A stretch of DNA of 64,000 nucleotides. It comes from Phytohabitans rumicis. Its GTDB lineage: Bacteria; Actinomycetota; Actinomycetes; Mycobacteriales; Micromonosporaceae. Where the stretch lies: the NCBI RefSeq assembly GCF_011764445.1, contig NZ_BLPG01000001.1, positions 8,733,316 to 8,797,315 of the forward strand. The letters are read 5' to 3'. The position numbers were made by a program, and so were the translations under genes. Shown here one piece after another: positions 1 through 64,000 of the stretch (the stretch's first letter is position 1; every line of letters begins with the position of its first letter). Below the pieces are notes generated by a model. That model was not told the origin of the DNA. It ran no database searches and saw nothing but the letters and a program-made list of their open reading frames with translations.

Positions 1-233
1 GGGTCGACGTCGAGCAGCGTGGTGGTGGCGTCGGGGAAGCGGCGCAGCACCCGCAGCGAGATCGACCCGGTGCCGCCGGCCAGGTCGAGCACCCGCGGCG
101 GCCGCCCATCCGTGACCGCGTCGACCACCTCCAGCAGGGCGGCGAACCGCTCCTCCCGGTCCGGCAGGTACGCCTCCTGCTGCCGGTCCCAGCTCTCCTG
201 CCACGCCGAAGCATCGAGTATGTAAGGACTCAT
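1..233 (-). CDS. Class I SAM-dependent methyltransferase, N-terminal part
   Basis: The gene runs off the left edge, so only the first 77 codons are present. A glycine-rich SAM-binding motif I (VLDLAGGTGS) lies around residues 48-57, preceded by a charged helical segment with tryptophans, as is usual for small class I methyltransferases. The substrate cannot be told from this part. The ATG at 233 gives the reading frame with motif I. It is divergent from the STAS gene at 439. The sequence over its start resembles the PadR-type operator at 56460-56485 (see findings). Confidence 0.8.
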   Translation of the reverse strand, partial: MSPYILDASAWQESWDRQQEAYLPDREERFAALLEVVDAVTDGRPPRVLDLAGGTGSISLRVLRRFPDATTTLLDVD

Positions 234-253
234 ACTCAGTAGACTAGTTACCG
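231..253 (-). promoter_or_regulatory. Possible PadR-type operator over the methyltransferase start
   Basis: Read on the minus strand this stretch has GGTAACTA, three bases, then TACTGAGTATG, ending on the methyltransferase start codon. The PadR operator at 56460-56485 contains GGTAACTA, two bases, then TACTGAGTAAG. The similarity is visible; regulation by a PadR protein is inference. Confidence 0.3.
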
Positions 254-438
254 CCCGCCCTCGTGTCGAGGGCCGCCGCCCCAGCGTGTAGAGCGCCCCA
301 GGGCCGGGAAGTTAAGAGACTCGGCGACTGTGTCGACTAGTTGCCCGCCCAGGGGCAACCATTCGCCACGATCGCGGCGCCCGTCCGGTATCAGCTGCCC
401 GGGGTGTGAGCGCGGCCGCGTGGGGGTACCGACACGGT
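254..438. other. Divergent intergenic region with a degenerate palindrome
   Basis: About 185 bases between the methyltransferase and the STAS gene hold no convincing gene. Around 348-366 there is a weak GTTGCCC/GGGCAAC hairpin, followed by bases resembling the right flank of the palindrome at 62002-62055. It may be a decayed copy of that element. Confidence 0.3.
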
Positions 439-759
439 ATGACGCTCGTGCGCACGGAACCCTGCGACAGCCACGGCCTCGCGGTGGTCCATCTGCACGG
501 CGACGTCGACATCCAGAACGAGCGCAGCGTGGTGGCCGCGGTCGCGGCGGCCCTGGACGGCCCGGTACGCGAGGTCGTGGTCGACCTGACCAACGTGCCG
601 TTCCTCGACTCCAGCGGCGTCCGGGCGCTGCTGCGGGGCCGGCAGGCGGCGGAGACCTACGGCGCGACGCTGCGGGTCCGCAACCCCCGCCGGATCGTCG
701 ACCAGATCCTGCGCATCACCGGCGTCGCGCCGCTCCTGGGCCTAGGGCCTGTTTCATGA
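439..759 (+). CDS. STAS-domain anti-anti-sigma factor
   Basis: A 106-residue single-domain STAS protein of the SpoIIAA/RsbV type. Such proteins bind serine-kinase anti-sigma factors and free the sigma factor until they are phosphorylated. The phospho-acceptor motif FLDSSGVRALL is present, after a central beta strand (VVVDLTNV). The ATG at 439 is preferred over the in-frame GTG at 406 because it starts just before the first STAS strand (MTLVRTEP). No anti-sigma kinase gene is adjacent, so its partner lies elsewhere. The last few codons lie in a terminal inverted repeat of the element at 745-876, so the original C terminus may have been altered there. Confidence 0.85.
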   Translation: MTLVRTEPCDSHGLAVVHLHGDVDIQNERSVVAAVAAALDGPVREVVVDLTNVPFLDSSGVRALLRGRQAAETYGATLRVRNPRRIVDQILRITGVAPLLGLGPVS

Positions 760-888
760 GGGCTGGCCGGCCTGCGGCGGACCCAGACGACGCCCGGCTT
801 GCCGGATCGCCGCCTGGGCCTCGCCTCGGCTCGACCGACCCTCATAAAACTCGACCGACCCTCATAGAACAGGCCCTGGGGCCTGTTT
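745..888. repeat. Short inverted-repeat element (MITE-like)
   Basis: Imperfect 20-bp inverted repeats at 745-764 and 857-876 match at 16 of 20 positions and both start with GGGCCTGTT. They enclose about 90 bp. Just inside the right end is a 20-bp tandem (830-849 and 850-869) sharing CTCGACCGACCCTCATA. A further GGGCCTGTTT at 879-888 abuts the right end in the opposite orientation. No transposase is encoded. This fits a non-autonomous insertion remnant, but no clear target duplication is visible. Confidence 0.45.
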
Positions 889-897
889 GAGCGCCCG

Positions 898-1836
898 CTA
901 GTGCGCGACCGCGCGGTGGGCGGCGAGCACGTCGTCGCCGAAGTCGCTCCTCGGGCGCCGCATGACCGTGTGCGCGTGGTTTCCGTCGTCGCTCGTGTTG
1001 TCGTACTCGATCAGCAGGTCCTCGCCCTGGACCCGGTAGTAGTGCCTGGTGCCCGGCCCGGTCGGGCCCTCCCAGGCGAAGTGCCGCTCGCCGGCGGCGA
1101 TCCGCGCGTGCTCGCGCGCGGCGAGCTCGGCCGGGAGCCGGTCCAGGTAGAGCGCGACCAGGGCGTCGAGCGTGGCGCGCGCGGACGGGCCGAGCCGGCT
1201 GGTGGGCACGCCGCGCGGCTCGATCGGGTCCGTGCGGCCGCGGGTCGCGCTGCGGATGTCGTCGGGCGCCCGGTCGGACACGATGGCCGCGCGCCGCCCC
1301 GCCGGCCCCATCGCCTCCAGCAGCGCCCGGCCCAGGTCCTCCTCGGCGGCGAGCGGCCGCAGCACGGTGCGGCCGGCGTGGCTGACCCGGTGCGGGTTGG
1401 CGCCCAGGAACACCGGCGCGGGCGACACCTGGGCGCCGGCCACCGTCATCGTCACCGACACGTGGTGCCCCTCGAACCGCCACGACCACGCCTCGTCACC
1501 CGGATCGCCGAAGACCGCCACCCAGTAGTCGTTGCTGTGCCGCCCGCGCGCCCACCCCTCGGCCCGGTCGAGCACCTCCTCCAGCGCCACGATCGCCATC
1601 GCCTGGGCGTACGCGTGCGGGCTCAGCGCCGTCGCCAGCAACCGGTGCGCGGCCTTGCGGCCGGCGCGGTCCAGGTCGGCCAGGCAGGCCCCGGGCCGCG
1701 CCCGCGGCCGATACTCGATCCAGCGCCGGGCCGCGTCGTCGCCGAAGCTCCGCCGGGCCAGGTCGCGCTGCTCACCGTCCAGCGCGGCCAGCAGCGCGAC
1801 CGCGGCTTCGCGCATCTCATCTGGTACGCCCACCAC
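898..1836 (-). CDS. DUF3500 family protein
   Basis: A 312-residue protein of the DUF3500 family, whose biochemical function is unknown. Family-like signatures include HSNDYWVAVFGDPG, WSWRFEGHHVSV, PVFLGANPH and FAWEGPTGPGTRHYYRVQG near the C terminus. It follows the ABC permease by about 20 bases on the same strand and may be cotranscribed with it. The start is uncertain: GTG at 1836 follows AGGAG at a long spacing, while ATG at 1815 (MREAAVALL) is an alternative with a poor ribosome site. No signal peptide is evident with either start. Confidence 0.8.
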   Translation of the reverse strand: MVGVPDEMREAAVALLAALDGEQRDLARRSFGDDAARRWIEYRPRARPGACLADLDRAGRKAAHRLLATALSPHAYAQAMAIVALEEVLDRAEGWARGRHSNDYWVAVFGDPGDEAWSWRFEGHHVSVTMTVAGAQVSPAPVFLGANPHRVSHAGRTVLRPLAAEEDLGRALLEAMGPAGRRAAIVSDRAPDDIRSATRGRTDPIEPRGVPTSRLGPSARATLDALVALYLDRLPAELAAREHARIAAGERHFAWEGPTGPGTRHYYRVQGEDLLIEYDNTSDDGNHAHTVMRRPRSDFGDDVLAAHRAVAH

Positions 1837-1856
1837 ATGACCTGTATACCCTGCTC

Positions 1857-2582
1857 CTACGACACTTCCCGTCGCATGAGCCGGATCAGCCCGGCGGCCA
1901 GCGGCAGCAGGACCCACACGCCCACCGACGTGCCCAGCTTGGCCCAGCCGGACCCGGTCATCGTGTCCTCGGCGAGCGGCTGCATGGTGACGCTCAGCTC
2001 CAGCCACTCGGCGGGGGTCCGCAGCGCCCCGATCATGCCGGTGAGCACGCCCCAGATCGACGGCAGCACGAAGAACATCACGATGGCGAGCGCCGAGTTC
2101 ATCAGCAGCATGCCGAACGCGACGCCCATGACGACGTTGATGACCTGGAAGAGCACGGCACCGCCGAGCGCGGACGCGCCCAGGTGCCAGCTGCCGTCGC
2201 CGTCGGCCACCGCCATGCCGACCAGGTTGCCCACCGCCGCGAAGACCAGCCCGGCCGCGACCGACAGCGCCGCCAGTACGGCCGCGGCGAGCAGCTTCGC
2301 CGCGGCGACCCGCCACCGCTCCGGCACCAGGGTGAACGTGGTCAGCGCCCCGCGCTGCGTCCACTCGCTGGTGACGGACAGGATGCCCAGCACCGGCAGC
2401 AGGATCCCGGACGGCAGCAGCGTCGCCTGGAAGAGCGACTGGAACGTCAGGTCCGGCGCGTCCGCCACGAAGATGATCACGGTCACCAGCGCCGCGTACG
2501 CCAGCGCGACCACCGCCAGCAGCCAGAACCCGGCCCGGGTGTCGGCCATCTTGCGCAGTTCCACCATGGTCAGCGTGGTCAT
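1857..2582 (-). CDS. ABC transporter permease (ABC-2 type)
   Basis: A 241-residue membrane protein with about six hydrophobic segments and a cytoplasmic N terminus (MTTLTMVELRKMADTR), typical of actinobacterial ABC-2 exporter subunits. Its ATG overlaps the stop of the ATPase gene by four bases (ATGA), so the two are translationally coupled and form one transporter in the plasma membrane. The substrate is unknown. Family members often export peptides or drugs and are often controlled by adjacent two-component systems such as the one at 3597-5470, but that link is inference. Confidence 0.88.
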   Translation of the reverse strand: MTTLTMVELRKMADTRAGFWLLAVVALAYAALVTVIIFVADAPDLTFQSLFQATLLPSGILLPVLGILSVTSEWTQRGALTTFTLVPERWRVAAAKLLAAAVLAALSVAAGLVFAAVGNLVGMAVADGDGSWHLGASALGGAVLFQVINVVMGVAFGMLLMNSALAIVMFFVLPSIWGVLTGMIGALRTPAEWLELSVTMQPLAEDTMTGSGWAKLGTSVGVWVLLPLAAGLIRLMRREVS

Positions 2583-3465
2583 CGGGCGGTCTCCTTCGCG
2601 GTCAGTTCCAGGAAGAGTTCTTCCAGCCCGCCGCCGTCGGCGGGGCGCAGCTCCAGCAGCACCACGCCGGCCGCGGTGGCCACCCGGCCCACGGCCTCGG
2701 TGTCCGACTGCGTGGTCAGCGCGCCGTCGTGCTCCCGGGTGACCGGGACGCCGGCGGTGGTGAGCGCCCACTCCAGCTTCTCCGGCTCCAGCGCCCGTAC
2801 CCGGGTGCCGGCACCGGCCAGCAGCTCCTCCTTGGTGCCGTCGGCCACGACCCGCCCGCCCCGATGACCACGAGCCGGTCGGCGACCGCCTCCACCTCGC
2901 GCAGCAGGTGGGACGAGAGCAGCACCGTGCCGCCCCGGTCGGCGAAGCCGCGCAGCACGCTGCGCATCCAGAAGATGCCCTCCGGGTCCAGGCCGTTCGC
3001 CGGCTCGTCGAGGATGAGCACGCGCGGGTCGCCCAGCAGTGCGTACGCCAGGCCGAGCCGCTGCCGCATGCCCAGCGAGTACGCCCGTACCCGCTTGCGG
3101 GCCGCGGCCGTGTCGAGCCCGACGAGGTCGAGCAGTTCGCCGACCCGGCCGCGGTCGACGCCCATGATCTGCGCGGCCAGGGCGAGGGTCTCCCGGCCGG
3201 TACGGCCCGGGTGCTGGGCGGACGCGTCGAGGAGCACCCCGACGTGCCGGCCCGGGTTGGGCAGCCGCCGGTACGGCACGCCGCCGACGGTCGCGCCGCC
3301 GGCGGTGGGCGGGGTGAGGCCGCAGATCATCCGCATCGTGGTCGACTTGCCGGCGCCGTTGGGCCCGAGGAACCCGGTCACCGTGCCCGGCTCACACCGG
3401 AACGAGACGTCGTCGACGGCCGTGTGCGGGCCGTACCGCTTGGTCAGGTGCTCCACACTGATCAT
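2579..3465 (-). CDS. ABC transporter ATP-binding protein (one-base frame break)
   Basis: The ATPase partner of the permease at 1857-2582. Walker A (GPNGAGKST), the signature (YSLGMRQRLGLAYALL), Walker B (VLILDEP) and the switch histidine (LLSSH) are all present. Near 2855-2863 the frame breaks: the 5' part runs into a nonsense C terminus, while the next frame continues a normal end (VVADGTKEELLAG to ELTAKETAR, stop at 2579). One extra base in the G-rich run would restore a protein of about 295 residues, normal for the family. An assembly error is more likely than true inactivation, because the permease start is still coupled to the downstream frame. Confidence 0.85.
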
Positions 3466-3596
3466 GCGGTCGAGCGTGCGGCCTCGGGGTGCTCGGGCGC
3501 GTCGGCCCGAGGTCGGCGGCCCGCGACCGAGGTCTACGGCGTGGATTCGACTTTGGTTGGATGCCCGGCCGGGCGGACGGCCGTACCATTTTGATC

Positions 3597-4817
3597 ATGA
3601 GTACGGAGTACCGCGCGCTGCTGCCCGGCTCCCTGCTCGCGGAGCCGGACCCGGACGCCGGTGGCGTCGCGCGGCGCACGCCGCGCGACTGGGTCGTGGA
3701 CGTGCTCGTCTTCGTGCTGGCCGTGGGCGTGGCGCTCGCCATGGCGGCCATCGGCTACGAGGAGGGCGTCGACCCGGGGCGCAACACGCTCGACCTGCTC
3801 CTGGGCCTGCTGTCCTGCGGCGCGCTGTGGCTGCGCCGCCGCTGGCCGGTCGGCGTCGCGCTGGCGCTCAGCGCGGTCGGCGTGTACGCGGCGACCAGCA
3901 TCGGCGCGGCCGTCGTCGGGTACTTCACGGTCGCCGTGCACCGGCGCTTCGCCGTCGCGGCGGCGGTGGGCGCGATCGGGTTCGCCGGTGGCTTCCTCTT
4001 CCCGCTCCTGCGGCCGGAGTGGGACAGCAGCCCGCTCTGGGTCGACCTGGCCTGGAGCGCGTTCGCGACGCTGCTGATCCTGGCGTGGGGGATGTTCGTG
4101 CGGGCCCGCCGGCAGTTGGTGATCTCGCTGCGCGACCGGGCCCACCGGGCCGAGGCCGAGCAGCAGCTGCGGGTGGCGCAGGCGCGGCAGCTGGAACGGG
4201 CCCGGATCGCGCGGGAGATGCACGACGTACTGGCGCACCGCATCTCGCTGCTGAGCCTGCACGCGGGCGCGCTGGAGTTCCGGCCGGACGCGCCGCCCGA
4301 CGAGGTGGCTCGGGCGGCCGGCGTCATCCGGGAGAGCGCCCACCAGGCCCTGCAGGAGCTGCGCGAGGTGATCGGCGTGCTGCGCGACGACCCCGCCGAC
4401 GAGGCGCCGGACCGCCCCCAGCCCACCCTCGCCGACCTGCCCGGCCTGATCGACGAGTCCCGCCTGGCCGGCATGCGGGTACGCCTCGACCGCCAGGTCG
4501 ACGACCTCGCCGCCGTACCGGCCGGGGTGGGGCGCAACGCGTACCGGATCGTGCAGGAAGGACTCACCAACGCCCGCAAACACGCGTACGGTTCCACTGT
4601 GGACGTGACACTGTCGGGGGCGGCCGGCGACGGGCTGTCCGTCGAGGTGCGCAACCCGTGGCCGGTCGGCGTGCCGCTCGGCCCGGAGATCCCCGGCGCC
4701 GGCACCGGCATCGTCGGGCTGACCGAGCGCGCCACCCTGGTAGGCGGGCGGCTGGAGCACGGCCGTACGCCCTCCGGCGACTTCCGGCTGTGGGCGTGGC
4801 TGCCGTGGCCGGCGTGA
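3597..4817 (+). CDS. Sensor histidine kinase (NarL/DesK-like)
   Basis: A 406-residue kinase with four to five membrane helices in residues 30-170, then a dimerisation/phospho-acceptor helix (HisKA_3) with His209 in REMHDVLAHRIS. The ATP-binding domain has the N box (YRIVQEGLTNARKHA) and a glycine-rich lid (GTGIVGLTERA). ATG 3597 gives a cytoplasmic N terminus before the first helix; the longer upstream reading is low-complexity. Its last bases overlap the response regulator start (GTGA). The stimulus is unknown. It is divergent from the ABC transporter, a plausible target. Confidence 0.9.
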   Translation: MSTEYRALLPGSLLAEPDPDAGGVARRTPRDWVVDVLVFVLAVGVALAMAAIGYEEGVDPGRNTLDLLLGLLSCGALWLRRRWPVGVALALSAVGVYAATSIGAAVVGYFTVAVHRRFAVAAAVGAIGFAGGFLFPLLRPEWDSSPLWVDLAWSAFATLLILAWGMFVRARRQLVISLRDRAHRAEAEQQLRVAQARQLERARIAREMHDVLAHRISLLSLHAGALEFRPDAPPDEVARAAGVIRESAHQALQELREVIGVLRDDPADEAPDRPQPTLADLPGLIDESRLAGMRVRLDRQVDDLAAVPAGVGRNAYRIVQEGLTNARKHAYGSTVDVTLSGAAGDGLSVEVRNPWPVGVPLGPEIPGAGTGIVGLTERATLVGGRLEHGRTPSGDFRLWAWLPWPA

Positions 4818-5470
4818 CCCCCGTACGCGTCCTGATCGTCGACGACGACGCGCTGGTCCGGGCCGGGCTGGCGATGATCCTCGGCGGTGCCCCGGACGTC
4901 GAGGTGGTGGGCGAGGCGGCCGACGGCGCCGAGGTGGCCGCCGCCGTCCGTACGCACACGCCGGACGTGGTGCTCATGGACATCCGCATGCCCAAACTCG
5001 ACGGGCTGGCCGCCACCGAGGCGCTGCGCCGCCGCACCGACCCGCCCGACGTGATCGTGCTGACCACGTTCCACGCCGACGAGTACGTGCTGCGCGCGCT
5101 GCGGGCCGGCGCCAGCGGCTTCCTGCTCAAGGACACGCCGCCCGCCGAGATCCTGCGCGCCGTACGCCGGGTCGCGGCCGGCGAGCCGATCCTGTCCCCG
5201 GCGGTGACCCGGCAGCTCATCGCGCACGTCAGCGACACCGGCGCGGACGGCCGCCGCCGGCGCGCGCTCGCCCTGCTCGGCCGGCTCAGCGACCGGGAGC
5301 GCGAGGTCGCGGTGGCGGTCGGCCAGGGCCGCTCCAACGCGGAGATCAGCGGCGAGCTCTACATGAGCGTGGCCACCGTGAAGGCGCACGTCTCCCGCGT
5401 CCTGACCAAACTGGAGTTCAACAACCGCGTCCAGGTAGCCCTCCTGGCCCACGACGCCGGCCTCACCTGA
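4814..5470 (+). CDS. Response regulator, NarL/LuxR family
   Basis: A 218-residue two-domain regulator. The receiver domain has the acidic pocket (VDDD, residues 9-12), phospho-acceptor Asp56 in LMDIRMP and the switch lysine in LLKDTPP. The C terminus is a LuxR-type helix-turn-helix (LSDREREVAVAVGQGRSNAEI, SVATVKAHVSRVLTKL). The GTG start overlaps the kinase stop, so the pair is coupled and this protein is the kinase's cognate partner. Targets are not visible; the divergent ABC operon is the obvious candidate. Confidence 0.92.
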   Translation: MTPVRVLIVDDDALVRAGLAMILGGAPDVEVVGEAADGAEVAAAVRTHTPDVVLMDIRMPKLDGLAATEALRRRTDPPDVIVLTTFHADEYVLRALRAGASGFLLKDTPPAEILRAVRRVAAGEPILSPAVTRQLIAHVSDTGADGRRRRALALLGRLSDREREVAVAVGQGRSNAEISGELYMSVATVKAHVSRVLTKLEFNNRVQVALLAHDAGLT

Positions 5471-5502
5471 CGGCCCGGTGCGCGCCCGCGCCGTGCCATG
5501 CC

Positions 5503-5755
5503 CGTGCGTCGCGCGCCGTGCTCCGCGCGCCGTGCTCCGCGCGCCGTGCGTCGCGCGCCGTGCGTCGCGCGTCGATCAAGGGATTCGACGTCGATCAAGG
5601 GCAAACGGTCGTGGATCGGAGATCAAAGCGCGGCCATATGCCCTTGATCGACGCACAAGACCTTGATCGACGCGTAAGACCGCGCGGAGCACGGCGCACG
5701 GCGCAAGACCGCGCGGAGCACGGCGCACGGCGCAAGACCGCACGGCGTGGGGCGT
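5503..5755. repeat. Palindromic GATCAAGG element with inverted GC-rich tandem flanks
   Basis: This fills most of the 332-base gap after the response regulator; no gene is supported here. The left flank is five 14-bp units (CGTGCKTCGCGCGC or CGTGCTCCGCGCGC) at 5503-5570. The core at 5570-5674 is a long imperfect palindrome with GTCGATCAAGG and CCTTGATCGAC blocks in nested pairs. The right flank is a 29-bp tandem (5676-5704, 5705-5733, then partial) that includes CGCGCGGAGCACGG, the reverse complement of a left-flank unit. Related cores lie at 38466-38549 and 61743-61847. Confidence 0.75.
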
Positions 5756-5802
5756 GGGGCGTGGGGGCAACGGGGGATAGCGAGGCATGTAAGAATATCG
5801 AT

Positions 5803-6558
5803 ATGCGTACTGTGGCGGCTGCTCTTGGCGTACTCCTGGTGTTGGTGTCACCGGCGGCGGCGCCCGCCTCGTCCGGCGGCGGATGCGCCCGGCAGGCCCT
5901 GCTCTTCTGCGAGGACTTCGAGCGGCTGCCGGCCGGCGGCGCGGCCAGCCTGCGGTGGGGGATCGACACCAAGCACGGCACGCTGACGGTGGAGCGGCGC
6001 GGCGGCGGCAAGGTGCTGCGCGTGCACACGGAGGGCAACGGGCGGGCGTTCCTGAGGGTGGACGACTTCGCGGCGCCCGGCAACAGCTTCTTCGGGCGGA
6101 TCCGGCTGCGGGTGTCGGCGTTTCCGACCGCGCCGGACTGGGCGCACTACACGCTGGTCGAGGCGACCGGCCAGGGCGCGGAGATCGTGCGCCCGCTCGG
6201 CGGGCAGTACGTGCCGACGCTGGACCGGGCGCTGTGGGGCGTGGGCGGGGACGGCGGCCCGACCGGTGACTGGACCAACTGGCGGGAGTCGGCGCCGTCG
6301 GTGGCCGCCCGCTGGCAGTGCGTCGAGTGGGAGGCGGACGCCTCCGACAACCGGATCTCGGTGTGGATCGACGGGGTGGCCCAGCCCGACCTGACCGTCA
6401 CCACCACCCAGCACGGCGGCAACCCGGTCGACTTCGTGTTCCCGCGCTTCGACACCGTGAAGATCGGCTGGCAGCTCTACCAGGGCAACCCGACGCCCCC
6501 GGCGTACGACGTGCTGCTGGACGACATCGCGCTGGCCACTACCAAGATCGGCTGCTAG
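5803..6558 (+). CDS. Secreted jelly-roll (CIP1/concanavalin-like) protein
   Basis: A 251-residue protein with a Sec signal peptide (hydrophobic residues about 3-20, AAPASS cleavage region). The mature part looks all-beta: paired cysteines near the start (CARQALLFCEDFE), a lectin-like edge strand (FFGRIRLRVSAFP), and WQCVEWEAD and VWIDGV segments, ending in Cys. The pattern recalls the CIP1-like or polysaccharide-lyase-like sandwich proteins secreted by cellulolytic microbes, but no catalytic residues can be assigned. ATG 5803 places the signal peptide at the N terminus. It ends directly against the stop of the convergent DUF305 gene. Confidence 0.7.
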   Translation: MRTVAAALGVLLVLVSPAAAPASSGGGCARQALLFCEDFERLPAGGAASLRWGIDTKHGTLTVERRGGGKVLRVHTEGNGRAFLRVDDFAAPGNSFFGRIRLRVSAFPTAPDWAHYTLVEATGQGAEIVRPLGGQYVPTLDRALWGVGGDGGPTGDWTNWRESAPSVAARWQCVEWEADASDNRISVWIDGVAQPDLTVTTTQHGGNPVDFVFPRFDTVKIGWQLYQGNPTPPAYDVLLDDIALATTKIGC

Positions 6559-7242
6559 CTAGAGCGGGATCTCGCGGAGCCGGTTGATCTCGGCCTGCTG
6601 CTCGGCCGCGATGCCGGTGGCCAGCTCCTGGATCCGCTGGTCGACGCCGACCCGCAGCACGTCGGTGCACATGGTGATGGCGCCCTCGTGGTGGGCGGCC
6701 ATCATGTCCACGAACATCTTGTCGAACGCGTCGCCGGTCAGGCCGGCGAGGCCGCGGATCGCCTCCGGCGGCTGCATGCCCTTCATGGCGCCGTGGTCGT
6801 GGCCGCCCTCGTCGGACTTCTCGCCGAGGCCGCGCTGCTGCAGCCAGGTGCGGAAGAACCGCACCTCGGGGCCCTGGGCGGCGGTGATCCGGTCGGCGAT
6901 CGCGCGGATCTGCGGGTGCTTGGCCCGGGTCGGCGCGAGCGCGGCCATCTCCAGGGCCTGCTGGTGGTGCGGGATCATCATCCGGACGAACCACGTGTCC
7001 AGCGTGTTGTAGCGGGAGCCGTCCGGCGCCTTGACCTGGTCGGACGGCACAGTGGACGCGGACTCGCCGGGCCGGCCCGGCATGATGACCGGGATCGGCG
7101 AACCGGTGGGGGAGGCGGTCGCGGTCGGGCTCGCGGCCGGACGGTCCGGATCGGACGATCGCAGCGCCACGGCGACGATCACGCCGGCCAGCGCGACCGC
7201 CACGGCGGCAGCGATCGTATATCCGCGGCGCGTCACGATCAT
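6559..7242 (-). CDS. DUF305 membrane-anchored protein
   Basis: A 227-residue protein with an N-terminal membrane anchor (residues 10-27) and a Ser/Thr/Pro-rich spacer, followed by an extracytoplasmic DUF305 four-helix domain. Two His/Met motifs typical of the family are present: MMIPHHQQALEMA and MMAAHHEGAITM. Some DUF305 proteins bind copper; a metal-handling role here is inference. It is divergent from the LVIVD protein at 7380 with about 137 bases between. Confidence 0.88.
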   Translation of the reverse strand: MIVTRRGYTIAAAVAVALAGVIVAVALRSSDPDRPAASPTATASPTGSPIPVIMPGRPGESASTVPSDQVKAPDGSRYNTLDTWFVRMMIPHHQQALEMAALAPTRAKHPQIRAIADRITAAQGPEVRFFRTWLQQRGLGEKSDEGGHDHGAMKGMQPPEAIRGLAGLTGDAFDKMFVDMMAAHHEGAITMCTDVLRVGVDQRIQELATGIAAEQQAEINRLREIPL

Positions 7243-7379
7243 CGACCTCCCCCGTTACGGTGCGCGCGATAGTACCTTTCGCCGATGCCCATCGAAGTGA
7301 CTGGGGTCACATCGACGGTTACGATGCGTCGGTAAGGTGTGCTCCATCCTCTATACCTTTCGGGAAACGGGGAAAAGCC

Positions 7380-8798
7380 ATGACAAGACCGACCCCACAA
7401 GGGTTACGACGGCTGCGCGTCGTGGCCGTGGCATCGGTGGCACTCCTGCTCACCGGTGCCGTGGCCGCCACACCGAGCAGCGCCCAAGCGCCGACCGCCG
7501 CCGAGATCCCCGGCGTCGACGAGATCGTCAGCAGCGACAACATCCGCCAGCTCGTCAACGTGCCGCAGCCCGGCCCGCTGGCGGGCGCCATCACCTCGGA
7601 CATCGCCTTCCAGGGGAAGTACGCGTACCAGGGCAACTACAACGGGTTCGCGATCTACGACCTCAGCAGGCCGAGCGCGCCGAGCGTGGTCGCCACGGTG
7701 TTCTGCCCGGGCGGCCAGAACGACGTCTCGGTCTACAACGACCTGCTCTTCCTGTCCACCGACTCCTCCCGCAGCGACGACTCGTGCAACAGCACGGGCC
7801 AGTCGGCCACGATCAAGGAGTCGTGGGAGGGCATCAGGATCTTCGACATCAGCGACAAGACCAACCCGCGGTACGTCAAGTCCGTCGAGACCAACTGCGG
7901 CTCGCACACCCACACGATCGTGCCGACCAAGAACGGCCGCACCGTGTACGTGTACGTGTCGTCGTACTTCCCGTCGGCGACGTTCCCGGACTGCCTGCCG
8001 CCGCACGACCTGATCTCGATCGTCAAGGTGCCGGTCAAGTCGCCGACCGACGCCGCCGTGGTGGCCACGCCCAACCTGTTCCCGGGTGACACCGGCAACG
8101 GGCCGGGCACCACCAGCAGCAACACGACCGGCTGCCACGACATCACCGCGTACCCGTCGAAGGACATCGCGGCCGGCGCGTGCATGGGTGACGGCATCCT
8201 GCTGGACATCTCCAAGCCGGAAGCGCCCAGGGTGATCAACCGGGTGCGCGACCTGGAGAACTTCTCGTTCTGGCACTCGGCCACGTTCAACAACTCCGGC
8301 ACCAAGGTCATCTTCACCGATGAGCTGGGTGGCGGCGTGGGTGCGGAGTGCACCGCGGCCATCGGGCCCACCAAGGGCGCCGACGCGATCTACGACATCA
8401 AGGGCTGGGGCGACCGCCGCCGGCTCGAGTTCAAGAGCTACTTCAAGATCCCGCGGGTGAACGCGGACACCGAGAACTGCGTGGCCCACAACGGTTCGCT
8501 GATCCCGGTGCCCGGCCGCGACATCATGGTCCAGGCGTGGTACCAGGGCGGCATCTCGGTCTGGGACTTCACCAACTCGTCCCGGCCCAAGGAAATCGCG
8601 TGGTGGGAGCGGGGTCCGCTGTCGGCGACCACGTTGACGCTCGGCGGATCGTGGTCGGCGTACTACTACAACGGCTACATCTACTCCAGCGACATCGTGA
8701 AGGGCCTCGACGTCCTGCAGGTGCGGGACTGGCGGCTCTTCGGCGCCGAGTTCAACAGGTTCCACCGGCTCAACGCGCAGTCGCAGACGCGCTACTGA
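7380..8798 (+). CDS. Secreted LVIVD-repeat beta-propeller protein
   Basis: A 472-residue exported protein. ATG 7380 follows a purine-rich GGGGAAAA site and opens a classic signal peptide (RRLRVVAVASVALLLTGAVA). The mature chain has repeated blade motifs such as FAIYDLSRPSAPSVVAT, IRIFDISDKTNPRYVKSV and LLDISKPEAPRVI, the LVIVD-repeat pattern of seven-bladed propellers. Several cysteines suggest disulfides. No catalytic residue is evident. A stable hairpin at 8820-8845 probably ends its transcript. Confidence 0.82.
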   Translation: MTRPTPQGLRRLRVVAVASVALLLTGAVAATPSSAQAPTAAEIPGVDEIVSSDNIRQLVNVPQPGPLAGAITSDIAFQGKYAYQGNYNGFAIYDLSRPSAPSVVATVFCPGGQNDVSVYNDLLFLSTDSSRSDDSCNSTGQSATIKESWEGIRIFDISDKTNPRYVKSVETNCGSHTHTIVPTKNGRTVYVYVSSYFPSATFPDCLPPHDLISIVKVPVKSPTDAAVVATPNLFPGDTGNGPGTTSSNTTGCHDITAYPSKDIAAGACMGDGILLDISKPEAPRVINRVRDLENFSFWHSATFNNSGTKVIFTDELGGGVGAECTAAIGPTKGADAIYDIKGWGDRRRLEFKSYFKIPRVNADTENCVAHNGSLIPVPGRDIMVQAWYQGGISVWDFTNSSRPKEIAWWERGPLSATTLTLGGSWSAYYYNGYIYSSDIVKGLDVLQVRDWRLFGAEFNRFHRLNAQSQTRY

Positions 8799-8819
8799 CG
8801 CCGTAGGGGCACCGCGTGG

Positions 8820-8845
8820 GCCCGGCCGCCGAGGGGCGGCCGGGC
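8820..8845 (+). terminator. Hairpin terminator after the LVIVD gene
   Basis: Perfect 11-bp arms (8820-8830 and 8835-8845) with a GAGG loop, 22 bases after the stop codon. The T-run is weak (CTGCTCGTTTG), as is usual in high-GC actinomycetes. Confidence 0.75.
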
Positions 8846-9006
8846 CTGCTCGTTTGCTCACGTATTCACATCCATGATTCAATAGCCGCGCGCGTGCTGG
8901 CTTGCGAGTGGCCTTTCTCGACCGCGATGGCGCGCCGGGTGTGGGTGTCAACGGGCGACACCCCCGGCGAGTGCCGTTGACGACTCTTGCGACGAAAGGC
9001 AACGAT

Positions 9007-10086
9007 GTGAAAGCGAAACGCAGGTTGGCGGTGCTTGTCGCCGCCGCGCTGGTGGGTAGCGGGATCCCGCTGCTCATCAAACCCACCCCCGCGCTGGCGC
9101 ACGGCGCGTTCGTGTCTCCGCCCACCCGCACGTACACGTGCTATCTGGACGGTAAGGCGAACGGCAACGGCGACCTCAATCCGACCATTCCGGCCTGTGT
9201 GGACGCCGTGGCCCAGGGCGGCAAGCAGCCGCTGTGGGACTTCTACGCCATCCTCCAGAGCAACGCCGCAGGCCAGCACCGGACGATCATCCCGGACGGC
9301 CAGCTCTGCGGCGGCGGCACCACGAAGTACGCGGCCTACAACGCGGCGCGGGCCGACTGGCCGGTCACCCAGCTCCAGTCCGGCGCCACGATGACGTTCC
9401 GCTACAACGCGTGGGCGCCGCACCCGGGCACCTGGTACCAGTACATCACCCGGGACGGGTTCGACCCGACCCAGCCGCTGCGCTGGTCCGACCTGGACGC
9501 CACGCCCTTCGACCAGGTCACCAACCCGCCGCTGGGCAGCGGGACGTCGGGCGCCGAGTACTCCTGGACCGCCCGGCTGCCCAACAAGACGGGCCGCCAC
9601 ATCATCTACTCGATCTGGCAGCGCTCGGACAGCCCAGAGGCGTTTTACAACTGCGTCGACGTGCAGTTCGGTGGGACGACGCCGACCACCCCGCCGACGA
9701 CCCCGCCCACGACGCCTCCCACCACTGCGCCGACGACGCCACCCACCACGCCGCCCACCACCGCGCCCACGAGCGGCCCGGCCACGTGTACGGCGACGGT
9801 GCGCACCGTGAGCCAGTGGAGCGGCGGCTTCCAGGGCGAGGTGACCGTCCGCAACAACAGCACCGCCGCGGTCAACCCGTGGACGGCCACGTGGACCATG
9901 CCGGCCGGCGCGACGATCAACAGCGGCTGGAACGCCACGGTCACCCAGAGCGGCACCACGGTGACCGCCGCGGCGCCGAGCTGGAGTACCAGCCTGGCAG
10001 CCGGTGCGTCGGCGACCATCGGCTTCGTCAGCAGCGGCTCCCCCGGCCCCACAGGCGTACGCCTAAACAACGCTGTCTGCACCTAG
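9007..10086 (+). CDS. AA10 lytic polysaccharide monooxygenase with CBM2
   Basis: A 359-residue secreted copper enzyme that oxidatively cleaves cellulose or chitin. GTG 9007 follows GAAAGG. The signal peptide ends at ALA, so the mature protein would begin at His32 (HGAFVSPPTRTY), the first ligand of the copper histidine brace; His139 in APHPGTW is the second. A Pro/Thr linker (about residues 222-256) leads to a C-terminal CBM2 starting near CTATV with the paired cysteines and tryptophans of that family. CBM2 suggests a cellulose target, shared with the GH5 enzyme at 35392. Polarity or regioselectivity cannot be read here. Confidence 0.93.
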   Translation: MKAKRRLAVLVAAALVGSGIPLLIKPTPALAHGAFVSPPTRTYTCYLDGKANGNGDLNPTIPACVDAVAQGGKQPLWDFYAILQSNAAGQHRTIIPDGQLCGGGTTKYAAYNAARADWPVTQLQSGATMTFRYNAWAPHPGTWYQYITRDGFDPTQPLRWSDLDATPFDQVTNPPLGSGTSGAEYSWTARLPNKTGRHIIYSIWQRSDSPEAFYNCVDVQFGGTTPTTPPTTPPTTPPTTAPTTPPTTPPTTAPTSGPATCTATVRTVSQWSGGFQGEVTVRNNSTAAVNPWTATWTMPAGATINSGWNATVTQSGTTVTAAAPSWSTSLAAGASATIGFVSSGSPGPTGVRLNNAVCT

Positions 10087-10098
10087 CGTTCACCGGTT

Positions 10099-10146
10099 AG
10101 GAAGGGCCCCCTGCTATGCGGAAAGCGATAGCAGGGGGCCCTTCCT
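10099..10146. terminator. Perfect 19-bp-arm palindrome, bidirectional terminator-like
   Basis: Arms at 10099-10117 and 10128-10146 are perfect reverse complements around a 10-base loop. The arms contain GGAAGGGCCCCC and its complement. It starts 12 bases after the LPMO stop, so it probably terminates that transcript. The sequence also has the look of a dispersed intergenic palindrome. Confidence 0.75.
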
Positions 10147-10192
10147 TGCATCCGGACGCAACCGCGGACCCCGCCGCATCCGTTAAGGGGGT

Positions 10193-10707
10193 GTGGATTC
10201 GGAGTACGTGGAGTTCGTGTCGGCACGATTGGCCAGGTGGCACCGCGCGGCGTACCTGCTGTGCGGTGACGAGCACCGGGCCGACGATCTGGTGCAGACC
10301 ACTGTCACGAAGCTCTACGTGCACTGGGATCGCGCGCAGAAGGCGGACAATCTCGACGGGTACGTGCACCGGATGCTGGTGCGGTCGTACATCGACGAGC
10401 GTCGCCTGGCCTGGTCGAAGGTGTGGCTCATGTCGGCCACCCCGGAGCGGGGTGACCTGGGCGAGTCCGGTGTGGAGACCCGCGACCTGGTAGTCCGGGC
10501 GCTGGCCGACCTGCCCAAGGGGCAGCGGACGGTGCTGGTCATGCGGTTCCTCTGTGACATGCCCGTGGAGAGCGTCGCGGCGGCGATGCGCTGCTCGACC
10601 GGCAACGTCAAGGCACAGACCTCCCGGGGCTCGCGACACTGCGCGAGCGTCTCGGGGACACGCCCTTCGTGGCAGCGCGGGACGGCAACGGGAGGGAACC
10701 GGCGTGA
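10193..10707 (+). CDS. SigE-family ECF sigma-70 factor (one-base frame break)
   Basis: A small sigma factor of the SigE/SigM type of actinobacteria. The region 2 part has LLCGDEHRADDLVQTTVTKLY and region 4 has LPKGQRTVLVMRFLCDMPV followed by STGNVKAQTSRG. Near 10629-10631 a base is missing; adding one gives GLATLRERLGDTPFVAARDG and a stop at 10705-10707 that overlaps the GTG of the next gene. The full protein would be about 171 residues, as usual for the family. GTG 10193 follows AAGGGGG. The coupled downstream gene is probably its membrane-bound partner. Confidence 0.82.
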
Positions 10708-11983
10708 GGAGCGACATCGAGGACCGGGCGAACGACGTACGCGTGCTGCTGGAGACGGCTCGGGTGCCGGACCCGCGCGCGGACCTGGCGCGCGCGATGG
10801 CGGCGGGCGTCACCGTGCGGCGGCGCCGCCGGTACCTCGCGGTGGCGACCGCGACGGTGGTGGCGGCGGTCGCCGCCGCGTCGGTCAGTCAGGCCCTGAA
10901 CACGACCGGGAACGACCGGACGGCGCCGCCCATCGGCGACGCGGTCACCGCCACGCCGGCCCCGTTCGCCTCGTGCACGGTACGGAAGCTGGCGGCGCCG
11001 GCCGGTGTGGGGACGCTCACCGGGCGGGTGGCGGCCGACCCCACGGGCCGGTATGCGGTCGGGGGCGTGGTCACGAAGGACGGTCGCACGATGGTGGTGC
11101 GCTGGACGGACGGCACGCCCGAGGTGCTGAAGGTGCCGGCCGAGGCGGTCGACGCGGTCGCGGTCAACGCCTCCGGCACCGTGGTCGGGACGGCCGTCAC
11201 CCCGGCGAGCGGAGAGCAGTTCGCGTGGGTGCTGGACGGCGGCGGCGATTTCCGCAAGCTGCCACTGGTGTCGAAGACGGGCCCGGTGACGCCGTACGCG
11301 ATCAACGCGCGCGGCGACGTGGTCGGCGACGCGGTGCGCGGCGAACGGACGGTCGTGGTGCTCTGGCCGGCCGCCGAGCCGAAGCGGGCGGTCGTGCTGG
11401 ACGCCCCCGACAACGCCCGGGCGACGGGCATCGCCGACGACGGGACGGTGGTCGGCGCGCTGGGCAGCGGCACCCTGCCGTACGCGTGGGGGCCGGACGG
11501 GAACGGCCGCCGGCTGGCGCTGCCGGAGGGCGCGGACACCGGCCGGGTGCTGGCCGTACGCGGGCAGTGGGCCGCCGGCTGGGTCGGCGCCGCGCCGGAC
11601 GAGACCGCGCCGCCGCAGGCCAGCGACAAGGGCTTCACCGGCATCGACCCGCTGCTCCCGCTGGGCAACGACAATGTCCGCCGGATGGCGGCCCGCTGGA
11701 ACCTGGCGACCGGCGACGTCGACGTCTGGCCGGACCGGTCCGAGCCGGCGATCGCGGTGAACTCCTCGGGCTGGGTGGTGCTGCCCGCGCCCGATGGGGG
11801 AGCGGCGCAGGTGGCCCGCGACGGCGCCCCGGTCACCCTGCCCGGCTCGGAGGCGGCCTACCCGGTGTCCCTCAGCGACGACGCCCGCGTCCTGTACGGG
11901 CTGCGCGCCCTCGTGATCGAGCCCACGCCGGTCCGGGGATCGTCGTCGAGAAGTTGGCCGACCCGCTCGTCTGGAGCTGCTAG
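10704..11983 (+). CDS. Membrane-anchored protein with HAF-like repeats, SigE partner
   Basis: Starts with GTG overlapping the sigma-factor stop. A charged cytoplasmic N terminus of about 38 residues precedes one membrane helix (YLAVATATVVAAVAAASVS), and the large outer part carries repeated G-VVG and A-N-G-VVG motifs of the kind seen in HAF/beta-propeller proteins. The layout is that of proteins encoded after SigE-family sigma factors, so an anti-sigma or sensing role is likely but unproven. Near 11933-11938 one base is missing; restoring it gives a normal end (GIVVEKLADPLVWSC, stop at 11983). It converges on the toxin gene with a four-base overlap. Confidence 0.75.
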
Positions 11984-12297
11984 GTCAGCTCGAACAGGTC
12001 GCGCAGGGCCGAGTCGAGCCGGGCCAGGCTGGCGCCGGTGATCATGCCGAGCCGTTCGGCGCCGGCGGCCGCCGGCAGGCGGCGCATCCGGTTGACCACC
12101 ACGACGCCGGACACCGGGTCGGTCTCGGACAGCGGCACCGCGAACGGTGGCAGGTCCGTGGTGCCCCGCTGCCGGACCACGGGCGCGCAGTACGGCGCGG
12201 CGTTGGGGCGTTCGTTGTGCGTATCGCCGGAGAGCACGACGACCCGGTAGCGCAGGTCGGCCCGGTCGCCGATGGTCCAGACCTCGCCGCGGTTCAC
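11980..12297 (-). CDS. PemK/MazF-like toxin without a visible antitoxin
   Basis: A 105-residue protein with the start of PemK/MazF ribonucleases (MNRGEVWTI, then RYRVVVLSGD) and a late LGMITGASLARLDSAL segment like their last helix. Active members cleave mRNA and are neutralised by a small upstream antitoxin. Here only 20 bases separate it from the GntR gene upstream, so no antitoxin can be encoded there, and none is seen downstream. It may be an orphan, a non-toxic homologue, or paired in trans. Confidence 0.7.
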   Translation of the reverse strand: MNRGEVWTIGDRADLRYRVVVLSGDTHNERPNAAPYCAPVVRQRGTTDLPPFAVPLSETDPVSGVVVVNRMRRLPAAAGAERLGMITGASLARLDSALRDLFELT

Positions 12298-12317
12298 GGG
12301 CAGATGGTACGCCCGCC

Positions 12318-13028
12318 CTAGCGGCGGGGCACGCGCGAGATCCGCTCGCGGATGTCGGTGAAGTGGTCGGCCATCGCCGCGGCGAGCACTTCGGGGTCGC
12401 CGCCGCGCAGCGCGGTCAGGATCGCCCGGTGCGCGGCCGCCGCCGCTTCCGGCTTGTCTTCGGTACGCGGGAGCTGCGCGTTGACCTTGTCGAAGACGCT
12501 CCAGAAGACCCGCAGCAGGTCGCTGATCAGGTCGTTGCGCAGCGGCTGGTAGAGCGTCTTGTGGAAGAGCCAGTCCGCTTCCGGGGAGTAGTGCCCCTGG
12601 GCGGCCTCCCGTTCCATCGTGGACACGGCGTTTTCCAGCGTGTCGATGTCGGCGTCGTCGATCTGGGCCAGCACCTGGCGTACCAGGCCGGTCTCCAGCA
12701 CCTCGCGGATCTGCACCAGGTCGCCGATGTCGCGCAGGTCACCGTGCAGGGACAGGTGGCTGTGGAAGGTCAGGCCGGCTTCGAGCGGCGAGAACGAGGG
12801 GGTGCCGACGTACGTGCCGAGACCGTGGCGGATGTCCACGATGCCGAGCGCCTGCAGCGCCTTGATCGCCTCGCGCAGCGGGTGCCGGCTGACCGACAGC
12901 TCGGCCATCAGCTCGCTCTCGGTGGGCAGCAGGGAGCCAGGAGCCAGTCCGCGCCGGACGATCAGGTCCTTGATCGCTTCTTGCAGCGCCCGCTGGTTTT
13001 CGCTGGCTCCCCGCCGCGGGTGGGTCAT
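12318..13028 (-). CDS. FadR-subfamily GntR transcriptional regulator
   Basis: A 236-residue regulator with an N-terminal winged helix (LPTESELMAELSVSRHPLREAIKALQALGIVDIRHGLGTYV) and a C-terminal all-helical FCD ligand domain with acidic and histidine residues that bind metal and an organic acid in this family. A GGACGTCC operator lies 23 bases upstream of its start, and the same motif lies upstream of the next gene, a sialidase. This suggests autoregulation and control of sialoside use. The ligand is unknown. Confidence 0.9.
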   Translation of the reverse strand: MTHPRRGASENQRALQEAIKDLIVRRGLAPGSLLPTESELMAELSVSRHPLREAIKALQALGIVDIRHGLGTYVGTPSFSPLEAGLTFHSHLSLHGDLRDIGDLVQIREVLETGLVRQVLAQIDDADIDTLENAVSTMEREAAQGHYSPEADWLFHKTLYQPLRNDLISDLLRVFWSVFDKVNAQLPRTEDKPEAAAAAHRAILTALRGGDPEVLAAAMADHFTDIRERISRVPRR

Positions 13029-13046
13029 GGTGCTCCTCTAGCAAGT

Positions 13047-13060
13047 CATAGGACGTCCGA
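13047..13060. promoter_or_regulatory. FadR/GntR operator, regulator promoter
   Basis: CATAGGACGTCCGA, with the perfect palindrome GGACGTCC at 13051-13058, lies just upstream of the regulator ATG. The same 13 bases CATAGGACGTCCG recur at 14268-14280. A centred TAGGAC/GTCCNA layout fits FadR-type sites. Confidence 0.6.
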
Positions 13061-13067
13061 GGTTACC

Positions 13068-14243
13068 CTATCGAATGTCCTGGATGGCGATCCGGCGGAA
13101 GGCTATCCTCTCGTACGTCCCCCAGTCACCGGTCTCGTACAGCACGCCGATGCTGGTGTGGCCCAACTGGACGAGGTCCGAGTAGCCCGCCGGCAGCCCC
13201 GAAAGGGCCAGCGCCGGCCGCCAGGTGGCCCCCTGGTCGGTGCTCACCCGCAGCGTCAGCGCCGCCCGGGCCGCGGGGTCGGCCGGACCGGCGAAGAGCA
13301 GGGCGGCGCCCGGCCCGGCGAGCTGCAGCACGCTGCCCTGCACGACCGGCCCGGCGAGGGTGGCCTGCGGCCGGTACGGGGCCTCCAGCGTCGCGCCACC
13401 GTCCCGGCTGTACGCGTCCGCCCGGGTGCCCGGCCCGGTGCCGTTGTGCTCGCGGGTGTTCAGGTAGAGCCGGCCGTCCGGCAGCTCGGCCACCGTGGTC
13501 TCGTTGACGTTGAGGTACCCGTTCGGGTTGTCGTCCACCGCGCCGATCCGCCAGGTCTGGCCGCCGTCGTCGCTGTAGAGCGTGTGCCCGCCGTAGTACT
13601 TGGCCTCGACGCCGGTGTCCGCCGAGCCGGCCGGCGGGGCGATGGAGTGGTTGGCCGGGATGACCAGGCGGTCCCGGTGCGGCCCGCGGGCCAGCCGGAC
13701 CCCGTGCACCGGGCCGGTGGCGTACCAGCGCCAGTTCTCCGCCTTGGCGCTCGCGGTGATCTCCCGCGGCGCCGACCACGTCGTACCCTCGTCGTCGCTG
13801 GACTGGACGAAGACCCGGCGGCTCTGGTCGGCCGGGACCTCGCCGCGCATGATCGTGGCCTCCGTCGCGGTCCCGCCGTTGTACGTCGAAAGCAGCACCA
13901 CCCGGCCGCTCGCGGTGACCACCGGTGCGGGGTTGCCGGACGTGTTGGCGCCGCTGTCCGCGACCACCGTCAGGGGCCCCCAGGTGCAGCCGCCGTCGGT
14001 GGACCGGCGCAGCACGAGGTCGATGTTGCCGGCGTCGCCGAGCCCGCCGACCCGGCCCTCGGCGAAGGCCAGCAGCGCGCCGGACCGGGTGGCGACGACG
14101 GCCGGGATGCGGAACCCGCTGTACCCCTCGGTCCCGGCGGTGTACGGCACCGACTCGGCGCAGGTGGGACGCTCCGCCGGCGTGGCCGGTGGGGCGCACG
14201 CGGTGGCCAGCAGGGCCACGCCACCCAGGAGGGCAAGTCTCAT
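13068..14243 (-). CDS. Exo-alpha-sialidase (GH33-like), lipoprotein or secreted
   Basis: A 391-residue sialidase that removes terminal sialic acids outside the cell. The FRIP motif is at residues 44-47, and four Asp-box repeats are visible (STDGGCTW, SSDDEGTTW, YSDDGGQTW, STDQGATW), typical of the six-bladed fold. The signal region LLGGVALLATAC has a near-lipobox with Cys16. ATG 14243 is preferred over 14270 because GGAG sits at good spacing before it and the hydrophobic core then begins at once. The GGACGTCC site upstream implies control by the neighbouring GntR protein. Confidence 0.9.
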   Translation of the reverse strand: MRLALLGGVALLATACAPPATPAERPTCAESVPYTAGTEGYSGFRIPAVVATRSGALLAFAEGRVGGLGDAGNIDLVLRRSTDGGCTWGPLTVVADSGANTSGNPAPVVTASGRVVLLSTYNGGTATEATIMRGEVPADQSRRVFVQSSDDEGTTWSAPREITASAKAENWRWYATGPVHGVRLARGPHRDRLVIPANHSIAPPAGSADTGVEAKYYGGHTLYSDDGGQTWRIGAVDDNPNGYLNVNETTVAELPDGRLYLNTREHNGTGPGTRADAYSRDGGATLEAPYRPQATLAGPVVQGSVLQLAGPGAALLFAGPADPAARAALTLRVSTDQGATWRPALALSGLPAGYSDLVQLGHTSIGVLYETGDWGTYERIAFRRIAIQDIR

Positions 14244-14267
14244 GTTCGTCTCCGCTCGTGGATCAGA

Positions 14268-14280
14268 CATAGGACGTCCG
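14268..14280. promoter_or_regulatory. FadR/GntR operator, sialidase promoter
   Basis: CATAGGACGTCCG with core GGACGTCC at 14272-14279, about 25 bases upstream of the sialidase start. It is identical over 13 bases to the site upstream of the GntR gene. Confidence 0.6.
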
Positions 14281-14388
14281 CTGTTGCGGAGACGTTAAGG
14301 GCGTGTGACGGCGCCAGTCAAGGAGGTTCGGTTCGCCCGGGGCTGGGTAAGGCGGCCTGAACTGGCCTTTCGACCGGAGGAGTTCACG

Positions 14389-14673
14389 ATGCTCACCTTG
14401 ACCGACAACGCGGTGGAAGTGATCCGCAACCTGACCGACCAGCCACAGGTGCCCGAGGGGGCCGGCCTGCGCATCGCCACCGACGCGACCGCGGGCTCGC
14501 TCATGCTCAGCCTGGCCGCCGAGCCCATGGAGGGCGACAAGGTCGTCGACGAGGCCGGGGCCCGGCTGTTCCTGGAGTCCGAAGCGGCGCGCATCCTCGA
14601 TGACAAGGCGCTCGACGCCAACGTGGACGCCAATGGCGCCGTGCAGTTCGCCGTGGGCGAGCAGCCTGGTTGA
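14389..14673 (+). CDS. HesB/IscA-like protein lacking the cluster cysteines
   Basis: A 94-residue protein with the start of the IscA/HesB fold (LTDNAVEVIRNLTDQ, then GAGLRIATD). The three cysteines that bind iron-sulfur intermediates in true A-type carriers are absent; the whole chain has no Cys. Similar cysteine-free relatives occur in actinobacteria without a known role. ATG 14389 follows GGAGGAG at good spacing. A hairpin at 14681-14715 follows the stop. Confidence 0.75.
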   Translation: MLTLTDNAVEVIRNLTDQPQVPEGAGLRIATDATAGSLMLSLAAEPMEGDKVVDEAGARLFLESEAARILDDKALDANVDANGAVQFAVGEQPG

Positions 14674-14680
14674 CGGTGAA

Positions 14681-14715
14681 GCGGGGGCGCTCCGCTGGTG
14701 CAGCGGTGCCCCCGC
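14681..14715 (+). terminator. Hairpin terminator after the HesB-like gene
   Basis: Outer arms GCGGGGGC (14681-14688) and GCCCCCGC (14708-14715), with an inner CCGCTG/CAGCGG stem. It starts 7 bases after the stop. No strong T-run follows. Confidence 0.7.
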
Positions 14716-14863
14716 TGCCGCTTTCCGGACGACAGAAACCCCCTAGGGCTGCCTCGCCGAAGGTTGACACTGACTCGGGTCTATGTAACAAACTTGAAAC
14801 GTAGCCTCGAATCTCGGCGATCCAGCCGGTAGCCGGGAGAGCGGCTGCCTGGGGAGGCCGGCA

Positions 14864-16153
14864 ATGCGACAGGTACCGCCGTCCAGCGGGCGCCTCGTCA
14901 GGGTGGCGATCCGCTCCCATAAGCGAATCTTTCGGGACACACTCACGGTCTGCCTGGCCGGGCAGCCCGATTTCACCGTCGTGGGTCACGTCGCCGACGA
15001 CGCCGCCCTGCTCGGCCTCTGCGACCTGTGCGGCCCCGACCTGATCCTGTACGACGCCGGTGCCGTCGTGGGGGAGGCCCTACGGGCTTTGCGTACCGTG
15101 CGTGACCGCCACGAACGCATCCGCGTGATCGTCCTCTACGAGCGGCTGTCCTCCGCCGAGCTGGCCGCCAGCCGGCAGGCCGGCGTGGACACGCTGATCC
15201 CGAGCTCGCACGGCCTCGACGCGCTGCTCATGCTGCTGCACCAGCACGTCGACGCGCTGCGCTTCGGGGTACCGGTGCCGGCCCCGGGCGGGCTCAGCGC
15301 CCAGGAACGGGAGATCATCACACTGACCGCCGCCGGCCACCCGGTGTGCCGCGTCGCCGAGCTGCTCAACATGACCCCGTTCGCGGTGGAAAACTGCAAG
15401 CGGCGCATCTACCAGAAGCTCGCCGTGACCAGCCAGAGCCACGCCATCGCCCGCGCCATCACCCTCGGGCTGGTCAACCGCGCGCCCCTGCCCCGCCCCC
15501 GGGTGTACGCCTCGGGCGGCCTGACCCTCGTCGTCCTCTGTGGACCCGACGTGCCCGCCCGGTATGACGTCGCCGTGGCGCTGCTCGCCCAGCGCATCCC
15601 GTTCGTGACCGACGGCGGCTCCGGTGGCGGGCTGGACCTGTGGGACCACGCCGGCTCCGGCACCGTCCCCGTGGTCCTCGTCGACCCCGCCGTCGAGGAC
15701 TGGCAGCGGCTCGGCGACTCCCGCGTACCGGTCATGGTGGTCTGCTCCAAGCCGATGAGCCGTGGCGAGACCCTCGACGCGCTGGGGCGGGGCGCGGTCG
15801 CGATCGTCGCCGCGGAGCGCGTCAGCGAGGCCCTCGTGCCCGCCCTCACCCTCGCCGCCGCCGGCCACCTGATCATCGACCCCACCGCGGCCAACTGGGT
15901 CCTCGCCGCCGCCGGCACCCACGCGGGCGAGCCGGAAAGCGGCCTGCCCGAGCTGACCACCCGCGAGGGCGACATCCTGCGCTCGATCGCGGCCGGCCAC
16001 AGCGTACGGCAGACGGCCCGGTCGCTCGGCATCGCCGAAAAGACCGTCGAGAACACCCAGGCGCGCCTGTTCCGCAAGCTGGGCGCCCGCAACCGCGCCG
16101 GCGCCCTGGCCACCGCCCACGCGCTCGGCATGCTGGAGCTCCTCAACCCCTAA
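14864..16153 (+). CDS. Duplicated receiver-like/LuxR HTH regulator
   Basis: A 429-residue protein built as two similar halves. Each half has a receiver-like Rossmann segment and a LuxR-type helix-turn-helix: LSAQEREIITLTAAGHPV with FAVENCKRRIYQKL near residues 145-190, and LTTREGDILRSIAAGHSV with KTVENTQARLFRKL near 365-410. The first receiver keeps parts of the fold (VRVAIRSHKRIFRDTL, DLILYDAG) but lacks a normal acidic pocket, so phosphorylation is doubtful. It converges with the siderophore formyltransferase, overlapping by 11 bases, and may regulate that locus; this is inference. Confidence 0.8.
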   Translation: MRQVPPSSGRLVRVAIRSHKRIFRDTLTVCLAGQPDFTVVGHVADDAALLGLCDLCGPDLILYDAGAVVGEALRALRTVRDRHERIRVIVLYERLSSAELAASRQAGVDTLIPSSHGLDALLMLLHQHVDALRFGVPVPAPGGLSAQEREIITLTAAGHPVCRVAELLNMTPFAVENCKRRIYQKLAVTSQSHAIARAITLGLVNRAPLPRPRVYASGGLTLVVLCGPDVPARYDVAVALLAQRIPFVTDGGSGGGLDLWDHAGSGTVPVVLVDPAVEDWQRLGDSRVPVMVVCSKPMSRGETLDALGRGAVAIVAAERVSEALVPALTLAAAGHLIIDPTAANWVLAAAGTHAGEPESGLPELTTREGDILRSIAAGHSVRQTARSLGIAEKTVENTQARLFRKLGARNRAGALATAHALGMLELLNP

Positions 16154-17099
16154 CCGTGCGGGTGGGGGTGAGGTAGCCGCCCATGGTGCGGAAGTATTCG
16201 AGCGCGGGCACGTCGGTGCCGTCGTCGAGGCGTACCCGCTTGATGAGCAGGCCGTGGTTGCGGCCATGGCGCGCGTCGGCGCCCGCGACGATCACGACGC
16301 CGTCGCCCTCGCGGATGAAGATCCGGCCGGGCGTGCCGCCGTAGCGGCCGTCGGAGACGGCGGCGGCCAGGATCCGCACCCGCTCGCCGCGGTGGTACGT
16401 GAACGCGTTCGGGTACGGGTCGGACTGCGCCCGGATCAGGCGTTCGAGGTCCTGCGCCGGCCAGTTCCAGTCGACGCGGCTGTCCTCGATGGAGCGCTTG
16501 TGGAAGAAGCTGGCCCGCGAGCGGTCCTGCTTGACCCAGTCGGTACGCCCCGAGGCGATCAGCGCCAGCCCGTCCACGGTGATCGGGCCGAAGAGCTCCA
16601 GCGTCTTGTGGAACAGGTCGGTCGCGGTGTCGGTGGGTTCGACGGGCACGGCGCGCTGGAGCACGATGTCGCCGGCGTCCAGCTCACCGTCCATCATGTG
16701 CGCGGTCACCCCGACCCGCTCCTCCCCGTTGATCAGGGCCCAGATGAGCGGGGAGAAGCCGGCGTACGCGGGCAGCAGCGAGTCGTGCACGTTGAGGGTG
16801 CCGAGGCGGGGCAGCGCGAAGATCTCCGGCGGGATCCAGGTGCGCCAGTTGGTCGCGACGATGACGTCCGGGTTGACCTCGCGCAGCCGTTCCACCAGGC
16901 TGTCGTCGGGGCGGTTGCGGATCTCCACGGGTACGCCGTGCTTCTCGGCCAACTCGGCGACGGAGTCGTCCCAGATCTTCTCGTACGCGTGATCGCTCTT
17001 GGGATGGGTGACCGCGAGGACGACCTCGTGGTCGGAGTCGAGCAGGGCCTGCAGGGTGCGGTGACCCCAGGTCTGGTACCCGAACATAACGACCCGCAT
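16143..17099 (-). CDS. Siderophore N5-hydroxyornithine formyltransferase
   Basis: A 318-residue enzyme of the methionyl-tRNA formyltransferase fold, related to CchA of coelichelin synthesis. It transfers a formyl group from N10-formyl-tetrahydrofolate to N5-hydroxyornithine, creating the hydroxamate ligand. The catalytic triad is intact: Asn103 and His105 in LNVHDSLLP and Asp141 in ELDAGD. The C-terminal domain resembles the small barrel of the family. It is divergent from the ornithine hydroxylase across two iron boxes. It is not the housekeeping Fmt, given its neighbours and short N terminus. Confidence 0.9.
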   Translation of the reverse strand: MRVVMFGYQTWGHRTLQALLDSDHEVVLAVTHPKSDHAYEKIWDDSVAELAEKHGVPVEIRNRPDDSLVERLREVNPDVIVATNWRTWIPPEIFALPRLGTLNVHDSLLPAYAGFSPLIWALINGEERVGVTAHMMDGELDAGDIVLQRAVPVEPTDTATDLFHKTLELFGPITVDGLALIASGRTDWVKQDRSRASFFHKRSIEDSRVDWNWPAQDLERLIRAQSDPYPNAFTYHRGERVRILAAAVSDGRYGGTPGRIFIREGDGVVIVAGADARHGRNHGLLIKRVRLDDGTDVPALEYFRTMGGYLTPTRTVRG

Positions 17100-17124
17100 T
17101 GACGACCCTCCACAGTGTGATCAG

Positions 17125-17143
17125 TTTGGCAAGGCTTGCCTAA
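17125..17143. promoter_or_regulatory. Iron box 1 (DtxR/IdeR-type)
   Basis: TTTGGCAAGGCTTGCCTAA matches 14 of 19 positions of the known consensus TTAGGTTAGGCTAACCTAA. It lies in the divergent promoter of the formyltransferase and hydroxylase genes, so both should be repressed when iron is plentiful. Confidence 0.7.
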
Positions 17144-17152
17144 CTCGATAAC

Positions 17153-17171
17153 TTAAGCAAGGCTGTCCTAA
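17153..17171. promoter_or_regulatory. Iron box 2 (DtxR/IdeR-type)
   Basis: TTAAGCAAGGCTGTCCTAA matches 14 of 19 positions of the iron-box consensus. It starts 28 bases after box 1 and 26 bases before the hydroxylase ATG. Confidence 0.7.
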
Positions 17172-17196
17172 GTCGCAACCGAGTGATGGGGCAGGC

Positions 17197-18468
17197 ATGT
17201 CGCAGGCGGTACCCGTGTACGACCTCGTCGGAGTCGGCTTCGGCCCGTCGAACCTGGCGCTGGCCATCGCGTTGACCGAGCACAACGCGGTCGCCCGGCA
17301 CAAGACCACCGGTGTGTTCCTGGAGCGGCAGCCGCGGTTCGGCTGGCACCGCGGGATGCTGATCGAGGACGCGACCATGCAGGTGTCGTTCCTCAAGGAC
17401 CTGGTCACGCTGCGCAACCCGACCAGCGAGTTCAGCTTCCTGTGTTACCTGCACGGCAAGGGCCGGCTGATCGACTTCATCAACCACAAGAACCTCTTCC
17501 CGCTGCGCGTGGAGTTCCACGACTACCTGGAGTGGGCCGCGGCCAAGGTGGACGACCTGGTCTTCTACGGCCACGAGGTGGTGGGCGTCGAGCCGGTCGA
17601 CGGGGACCACCTCGACGTGACCGTGCGGAGCAAGGACGGGGTGAGCGTCTACCGCGCCCGCAACCTGGTGCTCGCCACCGGCCTGCGCCCGCACCTGCCG
17701 GACGGGGTGGTGGCGACGGACCGGATCTGGCACAACCGCGACCTGCTCGACCGGGTCACCGGGCTGTCGGACGGGTCGCGCTTCGTCGTGGTCGGGGCCG
17801 GACAGAGCGCCGCGGAGGTCGTCGCGTTCCTGCACGAGCGCTTCCCGCGCGCCGAGGTCTGTGCGGTCTTCTCCCGGTACGGCTACAGCCCGGCCGACGA
17901 CAGCTCGTTCGCCAACCGCATCTTCGACCCGGCCGCGGTGGGCGAGTTCTACGAGGCGCCGCCGGAGGTCAAGCAGTCCCTTGTGGACTACCACGCCAAC
18001 ACCAACTACTCCGTCGTGGACGCCGACCTGATCGACGACCTGTACCGCCGGGTCTACCGCGAGAAGGTGCTCGGCACGTCGCGGCTGCGCATGTTCAACG
18101 TGTCCCGCGTCGAGGACGTCGCGGCGACCCCCGCGGGTGTACGGACCACGGTGCGGTCGCTGGTCACCGGCGCGAGCACCGTGCTGGACGCCGACGCCGT
18201 CGTCTACGCCACCGGCTACCGACCCGCCGACCCCGGCCCGCTGCTGGACTCCTGCGGGTGCCGCCGCGACGAGCAGGGGCGCCTGCGCGTCGGGCGGGAC
18301 TACCGCGTGCTCACCGACCCGGATCTCGGGCCCGGAATCTACCTGCAGGGCGGCACCGAGCACACGCACGGCATCACGTCGTCGCTGCTGTCCAACACCG
18401 CCATCCGGGCCGCCGAGATCCTCCGTTCCATCGTGGACAGCGAAGTCCCGGCACCGCAGTACATCTGA
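17197..18468 (+). CDS. L-ornithine N5-monooxygenase (siderophore)
   Basis: A 423-residue flavoprotein that uses NADPH and O2 to make N5-hydroxy-L-ornithine, the first committed step for hydroxamate siderophores. FAD-binding motif GVGFGPSNLALA is at the N terminus, NADPH motif VVVGAGQSAAEVV is near residue 195, and the family's YATGYRP motif is near residue 342. An IucD-type lysine hydroxylase is possible by family alone, but the downstream NRPS domain with an N5-hydroxyornithine code supports ornithine. It begins an iron-regulated run with the binding protein, NRPS and mbtH. Confidence 0.93.
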   Translation: MSQAVPVYDLVGVGFGPSNLALAIALTEHNAVARHKTTGVFLERQPRFGWHRGMLIEDATMQVSFLKDLVTLRNPTSEFSFLCYLHGKGRLIDFINHKNLFPLRVEFHDYLEWAAAKVDDLVFYGHEVVGVEPVDGDHLDVTVRSKDGVSVYRARNLVLATGLRPHLPDGVVATDRIWHNRDLLDRVTGLSDGSRFVVVGAGQSAAEVVAFLHERFPRAEVCAVFSRYGYSPADDSSFANRIFDPAAVGEFYEAPPEVKQSLVDYHANTNYSVVDADLIDDLYRRVYREKVLGTSRLRMFNVSRVEDVAATPAGVRTTVRSLVTGASTVLDADAVVYATGYRPADPGPLLDSCGCRRDEQGRLRVGRDYRVLTDPDLGPGIYLQGGTEHTHGITSSLLSNTAIRAAEILRSIVDSEVPAPQYI

Positions 18469-18490
18469 GCATTCCCAGGGAGCGAACCCC

Positions 18491-19498
18491 ATGTTGCGAT
18501 CACGCCTGCCCCTGGCCCTGGCCGCCGTGGCGGTCCTGGCCATATCCGCCTGTGGCGGAGGGTCCGATGAGGACACCGCCGGCCCGGCCGCGTCCGCCAC
18601 GGCCGGCGCCTTCCCGGTGACGGTGGCGCACAAGTACGGCACGACCGAGATCAAGTCCGCGCCGACCCGGGTGGTGACCCTCGGCCTCAGCGACCAGGAC
18701 ACCGCGCTGGCCCTCGGCGTCAAGCCGGTCGGCGCCGTGGACTGGTTCAAGGAGCGCCCGTACGGCAAGTGGCCGTGGGCGCAGCCGCTGTGGGGCGGCA
18801 CCGCGCCGGAGATCGTCGGCGAGCGGGACGAGTTCAACTTCGAGAAGATCGCCGCGCTCAAGCCGGACCTCATCATCGCCCAGTACAGCGGCATGACGAA
18901 GGAGAACTACGACACGCTGTCCCAGATCGCGCCGACGGTCGGCCAGCCCAAGGAGTACGGCGACTACCTGGCGCCGTGGCAGGCGATGACCCTGGCGATC
19001 GGCAAGGCGCTCGGCAAGCAGGCGCAGACCGAGGAGCTGATCGCCGGGATCGACAAGAAGTTCGCGGACGTACGGCAGCAGCACCCGGACTGGGCCGGCA
19101 AGACGGTGGCCGTGGTGGACCCGTTCGAGCCCGGCCAGTACGCGGTGTTCTCCTCCACCGACCCGAAGCTGGTGTTCCTGAAGGAGATGGGGTTCACCGT
19201 GCCGGCCGAGATCGACAAGCTGGCCGGCAAGGAGAACGCCACCGTCATCAGCTCCGAGCGGCTCGACCTGATCGACGTGGACCGGCTGCTCTTCCTGACC
19301 AGCGACCCGGGCGCGGAGAAGCGGGTCACCGCCGACAAGGTCTACGCCGGGCTGAAGGTGGCCCAGGAGAAGCGGGCCGTGTTCCTGCCGTACGAGGAGC
19401 CGCCGCTGGGCGGGGCGCTGTCGTTCAACACGGTGCTGAGCATCCCGTACGCCATTGACCAGGTGGTGCCGATCCTCGCCGGGGGCACGGGCAAGTGA
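18491..19498 (+). CDS. Fe-siderophore ABC transporter substrate-binding lipoprotein
   Basis: A 335-residue periplasmic-type binding protein of the FecB/FepB family, anchored by a lipobox (LAISAC, Cys at about residue 20). It would capture the ferric siderophore outside the membrane. Family features include [23 protein letters not shown] and [12 protein letters not shown]. No permease or ATPase gene accompanies it in this window, so it must work with components encoded elsewhere. Its stop overlaps the NRPS start (GTGA), which ties its expression to siderophore synthesis. Confidence 0.93.
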
Positions 19499-22190
19499 CG
19501 GTGGAAGCGAAGACCTGGCCGGACCTGTTCGAGGCGCGGGTACGGCAAGCGCCGGACGCGGTGGCCCTCGTGTTCGAGGACACCACGCTGACGTACGCCG
19601 AGCTGAACGCCCGCGCCAACCGCCTGGCGCACGCCCTGATCGCGCGGGGCGTCGGGCCGGAACGGGTGGTGGGGCTGTCCCTGCCGCGATCGGTGGACAT
19701 GATCGTCGCCGAGGTGGCGGTGCTCAAGGCCGGCGGGGCGTACCTGCCGCTCGACCCGGACTACCCGGACGAGCGGATCGCCTACATGGTGGCCGACGCC
19801 GCCCCGGTCTGCGTGCTGGACAGCGTGCCGGACGTGTCCGGCTACCCGGACACCGACCCGGCCAGGTCGTCGCGCGTCACCAACGCCGCGTACGTCATCT
19901 ACACCTCCGGCTCGACCGGGCGTCCCAAGGGCGTGGTGCTCTCCCACACCGGCGTGGCCAAGCTGCTCGCCACCCAGGTCGAGCGGCTCGGCGTGGGGCC
20001 GCACAGCCGGGTGCTGCAGTTCGCGTCGCCGAGCTTCGACGTCGCGTTCTGGGACCTGTGCCTCGGCCTGCTGTCCGGCGGGCGGCTCATCGTCGTACCG
20101 GCGGAGCGGCGGGTGCCGGGCGCGGCGCTGACCGACTACATCCACCGGCACGGCGCCGATTTCCTGATCCTGCCGCCGGCGTTGCTCGCCGCGCTGCCCG
20201 CGGACTGCGTGCTGCCGGAGGGCGCCACGCTGCTCGCCGGCACCGAACGGGTGGCGCCGGAACTGGTGGCCCGGCACGCCCGCGGGCGCCGGATGTTCAA
20301 CGCGTACGGGCCGACCGAGGCGACCGTCAACTCGACGCTCGGCTTCTGCGATCCCGACGCCAGCGGCTCGTCCGTCCCCATTGGAGTCCCCGACCCGGGC
20401 ACCACCGCGTACGTCCTGGACGATTCCCTGCGGCCCGCCGCCGAAGGGGAGCTGTACCTGGGCGGCGCCGGGCTGGCCCGCGGCTACCTGGGCCGGCCCG
20501 GCCTGACCGCGGAGCGCTTCGTCGCGTCGCCGTTCGAGCCCGGGCAGCGGCTCTACCGCACCGGCGACGTGGTGCGCCGGCTCGACGACGGGCGCCTCGA
20601 CTTCGTCGGGCGGGCCGACGACCAGGTGAAGATCCGCGGCTACCGGGTGGAGCCCGGCGAGGTCGAGGCCGTCCTCGGTGGATACCCGTCGGTCGCGCAG
20701 GTCGCCGTGGTGGCCCGGGAGGGGCGCCTGGTGGCGTACGCGGTCCCGGCGGCGGGCAGCACGGCCGACCCGGACGCTCAGGTCCAGGGCTGGAAGGACG
20801 CCCACGACGCGCTCTTCCAGGTGGCCGAGGACAACCCGTTCATCGGGTGGAACAGCAGCTACGACGGCGAGCCCATCCCGCTCGACGAGATGCGCGCCTG
20901 GCTGGACGCCACCGTCGACAGCGTACTGGCGCTGCGCCCGCGCCGGGTGCTGGAGATCGGTGTCGGCAGTGGAATGATCCTGTCCCGGGTCGCCCCGCAG
21001 GTCGAGGCGTACTGGGGATCGACCTGTCCGAGGAGGGCATCCGGTCGCTGCGTGCCCGGGTCGCCGCCGACCCCACGCTTGCCGGCAAGGTCGAGCTGCG
21101 CTGCCAGCCGGCCGGCGACCTGTCCGGGCTGCCGTCCTTCGACACCGTCGTCATCAACTCGGTGACGCAGTACTTCCCGACCGCCGAGTACCTCCGTGGC
21201 GTACTCGCGTCGGCGGCCGATCTGGTCGGGCCCGGCGGCAGGGTGTTCGTCGGCGACGTGCGCAACCTGCGGCTGCTGCGCCACATGCGCGTGGACATCG
21301 CCGCCCAGCGCGCGGGCACGGCCGACCCCGCCGCGGTCGACCGGGCCATCGCGTGGGAGCGCGAACTGGTGCTCGACCCGGACTTCTTCACCGGCGTGCC
21401 CGGTTTCGTGGCTGATCTGCGGGTCAAGCGCGGGCGCTACCACAACGAGCTGAGCCGCTACCGGTACGACGTGGTGCTCCGCCGCGGGCCGGCGTCCACA
21501 TCGGACGCACCGGTGGTGCCGTGGGAGGGCCTCCCGGCGTACCTGCGGGAGCGGCGGCCGTCGCGCGTGCGGGTGACCGGGCTGCCCAACGCCCGCCTGA
21601 GCACGGCCGGCGTGCACCCGGACGACCTCCACGAGCTCGGCGAGTCGCTGGGATACGACGCCGCCGTCACCTGGTCGGGCGACGGCGACCGCGGCGAGCT
21701 GGACGCGGTGTTCGCCCTGCCGGGGGAGGACCCGGGCCAGGTCTACCGGCCCGGCCGGCCGGGCCGGGAACGGCACAACGTCCCGGCCGCGTTCCAGGAC
21801 GTCAACGCGCTGACCCGGGCGCTGCGCGGGTACGCCCGGGAGCGGCTGCCCGAGTACATGGTGCCGGCCGCCTTCGTGCCGCTGCACGAGCTGCCGGTGG
21901 CGCCGAGCGGCAAGCTGGACCGCAAGGCGCTGCCCGCACCGGACTTCGCCGCGCTCGTCACCGGCCACCGGCCGCGCACCCCACGCGAGGCCGTGCTGTG
22001 CCGCATCTACGCCGACGTGCTCGACCTGCCCGGCGTGGGCGTCGACGACGACTTCTTCGCGCTCGGCGGCGACAGCATCGTCGCGATCGGCCTGCTCGTC
22101 CAGGCCCGCAAGGCCGGGCTCGCCCTGTCGCTGCGGGACATGTTCCGGCATCGCACCGCGGCCGCGCTCGCGGCGGTCGCCGGCACCGTG
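19495..22190 (+). other. NRPS module 1: A1 interrupted by N-methyltransferase, T1
   Basis: A1 opens the protein with no condensation domain, so it is the loading module. The core motif [10 protein letters not shown] is at 19891-19920. The pocket residues read by eye are D-V-W-I-L-A-A-V-N-K, a code I cannot assign. The methyltransferase (about 20790-21480) is inserted between motifs A8 and A9; it has [15 protein letters not shown] and the SAM motif [11 protein letters not shown]10 (SGKLDRKAL) is at about 21907-21933. The carrier Ser codon in GGDSIVAI is 22074-22076. The product would be an N-methylated starter. Confidence 0.85.
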
Positions 22191-25100
22191 GCTGACCGTG
22201 CGGACAGTCAGCAGCCGGTCGAGCTGGAGCCGCTGCCCGACGAGCGCTGGGCGGCCGAGGTGCTGCCACTGACGCCGCTGCAGGAGGGCTTCTACTTCCA
22301 CGCGTACGCCGACGGCGACGCCGGCGGGTACGCCATCCAGCTCGCCGTCGCGCTGACCGGGCCGCTGGACGCCGCCGCCCTGCGCGGGGCCGCCCAGGGG
22401 CTCCTCGACCGGCACGCCGCGCTGCGGGCCGGCTTCCGGCAGCGCCCCGACGGCCGGGTGGTCCAGCTCGTGGCCGACCGGGTCGAGCTGCCGTGGCGGG
22501 ACGTCGACCTGTCCGGCGTGCTCGCCGTCGCCGAGCGGGCCGCCCACGCCGCCGGTGCGACGGGTGACGAGGCCCAGGCGGCCGTCGACGCCGTCGTCGA
22601 GCAGGCCCTGCGCGCGGTCGCCGAGGAGGAGCGGGACCGCCCGTTCGACCTGGCCCGGCCGCCGCTGCTGCGGGCCACGCTGGTGCGGCGCGACCGTGAA
22701 CGGCACGACCTGCTGATCGGGTTTCACCACATCGTCGCGGACGGGTGGTCGGTCTCCGTCCTGCTGCGCGAGCTGATGGCCAGCTACGGCGGCGCCGAGC
22801 TGCCGGCCGCCACCCCGTACCGGGACTATCTGGCGTGGCTGGGCGGCCGCGACCGGGCGGCGGCGACCGCGGCGTGGCGGTCCACCCTGGACGGCCTCGA
22901 CGAGCCCACCCGCCTGGTCGCGGACGGGCCCCCGGCGGCGCCGCGGCACGGGGAGGTCCGCGTCGCGCTTCCCGAGGAGGTCACCGCCGGCCTCGCCGCC
23001 CGCGCCCGCGAGCGCGGCCTGACCCTGGGTACGGTCGTGCAGGGCGCCTGGGGCCTGCTGCTGGGCCGCCTGCTCGGCCGCACCGACGTCGTCTTCGGCA
23101 CCACCGTCTCCGGCCGGGCGTCCGATGTGGACGGTGTCGGGTCGCTCGTCGGGCTGCTCATCAACACGCTGCCGGTACGGATGCGGTGGCGGCCCGGCCA
23201 GTCCCTCGCCGGCGCGCTCGGCGCCCTGCAGGCGGAGCGCGCCGCGCTGCTCGACCACCAGCACACCGGGCTGGCCGAGCTGCAGCGGATGGCCGGGCTG
23301 GGCGAGCTGTTCGACACCATCGTGGTGCTGGAGAACTACCCGGTCGACGGCGACCTCGCCGATCCGGCGGGGACGCTGCGCGCCGGGGTCCCGGACTACG
23401 TGGACACCGGGCACTACCCCTGGCGCTCATCGTGCTCCCGGGGGACCGGCTGGAGCTGCGGCTCAAGCACGACGCCACCCGGCTCGACGGCCCGGCCGTA
23501 CGGCGGATCGCGGACCGGCTCGCCCGCCTGCTCGCCGCGGTCGCCGCCGACCCGGACCGCCCGGTGGCGCGGGTCGACCTGCTGGAGCCGGCCGAGCGGG
23601 CCCCGCTCGCCGGCGCGGTGCGCGAGCTGCCGGCCACCACGCTGGTGGCCGACTTCGAGGCGCAGGCCACTTTCCGTCCACACGCGACCGCCCTGATCGC
23701 GGGCGACGAGCGGGTGTCCTATGCGGACCTCGACGCCCGCGCGTCCGCGCTGGCCGCCCGCCTGCGCGCCCAGGGCGCCGGCCCGGGCCAGATCGTAGCC
23801 GTCTCCATCCCCCGCTCCGTAGACCTCATCATCGCCCTCCTAGCCGTCCTAAAAACCGGCGCCGCCTACCTCCCCGTAGACCCCTCCTACCCCCGCGCTC
23901 GCCGCGCTTACATGCTCGCGGACTCGGGTGCCCTGGGGCCGATCTTGGACTTGTCAGGTTCCATACCCGGACAACTGGGCATGACAACTCCAAGATCGAC
24001 GGCTGCGGCCAGCGACGCGGCGTATCTGCTGTACACGTCGGGGTCTACGGGGGAGCCGAAGGGGGTGCTTGTTACGCACGCCGCGATCGGTAACCAGTTG
24101 GCGTGGGCTCGGGAACACTTCCGGCTCGGGGCGGACGATCGGGTCCTGCATCAGTTGTCTACCAGCTTCGACCCGTCGATCCTGGAGATCTTCTGGCCGT
24201 TGGGGGCGGGCGCCACCGTGGTGCTCGCCGGGGCGGAGGGGCATCGGGATCCGCGCGAGGTCGCCCGGCTCGTCCGGGAGCACGGGGTCACCACGGTGTT
24301 GACGGTGTCCTCGATGCTGGGGCCGCTCGCCGAGGCCGATCCGGGCGCGTTCGCCGGCGTCCGGCGGGTGCTCGCCGGCGGCGACGCGCTCAGCGCCGAG
24401 TCGGCCGAGCGGTGGCGCGCCGCGACCGGCGTACCGCTGCACAACGTCTACGGCCCCACCGAGGCGGCCGTCCAGGTGACCTCCTGGGCGTACGAGGGCG
24501 GCGGCACGGTCCCCATCGGACGTCCGGTGTGGAACACCCGGCTCTACGTCCTCGACCCGTTCCTGCAGCCGGCGACGACCGGCGAGCTGTACATCGCCGG
24601 CGCCCAGCTGGCCCGCGGCTACCACGGCCGGCCGGGCCTGACCGCGTCGCGGTTCGTCGCCGATCCGTTCGCGCCGGGGCGCATGTACCGCACCGGTGAC
24701 CTCGTGCGCCGCCGCGCCGATGGGGCGCTGGAGTACCTCGGCCGGGCCGACCACCAGGTGAAGATCCGCGGCAACCGGGTCGAGCTGGGCGAGGTCGAGG
24801 CCCGGCTGCGCCGGGAGCCGGGGATCGCCGAGGCGGTGGCCACCGCGGCCGGCCGGCTCGTCGCGTACGTCGTACCCGCACCGGACTCCATAGTGGACCC
24901 CTCCGCGCTGCGCGCCGCCCTGGCCGCGTCGCTGCCGGCGCCGATGGTGCCCGACGCGTTCGTGGTGCTGGACGCGCTGCCGCTGACCCCGAGCGGCAAG
25001 CTGGACCGGGCCGCCCTGCCCGCCCCCGAGGTGGAGCGCGCCCCCGCCCGGGCCCCGCGCGACGCCCGCGAACAGCTGCTGTGCGACATCGTCGGCGGCG

Positions 25101-28100
25101 TCCTGGGCCTCGCCGGCGTCGGCGTCGACGACGACTTCTTCGCGCTCGGCGGCGACAGCATCCTGTCCATCGCGGTGTCCAGCCGGGCCCGCGCCGCCGG
25201 CCTCGAGGTCAGCCCACGCGACGTCTTCGCGCACCGCACGCCGGCCGCGCTCGCCGCGGCCGCCACGGTCGGCACCGCCGCACCGGCCGCCGCGGACGCG
25301 CCGCTGGTCACCCTCACCCCGGAGGAGACCGACCGGGTACGCCGGGCCAGCCCGGTGCCGGTCGCGGACGTGTGGCCGCTGTCCCCGCTGCAGGAGGGGC
25401 TGTACTTCCACGCCAGCTACGACGCCGGGGCGATCGACGTCTACACCGCGCAGGCCGCGTTCGAGTTCACCCGCGGGGTCGACGCCGAACGGCTGCGGGC
25501 CGCCTGTGCCGCGCTGCTGGCCGGCAACCCGAGCGTGCGGGCCGGCTTCACCAGCGACGGCCTGCGGGCACCGGTGCAGTTCATCGGGGCGGCCGTCGAC
25601 GTACCACTGTCCGAAGTGGACCTGTCCGGTCTGCCGGACGCCGAGCGGGACGCCCGCCTCGGCGAGCTGCTGGCCGCCGACCGGACCCGGCGCTTCGACC
25701 TCGCCCACCCGCCGCTGTTCCGGCTGCTGCTGGTACGCCTCGGCGGCGGCCGCGACCGGCTCGTGCTCACCCACCACGTGCTGCTGTGGGACGGCTGGTC
25801 CGCGTCCGTGTTCCTGGAGCAACTGCTGTCCGGGTACGGCGGGGACACCCCGGCCCCGGGCGGGTCGTACCGGGACTACCTGGCGTGGCTGGCCACGCGG
25901 GACGCGGACGAGTCGGCGCGGGCCTGGCGGGACGCGCTCGCCGGGCTGACCGAGCCCACCCTGGTCGGCCCGACCGCTGATCGTGGACTCAGGCCGACGC
26001 TGCCCGAGCGCCGCCGCGTCGAACTGCCCGACGGGGTCAGCGAGCGGCTGCGCGCGGTGGCCCGCGAGCACGGCGTCACCCTCAACACCGTGCTCAACGC
26101 CGCCTGGGCGCTGGTGCTGTCCAACCTGGTCGGCCGGGACGACGTGGTGTTCGGCGTGACGGTGGCGGGGCGTACCGCGCCGATCCCGGACATCGAACGG
26201 GCGATCGGGCTCTTCCTCAACACCGTGCCGGTGCGGGTCGCGCTCGACCCCCGCGAGTCGGTCGGGGACCTGCTGCGCCGGATCCAGGCCGAGCGGACCG
26301 CGCTCATGCCGTACGAGCACGTCGGGCTCGGCGCGATCCAGCGGGAGACCGGGCACACCCAGCTCTTCGACACGCTCTTCGCGCTGCAGAACGTGGGCGG
26401 CGAAGACCAGTTGACGGCGCTGCGCGAGCGGCACGGCGTCGAGCAGGTGGACAGCGTGGACGCCACCCACTTCCCGCTCGCCCTGGTGGTCACGCCGGCC
26501 GAGCGGCTGCGCGTCATGCTCGCGTACCGGCCGGACGTGGTCGAGCCGGCCCGCGCCGCCGCGGTGCTCGACCGCTTCGCCGCGGTGCTGGAGCGGCTCG
26601 GTGCCGCCGGCGGGGACCTGGACGCGCCGGTGGGCCGGCTCGACGTGTTGCCGCACGGCGAGCCGGCCCGCCTGGCGGCCGAGTGGGACGCGACCCGGCA
26701 CCCCGTACCGGACGACACCGTCGCGGACCTGCTGGCCGCCCAGGCGGCCCGTACGCCGGACGACGTGGCGCTGGTCTTCGCCGCTGAGTCCTCCGGGACA
26801 CCCGAACCCGAGGCGGTCACCTACGCCGACCTGGACGCGCGCATCAACCGCCTGGCCCGGCTGCTCATCGCCCGCGGCGCCGGGCCGGAACGGGTGGTGG
26901 CGCTCGCGCTGCCGCGGTCGACCGACATGGTCGTCGCGCTGTTCGCCGTGCTGCGCACCGGCGCCGCGTACCTGCCGCTGGAGCTGGACCACCCGGCCGA
27001 GCGGCTGGCGCTCATGCTGGACGACGCCGCGCCGGTCTGCGTGCTGTCCACAGTGGCCGTCGCGGCGACGTTGCCGGGGGAGTGCGTCGCCCTCGACGAG
27101 CCCGCCGTGGCCGCCGAGCTGGCCGGGCTGGACGGGAGCCCGGTCGGGCGCCGGTTCGACCAGCGGCACCCCGCGTACGTCATCTACACCTCCGGCTCCA
27201 CCGGCCGGCCCAAGGGCGTCGTCACGCCGTACCGCGGGCTCACCAACATGCAGCTCAACCACCGCGAGGCCATCTTCGCCCCGGCGATCGCGGCGGCCGG
27301 CGGGCGCCGGCTGCGCATCGCGCACACCGTGTCGTTCGCGTTCGACATGTCCTGGGAGGAGCTGCTCTGGCTCGTCGAGGGGCACGAGGTGCACGTGTGC
27401 GACGAGGAGCTGCGCCGCGACGCCGAGGCGCTCGTCGCGTACTGCGAGCGGCACCGGATCGACGTCGTCAACGTCACCCCGACGTACGCCCAGCACCTGA
27501 TCGAGGAGGGGCTGCTCGACGGCGCCCACCGCCCGCCCCTCGTGCTGCTCGGCGGCGAGGCGGTCTCCGACGCGGTGTGGAACAGGCTGCGGGACACCGA
27601 CGGCACGTTCGGCTACAACCTGTACGGGCCGACCGAGTACACCATCAACACGCTCGGCGGCGGCACCCACGAGAGCGCCACGCCCACGGTCGGCCGCCCG
27701 ATCTGGAACACCCGGGCGTACATCCTGGACACCTGGCTGCGGCCGGTGCCGGACGGCACCCCCGGGGAGCTGTACATCAGCGGCGCCGGGCTGGCCCGCG
27801 GCTACCTCAACGCGCCCGGACTGAGCGCGGCCCGGTTCGTCGCCGATCCGTCCCTCCCGGGTGGACGGATGTACCGCACCGGCGATCTGGTGCGCCGCCG
27901 CCCCGATGGAAATCTCGACTTTCTCGGCCGCACCGACGACCAGGTCAAGATCCGCGGATACCGGATCGAGCTGGGCGAGATCGAGTCGGTGCTCGGCGCG
28001 CACCCGCGGGTCGCCCAGGCCGCGGTCGTCGCCCGCGACGGGCGCCTGTCCGGGTACGTCGTGCCGGCCACGCCCACGGACGGCGACCGCGCGGAGGCCG

Positions 28101-31100
28101 AGCGCGCGCAGGTCGGTGAGTGGCAACAGATCTACGACGCCGAGTACGCCGAGATCGGCACCGCGGTGTCCAAGGAGGACTTCTCCGGCTGGGACAGCAG
28201 CTACGACGGCCAGCCGATCCCGCTGGACGAGATGCGGGAGTGGCGGGACACCACGGTGGCCCGGATCCGCGAACTGCACCCCGGCGGGTGCTGGAGATCG
28301 GCGTGGGCAGCGGCCTGCTGCTGTCCCGCCTGGCGCCGGACTGCGACGCGTACTGGGGCACCGACCTGGCCCCGTCGGTGATCGAGCAGCTGCGCGCCGA
28401 CGTCGCCGCCGTGCCGGAGCTGGCCGGCCGGGTGGAGCTGCGCTGCCAGCCGGCGGACGACCTCGACGGGCTGCCGCGCGGCTTCTTCGACACGGTCGTC
28501 GTCAACTCGGTCATCCAGTACTTCCCGGGCGCCGACTACCTGACCCGGGTGCTGACCGGCGCCCTGGACCTGGTCGGGCCGGACGGCGCGGTCTTCGTCG
28601 GGGACGTGCGCAACCTGCGCCTCGCCGGGCACTTCCACGCGGCCGTCGCGGCGGCCCGGGCCGGCGGCGACACCCGGCGGGTCGCCGCCCTGGAGAAGGA
28701 ACTGCTGGTCGACCCGGACTACTTCGCCACCCTCGCCCCGGCGGCGGTCCGGGTGCGCCGCGGCCGGGCGCACAACGAGCTGACACGCTACCGCTACGAC
28801 GCCGTGCTCAGGCGCTCGGCCCCCGCGGTCGACGCGGCACCGACCACACTGGACGCCGTCACCGGGCCAGCCGCCCGGGTCACCGGCATCCCCAACGCCC
28901 GCCTGGTGGACGGGGGTGTGGAGCCCGAGGACCTGTACGCGCTCGGCGAGCGGCTCGGCTACCAGGTGCACGTCGCGTGGTCGGCGGCCGACGATGGCAG
29001 CCTCGACGCGTACTTCCTGCGGGACGGCGCGCTGCCGTTCGCGCCGGTACGCCCGGCCGGCCGCCGCCCGCTCACCAACGACCCGGCGGCCGCGCGCGGC
29101 ACCGGCGCGCTGGTGCGGGAACTGCGCGAGCACCTCAAGCGCCACCTGCCGGACTACATGGTGCCGCCGGCGCTGGTCACGCTCGACCGGCTGCCGCTGA
29201 CCGTCAACGGCAAGCTGGACGTGCGGGCGCTCCCGGCCGCCGAGCCGGCCGCCGCGCGGGGGCCGAGCCGGGCGCCGGCCACCCCGCACGAAGAAGTCCT
29301 GTGTGGACTCTTCGCCGAGGTGCTGGGCCTGGACCGGGTCGGCGTCGACGACAACTTCTTCGACCTCGGCGGGCACTCGCTGCTCGCCACCCGCCTGGTC
29401 AGCCGGGCCCGTACGGCGCTGGGCGCCGAGCTGGCCATCCGCGACCTCTTCGAGGCGCCCACCGTGGCGGAGCTGGCCGGTCGGGCCGGCACCAGCGGCA
29501 GCCGCCTGCCGCTGGTCCGCCTGGAGCGGCCGGACGAGATCCCCGCCTCGTACGCCCAGCAGCGCCTGTGGGTGCTCGACCAGCTCGACGGGGCGGCGTC
29601 GGCGGCGTACAACTTCCCGATCGTCATGCGGGTCCGCGGCGACCTCGACGTGGACGCGCTGCGGGCCGCGCTCGGCGACGTGGTCGACCGGCACGAGGCG
29701 CTGCGCACCGTCTTCGCCGAGCGGGACGGCCGGCCGGTCCAGCGGGTCCTGCCCGCCGGCTCGGCGTACCCGATCGTGGACGTCGCCCCGGACGGTGACG
29801 TCGCCGCGGCGGTCCGGCGCCCCTTCGACCTCGCGACCGAGCTGCCGCTGCGCGTCACGGTGGTCCCGGACGGGCCCGGCGAGCACGTGGTGGCGATCCT
29901 GCTGCACCACATCACCACCGACGAGTGGTCGGACGGACCGTTCCTGCGCGACCTTGCCACCGCGTACGCGGCCCGGCGCGCCGGCCACCGTCCGGAGTGG
30001 ACGCCGCTGCCGATGCAGTACGCGGACTTCACGCTGTGGCAGCGGGCGTTGCTGGGCGAGGAGTCCGATCCGGACAGTCTCGCGGCCAAGCAGCTGGACT
30101 TCTGGCGCGGCGCGCTGGCCGGTGTCCCGGAGCGGATCGACCTGCCCACCGACCGGCCGGCGCACGCCGCGGCGGGCGGTGCCGGCGCGGCGCTGAGCAT
30201 CGCGCTGGACCCGGCGGCGGCCCAGGGCCTGCGCCGCCTCGCCCACCAGAGCGGGGCGAGCATGTTCATGCTGGCCCACGCGGCGGTCGCCGCGCTGCTG
30301 CACCGGCTCGGCGCGGGCACCGACATCCCGCTCGGCGCGCCGATCGCGGGCCGGACCGACGAGGCGCTCGACGACCTGGTGGGCTTCTTCGTCAACACGC
30401 TCGTGCTGCGCACCGACCTGACCGGGGACCCGAGCTTCGCGGAGCTGGTCGCCCGGGTGCGCGGGGCCGACCTGGCCGCGTTCTCGCACCAGGACGTGCC
30501 GTTCGAGGCGGTGGTGAAGGCGCTCAACCCGGACCGGTCGCTGGCCAGCAACCCGCTCTTCCAGGTGATGGTGGTGTACCGCAACCGGTCGGCGGCCGAC
30601 TTCGCGCTCGCCGGGCTGGCGGTCACACCGGAGCCGGTGGAGACCGGGACGGCCCGGTTCGACCTGGTGTTCGGGTTCGTCGAGTCCGACGTGGACGGTG
30701 GGCTGAGCGTCCTGCTGGAGTACCGCACCGACCTGTTCGACCGGGACACCGTGGTACGCCTCGGCGAGCGGCTGAACCGGCTCGTCGCCGCGGCCGTCGC
30801 CGACCCTGAGTCGCCGGTCAGCCGGCTGGACGTGCTGGGCGCGGACGAACGGCAGCAGGTGCTGGCCGGCTTCAACGCCACCGACCGGGAGGTGCCGGAG
30901 GAGGCGCTGCCGGCGCTGTTCGCCCGCCAGGTGGCCGCCCGCCCGGACGCGGTGGCCGTGGTCGACGGGGACCGGGAGGTGTCGTACCGGGAGCTGGACG
31001 AGCTGGCCGACCGGGTCGCCGGGCTGCTCGCCCGCCGCGGCGTACGCGCCGAGGACGTGGTCGGGATCGAGATGCCCCGCTCGGTGCGGATGGTCGCGGC

Positions 31101-33885
31101 GGTGCTCGGCACGCTGAAGCTGGGCGCCGCCTACCTGCCGCTGGACACCATGCACCCGGCCGACCGGCTGGCGTACATGGTGGCCGACGCCGGGGCGCGG
31201 GTGGTGCTCCGCGCCGGCGACCTCGCCGATCTGCCGCCGTCCGCACCGCCCACCGTGGACGTCCGGCTCGACCAGGCCGCGTACGTCATCTATACCTCCG
31301 GCTCGACCGGACGGCCCAAGGGCGTCGCCGTCCCGCACGACGGCATCGCCAGCCTGGTCGCCACCGCGGTCGACCGGATGGGGGTGAGCGCCGACAGCCA
31401 CGTGCTGCACTTCGCCTCGGTCGGCTTCGACGTGGCCGTGTTCGAGCTGGCGATGGCGCTGTGCACGGGCGCCCGGCTGGTGCTGGTGCCCGACGAGGCG
31501 CGGGTGCCGGACAAGGTGCTGACCGACCTGCTCGACGAGCAGGGCATCACCCACATGATCCTGCCGCCGTCGCTGGTGTCCGCGCTGCCGCCGGAGTGCC
31601 CGCTGCCGGCGGGCGCGGTGCTGCTGGTCGGCACGGAGACCGTCCCGCCGGACCTGATCGGCCGCTGGGCCGGCCACCTGCGCCTGTTCGCGGCGTACGG
31701 GCTGACCGAGGCGACAGTCAACTCCACGCTGTGGGCGGCCGAGCCCGGCTGGACCGGCGCCGTCCCCATCGGACGCCCGGACCCCAACACCCGCGTGTAC
31801 GTCCTGGACGCCGCCCTGCGCCCGGTGCCGCCCGGCGTGGTGGGGGAGCTGTACGTCGCCGGCCGCGGCCTGGCCCGCGGCTACCTGGGCCAGCCCGGCC
31901 TGACCGCGTCCCGCTTCGTCGCCGACCCGTTCGGGGCGGGGCGGATGTACCGCACCGGTGACCGGGCCCGCTGGCGCGCCGATGGGACGGTGGACTTCCT
32001 CGGCCGGGTCGACGACCAGGTGAAGATCCGCGGTTTCCGGGTCGAGCTCGGCGAGGTCGAGGCCGCCCTGGCGAGCCACCCGGGCGTCGGCCAGGCGGCC
32101 GTCGTGCCGCACCGCACCGGCACGCTCACCCGCCTCGTCGGGTACGCCGTACCGGAGGGCAACCCGGTCGACGGCGCCGAACTGCGCGCGCACGTGGCCG
32201 CCCTCCTGCCGGACTACATGGTCCCCGCGACGGTGCTGGTGCTGGACGGGCCGCTGCCGCTCACCCCGAACGGCAAGCTGAACCGCAAGGCGCTGCCGGC
32301 GCCGGTGTTCGCCGCCACCGGCGCCCGCCCCCGCGACCCGCGCGAGGAGGCGCTCTGCCGCCTGTTCGCCGGGGTCCTCAACGTGCCCGAGGTGGGCGTC
32401 GACGACGACTTCTTCGCGCTCGGCGGGGACAGCATCGTGGCGATCCAGCTGGTCCGCCGGGCCCGCGCGGCCGGGCTGTCCGTCACGCCCCGGGACGTGC
32501 TCCAGCACCGTACGGTGGCGGGCCTCGCGGCGGTGGCCTCCGTGGCCGCCGACGTGGTGTCCGATGTGGACGGCACCGGGACCGTCCCGCTCACCCCGAT
32601 CCTGCGCTGGGTACGCGAGGGCGGCGGCTCGCTCGACGGCTACAACCAGTCGGTGCTGGTCCAGGTGCCGGCCGGGCTGGGCGCCGACCGGCTGGCGGCG
32701 GCGCTGCGCGCCGTAGTGGACCGGCACGACATGCTGCGCGCCCGGCTGGTCGGGGACGCCCTGGAGGTGCCGCCGCCCGGGTCGGTGGCCGTGCCGGTAC
32801 GGCACGTCCGGGTCGACGGCGCGGACCTCCGGGACACCATCGCGGCGCAGGCCCGCGCCGCCCAGGAACGGCTGGACCCCGCGGCCGGCGTGCTCGTGCA
32901 GGCGGTGTGGTTCGACGCCGGCCCGCGCCCGGGGCGCCTGCTGCTGGTCGTGCACCACTACGTCGTGGACTGGGTCTCCTGGGCGATCCTGCTGCCCGAC
33001 CTGGCAGCAGCCTGGCGCGACGGCACCGACCCGGCGCCGGTGCCGACGTCGTTCCGGCGCTGGTCCCGGCTGCTGACCGAGCGCGCGGTCGACCCGGCCC
33101 GGGAGGCCGAACTGCCACTGTGGACCCGGATCCTCGACGGCGGCGACCCGCTGCCCGTGGAGCGCCCGCTCGACCCGTCGCGCGACGTGGCCGCCGCCGC
33201 CCGGCAGCTCACCGTCGACCTGCCCCCGGACGTGACCGCGCCGCTGCTGACCCAGGACGTCGACGAGGTCTTCCTGACCGCGCTGGCGCTCGCCGTCGCG
33301 CGGTGGCGGGGCGACGGTGCCGTACTCGTGGCGCGCGAAGGCCACGGCCGGCAGGAGCACGTGGCCGGCGGCGTCGACCTGTCCCGCACGGTCGGCTGGT
33401 TCACCGGCCTCTACCCGGTGTGCCTCGACCCCGGCCCGGTCGACCTCGCCGAGGCGTTCGCCGGCGGGCCGGCCGCCGGGCAGGCGCTCGCCCGGGTCCG
33501 CGCCCACCTGCGGTCCATCCCGGACCACGGCCTCGGGTACGGCCTGCTGCGCCACCTCAACCCGCGCACCGCGCCGGAGCTTTCGGCGTACGGGGTGCCG
33601 CCGATCGAGTTCAACTACCTCGGCCGGTTCGACCTGCCCGAGGCGACCGACTGGGCGTTCGCCCCCGAGGCCGACGCGCTCGACATCGGCGTGGACCCGG
33701 ACATGCCGCAGCGGTACGTCCTGTCCATCAACGCGCACACCGAGGACCGCCCCGAGGGCCCACGCCTGCGGGCCACCTGGATCTGGCCGTCCGGCGTGCT
33801 GGCCGAGCCGGCCGTGCGGTACGTCGCCGAGACCTGGCTGCGCGCCCTGTCCGGCCTGGTACGACACCTGAAGGAGACCCCGTGA
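19495..33885 (+). CDS. Four-module siderophore NRPS, A-MT-T / C-A-T / C-A-MT-T / C-A-T-E (three frame breaks)
   Basis: A giant peptide synthetase of about 4,797 residues once three single missing bases are restored: after 21017 (TGGGG before ATCGAC), near 23420 (CCCC before TGGCGC) and near 28282 (CCCC before GGCGGG). The total length plus three bases is a multiple of three, and each break falls inside a conserved motif, so one gene is intended. GTG 19495 overlaps the binding-protein stop. It has four adenylation, four carrier and three condensation domains, two N-methyltransferase domains embedded in A domains, and a terminal epimerase. There is no loading C domain and no thioesterase. It probably joins N5-hydroxyornithine-type residues into a peptide siderophore; release must occur in trans. 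Modules are listed separately. Confidence 0.92.
22225..25260 (+). other. NRPS module 2: C2-A2-T2, with a palindrome in A2
   Basis: The condensation motif HHIVADG is encoded at 22725-22745. A2 begins near 23640 and has [10 protein letters not shown] near 24020. Pocket residues read by eye are D-P-L-T-V-A-V-V-Q-K, not a code I recognise. Between motifs A2 and A3 lies an in-frame 63-bp palindromic repeat (23938-24000), and codon use on its two sides differs (see findings). The carrier Ser codon in GGDSILSI is 25157-25159. Confidence 0.83.
23938..24000. repeat. In-frame palindromic element inside NRPS A2
   Basis: This 63-bp element closely matches the intergenic palindrome at 37497-37558 (62 bp). 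The shared left part includes ACTTGTCAGGTTCCAT, and the outer arms GCCGATCTTGG and CCAAGATCGAC pair with few mismatches. It is exactly 21 codons, has no stop, and encodes [20 protein letters not shown] between adenylation motifs A2 and A3, a surface-loop region in this fold. Confidence 0.85.
25310..29490 (+). other. NRPS module 3: C3-A3 with N-methyltransferase-T3, N5-hydroxyornithine code
   Basis: C3 has [11 protein letters not shown]3 (from about 26700) has [10 protein letters not shown] and pocket residues D-M-E-N-L-G-L-I-N-K by eye, matching as I recall the published code for N5-hydroxyornithine in coelichelin synthetase. The N-methyltransferase (about 28110-28830) has [15 protein letters not shown] and [10 protein letters not shown]. 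The frame break near 28282 lies just before that SAM motif. The carrier Ser ([12 protein letters not shown]) is at 29377-29379. Expected unit: alpha-N-methyl-N5-hydroxyornithine. Confidence 0.85.
29500..33860 (+). other. NRPS module 4: C4-A4-T4-E4
   Basis: C4 has HHITTDEWS, where the usual DG is replaced by DE. A4 (about 30880-32280) has [10 protein letters not shown] and pocket residues D-V-F-I-L-V-A-V-N-K by eye, close to A1. The carrier Ser in GGDSIVAIQ is 32431-32433. The final domain is an epimerase: [10 protein letters not shown] (32953 onward), EGHGR, and [15 protein letters not shown] motifs. A terminal epimerase with no following condensation or thioesterase domain is unusual. Confidence 0.85.
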
Positions 33886-34091
33886 CCAACCCGTTCGAAG
33901 ACCCCGACGGCCGGTACTTCGTGCTCGTCAACGACGAGGACCAGCACTCGCTGTGGCCATCGTTCGTGGCGGTCCCGGCCGGCTGGACCGCCGTGTTCGG
34001 CGAGGACTCCCGGGACGCCTGCCTGGCGTACGTGGAGACGCACTGGACCGACCTGCGCCCGCGCAGCCTGCGCGAGGCGATGGCCGATTGA
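33882..34091 (+). CDS. mbtH: MbtH-like NRPS accessory protein
   Basis: A 69-residue MbtH protein, which binds adenylation domains and is needed for their folding or activity. The signature [32 protein letters not shown] and the last part [13 protein letters not shown] are all present. GTG 33882 overlaps the NRPS stop, so it is made together with the synthetase it serves. It is the last gene of the siderophore operon visible here. Confidence 0.96.
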
Positions 34092-34136
34092 GTGGCGGTG
34101 GCCGCTTGAGCTGCGCAAGCCTGACATGATCGGGCC

Positions 34137-35333
34137 GTGCCGTTCACCGCGACCAGGGCGCTGACGCGCCGGACCGAGCGCTGGTTCGTCCGCCGCGGCG
34201 TGCCGACCATGATCGAGGGGTACGGCTTCGCGTCGCACGTGCTGCCGCGGATGCTGCCGTCGCTGACGCTCGTGGCCGTGGCCAGCCTGGTGTGGCTGGT
34301 GCCGCTGAAGTCCGCGGGCTCGGGGCGCTGGGTCCTGCTCGGCGCGGTGGCCGCGGTGACGGTGGCCGTCCGGTGGGCCATCGGGGCGCTCGTGCGCCGC
34401 GCGCCGCGCCTGTCCCGGCGTACCACCGTGGCGATCCTCGCCGGGTACGCGGCGATGCCGGTCGCCGTACCCCTGCTGCAGTTGGCCGTGGACGGCGCGG
34501 TCACGCCGCCCGGAGGCGGCGTGGTCGGACTGCTCGGGTTCGTCATCTTCTTCGCCGCGGTCTTCGCCGGGACGCTGCTGGTCACCACGTACGGCCTCGG
34601 GGCGCTGTTGCGCCGCGCGGTCCGGCACACGATCTACGACCTGCGCAACAGCGTGCATCTGCTGGGGCGGGCGCTGCCGGCGCTGCTGTTCGTGACGCTG
34701 TTCCTGTTCTTCACCGGCGAGCTGTGGCAGGCCATGAACCGGCTCGGGTGGTGGCGGCTGGCGCTGGTCGTGGGCCTGTTCGCGGCCGTGACGGTGCTCG
34801 CCGCGGCGGCCCGGCTGCGCGACGAGATCGGCCGGGTGGAGCAGGACCTGAGCCCGCCGCGGCTGTCCGCGGCCTGCGCCGACACGCCGCTGGCCGACGC
34901 GCCGATCGAGGACGTCACGCCGGACGGGCCGCTCCCCGCGGTGCCGCTCAACGGCCGGCAGTCCCGCAACCTGCTGCTGGTGCTCGCCACCCGCCAGCTC
35001 GTGCAGGCGGCCGTGGTCGGGCTGGCGCTGTTCGCGTTCTTCCTGGTGCTGGGCGTGCTGGTGGTGACGCCCGAGACGGCCGAGCAATGGATCGGGGGCG
35101 AGCCGGCGCGGTCGGTGCTGTTTCCGGCGGTGCCGGTGGCGCTGCTGCGCAACGCGACGCTCTTCGCCGGGTTCGGCAGCATGTACTTCGCGGTCACCTC
35201 GATGAGCGACGCGGACCACCGGCGGCAGTTCTTCGCACCGATCATCGACGACGTGGAACGCACCCTCGCCGTCCGCGCCGTCTACCTGGCCGTACGCGGG
35301 CTAGATAGTCATCCGCCGATTGACAAAGTTTGA
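34137..35333 (+). CDS. Polytopic membrane protein of unknown function
   Basis: A 398-residue protein with about seven hydrophobic segments (for example LPSLTLVAVASLVWLVPL, LFVTLFLFFTG and LVQAAVVGLALFAFFLVLGV) and a soluble stretch near residues 225-280. No family motif is recognised. GTG 34137 starts 45 bases after mbtH, so read-through from the siderophore operon is possible, but nothing shows a siderophore role. It has no hallmarks of an ABC or MFS transporter. Confidence 0.75.
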   Translation: MPFTATRALTRRTERWFVRRGVPTMIEGYGFASHVLPRMLPSLTLVAVASLVWLVPLKSAGSGRWVLLGAVAAVTVAVRWAIGALVRRAPRLSRRTTVAILAGYAAMPVAVPLLQLAVDGAVTPPGGGVVGLLGFVIFFAAVFAGTLLVTTYGLGALLRRAVRHTIYDLRNSVHLLGRALPALLFVTLFLFFTGELWQAMNRLGWWRLALVVGLFAAVTVLAAAARLRDEIGRVEQDLSPPRLSAACADTPLADAPIEDVTPDGPLPAVPLNGRQSRNLLLVLATRQLVQAAVVGLALFAFFLVLGVLVVTPETAEQWIGGEPARSVLFPAVPVALLRNATLFAGFGSMYFAVTSMSDADHRRQFFAPIIDDVERTLAVRAVYLAVRGLDSHPPIDKV

Positions 35334-35391
35334 CGACCCGACTTACTCTGCGTGCCACGTCTGGCGTCGTCTCAGCGAGGAGCGTGGCACC

Positions 35392-37488
35392 GTGCGAGGT
35401 ACCCGTTGGCGGGTCGGTCTGGTGGCGGGCGGCGCGGCCGCGCTGCTGGCGGCCGGGGTAATGGTGGCGGTCAGCGCGCAGGCGGCGGCCGGCTGCCGGG
35501 TGACGTACTCGGTGGCGAGCCAGTGGCCGGGCGGGTTCACCGGCAACGTGGCGGTGACCAACCTCGGTGACCCGATCAACGGGTGGAGTCTGGTGTGGAC
35601 GTTCCCGAACGGTCAGGCGGTGACGCAGGCGTGGAACGCGGCCGTCACGTCGTCGGGTAGCCAGGTCACCGCGAGGAACGTGAGCTACAACGCGGCCATC
35701 GCGACGAACGCGACGGTCTCGTTCGGGTTCAACGGCTCGTGGACGGGCTCCAACACCGCGCCGACGTCGTTCGCGCTCAACGGCACGGTCTGCACCGGCA
35801 GCGTGGGTGGGACGGCGTCGCCGACCGTGAGTCCGTCGGCCAGCGTCTCGCCGTCCGTCTCGCCGACCGTCTCGCCCACGACGTCGCCGCAGCCCGGCAA
35901 CGCGATGGCGGCCGTCGCCGCGATGCAGCCCGGCTGGAACCTGGGCAACTCGTTGGACGCGGTGGGCGCCGACGAGACGGCGTGGGGCAACCCGCGGGTG
36001 ACCGCCGCGTTGCTGGACAACGTGCGGGCGCAGGGCTTCAACAGCATCCGGATCCCCGTCACGTGGAGCAACCACCACGGGTCGGCGCCGAACTACACGA
36101 TCGACGCCGCCTGGCTCAACCGGGTCAAGGAGGTCGTCGACTGGGCCATCGCGGACGGCTTCTACGTGATGATCAACATTCACCACGACTCGTGGCAGTG
36201 GATCAACACGATGCCCAGCGACCGCACCAACGTCCTGGCCCGGTACAACGCGCTGTGGACGCAGATCGCCGCCGCGTTCCGCGGCCACTCCTCGCGGCTG
36301 GTGTTCGAGAGCGTGAACGAGCCGCAGTTCACCGGCGCGTCGGACGAGGCACAGTCCATCAGCCTGCTGAACGAGCTGAACACGTCGTTCCGCAGTATCG
36401 TGCGCGCCTCGGGCGGCGGCAACGCGTCCCGGCTGCTGGTCATCCCGACCCTGCACACCTCCGCCGACGCCGCCCGCGTCGACCCGGCGCTGAACTGGTT
36501 CACCGCCACCGGCGACGCCAACCTGATCGCCACCGTGCACTACTACGGGTACTGGCCGTTCAGCGTGAACGTGGCCGGCGGCACCCGCTTCGACGCCACC
36601 GTCCAAAGTGACCTGACCGGCGCGTTCGACCGGGTCTACAACGCGTTCGTCGCCCGCCGCATCCCGGTCATCATCGGCGAGTACGGCCTGCTCGGCTTCG
36701 ACCGGCACACCGGCACCATCGAGCAGGGCGAGAAGCTGAAGTTCTTCGAGTACTTCGGTTACTACGCCCGCAACCGGCAGATCACCACCATGCTGTGGGA
36801 CAACGGCCAGCACCTCGGCCGTACGTCGTTCGCGTGGGCCGACGCGGAGCTGATCGGACAGATCAAGTCCAGCTGGACCACCCGCTCCGGCACCGCCTCA
36901 TCCGACCAGGTGTACGTCTCCCGCACCGCCGCGATCACCAGCAAGTCGCTGACCCTGAACCTGAACGGGCTGAGCTTCCAAGGCTTGCGGCAGGGCACCA
37001 CCGATCTGGCCAACGGCGCCGACTACACCGTGTCCGGCAGCACCCTGACGCTCACCGCCGCCGCGGTCACCCGGCTGGTCGGCAGCCGGGCGTACGGCGT
37101 CAACACCAACATCCAGGCCCGCTTCTCGGCCGGGGTGCCGTGGCGGATCAGCATCATCACCTACGACACCCCGATCCTCGCGGGCGCCACGGGTACGACC
37201 GGCGCGTTCGCCGTACCCGCCCAGTTCCGCGGCGACCAGCTCGCCACCATGGAGGCCAGGTACGCCGACGGCAGCAACGCCGGCCCGCACAACTGGACCT
37301 CGTTCAAGGAGTTCGACGTCACCTTCGCACCCAACTACACCGCCAACACCATCACCCTCAAGCCCGAGTTCTTCGCCGAGGTCAACGAGGGGCAACGCGT
37401 CACGTTGACGTTCCACTTCTGGAGCGGCGCCCAGCTCACCTACTACGTGACGAAGTCGGGCGGCAACGTGACGGGAACGCTCACCTGA
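35392..37488 (+). CDS. Secreted GH5 endoglucanase with CBM2 and X2-like domain
   Basis: A 698-residue cellulase. The signal peptide spans about residues 6-32. A CBM2 (residues 33-134, paired cysteines 35 and 134) and a Ser/Thr/Pro linker precede the GH5 domain (about 170-500). Catalytic residues are Glu310 in VNEPQF (acid/base) and Glu430 in IIGEYG (nucleophile); HHDSWQW is also typical. The C terminus has an X2-like immunoglobulin domain (VSRTAAITSKSLTLNLNG) and a further beta domain, probably CBM46-like. GTG 35392 follows GAGGAG. It and the LPMO at 9007 would act together on cellulose. Confidence 0.93.
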   Translation: MRGTRWRVGLVAGGAAALLAAGVMVAVSAQAAAGCRVTYSVASQWPGGFTGNVAVTNLGDPINGWSLVWTFPNGQAVTQAWNAAVTSSGSQVTARNVSYNAAIATNATVSFGFNGSWTGSNTAPTSFALNGTVCTGSVGGTASPTVSPSASVSPSVSPTVSPTTSPQPGNAMAAVAAMQPGWNLGNSLDAVGADETAWGNPRVTAALLDNVRAQGFNSIRIPVTWSNHHGSAPNYTIDAAWLNRVKEVVDWAIADGFYVMINIHHDSWQWINTMPSDRTNVLARYNALWTQIAAAFRGHSSRLVFESVNEPQFTGASDEAQSISLLNELNTSFRSIVRASGGGNASRLLVIPTLHTSADAARVDPALNWFTATGDANLIATVHYYGYWPFSVNVAGGTRFDATVQSDLTGAFDRVYNAFVARRIPVIIGEYGLLGFDRHTGTIEQGEKLKFFEYFGYYARNRQITTMLWDNGQHLGRTSFAWADAELIGQIKSSWTTRSGTASSDQVYVSRTAAITSKSLTLNLNGLSFQGLRQGTTDLANGADYTVSGSTLTLTAAAVTRLVGSRAYGVNTNIQARFSAGVPWRISIITYDTPILAGATGTTGAFAVPAQFRGDQLATMEARYADGSNAGPHNWTSFKEFDVTFAPNYTANTITLKPEFFAEVNEGQRVTLTFHFWSGAQLTYYVTKSGGNVTGTLT

Positions 37489-37496
37489 GAGCTGCG

Positions 37497-37558
37497 GTCG
37501 ATCTTGAACTTGTCAGGTTCCATTCCGGACATGTGGGCCTGACAAGTTCAAGATCGAC
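37497..37558. repeat. Perfect 20-bp-arm palindrome (GTCGATCTTGAAC family)
   Basis: Arms at 37497-37516 and 37539-37558 are perfect reverse complements around a 22-base loop, starting 9 bases after the cellulase stop. It may act as a terminator. Its sequence matches the element inside the NRPS at 23938-24000, so it belongs to a dispersed family. Confidence 0.85.
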
Positions 37559-37595
37559 GGGGTTGGGCCCGGCCGGGAAGTGAGAGGCTGGGGCA

Positions 37596-38453
37596 ATGGC
37601 ACTCACGATGGGCACCGGTCCGTTCGGCCACGCCCCGGCCGGTGTGTTCGCACCCGAGCTGCCGCGGGCCGGCTCGGTCTTGATCGATCCGTACCCGCGG
37701 CGCATGCGCGGCCTCGTCGCCGGCGAGCCGATCGTCGACAGCGCGCGCGGTCAGCTGCTGCACGAGCCGGGGCGGTTGCCGCGCTGCTACTTCCCGCCCG
37801 AGGACGTGCGCATGGACCTGCTGGAGCCCGCGGGCGCCGGCAAGCCGTCGGCGTTCCTCGGCGCGAGCGAGCTCTGGCACCTGCGCCTCGGTGACCGCTT
37901 CGTCGAACGCGCGGCGCTCGCGTACCCGGCCCCGCCGCCGGAGGCCGAGCGGCTCCGCGGGCTGGTCGCCCTCTTCTGGCGGGCCATGGACGAGTGGTAC
38001 GAGGAGGAGCTGCTCGCGATCGCGCACGTGCGCGACCCGTACCACCGGGTCGACGCGCTCCAGTCGTCCCGGCACGTCCGGGTGAGCCTGGACGGGGTGA
38101 CGCTGGCGGAGAGCCACCGGGCCACCGTCATCTACGAGACCGGCCTCGTGCCGCGCTGGTACTTCCCGATCGAGGACGTGGTCGCCCCGCTGACCCCGAC
38201 CGAGCACACCACGCGGTGCGCGTACAAGGGCGAGGCCGTCTACTGGTCGGTGCTGGTCGGCGACGCGCCGTACGTGAACCTGGCCTGGACGTACCGCGAG
38301 CCGCGGCCGGACGCCGCGCCGGCCCGCGACCAGGTGGCGTTCTTCAACGAGCGCGTCGACGTCGACGTGGACGGCGTCCGCGAAACCCGCCCCGGCGGCC
38401 CCTGGGCCAACCCCGACTGGTGGCGCGACCGGAGCTTCGAGAACGACCTCTAG
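37596..38453 (+). CDS. DUF427 protein with two copies of the domain
   Basis: A 285-residue soluble protein with two DUF427 beta domains. The first has LHEPGRLPRCYFPPEDVRMDLL and the second ATVIYETGLVPRWYFPIEDVVAPL; each has the family's Tyr-Phe-Pro-Glu-Asp core. A helical stretch (RLRGLVALFWRAMDEWYEEELLA) links them. Function is unknown. It is flanked by two different palindromic repeats (37497-37558 and 38466-38549). Confidence 0.87.
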   Translation: MALTMGTGPFGHAPAGVFAPELPRAGSVLIDPYPRRMRGLVAGEPIVDSARGQLLHEPGRLPRCYFPPEDVRMDLLEPAGAGKPSAFLGASELWHLRLGDRFVERAALAYPAPPPEAERLRGLVALFWRAMDEWYEEELLAIAHVRDPYHRVDALQSSRHVRVSLDGVTLAESHRATVIYETGLVPRWYFPIEDVVAPLTPTEHTTRCAYKGEAVYWSVLVGDAPYVNLAWTYREPRPDAAPARDQVAFFNERVDVDVDGVRETRPGGPWANPDWWRDRSFENDL

Positions 38454-38465
38454 CCCCCTATTTGT

Positions 38466-38549
38466 GCGTCGATCAAGGGCATATGGCCGTGGTTGGATCT
38501 CTTTCCACGACCGTTCGCCCTTGATCGGCGGGAAAGTCCTTGATCGGCG
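38466..38549. repeat. GATCAAGG palindromic element, copy 2
   Basis: An imperfect palindrome with GCGTCGATCAAGGGC on the left and GCCCTTGATCGGCG plus a second CCTTGATCGGCG on the right. It lacks the outer left block and the GC-rich tandem flanks seen at 5503-5755 and 61650-61847. It fills the gap between the DUF427 gene and the deaminase. Confidence 0.75.
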
Positions 38550-38563
38550 AACGCCGGCCGGCG

Positions 38564-39046
38564 TCAGGCCCGGCCGGCGACGTAGCGGCGGAACGGTTCC
38601 TCGGCGCCCTCGATCGGTACGTGGATGAGCTGGTCGGGCGCGGCCGAGCGGAGCAGCTCCTGCATCCGGCCCAGCAACTCGGCGTTGTCGCTCGGGGCCG
38701 GGTAGCCCAGGTCCGGTACGGCCTCCTTGGGCGCGGCGTAGAGGATGCGCGTCACGCCGGCGGTCACGGCGACGGAGTGGCACACGGCGCAGGGCTCGCA
38801 GCTGGACACGATCGTGGCCCCGGTGACGTGCACCTGGCCCACCGCGCGGCAGGCGTCCCGGACGGCCGCGACCTCGGCGTGCGCGGTCGGGTCGCGGTCC
38901 CGCAGGGCGGTGTTGACGCCGGTGCCCAGGACGGCGCCGTCCCGTACCACCAGCGCGCCGAAGGGCAGTTGCCCGGCGGCGGCGTTGTCGAGGGCGAGCC
39001 GTATGGCGCGGGCCAACAGCGCCGCGTCCTGTGTGGATCCGGTCAT
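38564..39046 (-). CDS. Cytidine/guanine deaminase family enzyme
   Basis: A 160-residue zinc deaminase. The catalytic HAE motif is at 56-58 (TAHAEVAAV), and the second zinc motif is CEPCAVC with Cys86 and Cys89. The chain resembles bacterial guanine deaminases and tRNA adenosine deaminases; the LPFGALVVRDG segment and length favour a free nucleobase or nucleoside substrate. The exact substrate cannot be fixed here. ATG 39046 gives a normal N terminus. Confidence 0.87.
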   Translation of the reverse strand: MTGSTQDAALLARAIRLALDNAAAGQLPFGALVVRDGAVLGTGVNTALRDRDPTAHAEVAAVRDACRAVGQVHVTGATIVSSCEPCAVCHSVAVTAGVTRILYAAPKEAVPDLGYPAPSDNAELLGRMQELLRSAAPDQLIHVPIEGAEEPFRRYVAGRA

Positions 39047-39176
39047 GCCCGAACCCTAACGGGCCGCGCCCGGTGGCCCTCGGCGTTCGCCGATCAAGGA
39101 GCGCAGGAGGGGGCGTATGAGTGTTTGTGTCGCTGGGTGGGGTTGACTTTTGTGGGTGCGTCATCGAGGGGGGACG

Positions 39177-41996
39177 ATGATCAGCGGGGTGGACGTGCGT
39201 TTCCGGATTCTCGGGCCGTGGGAGGTGCGCGCCGGCGGGCGGGCCGTGTCGGTGCCGGCGGGAAAGATGCGGGTGCTGCTGGCCGCGCTGCTGGTGTCGG
39301 CGGGAGAGTCGGTGTCGGTGGACCTGCTGGCGGCGCGGCTGTGGCCGGAGCGGGCGCCACGCCGCGAGCGGGCCACGGTCCACACGTACGTGGCGCGGCT
39401 GCGCCGGCTGCTCGGGCCGTTCGCCATCCAGACCGCGCGGGACGGCTACCAACTCGCTGTCGCGGTGGACCGGATCGACCTGTGGGCGTTCCGCGACCTG
39501 CTGCGGCGCGCGGCCGAGACCGGCGACGGGTCCGAGGGGGAGCTCAAGCTGCTGCGCCAGGGGTTGGCGCTGTGGCGGGGCCGGCCGTTCACGGGTGTGG
39601 AGTCGGTGTGGCTCGACCGCGAGGTCGTACCCCTGCTGGAGGACGAGTGGTCGGCCGCCGCCGAGCGGCGGATGGACCTGGAGTTGCGGTCCGGGCAGTC
39701 CAGCGCCGTCATCCCGGAGCTGCGCGATCTGGTACGGGTGCACCCGACCCGCGAGTCGCTGTGGGCGCGGCTGATCGACGCGCTGCACCGCTCCGGCCGG
39801 CGGGTGGAGGCGCTGGAGGCGTACCGGCAGGTGCGGGCGGCGCTGGTCGACGAGCTGGGCATCGAGCCGGGCGGCGCGTTGCAGGAGGTGCACGCCCGGG
39901 TCCTGCGCGACGGGGCGTCCGCCGCGCCACCGGTGGAGGCCGGCGCCACCCGGCAACTGCCGCACGACGTGGCCCACTTCACCGGCCGGGCCGAGCTGGA
40001 GCAGCTGCACCGGCTGACGGCGGCGATGGGCGGGGACGAACGGCGGCTGACCCGCATCGTCGCGCTGGACGGCGCACCGGGCATCGGGAAGACGACGTTG
40101 GCCGTCCACTTCGCACACTCGATCGCGCCGGCGTACCCGGATCTGCAGTTGTATCTGAACCTGCGGGGCTACGGCCCCGGCGAGCCGGTGTCGCCGTCCG
40201 CGGCGGTGGAGGCGCTGCTGCGCGGCCTCGGCGTGCGCAGCGACCTGATCCCGCCGGGCGCCGACGAGCGGGCCGCCCTGCTGCGCAGCACGCTCGCCGG
40301 CCGGCGGGTGCTGATGCTGCTGGACAACGCGCGGGACGCCGGCCAGGTGCGCGCGCTGCTGCCCGGCGGCGACAGCCTGGTCATCGTCACCAGCCGCAAC
40401 CAGCTGCGCGGCCTCTCGGTACGGGACGGCGCGCACCGGGTGACGCTCGGGCCGCTGCGGCCGGGCGAGGCGCTGGCGCTGCTGGCATCGGCGTACGGGC
40501 CGGACGGGGTGGCCGCCGAGAGCGGTCCCGCGGCCCACCTCGTGGAGCTGTGCGCGGGGCACCCGCTGGCCCTGGCGATCGTCGCCGAGCGGGCCCAGCG
40601 GGCGGGCGGCCTCACCCGCGTCGTGCGGGCGCTGACCGACGAGCGGGCCCGGCTGGACGTGTTCCGCGACGGGGACGGCGACCCGCACAACGACCTGTGG
40701 GTCGCGCTGTCCTGGTCGTACCGCGCGCTGAGCCCGGACGCGGCCGGCATGTTTCGCAAGCTGGGGCTGCACCCGGCCGACGAGGTCTCGCTGGCGGCCG
40801 CGGCGGCGCTGTCCGGCCTGCCGGTGCACCGGGCCGAGCGGGTGCTGGACCACCTTGTGGCCGCGCACCTGGTGCAGCAGCGCCGGCCTGGCCGTTACGA
40901 GCTGCACGACCTGGTCCGCTGGTACGCGCGGGAGCAGGCCAGCCGCGACGAGAGCGAGCCGGAGCGGGTGCGGGCGGTGCACCGGCTACTCGACTGGTAC
41001 CTGCACGCGGCGGTCGCCGCCGACAGCCGCCTGCTCCCGCACCGCCGCCGCGACTACGTGGCGCCGTACCTGCCCCAGGCGACGCCGCCGCGGTTCGCGG
41101 ACGTGACGACCGCGATGGCCTGGTTCGAGGAGGAGTACGACGGCATCCGGTCGGTGATCCGCTGGGCCCACGACAACGGCTGGAGCGGCCACTCGTGGCG
41201 CATCGTCATGTCGATGATCGCGTTCTTCGAGCGCCGGATCCCGTTGCACGACGCGATCGAGCTGCACGGGTGGGCGGTGGCGGCGGCCGCGGTCGCCGGC
41301 GAGCGGATCGGCGAGGGCTACGTGCTCAACGCCCTGGGCTGCATGTGTTACTACAAGGGCGACCCGGCCGCGGCCGGCCACTTCCAGGCCGCGCTGACCT
41401 GCTTCCAGGACGCGGGGGACGCCCGCGGCGAGGCGATGGTGCTGGGCAACCTGGGCCTGGCATACGGCGAGCAGGGCGACCACGAGACCGCCCGCTGGTA
41501 CGCCAGCCGCGCCCTGGCGTACTGCGAGAAGATCGGGTACGACTGCGGGCGCGCCCTCAACCTGGACAACCTCGGGGTCGCGCTCCAGGCGGCCGGCGAC
41601 TACGACGCGGCGATCGACTGCCACGTGCGGGCCCAGGCCATCAACCGTGAGCTGGATCAGGTCAACGGCGAGGCGACCAACCAGCATCACCTCGGTCGCG
41701 CGTACCTGGCGCTGGGGCGGCACCGGCAGGCCCTGCACGCCTTCCGCCGATCCATCGGCATGTTCCGCTCGCTCGGCAACCCGCGCTTCGAGGCCATGGT
41801 CCGCGTCGACGTGGGCAAGTCCCTCTTCCTGGCCGGCCACGCCGAGCTGGCCCGGGCGGCGTGGGACGGCGCCGTGGCCACCCTGAAGGAGTTCGACGAC
41901 CCGCAGGCCCGCGAGGTCAGCGACGCCATCGCGACCCTCCAGGCCGAATCGGCCGGGCGGGATGCGAGACGTGAGGCAGATACCTCACAGGTATAA
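39177..41996 (+). CDS. SARP/AfsR-type regulator with NB-ARC and TPR domains
   Basis: A 939-residue regulator. Residues 1-90 form an OmpR-like winged helix (FRILGPWEVRAGGRAVSV). A bacterial transcriptional activation domain reaches about residue 245. The NTPase part has P-loop GAPGIGKTTLA and a Walker B-like RVLMLLDNARDAG. The C-terminal third has TPR repeats (for example GNLGLAYGEQGDHETARWYA). ATG 39177 follows GAGGGGGG and is preferred to the upstream GTG at 39150. Such proteins activate secondary-metabolite or developmental genes; no target is adjacent apart from the operon at 42006-44598. Confidence 0.92.
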   Translation: MISGVDVRFRILGPWEVRAGGRAVSVPAGKMRVLLAALLVSAGESVSVDLLAARLWPERAPRRERATVHTYVARLRRLLGPFAIQTARDGYQLAVAVDRIDLWAFRDLLRRAAETGDGSEGELKLLRQGLALWRGRPFTGVESVWLDREVVPLLEDEWSAAAERRMDLELRSGQSSAVIPELRDLVRVHPTRESLWARLIDALHRSGRRVEALEAYRQVRAALVDELGIEPGGALQEVHARVLRDGASAAPPVEAGATRQLPHDVAHFTGRAELEQLHRLTAAMGGDERRLTRIVALDGAPGIGKTTLAVHFAHSIAPAYPDLQLYLNLRGYGPGEPVSPSAAVEALLRGLGVRSDLIPPGADERAALLRSTLAGRRVLMLLDNARDAGQVRALLPGGDSLVIVTSRNQLRGLSVRDGAHRVTLGPLRPGEALALLASAYGPDGVAAESGPAAHLVELCAGHPLALAIVAERAQRAGGLTRVVRALTDERARLDVFRDGDGDPHNDLWVALSWSYRALSPDAAGMFRKLGLHPADEVSLAAAAALSGLPVHRAERVLDHLVAAHLVQQRRPGRYELHDLVRWYAREQASRDESEPERVRAVHRLLDWYLHAAVAADSRLLPHRRRDYVAPYLPQATPPRFADVTTAMAWFEEEYDGIRSVIRWAHDNGWSGHSWRIVMSMIAFFERRIPLHDAIELHGWAVAAAAVAGERIGEGYVLNALGCMCYYKGDPAAAGHFQAALTCFQDAGDARGEAMVLGNLGLAYGEQGDHETARWYASRALAYCEKIGYDCGRALNLDNLGVALQAAGDYDAAIDCHVRAQAINRELDQVNGEATNQHHLGRAYLALGRHRQALHAFRRSIGMFRSLGNPRFEAMVRVDVGKSLFLAGHAELARAAWDGAVATLKEFDDPQAREVSDAIATLQAESAGRDARREADTSQV

Positions 41997-42005
41997 ATAT
42001 GACTC

Positions 42006-42272
42006 TCAGGTATGCGGTCCCCGACCATGTCTAGACCCGTCCACATCGGGGACATCGGGGTTCGGCGGCAGGGTGGCGGCGTGCAGAGCGCCGAGGGCGA
42101 GGCCAAGCTGGAAGCGGTTGTCCACGCCGAGCCGGTCCATGAGGGTCCGCACGATCGAGGAGACCGACCGCGTACTGATGCGCAGCTCGCGGGCGGCGGT
42201 GGCGTCGGTGTGGCCCTGCGCGAGCAGCTTGACCAGCGCCTGCTCGCGGGGGTCGAGCATGTCCTGTGGCAC
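42006..42272 (-). CDS. Stand-alone LuxR-type HTH protein
   Basis: An 88-residue protein consisting almost only of a LuxR helix-turn-helix (LDPREQALVKLLAQGHTDATAAREL, then SVSSIVRTLMDRLGV). It has no receiver or ligand domain. It is on the same strand as the TIR-like gene and 109 bases after it, so it could be cotranscribed and act as a regulator of that operon. Confidence 0.78.
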   Translation of the reverse strand: MPQDMLDPREQALVKLLAQGHTDATAARELRISTRSVSSIVRTLMDRLGVDNRFQLGLALGALHAATLPPNPDVPDVDGSRHGRGPHT

Positions 42273-42381
42273 GCGGGCATGTAACCACCCACCGGCCGGC
42301 AGGGTCCATCACCCGTTGCCGATTCGTGTCCGGCGCCTGCGCGATCACGCAGGTGGCGCTGCGCGATGGCGCATCGGGCAC

Positions 42382-43671
42382 CTAGTCGGCCGGAACCACT
42401 TCCCAGACCTTGTGCTCCTGGATCACCGGCCGGTCCTGGTCTTTCTCCGTTGTCAGCACGGGCACCCACAACGTGCGTACGCCGCGCCGGTTGACCAGCC
42501 GGAGCCGATGGCCGCAGCCGGGGCACGTGAGCGTGCCGCCTTCCAGGCTCGCGGGTTCGGCCGGGAAGTAGCCGAAATAGTCCGTGGCCGGCGCGTCGCC
42601 AGGGAGCGCGAGGTGGCGGGACCAGGAGATGGCACCGGGCTGGCGGTCGGCTGGCCGGCAGCCCGGACAAGGGACGCGGACCGTGTGCCAGAAGCTCGGC
42701 GTGGTGAACTCCGGTTTGTACCAACCGAACCGCCGTACGAAGAGCCGGGTCAGCCGGCCCAGCCCGCGCGGCGCGATCTGGGTCTCCGGCGCCGACGTGT
42801 ACGGGTCGGCGTTGTTGAGGAGCTCGACGAGGCGGTCGAGCTCGGGGTCGGTGGGCCGTGGCAGCGCGATGTCCCGCAGCGGTGCCGGCGCCTTGCCGTC
42901 CGCGACGAAGAGGGCCTCGTCCAGCATGGCTCGGCCGGACCGGTCGAGGTGGTTGTGCATCCACAGCGCCAGCAACAGCTCGCTGGACGTCCAGAACGAA
43001 TCGAGGTATCCGGTGGCAGACCAGTGCACTATCACGCGCCGAGTGGCGGTCATCTCCAGCCGCAGGCGGGCCACGCCCTCCCACATCTGTTGCTGGGTCA
43101 CGCACTCGGTGGGGTACGAGTACTCGCCCGCCGGCACCATGCGCACGGTCACCCCGTGGGTCCGTGCGTACGCGGCGGCCCAGTCGGCGGCGCTCTCCTC
43201 GTGGGTGCCGCGAAAGCTGAGGAAGTAGTCGGCGGGCCGGTCGTACATCCAGTAGTGCCGAGCGAGGTCGGCGGTAGGTGCGTCGCTGACCGGGTCGCCA
43301 AACCGGTTGGCCAGCCAGCGGTCGAGCCATTCGCCGAGCACCGCGTTGCTGAAGGTGGCGCCATGGATCGGCGCGCATTGGTGCCGCGCGAGCACATTGC
43401 GGGGCAGCGGGGTGCGGCTGACGAGCAGGTTGTTCTCGCGGACCTTGGACCAGGTGTCGAGCGCCCCGTACACGTGGCCGGCCGGCTCGACGGAACAGTC
43501 CCACAGGACGAGGTCCGCGAACACCTGGGCCTTGAGCGCCGTACCCCGGTGTGCGCCGCGGTCGGCAACCCGCAGGCGGACGCGGTGGTCGCGGCACGCC
43601 GGCCGCACGTACGAGTCCAGTAGCTCTTGGCCGCGGTCGTTGTGCGCGGGGAAGAACACCAGCGAGGCCAT
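42382..43671 (-). CDS. TIR-like zinc-ribbon protein of unknown function
   Basis: A 429-residue protein not recognised as a named family. The N-terminal part (1-125) has FADLVLWDCSVEPAGHVYGAL, like the ADLVLVDLT...NPNVFYELG pattern of TIR/deoxyribosyltransferase-like folds. Residues 147-240 recall a TIR domain: ADYFLSFRG resembles box 1, RRVIVHWSATGYLDSFWTSSEL resembles the S-x-W-C-x-x-E-L region, and Glu231 sits where TIR NADases have their catalytic Glu. The C terminus has a zinc ribbon with Cys335, Cys338, Cys383 and Cys386. ATG 43671 overlaps the kptA stop (TGATG); GTG 43674 is also possible. The coupled kptA gene consumes NAD+, which suits an NAD-linked role (inference). Confidence 0.65.
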   Translation of the reverse strand: MASLVFFPAHNDRGQELLDSYVRPACRDHRVRLRVADRGAHRGTALKAQVFADLVLWDCSVEPAGHVYGALDTWSKVRENNLLVSRTPLPRNVLARHQCAPIHGATFSNAVLGEWLDRWLANRFGDPVSDAPTADLARHYWMYDRPADYFLSFRGTHEESAADWAAAYARTHGVTVRMVPAGEYSYPTECVTQQQMWEGVARLRLEMTATRRVIVHWSATGYLDSFWTSSELLLALWMHNHLDRSGRAMLDEALFVADGKAPAPLRDIALPRPTDPELDRLVELLNNADPYTSAPETQIAPRGLGRLTRLFVRRFGWYKPEFTTPSFWHTVRVPCPGCRPADRQPGAISWSRHLALPGDAPATDYFGYFPAEPASLEGGTLTCPGCGHRLRLVNRRGVRTLWVPVLTTEKDQDRPVIQEHKVWEVVPAD

Positions 43672-44210
43672 CACGTCAGAAGGTACGCCGGGGGGACCGA
43701 TTCGGTGAGCCAGACGCCGTTCGCGCTGCGGTAGAAGTCGTGCCCGTCGGCGGCCATCGCCGCGGCGTTCACGGTGATGATGACGACGGCGCCGCCGCGC
43801 CGGGCCCCGACCCGGTGGGCGGTGGCGGTGTCGGCGGACAGGTGGACGTGGTGGCGGCCGCCGCGGTTGAGCCCGGTGGCGCGGATGGACGGCAGGACGG
43901 CCGCGCTGGTGCCGTGGTAGAGCACCTCGGGCGGGGACTGCGGGCGCAGCTCCAGGTCGACCGCGATCGAGTGGCCCTGGTTGGCGCGGATCCGCTCCAC
44001 CCCGTCCGGGCCGTGCTCGATGGCGAAGCGCTGCTTGTCGTTGCCGGCCACGACCGCGTCGAGGTCGGGCCGGCTGATCCCCATCGCGGTCAGGAAGGTG
44101 TCCACCGGGACCCAGCCGGCGGCGTCCAGGACGAGGCCGACCCGGCCGGGGTTGTGGCGCAGCGCCTTGGACATCCGCTTGCTCAGCTTGACGAGGCGGT
44201 CACGCTCCAT
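43671..44210 (-). CDS. kptA: RNA 2'-phosphotransferase Tpt1/KptA
   Basis: A 179-residue enzyme that removes an internal 2'-phosphate from RNA by passing it to NAD+, giving ADP-ribose 1'',2''-cyclic phosphate and nicotinamide. The RNA-side motif is Arg18-His19 (KALRHNPG, where many have RHKP), Arg75 is in IRANQGHS, and the ADP-ribosyl-transferase-like half has HGTS at 99-102 and a conserved Arg in HRVGARRGG. In bacteria lacking 2'-phosphate tRNA splicing its role is unclear. It overlaps the VOC gene upstream by 11 bases and the TIR-like gene downstream. Confidence 0.94.
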   Translation of the reverse strand: MERDRLVKLSKRMSKALRHNPGRVGLVLDAAGWVPVDTFLTAMGISRPDLDAVVAGNDKQRFAIEHGPDGVERIRANQGHSIAVDLELRPQSPPEVLYHGTSAAVLPSIRATGLNRGGRHHVHLSADTATAHRVGARRGGAVVIITVNAAAMAADGHDFYRSANGVWLTESVPPAYLLT

Positions 44211-44598
44211 GCTCGTCCTCCCGCGGATGGATGGCGCAGAAGAGCACGCCGTCCGGCGCGGCCAGGACCGTCCAGCGGTGCGGCGAGGTAACCTCCCAGC
44301 GGACCGTGGCGCCCGCGGCCACCAGCGCGTCCAGCTCGGCCAGGTTGTCCAGCCGCAGGTCCAGGTGGACCAGGCCGCGGCCGCGTTCGTCCAGGTCGTC
44401 CTCGGTCGGGCTCACCCACACGTCCGGCGACCGGCCCTGCGGGTCGCGCAGCAGCACCGACTCGTCCGGTTCGAGGGTGCGGCTGGCGAGCTTGTCGCGG
44501 TCTTCGTCGACCGGCGGCAGGCCGAGCGCGCGCGACCAGAACGGCCCGGCGACGTACGGGTCGCGGCAGTGGATGACGATGGCGGCGAGCCGGCTCAT
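44200..44598 (-). CDS. VOC (glyoxalase-like) family protein
   Basis: A 132-residue protein of the vicinal oxygen chelate fold: AAIVIHCRDPYVAGPFWSRAL at the start, HLDLRLDNLAELDALVAAGA in the second module, and a late VLAAPDGVLFCAIHP strand. Potential metal ligands are a His near the start, a central His and a late His or Glu. Function may range from glyoxalase to antibiotic binding. It heads the operon with kptA and the TIR-like gene. Confidence 0.85.
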   Translation of the reverse strand: MSRLAAIVIHCRDPYVAGPFWSRALGLPPVDEDRDKLASRTLEPDESVLLRDPQGRSPDVWVSPTEDDLDERGRGLVHLDLRLDNLAELDALVAAGATVRWEVTSPHRWTVLAAPDGVLFCAIHPREDEHGA

Positions 44599-44628
44599 GG
44601 CGGTAGTCTGCCGCCGTGATCCGGCCGG

Positions 44629-45282
44629 TCAACCGGGTTTCGCCCGGCGCCGCCGGGCGGCGGCCCCGCCGGCGGCCGCCAGGATCGCTGCCGTCCCGGT
44701 GAGCAGTCCCAGCAGGCTCCGCCCGTCGGTCACGACGGCCGCGCGGGCGTCGACCATGAGCAGCGCGAGGAACGCGGCCCCGGCGGCCGCCGCGACGGCA
44801 AGAGACCATTTGGTACGCCAGGGGAGCCGCCCGGCGTGCGCGGTGCGGTGCAGCGCGAGCGCCCACAGCGCGGCGGCCCCCGTGCACACCAGCACCAGGA
44901 ACGCGGCGTGGTACCAGCCGGCCACCGTGAAGTGGTGCGCCTGGGGGAGGGTCCAGTTGAGCCGGGGCGAGTCGGCGCGCAGCCACACCGCCTCGGTGGC
45001 CATGCCGAGGGCGCCGCCGAGGAGGCCGGCCGCGGTGGCGAGCGGCGCGTCCCGCCGGGCGGCCGGGAGGGTGCGCACGGCGTACACCAGGGCGCCGCAC
45101 ATGATTGGCAGCGCCAGCCCGTCGCCCCACGTGGCGCTGGCGAAGTCGAACAGGCCCGGCAGGGCTGCGGGCGCCGGCCGCAGCGCCGAGAATACGGTGA
45201 GCGCGCCGAAGCCAGCCGCGCACACGGCGACGGCCGTGCCCACTGCCCACAGTGGCGTGACGGGTGAGGGACGCGGGGGCAT
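44629..45282 (-). CDS. Polytopic membrane protein of unknown function
   Basis: A 217-residue protein with six hydrophobic segments and an Arg/Lys-rich C terminus. No signature is recognised. A mid-chain WTLPQAHHFTVAGWYHAAFL segment has His pairs that could bind metal. It is head-to-head with the glycosyltransferase; the two starts overlap if the GTG at 45264 is used. Confidence 0.75.
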   Translation of the reverse strand: MPPRPSPVTPLWAVGTAVAVCAAGFGALTVFSALRPAPAALPGLFDFASATWGDGLALPIMCGALVYAVRTLPAARRDAPLATAAGLLGGALGMATEAVWLRADSPRLNWTLPQAHHFTVAGWYHAAFLVLVCTGAAALWALALHRTAHAGRLPWRTKWSLAVAAAAGAAFLALLMVDARAAVVTDGRSLLGLLTGTAAILAAAGGAAARRRRAKPG

Positions 45283-46493
45283 TGACCAGGATCCTACATT
45301 TCACCGACGCCACGGTCGGTGGCGTCAACGGCATCGCGTCCTCGATCAGGCTGCTCGTCCGGTTGCTGGGCGGGCGCGGTCACGACAGCGCGGTGGTCAG
45401 CACCGGTCCATTGTGGGGTGACGCCGAGGCCGGGGTGGGCGAGGTGATCTGGGTGCCGTCGATGCCGACCGGGATGGGTGACTTCCGGTTCGCGTTCTTC
45501 CCGATCCGGGCGATGCGCGAGCGGGTACGGGCGTGGCGGCCGGACGTCGCGCACGTGCACACGCCGGGCCCGCTCGGGGCGGCCGGGCTCACCGTGGCGC
45601 GGCAGCTCGGCGTCCCGGCGGTCTACACGTACCACACCGACATGCACGGGTACGCGGAGCACTACTACATCCCGACCCCGGTGATCCGGGCCGGCACCGC
45701 CGTGTACGGGCGGCACCTGCGCCGCGGCCCGGCCGTGCACCCCGGTGGGCAGTACGGGGCGGTCGAGGAGGCCAACGCGCGGATCTTCGACGCGGTGCGG
45801 GTCATCATCGCGCCGACGGCGAACGCCCTGCGCCGCTGCCGGATGGCGGCCTACGCCGGCAAGGTGCGGGTCATCGCCACCCCGGCGAGCCTCCCGCCGG
45901 ACGGTCCCACGGGTGCCGAGTTCCGGGCCCGCTTCGGGATCGCCGGCGATGCCCCCGTCGTGCTCTTCGTGGGCCGGCTGTCCGCGGAGAAGGGCATCCG
46001 GCTGCTTCTCGCCGCGTTCCGGATCGTGCGCGGGCAGGTGCCGGCGGCGACGCTGCTGCTGGTCGGTCCCCGGTCCGGGCGGCTGCGGCTGGAGCGCCGG
46101 CTCGACCGGGCCGGGCTGGCCGCGCACACCGTCGTCACCGGGGCGCTGCCCCCCGCCGAGGTGCACGGGGCGTACCGGGCCAGCACTGTGTTCGCGTTTG
46201 CGTCCGCGACCGACACGCAGGGCATCGTGCTGCACGAGGCGGCGCTGTCCGGCGTGCCGATCGTGCTGACGGACGGGGCGCTGCACGGGAGCCACCCGCT
46301 GTCCGCCGCCATGCGGCTCACCGACCCGGCCCCGGCCGCGTTCGCCGCCGGCATCGCCGCGCTGCTGCGGGCGCCCGACCAGGCGCGCGGCCTGGGCCGG
46401 CGCGGGCAGATGATCGCGCGGGAGCACACGCCGGACCGGTTCGCCGACGAGACCCTGCGGGCGTACGAGGACGTGCGTACACCTTCATCCTAG
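45264..46493 (+). CDS. GT4-family glycosyltransferase
   Basis: A 409-residue retaining glycosyltransferase of the GT-B fold, probably cytoplasmic and membrane-associated. The acceptor domain starts with VGGVNGIASSIRLLVRLLGG. The donor domain has FVGRLSAEKGIRLLLAAF and the E-x7-E-like motif in ATDTQGIVLHEAALSG. The sequence resembles actinobacterial mannosyl/glucosyl-transferases acting on lipids, but donor and acceptor are not clear. The start may be GTG 45264 or TTG 45282. It converges with the LPXTG gene, overlapping by four bases. Confidence 0.85.
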   Translation: MRDAGALTRILHFTDATVGGVNGIASSIRLLVRLLGGRGHDSAVVSTGPLWGDAEAGVGEVIWVPSMPTGMGDFRFAFFPIRAMRERVRAWRPDVAHVHTPGPLGAAGLTVARQLGVPAVYTYHTDMHGYAEHYYIPTPVIRAGTAVYGRHLRRGPAVHPGGQYGAVEEANARIFDAVRVIIAPTANALRRCRMAAYAGKVRVIATPASLPPDGPTGAEFRARFGIAGDAPVVLFVGRLSAEKGIRLLLAAFRIVRGQVPAATLLLVGPRSGRLRLERRLDRAGLAAHTVVTGALPPAEVHGAYRASTVFAFASATDTQGIVLHEAALSGVPIVLTDGALHGSHPLSAAMRLTDPAPAAFAAGIAALLRAPDQARGLGRRGQMIAREHTPDRFADETLRAYEDVRTPSS

Positions 46494-48949
46494 GATGCCT
46501 TAGGGGTGGTGGCCCGCGGCACCCGGCGACGGCGGGTCACCACGACGATCGCGATGCCGGCGGCGATCAGCAGCCCGCCGAGCCCGGCCACGGGCAGCAC
46601 GAAGGCGCTGCCGGTACGGGGGAGCCTGCCGCCCCCGCCGCCCGGCGTGGTCGGGTTGCTCGGGTCGACCGGGTCCTGACCGGCGAAGCCGACCCGGACG
46701 GCGACGTCCTGGGAGCGGTCCGCGCTGTTGCGGTGGTCCACTCTGGTCACCACCGCGCAGGTCACCTGGAAGCAGTCGAGGCTCTCGTCCTTGGCGCTCA
46801 GTGTCAGCTCGACCTCGAACGACCCGTCCGGGCCGTACGGGGTGGCCAGGCCCGCGCCGTACGGGTCGTCGTTGGCGATCCACGCGGACGTGTGCGAGTC
46901 ACCGCTCATGTCGGCGCCGCCGAGGCAGGGCGTGGGCAGCTGCCCGGCACCCTGGTACGCGCAGAAGGCGACGTAGATGCCCTTGGACTCGTCGTACCCG
47001 CGACCGGTGACGGTGACCTTCTGGCTGGCCGGGTCGAGGTTGTTCACCGGCGTGACGGTCAGCGTCTGGCCGTCCGCCCCGGTGCCCGTGCCGGTGCCGT
47101 ACGGCCCGTCGGGCGTGGCGGTGGCGGTAGGCGTGGCGGTCACGGTCGGGGTGGGCGCGGGCGTCGGCGTGCTGGCGCTCGGCGACGGGCTCGGCGCGGT
47201 GACCGTCAGCGTCGCGGCCGTCGTACGCGTCGTCCCCAGCTCGTTGGTGAACAGTGCCCGGTACCGGTATCCGTCCTGTGTGGACCGCGCAGGGAACGAC
47301 AGCGTCGTCTCGGTCGCGCCGGCCAGATCGTGCCAGGTCTGGGCGCCGTCCGGGCTGACCTGCCAGCGCACGGTGGGCGCGGGCGTGCCGGTGGCCGCGG
47401 CGGTGAAGGTGACGTCGGCGCCGGGCTGGGCGGCGAGGTCGGCGGGGTGCGCGGTGACCGCGGGGGAGACCAGCTTGGCGTACCGGGAGACGGTGTCCTC
47501 GGCGTTGTTGGTGACGAAGAACTCGGCGCCGCCGGGCCGGGCCGCCACACCGTGCACGTTGGACGGTGCCGTCACCGGGTCGGCCAGCGGTGCGAGCGTG
47601 TCCGCGTCGTAGAGCAGCACCCGCGACTCGGGGTGCCCGGGGGCCAGGACGTACAGGACCTCGCCGCTCGGGTCCAGGTAGGACCGGGTGGGCGGGCGCT
47701 CGGGTTCGCCGGCCACGCGGTGCAGGACGGCGCCGGTGCCGGCGTGGACGACCACCACCGCGGCGGGCAGGTTGGCGGTCAGCACGAGCCGTCCACGCCG
47801 CGGATCGGCGGTGAGGGACGAGGGTCCCTCGGTGCTGCCGGTCTCGATGGCGAGCGTGCTGGCGGTGAACGTGCCCGCGTCGACCTTGGTCAGCGCGCCG
47901 ATGCCGGTGCCGACCCAGACCGTACCCGTGGTGGTGTCCACTGTGACCGGTCCGCTGCCACCGATCGGGACGGATCGGGTGGTCTGCCAGGCGCCGTCCG
48001 TGTACCGGGCCTCTTCCAGGGTGCCGTCCGCGCGGGAGACGAACACCGTGTCCGGGGTCAGGCCGGGCGCGGCGCCGCGGACCGTGCGGGCCAGCGGGGC
48101 GGCGAGGCCGACCGCCTGGGTGTCGCCCGTGCGGGTGTACCCGAGGACCGGGCCGGACGCGAAGTACACGCCGTCGCCGGGCGCCGGGCCGATGAGATAG
48201 CTGACCTTGGCGTTGCGGCGGACGGTGGCGCCGAGGTTGACGTCGGTGACCCGGCTCAGTTCGGCGCCGGTGGCCGGGTCCAGCGCGTACACGCCGCCCT
48301 TGCCGCTGCCGAGCACGGCGCCGACGTAGAGCGTGCCGGACTCCGGGTGCAGGAGCACCGGCGACGGGCCCTCCGGTACGCGCAGCACGCCGGTCTCCTT
48401 GACCGCGACCGTGCCGGGCTCGACTCCGTCTCCCTCGCCCGGTCCCGCCGGCGGCGTGGTGAACGTGACCGGTATCCGTACGTCCTGGGAGCGGTCCGCG
48501 CTGTTGCGGTGGTCCACTCTGGTCACCACCGCGCAGGTGAGCCGGGCGCAGTCCAGTCCTTCGGACTTGCCCCGCACCACGATCTGCACGTCGAACGTGC
48601 CGCCCGGTCCCCACGGGATGGCCAGCCCGCTGCCGTACGGGTCGGTGCCGATCCACTTCATCGCGTCGGATCCGCCGGTGGTGTCGGCGCCGCCCGCGCA
48701 CGGTGTGGGCAGGTTCCCGTCCCCGTTGTCCTGGCAGACCGCGACGTAGATGCTCTTCGCCGTGTCGTACCCGGTGCCGGTCACCCGCACGGTCTCGCCG
48801 GCGGGGTCCAGCACGGTCTTCGAGACGGTCAGCCGCTGGCCTTCCGAGCCGGTACCGGTGACGGGCTCCGCCGCGGCGCCGGCCGGGACGGCCAGGGCGG
48901 TCGCGGCCGCGGCGAGTACCGCCAGGCAGAGGGGCAACGTTCGGCGCAC
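46490..48949 (-). CDS. Iron-regulated LPXTG surface protein (HtaA-related modules, propeller)
   Basis: An 819-residue secreted protein. After the signal peptide (residues 1-27) come two similar modules, at about 30-145 and 645-745, with GYDTAKSIYVAVCQDNG/GYDESKGIYVAFC and VVTRVDHRNSADRSQDV. In actinobacteria these modules accompany HtaA-type haem-acquisition proteins. Between them lie a YVTN-like beta-propeller and an Ig-like domain, then a Ser/Thr/Pro-rich linker. The C terminus is a sortase signal: LPRTG, membrane helix, RRRR tail. A near-perfect iron box 37 bases upstream implies expression under iron starvation. Haem or siderophore capture at the wall is inference. Confidence 0.82.
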   Translation of the reverse strand: MRRTLPLCLAVLAAAATALAVPAGAAAEPVTGTGSEGQRLTVSKTVLDPAGETVRVTGTGYDTAKSIYVAVCQDNGDGNLPTPCAGGADTTGGSDAMKWIGTDPYGSGLAIPWGPGGTFDVQIVVRGKSEGLDCARLTCAVVTRVDHRNSADRSQDVRIPVTFTTPPAGPGEGDGVEPGTVAVKETGVLRVPEGPSPVLLHPESGTLYVGAVLGSGKGGVYALDPATGAELSRVTDVNLGATVRRNAKVSYLIGPAPGDGVYFASGPVLGYTRTGDTQAVGLAAPLARTVRGAAPGLTPDTVFVSRADGTLEEARYTDGAWQTTRSVPIGGSGPVTVDTTTGTVWVGTGIGALTKVDAGTFTASTLAIETGSTEGPSSLTADPRRGRLVLTANLPAAVVVVHAGTGAVLHRVAGEPERPPTRSYLDPSGEVLYVLAPGHPESRVLLYDADTLAPLADPVTAPSNVHGVAARPGGAEFFVTNNAEDTVSRYAKLVSPAVTAHPADLAAQPGADVTFTAAATGTPAPTVRWQVSPDGAQTWHDLAGATETTLSFPARSTQDGYRYRALFTNELGTTRTTAATLTVTAPSPSPSASTPTPAPTPTVTATPTATATPDGPYGTGTGTGADGQTLTVTPVNNLDPASQKVTVTGRGYDESKGIYVAFCAYQGAGQLPTPCLGGADMSGDSHTSAWIANDDPYGAGLATPYGPDGSFEVELTLSAKDESLDCFQVTCAVVTRVDHRNSADRSQDVAVRVGFAGQDPVDPSNPTTPGGGGGRLPRTGSAFVLPVAGLGGLLIAAGIAIVVVTRRRRVPRATTPKAS

Positions 48950-48985
48950 GGGTATCTCCTCGGTCGACTCACGGAGGAGATCATC

Positions 48986-49004
48986 TTAGGTTAGCCTAAG
49001 CTAT
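48986..49004. promoter_or_regulatory. Iron box (DtxR/IdeR-type) for the LPXTG gene
   Basis: TTAGGTTAGCCTAAGCTAT matches 17 of 19 positions of the iron-box consensus, the best match in the window. It lies 37 bases upstream of the ATG at 48949 and overlaps the stop codon of the flippase-like gene. Confidence 0.85.
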
Positions 49005-49939
49005 TTTTCTAGCTGGCGGCGCAGCCCGAGGTAGGTGGTCAGGCCGACCGGCAGGATCAGCCAGAACGAGATGATCCGGTAGCCGAGCACCGCGGCCGCC
49101 GCGCCGGTCTGCGCCGCGCCCGCCGCGACCAGGCCGGTGAGCAGGCTCGTCTCGATCAGGCCGATCCCGCCGGGCGTGAGCGGGATCTGCCGGGCGACCT
49201 GGGCCGCCAGGTACACCGTGGCCAGTTCGCCGTACCCCACGGTGAGGCCGCAGGCGTGCGTTACGGCGGCGAGGCAGGCCAGGTCGAGCAGCCAGTTCGC
49301 GGCGGCGAACGCGATGGTCGCCACCCAGTGGCGGGCGGGCACCGCGCGGGCCTCGCGGGCGAGGTTGGCCAGCTGCGCGAGTACGCGCCAGCGCGGCAAC
49401 CGGGCCGGGCGCCAGGTCCGGGCCACGTGGACGGCGGACCACGCGGCGCCGCCGAGGAGCGCCGCCGCCGGGATGGCGAGCCACGGCCGGGCCACCACCG
49501 GGAGCGCCGCGTACAGCACGACGAGGCCGACCGTGGACGCGACGCCGGACAGGATGGCCACGGTCGCGGCCGTGCTGCGGCTCGCCCCGCGTACCCGGAA
49601 TTGCTGGAAGGCGAAGGCGGCCGAGACCGCCGATCCGGCGGGCAGCGCCATGCTGATCGCGGAGCGGCTGTAGCTGATGGCGAGGGCGCGCAGCGGCGAG
49701 ATGCCGACGCCGAACGCGGTCAGCAACTGGCGCTGCTGCCGCGCGAACATGGCCTGGGACAGGGTCTGGGCCAGCACGGCGAGGGCGGCCCAGCGGACGT
49801 CGGCGGCCTGCGCCGCGGCGAGGACCGCGCCGGTGTCGGGCAGGCGGCCGCGCAGCACGACGACCGCGGCGGCGCCGGCCACGGCGACGAGGGCGATCCG
49901 CCACCAGCGGCTGCGCACGGGTACGGCGAGCGTGGTCAC
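49001..49939 (-). CDS. LPG synthase/flippase-like membrane protein (UPF0104)
   Basis: A 312-residue polytopic membrane protein of the lysylphosphatidylglycerol synthase TM family, without the C-terminal aminoacyl-transferase domain. Hallmarks are RSAISMALPAGSAVSAAFAFQQFRVRGAS and the late IPLTPGGIGLIETSLLTGL motif. Members include flippases and export helpers for lipids or glycans. GTG 49939 overlaps the stop of the PAP2 gene (GTGA), so the two are coupled, suggesting a lipid or polyprenol task. Confidence 0.88.
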   Translation of the reverse strand: MTTLAVPVRSRWWRIALVAVAGAAAVVVLRGRLPDTGAVLAAAQAADVRWAALAVLAQTLSQAMFARQQRQLLTAFGVGISPLRALAISYSRSAISMALPAGSAVSAAFAFQQFRVRGASRSTAATVAILSGVASTVGLVVLYAALPVVARPWLAIPAAALLGGAAWSAVHVARTWRPARLPRWRVLAQLANLAREARAVPARHWVATIAFAAANWLLDLACLAAVTHACGLTVGYGELATVYLAAQVARQIPLTPGGIGLIETSLLTGLVAAGAAQTGAAAAVLGYRIISFWLILPVGLTTYLGLRRQLEK

Positions 49940-50667
49940 GGTAGCCGCCGGCCGGCCAGCACCGGGGTGCGCGTCTCGATCCGGACCGGGCGGGGCAGCC
50001 GTGCCATGACGAGGGCGATCGCGCCGAGCAGCGCCAGGGCGACGGCGGCGTCGAGCCAGTAGTGGTTGGCGGTGACCACGACGACGGCGAGCGTGATGAC
50101 TGGATGGAAGAGCCAGAGCCACCGCCACGGGCCGTGGGTGGCGCGGATGAGCACAATGGACACCACGGCTGCCCAGCCGACGTGCAGGGACGGCATCGCG
50201 GCGAACTGGTTGGCGAGCACGTCGCTGGTGGGATTGCCGTAGACGCTCGGTCCGACCGCGTGGCCGGTGTCGACCATGCCGGCGGCGGCCAGCAGTCGCG
50301 GTGGCGCCAGCGGCAGCAGCATCTGGACGGCGAAACCGGTCGCGGTCAGGGCCGCGAGGGTGGTGCGGGCCCAGCGGTAGAGGGCGGGGCGGCGCAGGTA
50401 CGTCCACAGCAGAAGCGCGGCGGTGGCCGGGAAGTGCACGCCGGCGTAGTACAGGTTGGCGGCGCGGACCAGCCAGTCGACGCCGAGGATGGCGTGCTGC
50501 AGGGCGGCTTCGCTGGGCAGGCCGATGGCGCGTTCGAGGTCCCAGACGTGGGCGGCGTTGGTGTACGCGGTGGACACGTCGCCGGCGACGGCAAGCCGTC
50601 CGAGCTTGTACGCCAGGAACAGTCCGGCGACGAGCAGCAGTTCCCGGAGCGGGCGCGGACGTTCCAC
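49936..50667 (-). CDS. PAP2-family membrane phosphatase/inositolphosphotransferase-like
   Basis: A 243-residue integral membrane protein with five to six helices. The PAP2 motifs are visible as MPSLHVGWA (motif 2, catalytic His) and ANHYWLDA (motif 3, His and Asp). The form resembles the AUR1-like subgroup that handles phospho-lipid head groups. It heads a two-gene unit with the flippase-like protein. Confidence 0.87.
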   Translation of the reverse strand: MERPRPLRELLLVAGLFLAYKLGRLAVAGDVSTAYTNAAHVWDLERAIGLPSEAALQHAILGVDWLVRAANLYYAGVHFPATAALLLWTYLRRPALYRWARTTLAALTATGFAVQMLLPLAPPRLLAAAGMVDTGHAVGPSVYGNPTSDVLANQFAAMPSLHVGWAAVVSIVLIRATHGPWRWLWLFHPVITLAVVVVTANHYWLDAAVALALLGAIALVMARLPRPVRIETRTPVLAGRRLP

Positions 50668-50739
50668 GGCGTTGTCCCTTTCGGACGGAGGAGAGTGCGC
50701 GGGCCGCCGCCGGGTGGGCGGCGACCCGCGCGGGGTGCG

Positions 50740-52944
50740 TCAGGCCGGAACGCGTTCGGGAACGCGGTCGGCGGGGGCCGGCTCGGGCACGTCGTCGAGC
50801 TGGTGGCGCAGCTTCTCGCCCTCGACGTCCACATTGGGCAGGAGCTTGTCGAGCCAGCGCGGCAGCCACCAGGCGGACTTGCCGAGCAGCGTCATCACGG
50901 CCGGCACGATCGTCATCCGGACGACGAGCGCGTCGAAGAGGACGGCCACGCCGAGGGCGAACCCGATCGACTTGACGATCGACTCAGGCGAGAGGATGAA
51001 GCCGGAGAAGACGCTGATCATGATGATCGCGGCGGCGGTGACCACCCGCGCCCCGTGGCCGAAGCCGCTGACCACGGCCTGCTTCGCCGGGATGCCGTGC
51101 ACGTAGTCCTCGCGCATCCGGGTGACCAGGAAGACCTGGTAGTCCATGGCCAGGCCGAACACGATGCCGATCAGGATGATGGGCAGGAAGCTGATGATCG
51201 GCCCGGTGTGGTCGACGCCGAGCAGGTCGGCCAGCCAGCCCCACTGGAAGACCGCGACGACCGCGCCGAACGTGGCCACGATGCTGAGCAGGAAGCCGGC
51301 GGTGGCCTTGATCGGCACCAGGATCGACCGGAACACCAGCATCAGCAGGACGAACGCCAGGCCCACCACGACCGCCAGGTACGGGATCAGCGCGTCGCCG
51401 AGCTTCTTGGACACGTCGATGTTGATGGCGGTCAGGCCGGTGACGCCGATGCTCGCGTCCGGCACCGAGCCGTCCAGCTGGCGGATGGCGTGCACGAGGT
51501 CCTCGGTGGCGGTGTCGCTGGGGCCGCTCTTCGGAATGACGGTCAGCAGGGCGGTGTCGCCGGTCTGGTTGAGGACCGCGGGAGTAACCGCGGCGACGTC
51601 GGACAGCGCGGTGATCTCCTTCGCGACCTGGGCGGCGGAGGTCTGCGCCGAGCCGGCCGGGGCGTCGACCACAACGGTCAGCGGTGCGTTGAAGCCGGCG
51701 CCGAACCCGCCGGCCAGCAGGTCGTACGCCTTGCGCTGGGTGGTGTCCGGCGCGGCGGTGCTGTCGTCCGGCATGCCCAGGTGCAGGTCCAGGGTGGGGA
51801 TCGCGATGACGCCGAGCCCGATGACGCCGATCAGCAGCGCGATGACCGGCCGGCGGGCGACCCCGCGGGCCCAGCGGGTGCCGAAGTTCTTGGTGCCGGC
51901 CTCGGGGTCACGGGTGTGCTGGCCGCTACGGGCGCGCTTGCCGAGGATGCGCTTGCCGGCGAAGCCCAGCATGGCGGGCAGCAGGGTCAGCGCGATGAGC
52001 ACGGAGACCGCGACGGTGCCGGCGGCGGCGATGCCCATCTGGGTCAGGAACGGCACGCCGACCACGGACAGCGCGGCCAGGGCGATCACGACGGTCAGCC
52101 CGGCGAAGACGACGGCCGATCCGGCGGTGCCGACCGCCCTACCCGCCGCTTCCTCGGGGGCGCGCCCCGCGCCGAGCTCGTGCCGGTACCGGGAGACGAT
52201 GAACAGCGCGTAGTCGATCGCGACCGCGAGGCCGAGCATCAGGGCGAGGGTCGGGGTGGTCGAGGACAGGTCGACGAAGCCGGTCGCCGCGGTGATGGCG
52301 CCGATGCCGATCCCGATGCCGAGCAGGGCGGTCAGCAGCGGCAGGCCGGCGGCCACGAACGAGCCGAACGTGATGACCAGCACCACGGCCGCCACGGCGA
52401 CGCCGACGATCTCGGTGATGCCCTGTTCCGGTTGGAGCTGGAGCGCGTCGCCGCCGACCTCGACGGTCAGCCCCTGGGCGCGCGCCTCGTCGACGATGCC
52501 GGTGAGCGTGTCCCGCGTCTGGTCGGTCAGCTCCCCGGACTGCACCTGGTACGTCGCCTGGGCGAAGCCGACCGTGCCGGCCTCGTTGACCGCCCCCGAG
52601 GTGAACGGGTCGGACACCGAGGCGACCTGCGGGGCCTGCTTCAACTCGGCGACGACCCGCTCGATGGTCGCCTTGTTGGCCGCGCTCGTGAGCTGCTGGC
52701 CGTCCGGTGCGGCGAAGACCACCCGCGCGGTGGCGCCGTCGGCGGACGCCTGCGGGAAGCGCTCCTGCAGTAGGTCGATCGCCTGCTGCGACTGCGTACC
52801 GGGGATCCGGAACGCGTCCTGGGTCTTGCCGGACAGGGTGGCGGCGCCGACCAGCGCCGCTATGAGCACCGCGAGCCACAGGCCGAGGACCAGCCAGCGC
52901 CTGCGGAAGGCGAACCGGCCGAGCCGGTACAGGAACGAAGCCAT
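50740..52944 (-). CDS. MMPL/RND-family exporter
   Basis: A 734-residue proton-driven transporter with two MMPL repeats and about 12 helices. Each half has the acidic helix motif: GLAVAIDYALFIVSRYRHEL and GLAMDYQVFLVTRMREDY. The large outer domain follows helix 1. In actinobacteria such proteins export lipids, drugs or metabolites. It is divergent from a TetR gene across five operator-like repeats, so it is probably derepressed by a ligand, perhaps its own substrate. Confidence 0.93.
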   Translation of the reverse strand: MASFLYRLGRFAFRRRWLVLGLWLAVLIAALVGAATLSGKTQDAFRIPGTQSQQAIDLLQERFPQASADGATARVVFAAPDGQQLTSAANKATIERVVAELKQAPQVASVSDPFTSGAVNEAGTVGFAQATYQVQSGELTDQTRDTLTGIVDEARAQGLTVEVGGDALQLQPEQGITEIVGVAVAAVVLVITFGSFVAAGLPLLTALLGIGIGIGAITAATGFVDLSSTTPTLALMLGLAVAIDYALFIVSRYRHELGAGRAPEEAAGRAVGTAGSAVVFAGLTVVIALAALSVVGVPFLTQMGIAAAGTVAVSVLIALTLLPAMLGFAGKRILGKRARSGQHTRDPEAGTKNFGTRWARGVARRPVIALLIGVIGLGVIAIPTLDLHLGMPDDSTAAPDTTQRKAYDLLAGGFGAGFNAPLTVVVDAPAGSAQTSAAQVAKEITALSDVAAVTPAVLNQTGDTALLTVIPKSGPSDTATEDLVHAIRQLDGSVPDASIGVTGLTAINIDVSKKLGDALIPYLAVVVGLAFVLLMLVFRSILVPIKATAGFLLSIVATFGAVVAVFQWGWLADLLGVDHTGPIISFLPIILIGIVFGLAMDYQVFLVTRMREDYVHGIPAKQAVVSGFGHGARVVTAAAIIMISVFSGFILSPESIVKSIGFALGVAVLFDALVVRMTIVPAVMTLLGKSAWWLPRWLDKLLPNVDVEGEKLRHQLDDVPEPAPADRVPERVPA

Positions 52945-52983
52945 CGGTGTCTCCTCTGGGATGTTGTGCTGACCATCGGGACG

Positions 52984-53091
52984 CTAGCCGATCGGCAAGT
53001 CGAACACTAGCCGATCGTGAAGCAGATCACTAGTCGATCGGCTAGTTGCTGGCTTGCCGATCGACAGGCTTGCGCCTAGCCGAACGGCAAG
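52984..53091. promoter_or_regulatory. Five TetR operators at exact 23-bp spacing
   Basis: Sixteen-bp palindromic sites begin at 52984, 53007, 53030, 53053 and 53076, each exactly 23 bp after the last. They read CTAGCCGATCGGCAAG, CTAGCCGATCGTGAAG, CTAGTCGATCGGCTAG, CTTGCCGATCGACAGG and CTAGCCGAACGGCAAG. They fill the space between the MMPL start (52944) and the TetR start (53130), the expected target of the TetR protein. Confidence 0.85.
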
Positions 53092-53129
53092 CTAGGCTGC
53101 GGGTCCAGGGAAGTTACGGAGGAGTAAAC

Positions 53130-53714
53130 ATGTCCACCGCAGCAGCAGTGAAGGCGCAGGACAGCCGGCAGCGCTTCATCGACGCCGCCATCCGGCTGTT
53201 CACCCGGCACAGCTTCGCCGGCACGTCGCTGCAGATGATCGCGGACGAGGTGGGCGTCACCAAGGCGGCCGTCTACCACCACTTCCGTACCCGCGAGGAG
53301 CTGCTCGCCGCGGTGATCGAGCCGCTGGTGACGCAGATGCGGGAGTCCGTCGAGGCGGCCGAGGCGCAGCGCACCGCGCACGCCCGGGCGGACACCGTGC
53401 TCACCGGTTTCGTCGACCTCGTCGTGCGCAACCAGGACCTGATCCCGGTGTTCGCGGGCGACCCGGGGACGGTCGAGATGCTGCGCTCCCAGCACAACGT
53501 GGAGGGTCTCGTCGAACGTCAGGTCGCGCTCCTGGAGGCGCTCGACCCGACGCCCGCGGGAAAGGTCAGGGCCGCCGTGGCGCTGGCCGGGATCGCCTGC
53601 TCGGTGGGGCCGTCGCGGCTCGCCGCCGACTTCGACCCGGAAACCCTGCGCCCGCTGCTGCTCGACGCCGGCCGCCGCACGCTCGGCCTGCGCGCGCCGC
53701 GCCGCCCTCAGTAA
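53130..53714 (+). CDS. TetR-family repressor of the MMPL exporter
   Basis: A 194-residue TetR protein. The N-terminal helix-turn-helix is typical (FAGTSLQMIADEVGVTKAAVYHHFRTREELLAAVI); the C-terminal ligand domain is unassigned. ATG 53130 follows GGAGGAG; the longer reading from 53046 would run through the operators and is rejected. The five phased sites upstream suggest it represses both itself and the divergent exporter. Confidence 0.92.
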   Translation: MSTAAAVKAQDSRQRFIDAAIRLFTRHSFAGTSLQMIADEVGVTKAAVYHHFRTREELLAAVIEPLVTQMRESVEAAEAQRTAHARADTVLTGFVDLVVRNQDLIPVFAGDPGTVEMLRSQHNVEGLVERQVALLEALDPTPAGKVRAAVALAGIACSVGPSRLAADFDPETLRPLLLDAGRRTLGLRAPRRPQ

Positions 53715-53741
53715 ACGGTTCCGAGAAAAGCGAGTCCGATC

Positions 53742-54776
53742 ATGAAGTCAGTCCAGACCGGCGCCCCGGGCGCCATCGCCGTCGTCGACATCGAACGCCC
53801 GGCGCCCGGCCCCCGCGACGTGCTGCTGCGCATGCGCGCGGTCGGCATCTGCGGCACCGACGTGACGTTCCTGCACCTGGGCGGCATGCCCATCGGCCCG
53901 GACGGGCAGACCCGGGCGGTGCCGCTGGGGCACGAGCCGGCCGGCGAGGTCGTCGAGGTGGGCGCCGAGGTCACCGACGTCAAGGTGGGCGACCGTGTGG
54001 TGGTCAACCCGCAGGCCGCGCCCTCCGGCATCATCGGCTGCGGCGGCGCGCTGGGCGGCATGAGCGAGTACCTGCTCATCGAGGACGCGGTCGTGGGCAC
54101 GAGCCTCGCGGTGATCCCCGACGAGGTGCCGTACGACGTGGCCGCCCTCAACGAGCCGATGGCGGTCGCGCTGCACTGCGTCAACCGGTCCGAGGCCAAG
54201 CCGGGCGACAAGGTCCTGGTGTTCGGCGCCGGCCCGATCGGGCTCGGCGCCACCATCTGGCTGAAGCTGCGCGGCGTGGCGCACGTGACCGTCGCCGACG
54301 TGCTGCCCGAGCGCCTGCGGACCGCCCTCGCCGTCGGGGCGGACGCGGTCATCGACTCCTCCCGCGAAGACGTCGCCGCCCGCCTGGCCGAGCTGCACGG
54401 CACCGGCGCGAACTCGCTGGGCCAGCCCCGCCCCGACACCGACATCTACATCGACGCGGCCGGCGTCGCCGCCGTGGTCAACACCGCGCTGACCTCGGCG
54501 AAGTGGGGCGCCAAGCTGGTCACGGTCGCGGTGCACAAGAAGCCCGAGCCCATCGACCTCGGCGCCATCCTGCGCAGCGAGATGACCATCCTCGGCTCCC
54601 AGGGCTACCCCACGGAGATCTTCGAGGTGACCCCGCAACTGGCCCGGCACTGGGACCGCTTCGCGCGGCTGATCAGCCACCGCGTGCCGTTCGCCGACGT
54701 CGAGCACGCGTTCCGGCTCGCGCTCACGCCGGGGGCGGCCGAGAAGGTGATCGTGACCTTCGGCGACGAAGGGTAG
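53742..54776 (+). CDS. Zinc-dependent medium-chain dehydrogenase (polyol/threonine DH-like)
   Basis: A 344-residue MDR-family enzyme that oxidises an alcohol with NAD(P)+. Catalytic zinc ligands are Cys in GICGTD and His/Glu in GHEPAGEV. The Rossmann motif is GAGPIGLGA. The four-cysteine structural zinc lobe of many alcohol dehydrogenases is not evident; only one Cys is seen there (GCGG). It resembles sorbitol, threonine or idonate dehydrogenases; the substrate is open. It follows the TetR gene by 27 bases and may be cotranscribed. Confidence 0.88.
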   Translation: MKSVQTGAPGAIAVVDIERPAPGPRDVLLRMRAVGICGTDVTFLHLGGMPIGPDGQTRAVPLGHEPAGEVVEVGAEVTDVKVGDRVVVNPQAAPSGIIGCGGALGGMSEYLLIEDAVVGTSLAVIPDEVPYDVAALNEPMAVALHCVNRSEAKPGDKVLVFGAGPIGLGATIWLKLRGVAHVTVADVLPERLRTALAVGADAVIDSSREDVAARLAELHGTGANSLGQPRPDTDIYIDAAGVAAVVNTALTSAKWGAKLVTVAVHKKPEPIDLGAILRSEMTILGSQGYPTEIFEVTPQLARHWDRFARLISHRVPFADVEHAFRLALTPGAAEKVIVTFGDEG

Positions 54777-54779
54777 CGC

Positions 54780-56384
54780 TCAGGCGCGTACCGGCAGGAT
54801 CACCGCCGACGGGCGGTCCGGGTCGTGGTGGACCGCCTGGTCGGCGGCGCGCAGCGTGGTCGCGGTGCCGATCGGCTCCCCGGTGCCCGGGTTGCGGGCG
54901 TACCGGGGGAAGGCGCCGCTGGAAACCTGGACCCGGATGCGGTGGCCGCGCCGGAACAGGTGCGCGGTCGGCCACATCGACACCGTGGCGGCGCTGACCT
55001 CGTCGGCGCCGGACAGGCTGGTCAGCCCGTCGCAGACGTTCGTCGAGCGGCCCCGCGGGTCGACGTCGCACAGCCGCACGAAGACGTCCGCGTGCGGGAG
55101 GCTGGAGCCGAACCAGATCTCCGCGCTGACCTCGCCGACCACCTCGACGTCCCGGTCGAGCGCGGCGGTGGTGTAGGTGAGCACGTCCGGGCGCGCCTCC
55201 AGGGCCGCGTTGTCGACCCGGGCCGAGCCGCGCTCCAGGCGTACGCCGCCGACCGCCGGGGTCGGCTCGGCCGGGTCGTAGCGGTACCGGTCCGGCTCCG
55301 ACGCGCCGGGCGGCTCGGTGGACAGCCCGCCGCCCGGTTGGAGGTGGAACCGCTGGGCGGCGTACCCGGCGGGCGGCCAGGAGTCGAAGTCGCGCCAGGC
55401 TTCCTCGCCCATCACGTACAGGCGTACCGGGGCGCGCTCGGGCGGCTGCTCGCCGCGGGCCAGCGGGAGCGCGAACTCGATCGCCTCCTGTACGCCGGCG
55501 CTGGTGAACTCGGCGTGCGTCCACGGGCCGACCGTCAACCGCGCGGGTCGGCCCGCCTCCTGCAGAGCCTGGAAGTCGCGCAGCTGGCCGGGCAGGAAGA
55601 TGTCGTACCAGCCGCCGATCGAGCTGACCGGCACGCTCACCTCGGCCACCCGGTGCCGGTGGTCGACGTCGGTCCAGTACGGGTCGTCGGCGTCGTGCGC
55701 GAGGATGTCCTGCACGTACGCCGAGGGGTGGCCGAGGGCGGCGACGTCGGCCCGGTTCAGCGGCAGCGTGTCCATGGCGCGGCGGGTCCTGCGCATCTGG
55801 AACGGCTGGCGGAGCAGCGCCGCGCGGCGCTCCTGGCTGCCGACCAGCACGCCCCACATGAACGGGGCCTCCAGCGCGAAGCCGTCCCGGCGCAGGAACC
55901 CCAGACTCAGCGCGGACTCGGACACCTGCGGGACCAGCGCCTTGACCTGCGGCGGGAGGCGGTCGGCGACGGCCCACTGGACGTACCCCATGTAGCTGAC
56001 GCCGACCAGCACGAGCGCGGCACCGAACCACGGCTGCTTGACCACCCAGTCCATCGTCGCCAGGCCGTCCGCGCGCTCCTGCCGCATCGGCGCGAACGTG
56101 CCGCCGGAGCCGAACCCGCCGCGGGTGCTCTGCACGAGCACCTGGAAGCCGCGCTCGGCCAGCGGGCGGGCCATGACCACGCCGAACACACCGCGGCGGC
56201 CGTACGGGGTGCGGATCAGCGCGGTCGGCAGCCCTTCGCCCCCGGCGCCCGGCGCCCAGCGGTCCGCGAGCAGGTCGACCCCGTCGGGCATCGGCACCCG
56301 CAGGTCCCGCTGGACGACCAGGTCGCGGGTCAGCGGCGGGGACAGCTTCAACTGGCGTTCCAGGACGCGGCTAACCAGGCTCAC
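54780..56384 (-). CDS. CocE/NonD-family alpha/beta hydrolase
   Basis: A 534-residue serine hydrolase of the X-Pro dipeptidyl-peptidase/CocE class. The N-terminal domain has MPDGVDLLADRW, RTPYGRRGVFG, STRGGFGSGG and the nucleophile elbow GVSYMGY. The catalytic His is likely in VGPWTHAEF. The C-terminal jelly-roll has DVFVRLCDVDPRGRSTNVCDG. Members cleave esters or amides such as cocaine or beta-lactams; the substrate is unknown. GTG 56384 is chosen; ATG 56408 is an alternative. It is not clearly a siderophore-release enzyme. Confidence 0.88.
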   Translation of the reverse strand: MSLVSRVLERQLKLSPPLTRDLVVQRDLRVPMPDGVDLLADRWAPGAGGEGLPTALIRTPYGRRGVFGVVMARPLAERGFQVLVQSTRGGFGSGGTFAPMRQERADGLATMDWVVKQPWFGAALVLVGVSYMGYVQWAVADRLPPQVKALVPQVSESALSLGFLRRDGFALEAPFMWGVLVGSQERRAALLRQPFQMRRTRRAMDTLPLNRADVAALGHPSAYVQDILAHDADDPYWTDVDHRHRVAEVSVPVSSIGGWYDIFLPGQLRDFQALQEAGRPARLTVGPWTHAEFTSAGVQEAIEFALPLARGEQPPERAPVRLYVMGEEAWRDFDSWPPAGYAAQRFHLQPGGGLSTEPPGASEPDRYRYDPAEPTPAVGGVRLERGSARVDNAALEARPDVLTYTTAALDRDVEVVGEVSAEIWFGSSLPHADVFVRLCDVDPRGRSTNVCDGLTSLSGADEVSAATVSMWPTAHLFRRGHRIRVQVSSGAFPRYARNPGTGEPIGTATTLRAADQAVHHDPDRPSAVILPVRA

Positions 56385-56459
56385 GACACAATACTGGACG
56401 CATGTCAAATAAATGGCAAGCGTTGAGCTTGACGCTGGTGATGCGCGCCCCCATACTGC

Positions 56460-56485
56460 TTACTCGGTAACTACTTACTGAGTAA
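56460..56485. promoter_or_regulatory. PadR operator
   Basis: An inverted repeat with 11-bp arms TTACTCGGTAA (56460-56470) and TTACTGAGTAA (56475-56485), matching at 10 of 11 positions around CTAC. It directly abuts the first possible start of the PadR gene, so binding would block the promoter. Confidence 0.75.
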
Positions 56486-56486
56486 G

Positions 56487-57077
56487 GTGGCGGGGGATTT
56501 GAGCGTGAAGTTCGGCCTGCTGGCGCTGTTCGCCGACGGGCCCAAGTACGGCTACCAGGTGCGCACCGAGTTCGAGGCGCGGACCGGCGGCACCTGGCCG
56601 GTCAACGTCGGCCAGGTGTACACGACGCTGGAGCGGCTGGATCGGGACGGCATGGTGGCCGCCGAGGGCACCAACGCCGAGGGCCGCGCCCTGTACGCGA
56701 TCACCGAGGCCGGGCGGGCCGCGCTGGACACCTGGTTCAGCACCCCGGTGGCCGACGCCGACCGGCCGCGCAACGAGCTGGCCATCAAGCTGCTGATGGC
56801 GGCGACCACCCCCGGCGTGGACGTCGGCATGGTCGTGCAGCGGCAGCGCACCGAGTCGCTGCGGCTGATGCGCGACTACAACACGCTGCGCCGCACCGCG
56901 GACGAGGCCGACGACGTGGCCGGCGTACTGCTGCTGGACAGCCTCGTGTTCGCCCTCGAAGGCGAGGTGCGCTGGCTCGACCACGTCGAGTCCACCGTGC
57001 TGCGCCGGGGCGGGCGCCTCACCCCGGTCATCCGCGTGCGCAAGCCCGGCCGCGCCAGCACGAGGAGTGGACGATGA
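56487..57077 (+). CDS. PadR-family repressor
   Basis: A 196-residue PadR protein. The winged helix is clear (SVKFGLLALFADGPKYGYQVRTEFEA, then VNVGQVYTTLERLDRDGMV), followed by a C-terminal helical dimer domain. The start may be GTG 56487 or GTG 56502, the latter with GGGGGA at good spacing. It overlaps the ABC ATPase gene and probably represses the whole ABC operon through the operator just upstream. Confidence 0.92.
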   Translation: MAGDLSVKFGLLALFADGPKYGYQVRTEFEARTGGTWPVNVGQVYTTLERLDRDGMVAAEGTNAEGRALYAITEAGRAALDTWFSTPVADADRPRNELAIKLLMAATTPGVDVGMVVQRQRTESLRLMRDYNTLRRTADEADDVAGVLLLDSLVFALEGEVRWLDHVESTVLRRGGRLTPVIRVRKPGRASTRSGR

Positions 57078-57784
57078 CGGTACTGCGTTTCGCCCAGGTC
57101 AGCCGGCTCTACCAGTCCGGCCGGGCCACCGTCCGCGCCTTGGACGCGCTGGACCTCGAGGTCGCCGCCGGCGAACTCGTCGCGGTGATGGGCCCGTCCG
57201 GCTCGGGCAAGTCCACCCTGCTGGCGATCGGCGGTGGCCTGGACACCCCGACGTCCGGCCAGGTCTGGGTCGAGGACACCAGCCTCTACGGCCTCGCCCC
57301 GGGCGCGCTCGCCAGGCTGCGCCGGGACCGGATCGGGTACGTCTTCCAGGACTTCAACCTGGTCTCCGCGCTCACCGCGGCGGAGAACGTGGCGCTGCCC
57401 CGGGAACTGGCCGGCGTGCCGGCGCGTACCGCCCGGGGTGAGGCGCTGGCCGCGCTCGCCGAGGTGGGCCTGGCCGACGAGGCGGGCCGGTTCCCGGACC
57501 AGCTCTCCGGCGGCCAGCAGCAGCGGGTGGCGATCGCGCGGGCGCTGATCGGGCAGCGCCGGCTGCTGCTCGCCGACGAGCCGACCGGGGCACTGGACTC
57601 CGGCACCGGGCAGGCCGTGCTGGACCTGATCCGGGCCCGGGTGGACGCCGGCGCGGCGGCCGTCCTGGTCACCCACGAGGCGCGGTTCGCCAGCTGGGCG
57701 GATCGGATCGTGTTCCTGCGCGACGGGCGCATCGTCGACACCACCGGCGGGCCGGACCGAGTCGAGGAGCTGCTGGTCCCGTGA
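57074..57784 (+). CDS. MacB/LolD-type ABC ATPase
   Basis: A 236-residue ATPase of the type VII (mechanotransmission) ABC class. Walker A is GPSGSGKST, the signature LSGGQQQRVAIARAL, Walker B RLLLADEP, and the H-loop VTHEARFA. It pairs with the FtsX-like permease that follows with a four-base overlap. Such pairs export antibiotics or peptides or act in the envelope; the PadR repressor fits a detoxification or signalling role. Confidence 0.94.
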   Translation: MTVLRFAQVSRLYQSGRATVRALDALDLEVAAGELVAVMGPSGSGKSTLLAIGGGLDTPTSGQVWVEDTSLYGLAPGALARLRRDRIGYVFQDFNLVSALTAAENVALPRELAGVPARTARGEALAALAEVGLADEAGRFPDQLSGGQQQRVAIARALIGQRRLLLADEPTGALDSGTGQAVLDLIRARVDAGAAAVLVTHEARFASWADRIVFLRDGRIVDTTGGPDRVEELLVP

Positions 57785-60282
57785 CACGTCTCGTGGAGAT
57801 CGCCGGTTCCTGGCGGGTCGCGGTGCGCGTCGCCCGCCGCACGGCGTACCGGAGCAAGGCCCGCACCCTGCTCGTCGTGCTGATGCTGGCGCTGCCGGTG
57901 TTCGCCGGCACCGCGCTGGCCCTGTCCTACGCCAGCACGTACACCTCGGCCGACGCCGAAGCGACCTGGCGGCTGGGCCGGGCCGACTACAAGATCGACG
58001 GACCGGGCGCGGACAAGGTGCTCGCCACCCTGCCGGCCGGCAGCGAGACCACCCGGATCACGTACGGCCGCACGGTCGTGCGCGCGGACGGCTCCTACAG
58101 CCTGCGCGACTACGAGGCGGTCGACGTGGACCACCCGCTGACCCGTGGGATGTTCGCGGTCCGGGCCGGCCGGGCGCCGCGCGGACCCGCCGAGGTGGCG
58201 GTCTCGGCGAGCCTCGCCAAGGCGGTCGGCGTCGGCGTCGGCGATCCACTGTGGACCGGCCTGCCGCTGCGCGAGCGGACCGTGGTGGGCCTCATCGACA
58301 GCGCCGAGGAGCTGGGCAAACCGATCGTGGTCAGCCCCGCCGACCACCCACTCGGCCCCAGCGGCCCGCACACCCTGGTGGGGCTGCCCGCCGGCGGACA
58401 AGGCTGGCAGCCGCCGAACCCCGCCACGCTCATGACCTGCCGGGACCAGGTGGGCGGTGGGCGGACCTGCACGTCAAGCTTCAGCACCTTCCACCGGCCC
58501 GACCTGCGGCCGGACGCCGCCGAGTTGGCCACCCGTACGGCGGCCTTCGTGCTGGTCGTCGGCTTCGCCGGTACGCAGGTGGCGCTGCTGGCCGGTGCGG
58601 CGTTCGCGGTCGGTGCCCGCCGGCAGCGGCGCGAGCTGGCCATGATGGGCGCGGTCGGGGCCGGGCCCGCGCAGGTCGCCCGGATGGTGCTGGCCAACGG
58701 GCTGGTCCTCGGCGCGTTCGCGGGCGTCTGCGGCGTCGGGCTGGGCGCGCTGGCGTACGGGCTGAACCGGGACCGGGTCGAGCGGATCGCCAACCATCCG
58801 CTGACCGAGGGCGTGCTACCCGTACCGTGGCTGGTCCTGATCGCCCTGTTCGCTGTCGCGGTCGGCCTGCTGGCGGCGCTCGGGCCGGCGCGCGCGGCGG
58901 CCCGGCAGTCGTTCCGGTCCGCGACCTCCGGCCGCGAGGAAGCGTCCCGGGGCGACAACCTGGTCTGGCTGGTCGGCGGCCTGCTGCTGGCCGGCGCCGG
59001 GGCGCTGGCCGCGCTGGTCGCGTCCGGAACGACCGATGGGGTCGTCACCGTCACGGCCGGCACGGTGGCCGTGCTGCTCGGCGTCACCGCGTTCGCCCCG
59101 GTGCTGGTGAGCATCGCCGGCCGGGCCGCGCCCCGGCTGCCGCTGGCCGTACGGCTGGCGGCCCGGCACGCCGCCCGGCACCGGCTGCGCACCGCCGCCT
59201 CGGTCGCCGCCGTCTGTACGGCCGTGGCCGGCAGCATGGCGCTGATGCTCTACCACTCGGCGGAGAGCGTCGACAGCATGGCGATCCAGCCGACCGCCCG
59301 CACCGGGCAGGTGCTCGTGCCGGCGGCGGTGGCCCAGCGGCTGACCCCGGAACGCCTCGGCGAGCTGGAGCGTTCGCTGCCCACCCGCGCGGTCGTGCCG
59401 GTACGCCCGGTCGCCGCCACCGCCGCGGCGCACACCGACAGCGCTCCCGAGTACGGGCAGACCGGGCTGCCCGCGTTCCCCTCCCAGCTGGTGGCCGTCG
59501 GCGGCGCGGAACTGATCCGCGCGGTGACCGGTGCGCAGGCGCCGCCGGAGGCCCTGGAGACGCTGCGCCGCGGCGGGGTCGTCGCCTTCGCGCCGTCCCT
59601 TGTGGACGGCGGCACGGTCGAGCTGATCCCCAGGGACGGCAGGCCCGCGTTCCGGCTCCCGGCGACCGTGGTGCCCGCACCGGACGTCTACACCGACGTG
59701 CCCGGCGCGGTCATCGCCGAACCCACCGCCGCCGCGCGCAAGCTCGCCGTCGAGACGGGCGGGCTGATCGTCGACACCACCCGGGTGCCCACCGGCGCCG
59801 AGCTGGTCGCCGCGAACTCGGTAGCGCTGGCCGCACAGGTCGAGGCGGGGGAGCACCTTCCAACGGAGATCACCGTCGGCAGCAAGCACAGCCCACACCG
59901 CAAGTACGGCCCGATGTTCCTGGTCCTGGCCGTGATCAGCGGGTTGGTCACGCTCGCCGCCAGCGCGGTCGCGGTCGGGCTGGCCACCGCGGAGATGCGC
60001 AACGACCTGTCCACCCTCGCCGCCGTCGGCGCCGGCCCACGGCTGCGGCGGCGGATCGCGGCGGCCCAGGCCGGCCTGATCGTCGGCCTCGGCGCGCTGC
60101 TCGGCGTCGCGGGCGGCATCGCGCCGGCGGCCGGCATGGTGGCGTTCCGCCGGGACCTGGCCTGGCAGGTGCCGTGGCTCCCACTGGCGATCACCGTGCT
60201 GGCGGCACCGGTGCTCGCCGTGGTCGCCACCACCCTGCTGACCCGGCCCCGGCTGATCCTGGTCCGCCGGATGGTGGTCTAA
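57781..60282 (+). CDS. FtsX-like ABC permease, large form
   Basis: An 833-residue membrane protein with about eight helices and a large outer region, as in actinobacterial FtsX-domain exporters. The first helix is near residues 25-47, and FtsX-type blocks (GAVGAGPAQVARMVLANGLVLGAF and LAAVGAGPRLRRRIAAAQAGLIVGLGALLG) appear in each half. GTG 57781 overlaps the ATPase stop. It uses the preceding ATPase to move or signal an unknown substrate. Confidence 0.93.
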   Translation: MTRLVEIAGSWRVAVRVARRTAYRSKARTLLVVLMLALPVFAGTALALSYASTYTSADAEATWRLGRADYKIDGPGADKVLATLPAGSETTRITYGRTVVRADGSYSLRDYEAVDVDHPLTRGMFAVRAGRAPRGPAEVAVSASLAKAVGVGVGDPLWTGLPLRERTVVGLIDSAEELGKPIVVSPADHPLGPSGPHTLVGLPAGGQGWQPPNPATLMTCRDQVGGGRTCTSSFSTFHRPDLRPDAAELATRTAAFVLVVGFAGTQVALLAGAAFAVGARRQRRELAMMGAVGAGPAQVARMVLANGLVLGAFAGVCGVGLGALAYGLNRDRVERIANHPLTEGVLPVPWLVLIALFAVAVGLLAALGPARAAARQSFRSATSGREEASRGDNLVWLVGGLLLAGAGALAALVASGTTDGVVTVTAGTVAVLLGVTAFAPVLVSIAGRAAPRLPLAVRLAARHAARHRLRTAASVAAVCTAVAGSMALMLYHSAESVDSMAIQPTARTGQVLVPAAVAQRLTPERLGELERSLPTRAVVPVRPVAATAAAHTDSAPEYGQTGLPAFPSQLVAVGGAELIRAVTGAQAPPEALETLRRGGVVAFAPSLVDGGTVELIPRDGRPAFRLPATVVPAPDVYTDVPGAVIAEPTAAARKLAVETGGLIVDTTRVPTGAELVAANSVALAAQVEAGEHLPTEITVGSKHSPHRKYGPMFLVLAVISGLVTLAASAVAVGLATAEMRNDLSTLAAVGAGPRLRRRIAAAQAGLIVGLGALLGVAGGIAPAAGMVAFRRDLAWQVPWLPLAITVLAAPVLAVVATTLLTRPRLILVRRMVV

Positions 60283-60758
60283 CCCTGGTCGGCCATCCAC
60301 TCCCGGGCGGCGGCCTCGACCTCCGCGTCGGGCACGTCACGGTCGTGCCGGGCGATGCACCAGCGCACCCCGAACGGGCAGCGCAGCACGCCCATCCGGT
60401 CGCCGCTGAAGACGTCCGCCACGGGTGAGAGCGCGGTCGCGCCGAGCGCGACCGCGCGCTCGTACACCGCGTCGACGTCCGCGGTCCAGAAGGTCATCGT
60501 GAAGGCGTTGCCCTCCGCCGGGGGTCCGACGATCCCGAACGCCGGCATCGGCTCGCTCATCATGAACAGCGAGTCGCCCAGCCGCACCTCGGCGTGCGAC
60601 ACCGACCCGTCCGGCGCGTCCATCCGGCGTACCACCTCGGCGCCGAACGCCTCCCGGTAGAACTCCAGCGCCTTCGCCGAGTCGTACACGGCGAAGAAGG
60701 TCGACAGCGAGCGGTGACCGGCGGGGGCCGGGCTGGTTTTGTCAGTCATGTCGTCCAT
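60279..60758 (-). CDS. PhnB-like VOC protein
   Basis: A 159-residue VOC-fold protein of the PhnB/DinB-like subgroup: STFFAVYDSAKALEFYREAFGAEVVRRM, MMSEPMPAFG, and CPFGVRWCIARHDRDV near the end. The function of this subgroup is usually unknown. ATG 60758 or 60749 may be the start. It is head-to-head with the AraC gene, only 9 bases apart, so a regulatory link is likely. It converges with the ABC permease with a four-base overlap. Confidence 0.87.
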   Translation of the reverse strand: MDDMTDKTSPAPAGHRSLSTFFAVYDSAKALEFYREAFGAEVVRRMDAPDGSVSHAEVRLGDSLFMMSEPMPAFGIVGPPAEGNAFTMTFWTADVDAVYERAVALGATALSPVADVFSGDRMGVLRCPFGVRWCIARHDRDVPDAEVEAAAREWMADQG

Positions 60759-60767
60759 GCTGGTCGG

Positions 60768-61613
60768 GTGGACGGGGATCGGCTTGGACAAACGCGACAG
60801 CAGACGACCAGCGAGTACGGCCTGCTCGGGGTGCGCGGCGTCGACTTCCGGATCGACCGGGTGCCGGCATCGGCCGGGCTCGCCGCCCTGGTCGAGCGGC
60901 ACTGGCTGGTCAGCTGGGACCTGCCCGAGGGCCGCCGCGCCCCGGTCACCCTCCTGCCGCACCCGTGCGTCAACCTGATCGTCGACCGGGGCCAGGCCAT
61001 GATCGGCGGCGTCGGCCGCGAGCGCTTCACCTACGAGTGCGCCGGGAGCGGCCGCGTCTTCGGCGTCAAGTTCCGGCCGGGCGGGTTCCTGCCGTTCCTG
61101 GGCCAGCCGGTGTCCCAGCTGACCGGCGAGGTCCGGCCCCTGGCCTGGCTGTGGGGCGCCGCCGACGCCGGGCGGTTCGCCGCCGACCTGGCCGCCTGCC
61201 CCGACCTCGACGCGCTGGTCGACGTCGCCGAGCGGCACCTGCTCGCGCACTGGCCGGCGCCCGACCCGGAGGTGGCCCGGGTCGGCGAGGTCGTCCGCGC
61301 CCTGCTGCACGACCGGTCCGTCACCCGGGTGTCCGACGTGTCCGGGCGCTTCGGCATGTCGCCGCGCTCGCTGCAGCGCCTCTTCGAGCGGTACGTCGGA
61401 GTCAGCCCCAAATGGGTGCTGCAGCGCTACCGGCTACACGAGGCGGCCGCCCGGCTCGCCGAGGGCACCGCCGGCACCTGGGGCGAGGTGGCCGCCGAGC
61501 TGGGTTATTTCGACCAGTCCCACTTCATCCGCGACTTCACCCGCGCGGTCGGCATGACCCCGGTCGCCTACGCCGACGCCTGCACCCGCCACCAACACCC
61601 CGTCACCACCTGA
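60768..61613 (+). CDS. AraC-family regulator (DUF6597-type sensor)
   Basis: A 281-residue regulator. The N-terminal beta domain (VERHWLVSWDLPEGRRAPVTLLPHPCVNLIV, then FGVKFRPGGFLPFLGQPVSQL) is the DUF6597 type common before AraC domains. The C-terminal AraC domain has two HTH motifs (VSDVSGRFGMSPRSLQRLFERYVGVSPKW and WGEVAAELGYFDQSHFIRDFTRAVGMTP). GTG 60768 is the best start; longer readings cross the VOC gene. It probably controls the divergent VOC gene. Confidence 0.88.
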   Translation: MDGDRLGQTRQQTTSEYGLLGVRGVDFRIDRVPASAGLAALVERHWLVSWDLPEGRRAPVTLLPHPCVNLIVDRGQAMIGGVGRERFTYECAGSGRVFGVKFRPGGFLPFLGQPVSQLTGEVRPLAWLWGAADAGRFAADLAACPDLDALVDVAERHLLAHWPAPDPEVARVGEVVRALLHDRSVTRVSDVSGRFGMSPRSLQRLFERYVGVSPKWVLQRYRLHEAAARLAEGTAGTWGEVAAELGYFDQSHFIRDFTRAVGMTPVAYADACTRHQHPVTT

Positions 61614-61649
61614 CGCCCCCTCCCACCCCCGCGCGCGCTTGGCCCCGGC

Positions 61650-61740
61650 GCGTGGTGGGCGCCGCGCGTGGTGGGCGTCGCGTGGTGGGCGCCGTGTGGT
61701 GGGCGCCGTGTGGTGGGCGCCGCGCGGCGGGCGCCCGCGC
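61650..61740. repeat. GC-rich 14-bp tandem, about six units
   Basis: About six units close to GCGTGGTGGGCGCC, some with two extra bases, lead directly into the GATCAAGG palindrome. A different GC-rich low-complexity stretch follows the palindrome (61848-61995). Reading frames through it are repetitive and not coding. Together these occupy the first half of the 672-base gap before 62286. Confidence 0.7.
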
Positions 61741-61742
61741 GG

Positions 61743-61847
61743 CGTCGATCAAGGACTTTCCCGTCGATCAAGGGCGAACGGCCGTGGTTTGATCTCCGAT
61801 CCACGACCTTTTGCCCTTGATCGACGCAGAAGTCCTTGATCGCCGCG
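61743..61847. repeat. GATCAAGG palindromic element, copy 3
   Basis: The most complete copy. Nested pairs: CGTCGATCAAGGACTT outside with AAGTCCTTGATCGCCG, and GTCGATCAAGGGC inside with GCCCTTGATCGAC. The inner stem contains GGCCGTGG and CCACGACC. It is related to 5570-5674 and 38466-38549. Confidence 0.8.
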
Positions 61848-62001
61848 AAGCGCCGCGGCGCGGGGAGCGCGTCGCGGGGGGCGCGGCGCGGTGGCCGCGT
61901 CGCGGGGCGGGGCGTGGCGTGGCACGGGGCGGGGCGGGGCCGGGCGGGGCGGGGCGTGGCGCCGGGCGGGCGTGGCGCGGCGGCGGGGGCGCGTCTGTTC
62001 G

Positions 62002-62055
62002 GGTGATCGTGGTGACCAATTGCCCCTCGGAGGGCAATTGGTCACCACGATCACC
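62002..62055. repeat. Perfect 24-bp-arm palindrome
   Basis: Arms at 62002-62025 and 62032-62055 are perfect reverse complements around CTCGGA. The arms include GTGATCGTGGTGACC and CAATTGCCC. It could form a very stable hairpin, and lies far from any stop codon on either strand (389 bases after the AraC stop). Confidence 0.85.
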
Positions 62056-62118
62056 GGCGTCCGGGTTCCTGCGGGCGCATCGACCCGGTACCGGGTGGAC
62101 CCAAAGCCCAACGGCTTG

Positions 62119-62179
62119 GGTGATCATGAAGTTGTCCCCGGAAGGAAGCGCTCTCTCGCACGCTAACTTCATGATCACC
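62119..62179. repeat. Perfect 15-bp-arm palindrome with a 31-base loop
   Basis: Arms GGTGATCATGAAGTT (62119-62133) and AACTTCATGATCACC (62165-62179) are perfect reverse complements. It is a different family from the palindrome 64 bases upstream, though both share a GTGATC start. The rest of the gap up to 62285 shows only a ribosome site (GACGAGGAGGAG) for the next gene. Confidence 0.8.
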
Positions 62180-62285
62180 ACCTTGGTCGTGAGTAGGACA
62201 CCCACCGCAGAGTGGGGCGGTGGGTGTCCGGTTCGGGGGTGGGGGTTCGTCATGCTGGTGACGATCCGACGAGGAGGAGCGCACG

Positions 62286-62621
62286 ATGAAGTACCTGATG
62301 TTCGTCTGCACCGACACCGCGCCCGACACCGATACCGCTCCCGAACCGGACATCGAGGTCTGGGTGGCGGACAACGACAGCAACGGCCGGCGGTTGAAGG
62401 GCAACGCGCTGGCGCCGACCTCCGCGGCCACCACGGTCCGGGTGCGCGACGGCGAGCTGCTGGTCTCCGACGGGCCGTTCGCCGAGACCAAGGAGGTCAT
62501 CGTGGGCTTCGACATCCTGGAGTGCGCCGACCTGGACGAGGCGATCGAGGTGGCCCGCACGCACCCGATGGCGCGCGGCGGGCGGCTGGAGCTGCGCCCG
62601 TTCGCGGTCGATGAGTTCTAA
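62286..62621 (+). CDS. YCII/DGPF-domain protein
   Basis: A 111-residue YCII-related protein with the family's DGPFAETKE motif, after MKYLMFVCTD, and a DLDEAIEVARTHPMARGGRLELRPF end. ATG follows a strong AGGAGGAG. These proteins are nearly always encoded next to ECF sigma factors of the kind that follows here (overlap 11 bases). They are thought to sense or modulate; the mechanism is not established. Confidence 0.93.
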   Translation: MKYLMFVCTDTAPDTDTAPEPDIEVWVADNDSNGRRLKGNALAPTSAATTVRVRDGELLVSDGPFAETKEVIVGFDILECADLDEAIEVARTHPMARGGRLELRPFAVDEF

Positions 62622-63861
62622 AGCGACAGCGGAGGCCGTCGCGGCGGCGGCCGCCGACTCGTACGCCCGGATCGTGGCCACCCTGATCCGGGTCACCGGG
62701 GACTGGACGCTGGCCGAGGACTGTGCCCAGGAGGCGCTCGCGCAGGCCATGGAGCGCTGGCCGCGCGACGGCGTGCCGGGCAACCCGGGCGGTTGGCTGA
62801 TGACGGTGGCCCGCAACCGGGCGACCGACGTACTGCGTCGGGTCACCGTCGAACGCCGCAAGCTGCGCGACCTGGCCGTGCTGACGCTGTCCGACCCGGG
62901 TCCGGAGGTGGCGCCGGGCGAGGTGGTGGACGACCGGCTGCGGCTCGTTTTCACGTGCTGCCACCCGGCGCTGTCGCTGGAGGCCCGGGTGGCGTTGACG
63001 CTGCGCACGATCTGCGGGGTGCCGACCGGCGACATCGCGCGCGCGTTCCTGGTCACCGAGTCGACCATGACCCGGCGGCTGACCCGGGCCAAGGCGAAGA
63101 TCTCCGACGCGCGCATCCCGTACCGGGTGCCGACCGGGCCGGCGCTCGCCGAGCGGCTGCCCGGCGTCCTCGCCGTGCTGTACCTGCTGTTCACCCGCGG
63201 GTACGACGCCGACGGCGAGCCGGCGTTCGCGGAGGAGGCCATCCGGCTGGCCCGCCTGCTCGACCGGCTCATGCCGGGCCAGCCCGACGTGGCGGGGTTG
63301 CTGGCGCTGTTCCTGCTCCAGCACTCCCGGCGCGACGCCCGCCGTGACGGCGCCGGCAACCTGCGCACGCTCGACAAGCAGGACCGGTCCCGGTGGGATC
63401 ACGCGGCCATCGACGAAGGGCTGCGCGTGCTGAAGACCGCGCCGGGCGCCGGCCCGTACACGCTGCAGGCCCGCATCGCCGCCTGCCACGCCACCGCGGC
63501 GACGGCCGAGGCGACCGACTGGCCGGCGATCGCGGCGTGGTACGACGAGTTGGCCGCGCGGCAGCCCTCGCCGGTCATCGAGCTGAACCGCGCGGTCGCG
63601 CACGGCTACGCGTACGGGCCGGCGGCCGGGCTGGACCTGCTGGCGGCGGCCCGGGCCGGGGGAGCGCTGGACAGGTATCCGCTGGCCGTGGCCGTGGAGG
63701 CGGACCTGGTCGCCCGGGCCGGCGAGCCGGAGCGCGCCGCCGGCCTCTTCCGCGAGGCGGCGGCCCGGTCCGACAACGGCCCGGAGCGCCGCGCCCTCCT
63801 CCACCGTGCCGAGGAGGTCAGCGCAGGCGTGCCAGGTGGAGCGCCACCGGGCCGGCCGTGA
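62611..63861 (+). CDS. ECF42-type RNA polymerase sigma factor with C-terminal TPR-like domain
   Basis: A 416-residue sigma factor. Region 2 is VTGDWTLAEDCAQEALAQAMERWPRDGVPGNPGGWLMTVARNRATDVLRR in outline (about residues 30-75), and region 4 is EARVALTLRTICGVPTGDIARAF onward. A long C-terminal extension (DUF6596 plus TPR-like repeats) is typical of group ECF42, which lacks classical anti-sigma factors and partners with DGPF/YCII proteins. ATG 62611 overlaps the YCII gene by 11 bases. Confidence 0.93.
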   Translation: MSSKATAEAVAAAAADSYARIVATLIRVTGDWTLAEDCAQEALAQAMERWPRDGVPGNPGGWLMTVARNRATDVLRRVTVERRKLRDLAVLTLSDPGPEVAPGEVVDDRLRLVFTCCHPALSLEARVALTLRTICGVPTGDIARAFLVTESTMTRRLTRAKAKISDARIPYRVPTGPALAERLPGVLAVLYLLFTRGYDADGEPAFAEEAIRLARLLDRLMPGQPDVAGLLALFLLQHSRRDARRDGAGNLRTLDKQDRSRWDHAAIDEGLRVLKTAPGAGPYTLQARIAACHATAATAEATDWPAIAAWYDELAARQPSPVIELNRAVAHGYAYGPAAGLDLLAAARAGGALDRYPLAVAVEADLVARAGEPERAAGLFREAAARSDNGPERRALLHRAEEVSAGVPGGAPPGRP

Positions 63862-64000
63862 GCAGGCCGCTCGCGGCGGCGAGCTCGCCGGCCGCCGGGG
63901 TCAGCTCCGCCGTGGCGCGGTCCACCAGCGGGCGGTCGCCGAGCAGGGTGGCGGCCCGGCCGGTCAGGCACCACAGGGCCTCGAAGAGCAGGTCGCGCGG
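63818..64000 (-). CDS. C-terminal end of an unidentified protein
   Basis: The last 60 codons of a gene that runs off the right edge, ending with TGA at 63820-63818 and overlapping the sigma factor's 3' end by 44 bases. The chain is helical and Ala/Leu-rich (RDLLFEALWCLTGRAATLLGD, then LLTAGPVALHLARLR). It recalls C termini of TPR-containing regulators, but the family cannot be fixed. Confidence 0.5.
   Translation of the reverse strand, partial: PRDLLFEALWCLTGRAATLLGDRPLVDRATAELTPAAGELAAASGLLTAGPVALHLARLR

Follow-up and report, generated by a model that had tools for sequence, protein, structure and literature searches.

The best-known examples of repeats translated into protein come from Rickettsia. 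The part of PMC10969869 that describes these RPEs presents them as palindromic repeats that lie both between and within genes, some of them read in frame; they are ~150 bp long and comprise ten families that contain an ORF, numerous copies being in frame, and 44 integrations are reported. The GTAG/CGTC REPs are described in sections of PMC3733652 as short palindromes that often lie behind genes, with some intragenic copies and some nested in other palindromes. The same source portrays the CGTC families as lacking a dedicated transposase, with a tag that is unpaired at one end and stems of 8 to 9 bp, and it identifies two CGTC families of R. conorii as RPE-6 and RPE-4. In the main text of that paper, four actinobacterial terms have 0 occurrences, and untagged REP-like families in M. 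tuberculosis are cited. Our literature searches on such repeats, which covered mainly freely available papers, found nothing on the ~66-bp family described here.

A dispersed palindromic repeat family in P. rumicis

The window, i.e., the whole 64,000-nucleotide stretch of DNA that we analyzed, is C1:8733316-8797315 of the 10.7-Mb, three-contig genome of Phytohabitans rumicis. The original prediction was that a palindrome inside adenylation domain A2 of an NRPS nearly matches a second palindrome that lies between genes. Both palindromes were found where they had been placed (Table 1). A 19-bp arm of the copy at 37497, with up to 3 mismatches, had four matches in the window (both arms of each copy), compared to none in 100 shuffles, and a BLAST search of the genome with the intergenic copy recovered the NRPS copy with 86% identity (E value, 1.5e-15).

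Table 1. Positions of the two palindromic repeats and associated features in the window
Feature	Position	Strand	Detail
NRPS region	19513..33444	+	Matched by one 5928-aa G002 ORF in four pieces and three frames
Adenylation domain A2 of NRPS	23612..25003	+	Part translated and compared; element is about residues 109-130
Palindromic repeat, NRPS copy	23936..24002	+	57-bp core (23941-23997) plus outer 5 bp per side
CCC run with extra base of NRPS copy	23966..23968	+	From core length and frame comparison
GH5 cellulase with CBM2, CBM_X2, and CBM46 domains	35422..37488	+	Stop codon a few bases 5′ of intergenic copy
Palindromic repeat, intergenic copy	37495..37560	+	56-bp core (37500-37555)

A two-arm pattern matched 26 palindromes genome-wide (control, 0), 25 of which form a ~66-bp repeat family and 1 of which belongs to a sister family. 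The 25 intact copies are on two contigs, with 21 on C1 and 4 on C2; there is also a half copy at C1:2176798. Alignment of the 25 copies gave a 66-column consensus with 24 paired columns and a mean pairwise identity of 83% (range, 71 to 94%). With 24 other intact copies, and with 15 of the 25 wholly between called genes, the palindrome is a dispersed repeat, as had been proposed. When folded as single-stranded DNA and compared with shuffles, the intergenic copy had a z score of -7.2 (0/200 as good) and the NRPS copy had a z score of -2.7 (3/200 as good); the fold of the NRPS copy is weaker because its arms match less well.

No copy of the ~66-bp repeat was found by DNA search in 60 other genomes, including five genus mates. 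Judged by these searches, the repeat family appears, so far as tested, to be peculiar to P. rumicis. Exact searches with the arm consensus gave nine single-match stretches from unrelated organisms in a genome contig database and none in a viral contig database. A single-arm pattern with 2 mismatches had matches in 58 of 61 genomes; since many of these were near the control level, this pattern by itself proves nothing. Rfam models had no matches in the window at the gathering score.

An extra base opens the reading frame of the NRPS copy

Measured from GATC to GATC, the core is 56 bp in all 24 other copies and 57 bp in the NRPS copy, the sole core-length variant among the 25. The prediction that the NRPS copy (23938-24000) has one more base and is in frame without a stop was borne out by the assembly. 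When we applied the NRPS frame to the 24 other copies, every one had TGA at the 14th codon, and three (L134:6001, L136, and L145) had an earlier stop besides. The NRPS frame passes the element because the extra C avoids this TGA. Relative to G002, the net change at the NRPS site is +15 bp, and the frame is thus kept. Two of the 25 copies, the NRPS copy and one at a kinase/regulator junction, lie inside a frame that continues past them; eight further copies overlap a gene end.

The element replaces part of a variable stretch in A2

The A2 orthologue in G002 is 74% identical over its full length, and the A2 stretch of P. rumicis has no stop. Identity is 68% for the orthologue in G001 and 80% and 79% for those in G003 and G004, respectively, over the part 3′ of a one-base frame break; G005 had no orthologue-like A2 match (best, 50%). 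The element is absent from all four orthologous domains (G001 to G004), so these orthologues do not share the residues that it encodes; with the other copies in the genome, this is the opposite of the result that would have counted against the original prediction. G004 (L161) and G003 (L162) have in common a one-base gap in A2 just after motif A3, which is either a shared error or shared decay.

Between ADSGA and the next shared 11-residue stretch there are 24 residues in G002, G003, and G004, 26 in G001, and 29 in P. rumicis, 21 of which are encoded by the element. We concluded that about 16 residues (~48 bp) were replaced rather than 21 added. The stretch holding the element is strongly variable in length among 25 aligned A-domain sequences. 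An AlphaFold2 model of the A2 part had a mean pLDDT of 89.9; in the element region, the mean was 64 for residues 111-120 and 61 for residues 121-130, with values of <50 for residues 118-123, and the low-confidence loop lies between strands 108-111 and 136-142. The element is therein predicted to encode a flexible 21-residue loop, and the NRPS is predicted to be read through. Of the earlier proposal of a 21-codon loop insertion, the loop agrees with the model, and the plain gain of 21 residues does not hold, as the orthologues carry some 16 residues of their own at that place.

The 5928-aa ORF of G002 matched the window in four collinear pieces, with frame breaks near 21.0, 23.4, and 28.28 kb and one-base gaps in the alignments at all three. 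The piece over 23417-28282 crosses the element in one frame, unbroken, at 77% identity; this match of a single ORF across the site argues against the suggestion that the element is a domain-swap scar. From the alignments, the three frame breaks could be either sequencing error or decay, and the function of the NRPS is accordingly uncertain. Just 5′ of the NRPS, window positions 17500-19400 had matches to an ornithine/lysine N-monooxygenase and a periplasmic binding protein, neighbors that suggest a siderophore cluster.

Copies cluster at the 3′ ends of genes

We classified copies by gene setting using a home-made gene caller; the NRPS copy, which was mis-assigned, and one sister-family copy were excluded from these counts. 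Of the remaining 24, 12 were in convergent settings, 11 were codirectional, 1 was inside a gene, and none was divergent, compared with 47 divergent spacers among the 185 of ≥60 bp in the same loci. Ten of the 25 copies, including the NRPS copy, overlap or lie within a gene. For 14 of the 15 wholly intergenic copies, a stop codon lies within 22 bp (the remaining one is at 40 bp), compared with 7% expected under random placement by length (P = 2e-15) or 29% by spacer (P = 3e-7), the 22-bp limit having been picked after the distances had been seen. Direct reading of gene ends inside the element gave RRS* at L128, L134, and L140, and also ILDLSGAIPDIPA* (L140) and ILELSGAIPDNSA* (L143); the other gene ends inside elements were inferred from the same distances. 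A second read-through occurs at C1:8107814, where a histidine kinase gene is followed, without a change of frame, by the copy and then by the gene for its response regulator. The relatives examined have the kinase and regulator as separate genes, and in those whose junction was read through, the kinase stop and regulator start overlap or are close; in P. rumicis, one frame spans both via the element.

Comparison with relatives

Seven of the 25 sites were compared with relatives. The element itself was not seen in relatives at any of the seven, and none of these was a clean empty site; relatives carry other DNA there. For the pair of copies at C1:5360338 and C1:5361370, homology stops at the start of the first element, at P. 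rumicis locus position 6000-6001 for four relatives and 5990 for G001. It resumes at 7119-7124 for four relatives and at 7217 for G001; the end of the second element is at 7094. The tail of the left gene is replaced by RRS*. These two oppositely oriented copies bracket a ~1-kb gene (L134:6172-7026; ~284 aa) with a weak, endonuclease-like match to REase_MTES_1575, and the spacer at this site differs among relatives, from 48 bp in G004 to 3.2 kb. At C1:8669774, the element in P. rumicis is directly flanked by two genes that are 4.2 kb apart in G004 and 5.5 kb apart in G003. At C1:3308146, homology breaks at 5715 and 6090 (6078 for G001), with the element at 6001-6066 and more DNA in P. rumicis than in relatives. 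At C1:3314227, homology breaks at 12068-12076 in four relatives, just before the element at 12080-12145. None of the examined stretches of G002, G003, and G004 contained the neighborhood of the 37.5-kb copy, and the presumed syntenic place of the C1:8564444 copy in relatives gave no match. A different repeat of ~140 to 270 bp (L130:5718-5990), with at least 11 other matches in the P. rumicis genome, directly adjoins one palindrome copy.

Comparison with known mobile repeats

Integron attC sites have the end motifs RYYYAAC and GTTRRRY. Within 20 bp, these occurred in 0 and 1 of the 25 copies, and we rejected an attC site. The search for a mobilizing enzyme covered one transposase family, Y1_Tnp (RAYT-type; PF01797), which had no matches in the P. 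rumicis genome at an E value of 0.01 and did have matches in 6 of 14 control genomes. On this absence we rejected a RAYT as the mobilizer; it also sets the family apart from REP/REPIN systems with a RAYT. No target-site duplication was detected among the 25 copies; whatever the offset or length, the excess over chance pairing was at most 2.7 copies. Like MITEs, the repeats are short and multicopy with inverted ends; unlike MITEs, they have no target duplication, and no parent insertion sequence was identified within the one transposase family sought.

Compared by description, the P. rumicis palindromes resemble Rickettsia RPEs in lying between and within genes, some in frame; unlike RPEs, they are ~66 bp rather than ~150 bp, and a TGA blocks the NRPS frame in all but one of the 25 copies. 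They resemble GTAG/CGTC REPs in being short palindromes behind or inside genes, with nesting in other palindromes in some cases and with no transposase found by the Y1_Tnp search. An outer CGTC is present at 13 of the 25 left ends, where it is paired within the 24-column helix (90% of cells paired). In contrast, the tag of the CGTC REPs is unpaired and their stem is 8 to 9 bp, so we rejected membership in that group. The comparison with RPEs, and with CGTC REPs, is valid as a likeness, although the unpaired tag and short stem of the CGTC REPs are not shared.

Related palindromes across the taxonomic family

A looser palindrome pattern, which recovered 16 of the P. rumicis copies, was applied to 200 genomes of the taxonomic family. 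It matched 64 of them, spread over 17 of 44 genera, with as many as 109 matches in one genome and a control count of 0 throughout; the five genus mates gave no match. Among the matches listed, arm sequences differ between genomes. We examined the first 20 listed copies in each of two genomes, G091 (of 64) and G130 (of 84). In G091, a stop codon lay within 59 bp of 18 of these 20 copies, and 2 were in divergent spacers. In G130, 1 of the 20 was divergent, and 12 long-form copies were mostly farther from stops. The copies of the long form (L295-L310), a palindromic unit of ~175 bp, are as much as 98% identical to one another. The unit sits centrally between the arms of other, locus-specific GATC palindromes, i.e., palindromes within palindromes. 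Flank pairing for 9 of the 12 long-form copies (L305, L310, and L311 were left out) was significant (P = 0.004), with 4 of the 9 above the 95th percentile of mismatched pairs. Insertion into pre-existing hairpins is supported for this ~175-bp unit. We rejected the same scenario for the ~66-bp family of P. rumicis, for which outer stems were not supported (P = 0.36, ungapped; P = 0.41, gapped).

It is conceivable, though we put it forward only tentatively, that a GATC-anchored palindrome superfamily, with a different variant in each lineage and a non-RAYT mode of spread, colonizes gene 3′ ends across the taxonomic family and seeds C-terminal tails and interior loops, including those of NRPS domains, with single-base slips making truncating copies readable. 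The 64 genomes with the looser pattern are material for finding the spreader, and the family-wide pattern is a basis for testing whether such repeats remodel the loops and C-termini of biosynthetic enzymes.

Explanations for the repeat and its position in the NRPS

The element at 23938-24000 is probably a copy of a non-autonomous REP/MITE-like repeat that is tolerated where genes end and, in one case, in an NRPS loop. The repeats would be non-autonomous mobile DNA spread by an enzyme, and selection would have removed copies from promoters and gene bodies, leaving those behind genes or in last codons; the 3′ bias may thus reflect selection. At the NRPS, a copy would have displaced about 48 bp of the variable region that separates motifs A2 and A3, and the extra base inside it would carry the frame past TGA, resulting in read-through. 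The palindrome had been described as mobile-looking; its copy number and its absence from relatives suggest mobility, set against which are the missing Y1 transposase and target duplication, the lack of a clean empty site at the seven sites compared, and the fact that no movement was seen. The mean difference of 17% between copies does not support a recent burst. In the NRPS, the element is most likely a tolerated passenger, no function having been seen. At this locus a repeat lies inside an adenylation domain, and comparison with its 24 sister copies reveals how the reading frame came to be open.

The repeats could instead be mainly bidirectional transcription terminators or mRNA 3′-end hairpins under selection, the NRPS copy being a stray. 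The placement of copies just 3′ of stop codons, their absence from divergent spacers, and the strong fold of the intergenic copy all fit this explanation, as do locus-specific outer stems in G091 by an ungapped test (P = 0.006). However, the gapped test in G091 gave a P value of 0.16, the outer stems of the P. rumicis copies were unsupported, two copies are internal to reading frames, and the arms of the 25 copies showed no covariation beyond shuffles (90.0% of cells paired versus 90.2%), which favors sequence recognition, or shared ancestry, over a role as an RNA hairpin. We therefore consider a primary terminator function unlikely; a putative terminator effect as a side effect of the repeats is possible. 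Rather improbable, in our judgment, is that an assembly error produced the extra C, or that the NRPS is decaying, such that the gene is not read through. The three other single-base frame breaks relative to G002 and the lack of the extra base in all other copies are what such an account would draw on, but a chance error in a 57-bp core would be unlikely to restore the frame exactly, as the +15 bp relative to G002 does, and the A2 stretch has remained free of stops while 74% identical to its orthologue. Copies might also mark deletion or recombination junctions at which neighboring or intervening DNA was lost, the repeat being the scar. About 48 bp is indeed missing at the NRPS site, and the genes at C1:8669774 are adjacent to the element in P. 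rumicis and kilobases apart in G003 and G004. Yet the relatives' own spacers vary so much at one site (the 48 bp to 3.2 kb described above) that loss in P. rumicis is indistinguishable from gain in the relatives, and at C1:3308146 the P. rumicis genome is longer, not shorter; we regard this explanation as very doubtful.

Other palindromes in the window and genome

The window contains further palindromes with GATCAAGG arms at 5568-5674, 38467-38530, and 61742-61846; the one at 38467 begins 14 bp 3′ of the stop of a DUF427 gene. In the same stretch as the last of these are two GATC palindromes of other sequence, at 62002-62055 and 62121-62177, one with 24-bp perfect arms and the other with TGATCATGAAGTT arms. 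Elsewhere in the genome, members of the sister family, with CGATCTAGGA arms, occur at L149, L150, L151, L153, L154, and L155. An arm of the GATCATGAAGTT type adjoins the sister-family palindrome in four of these (L150, L151, L153, and L154).
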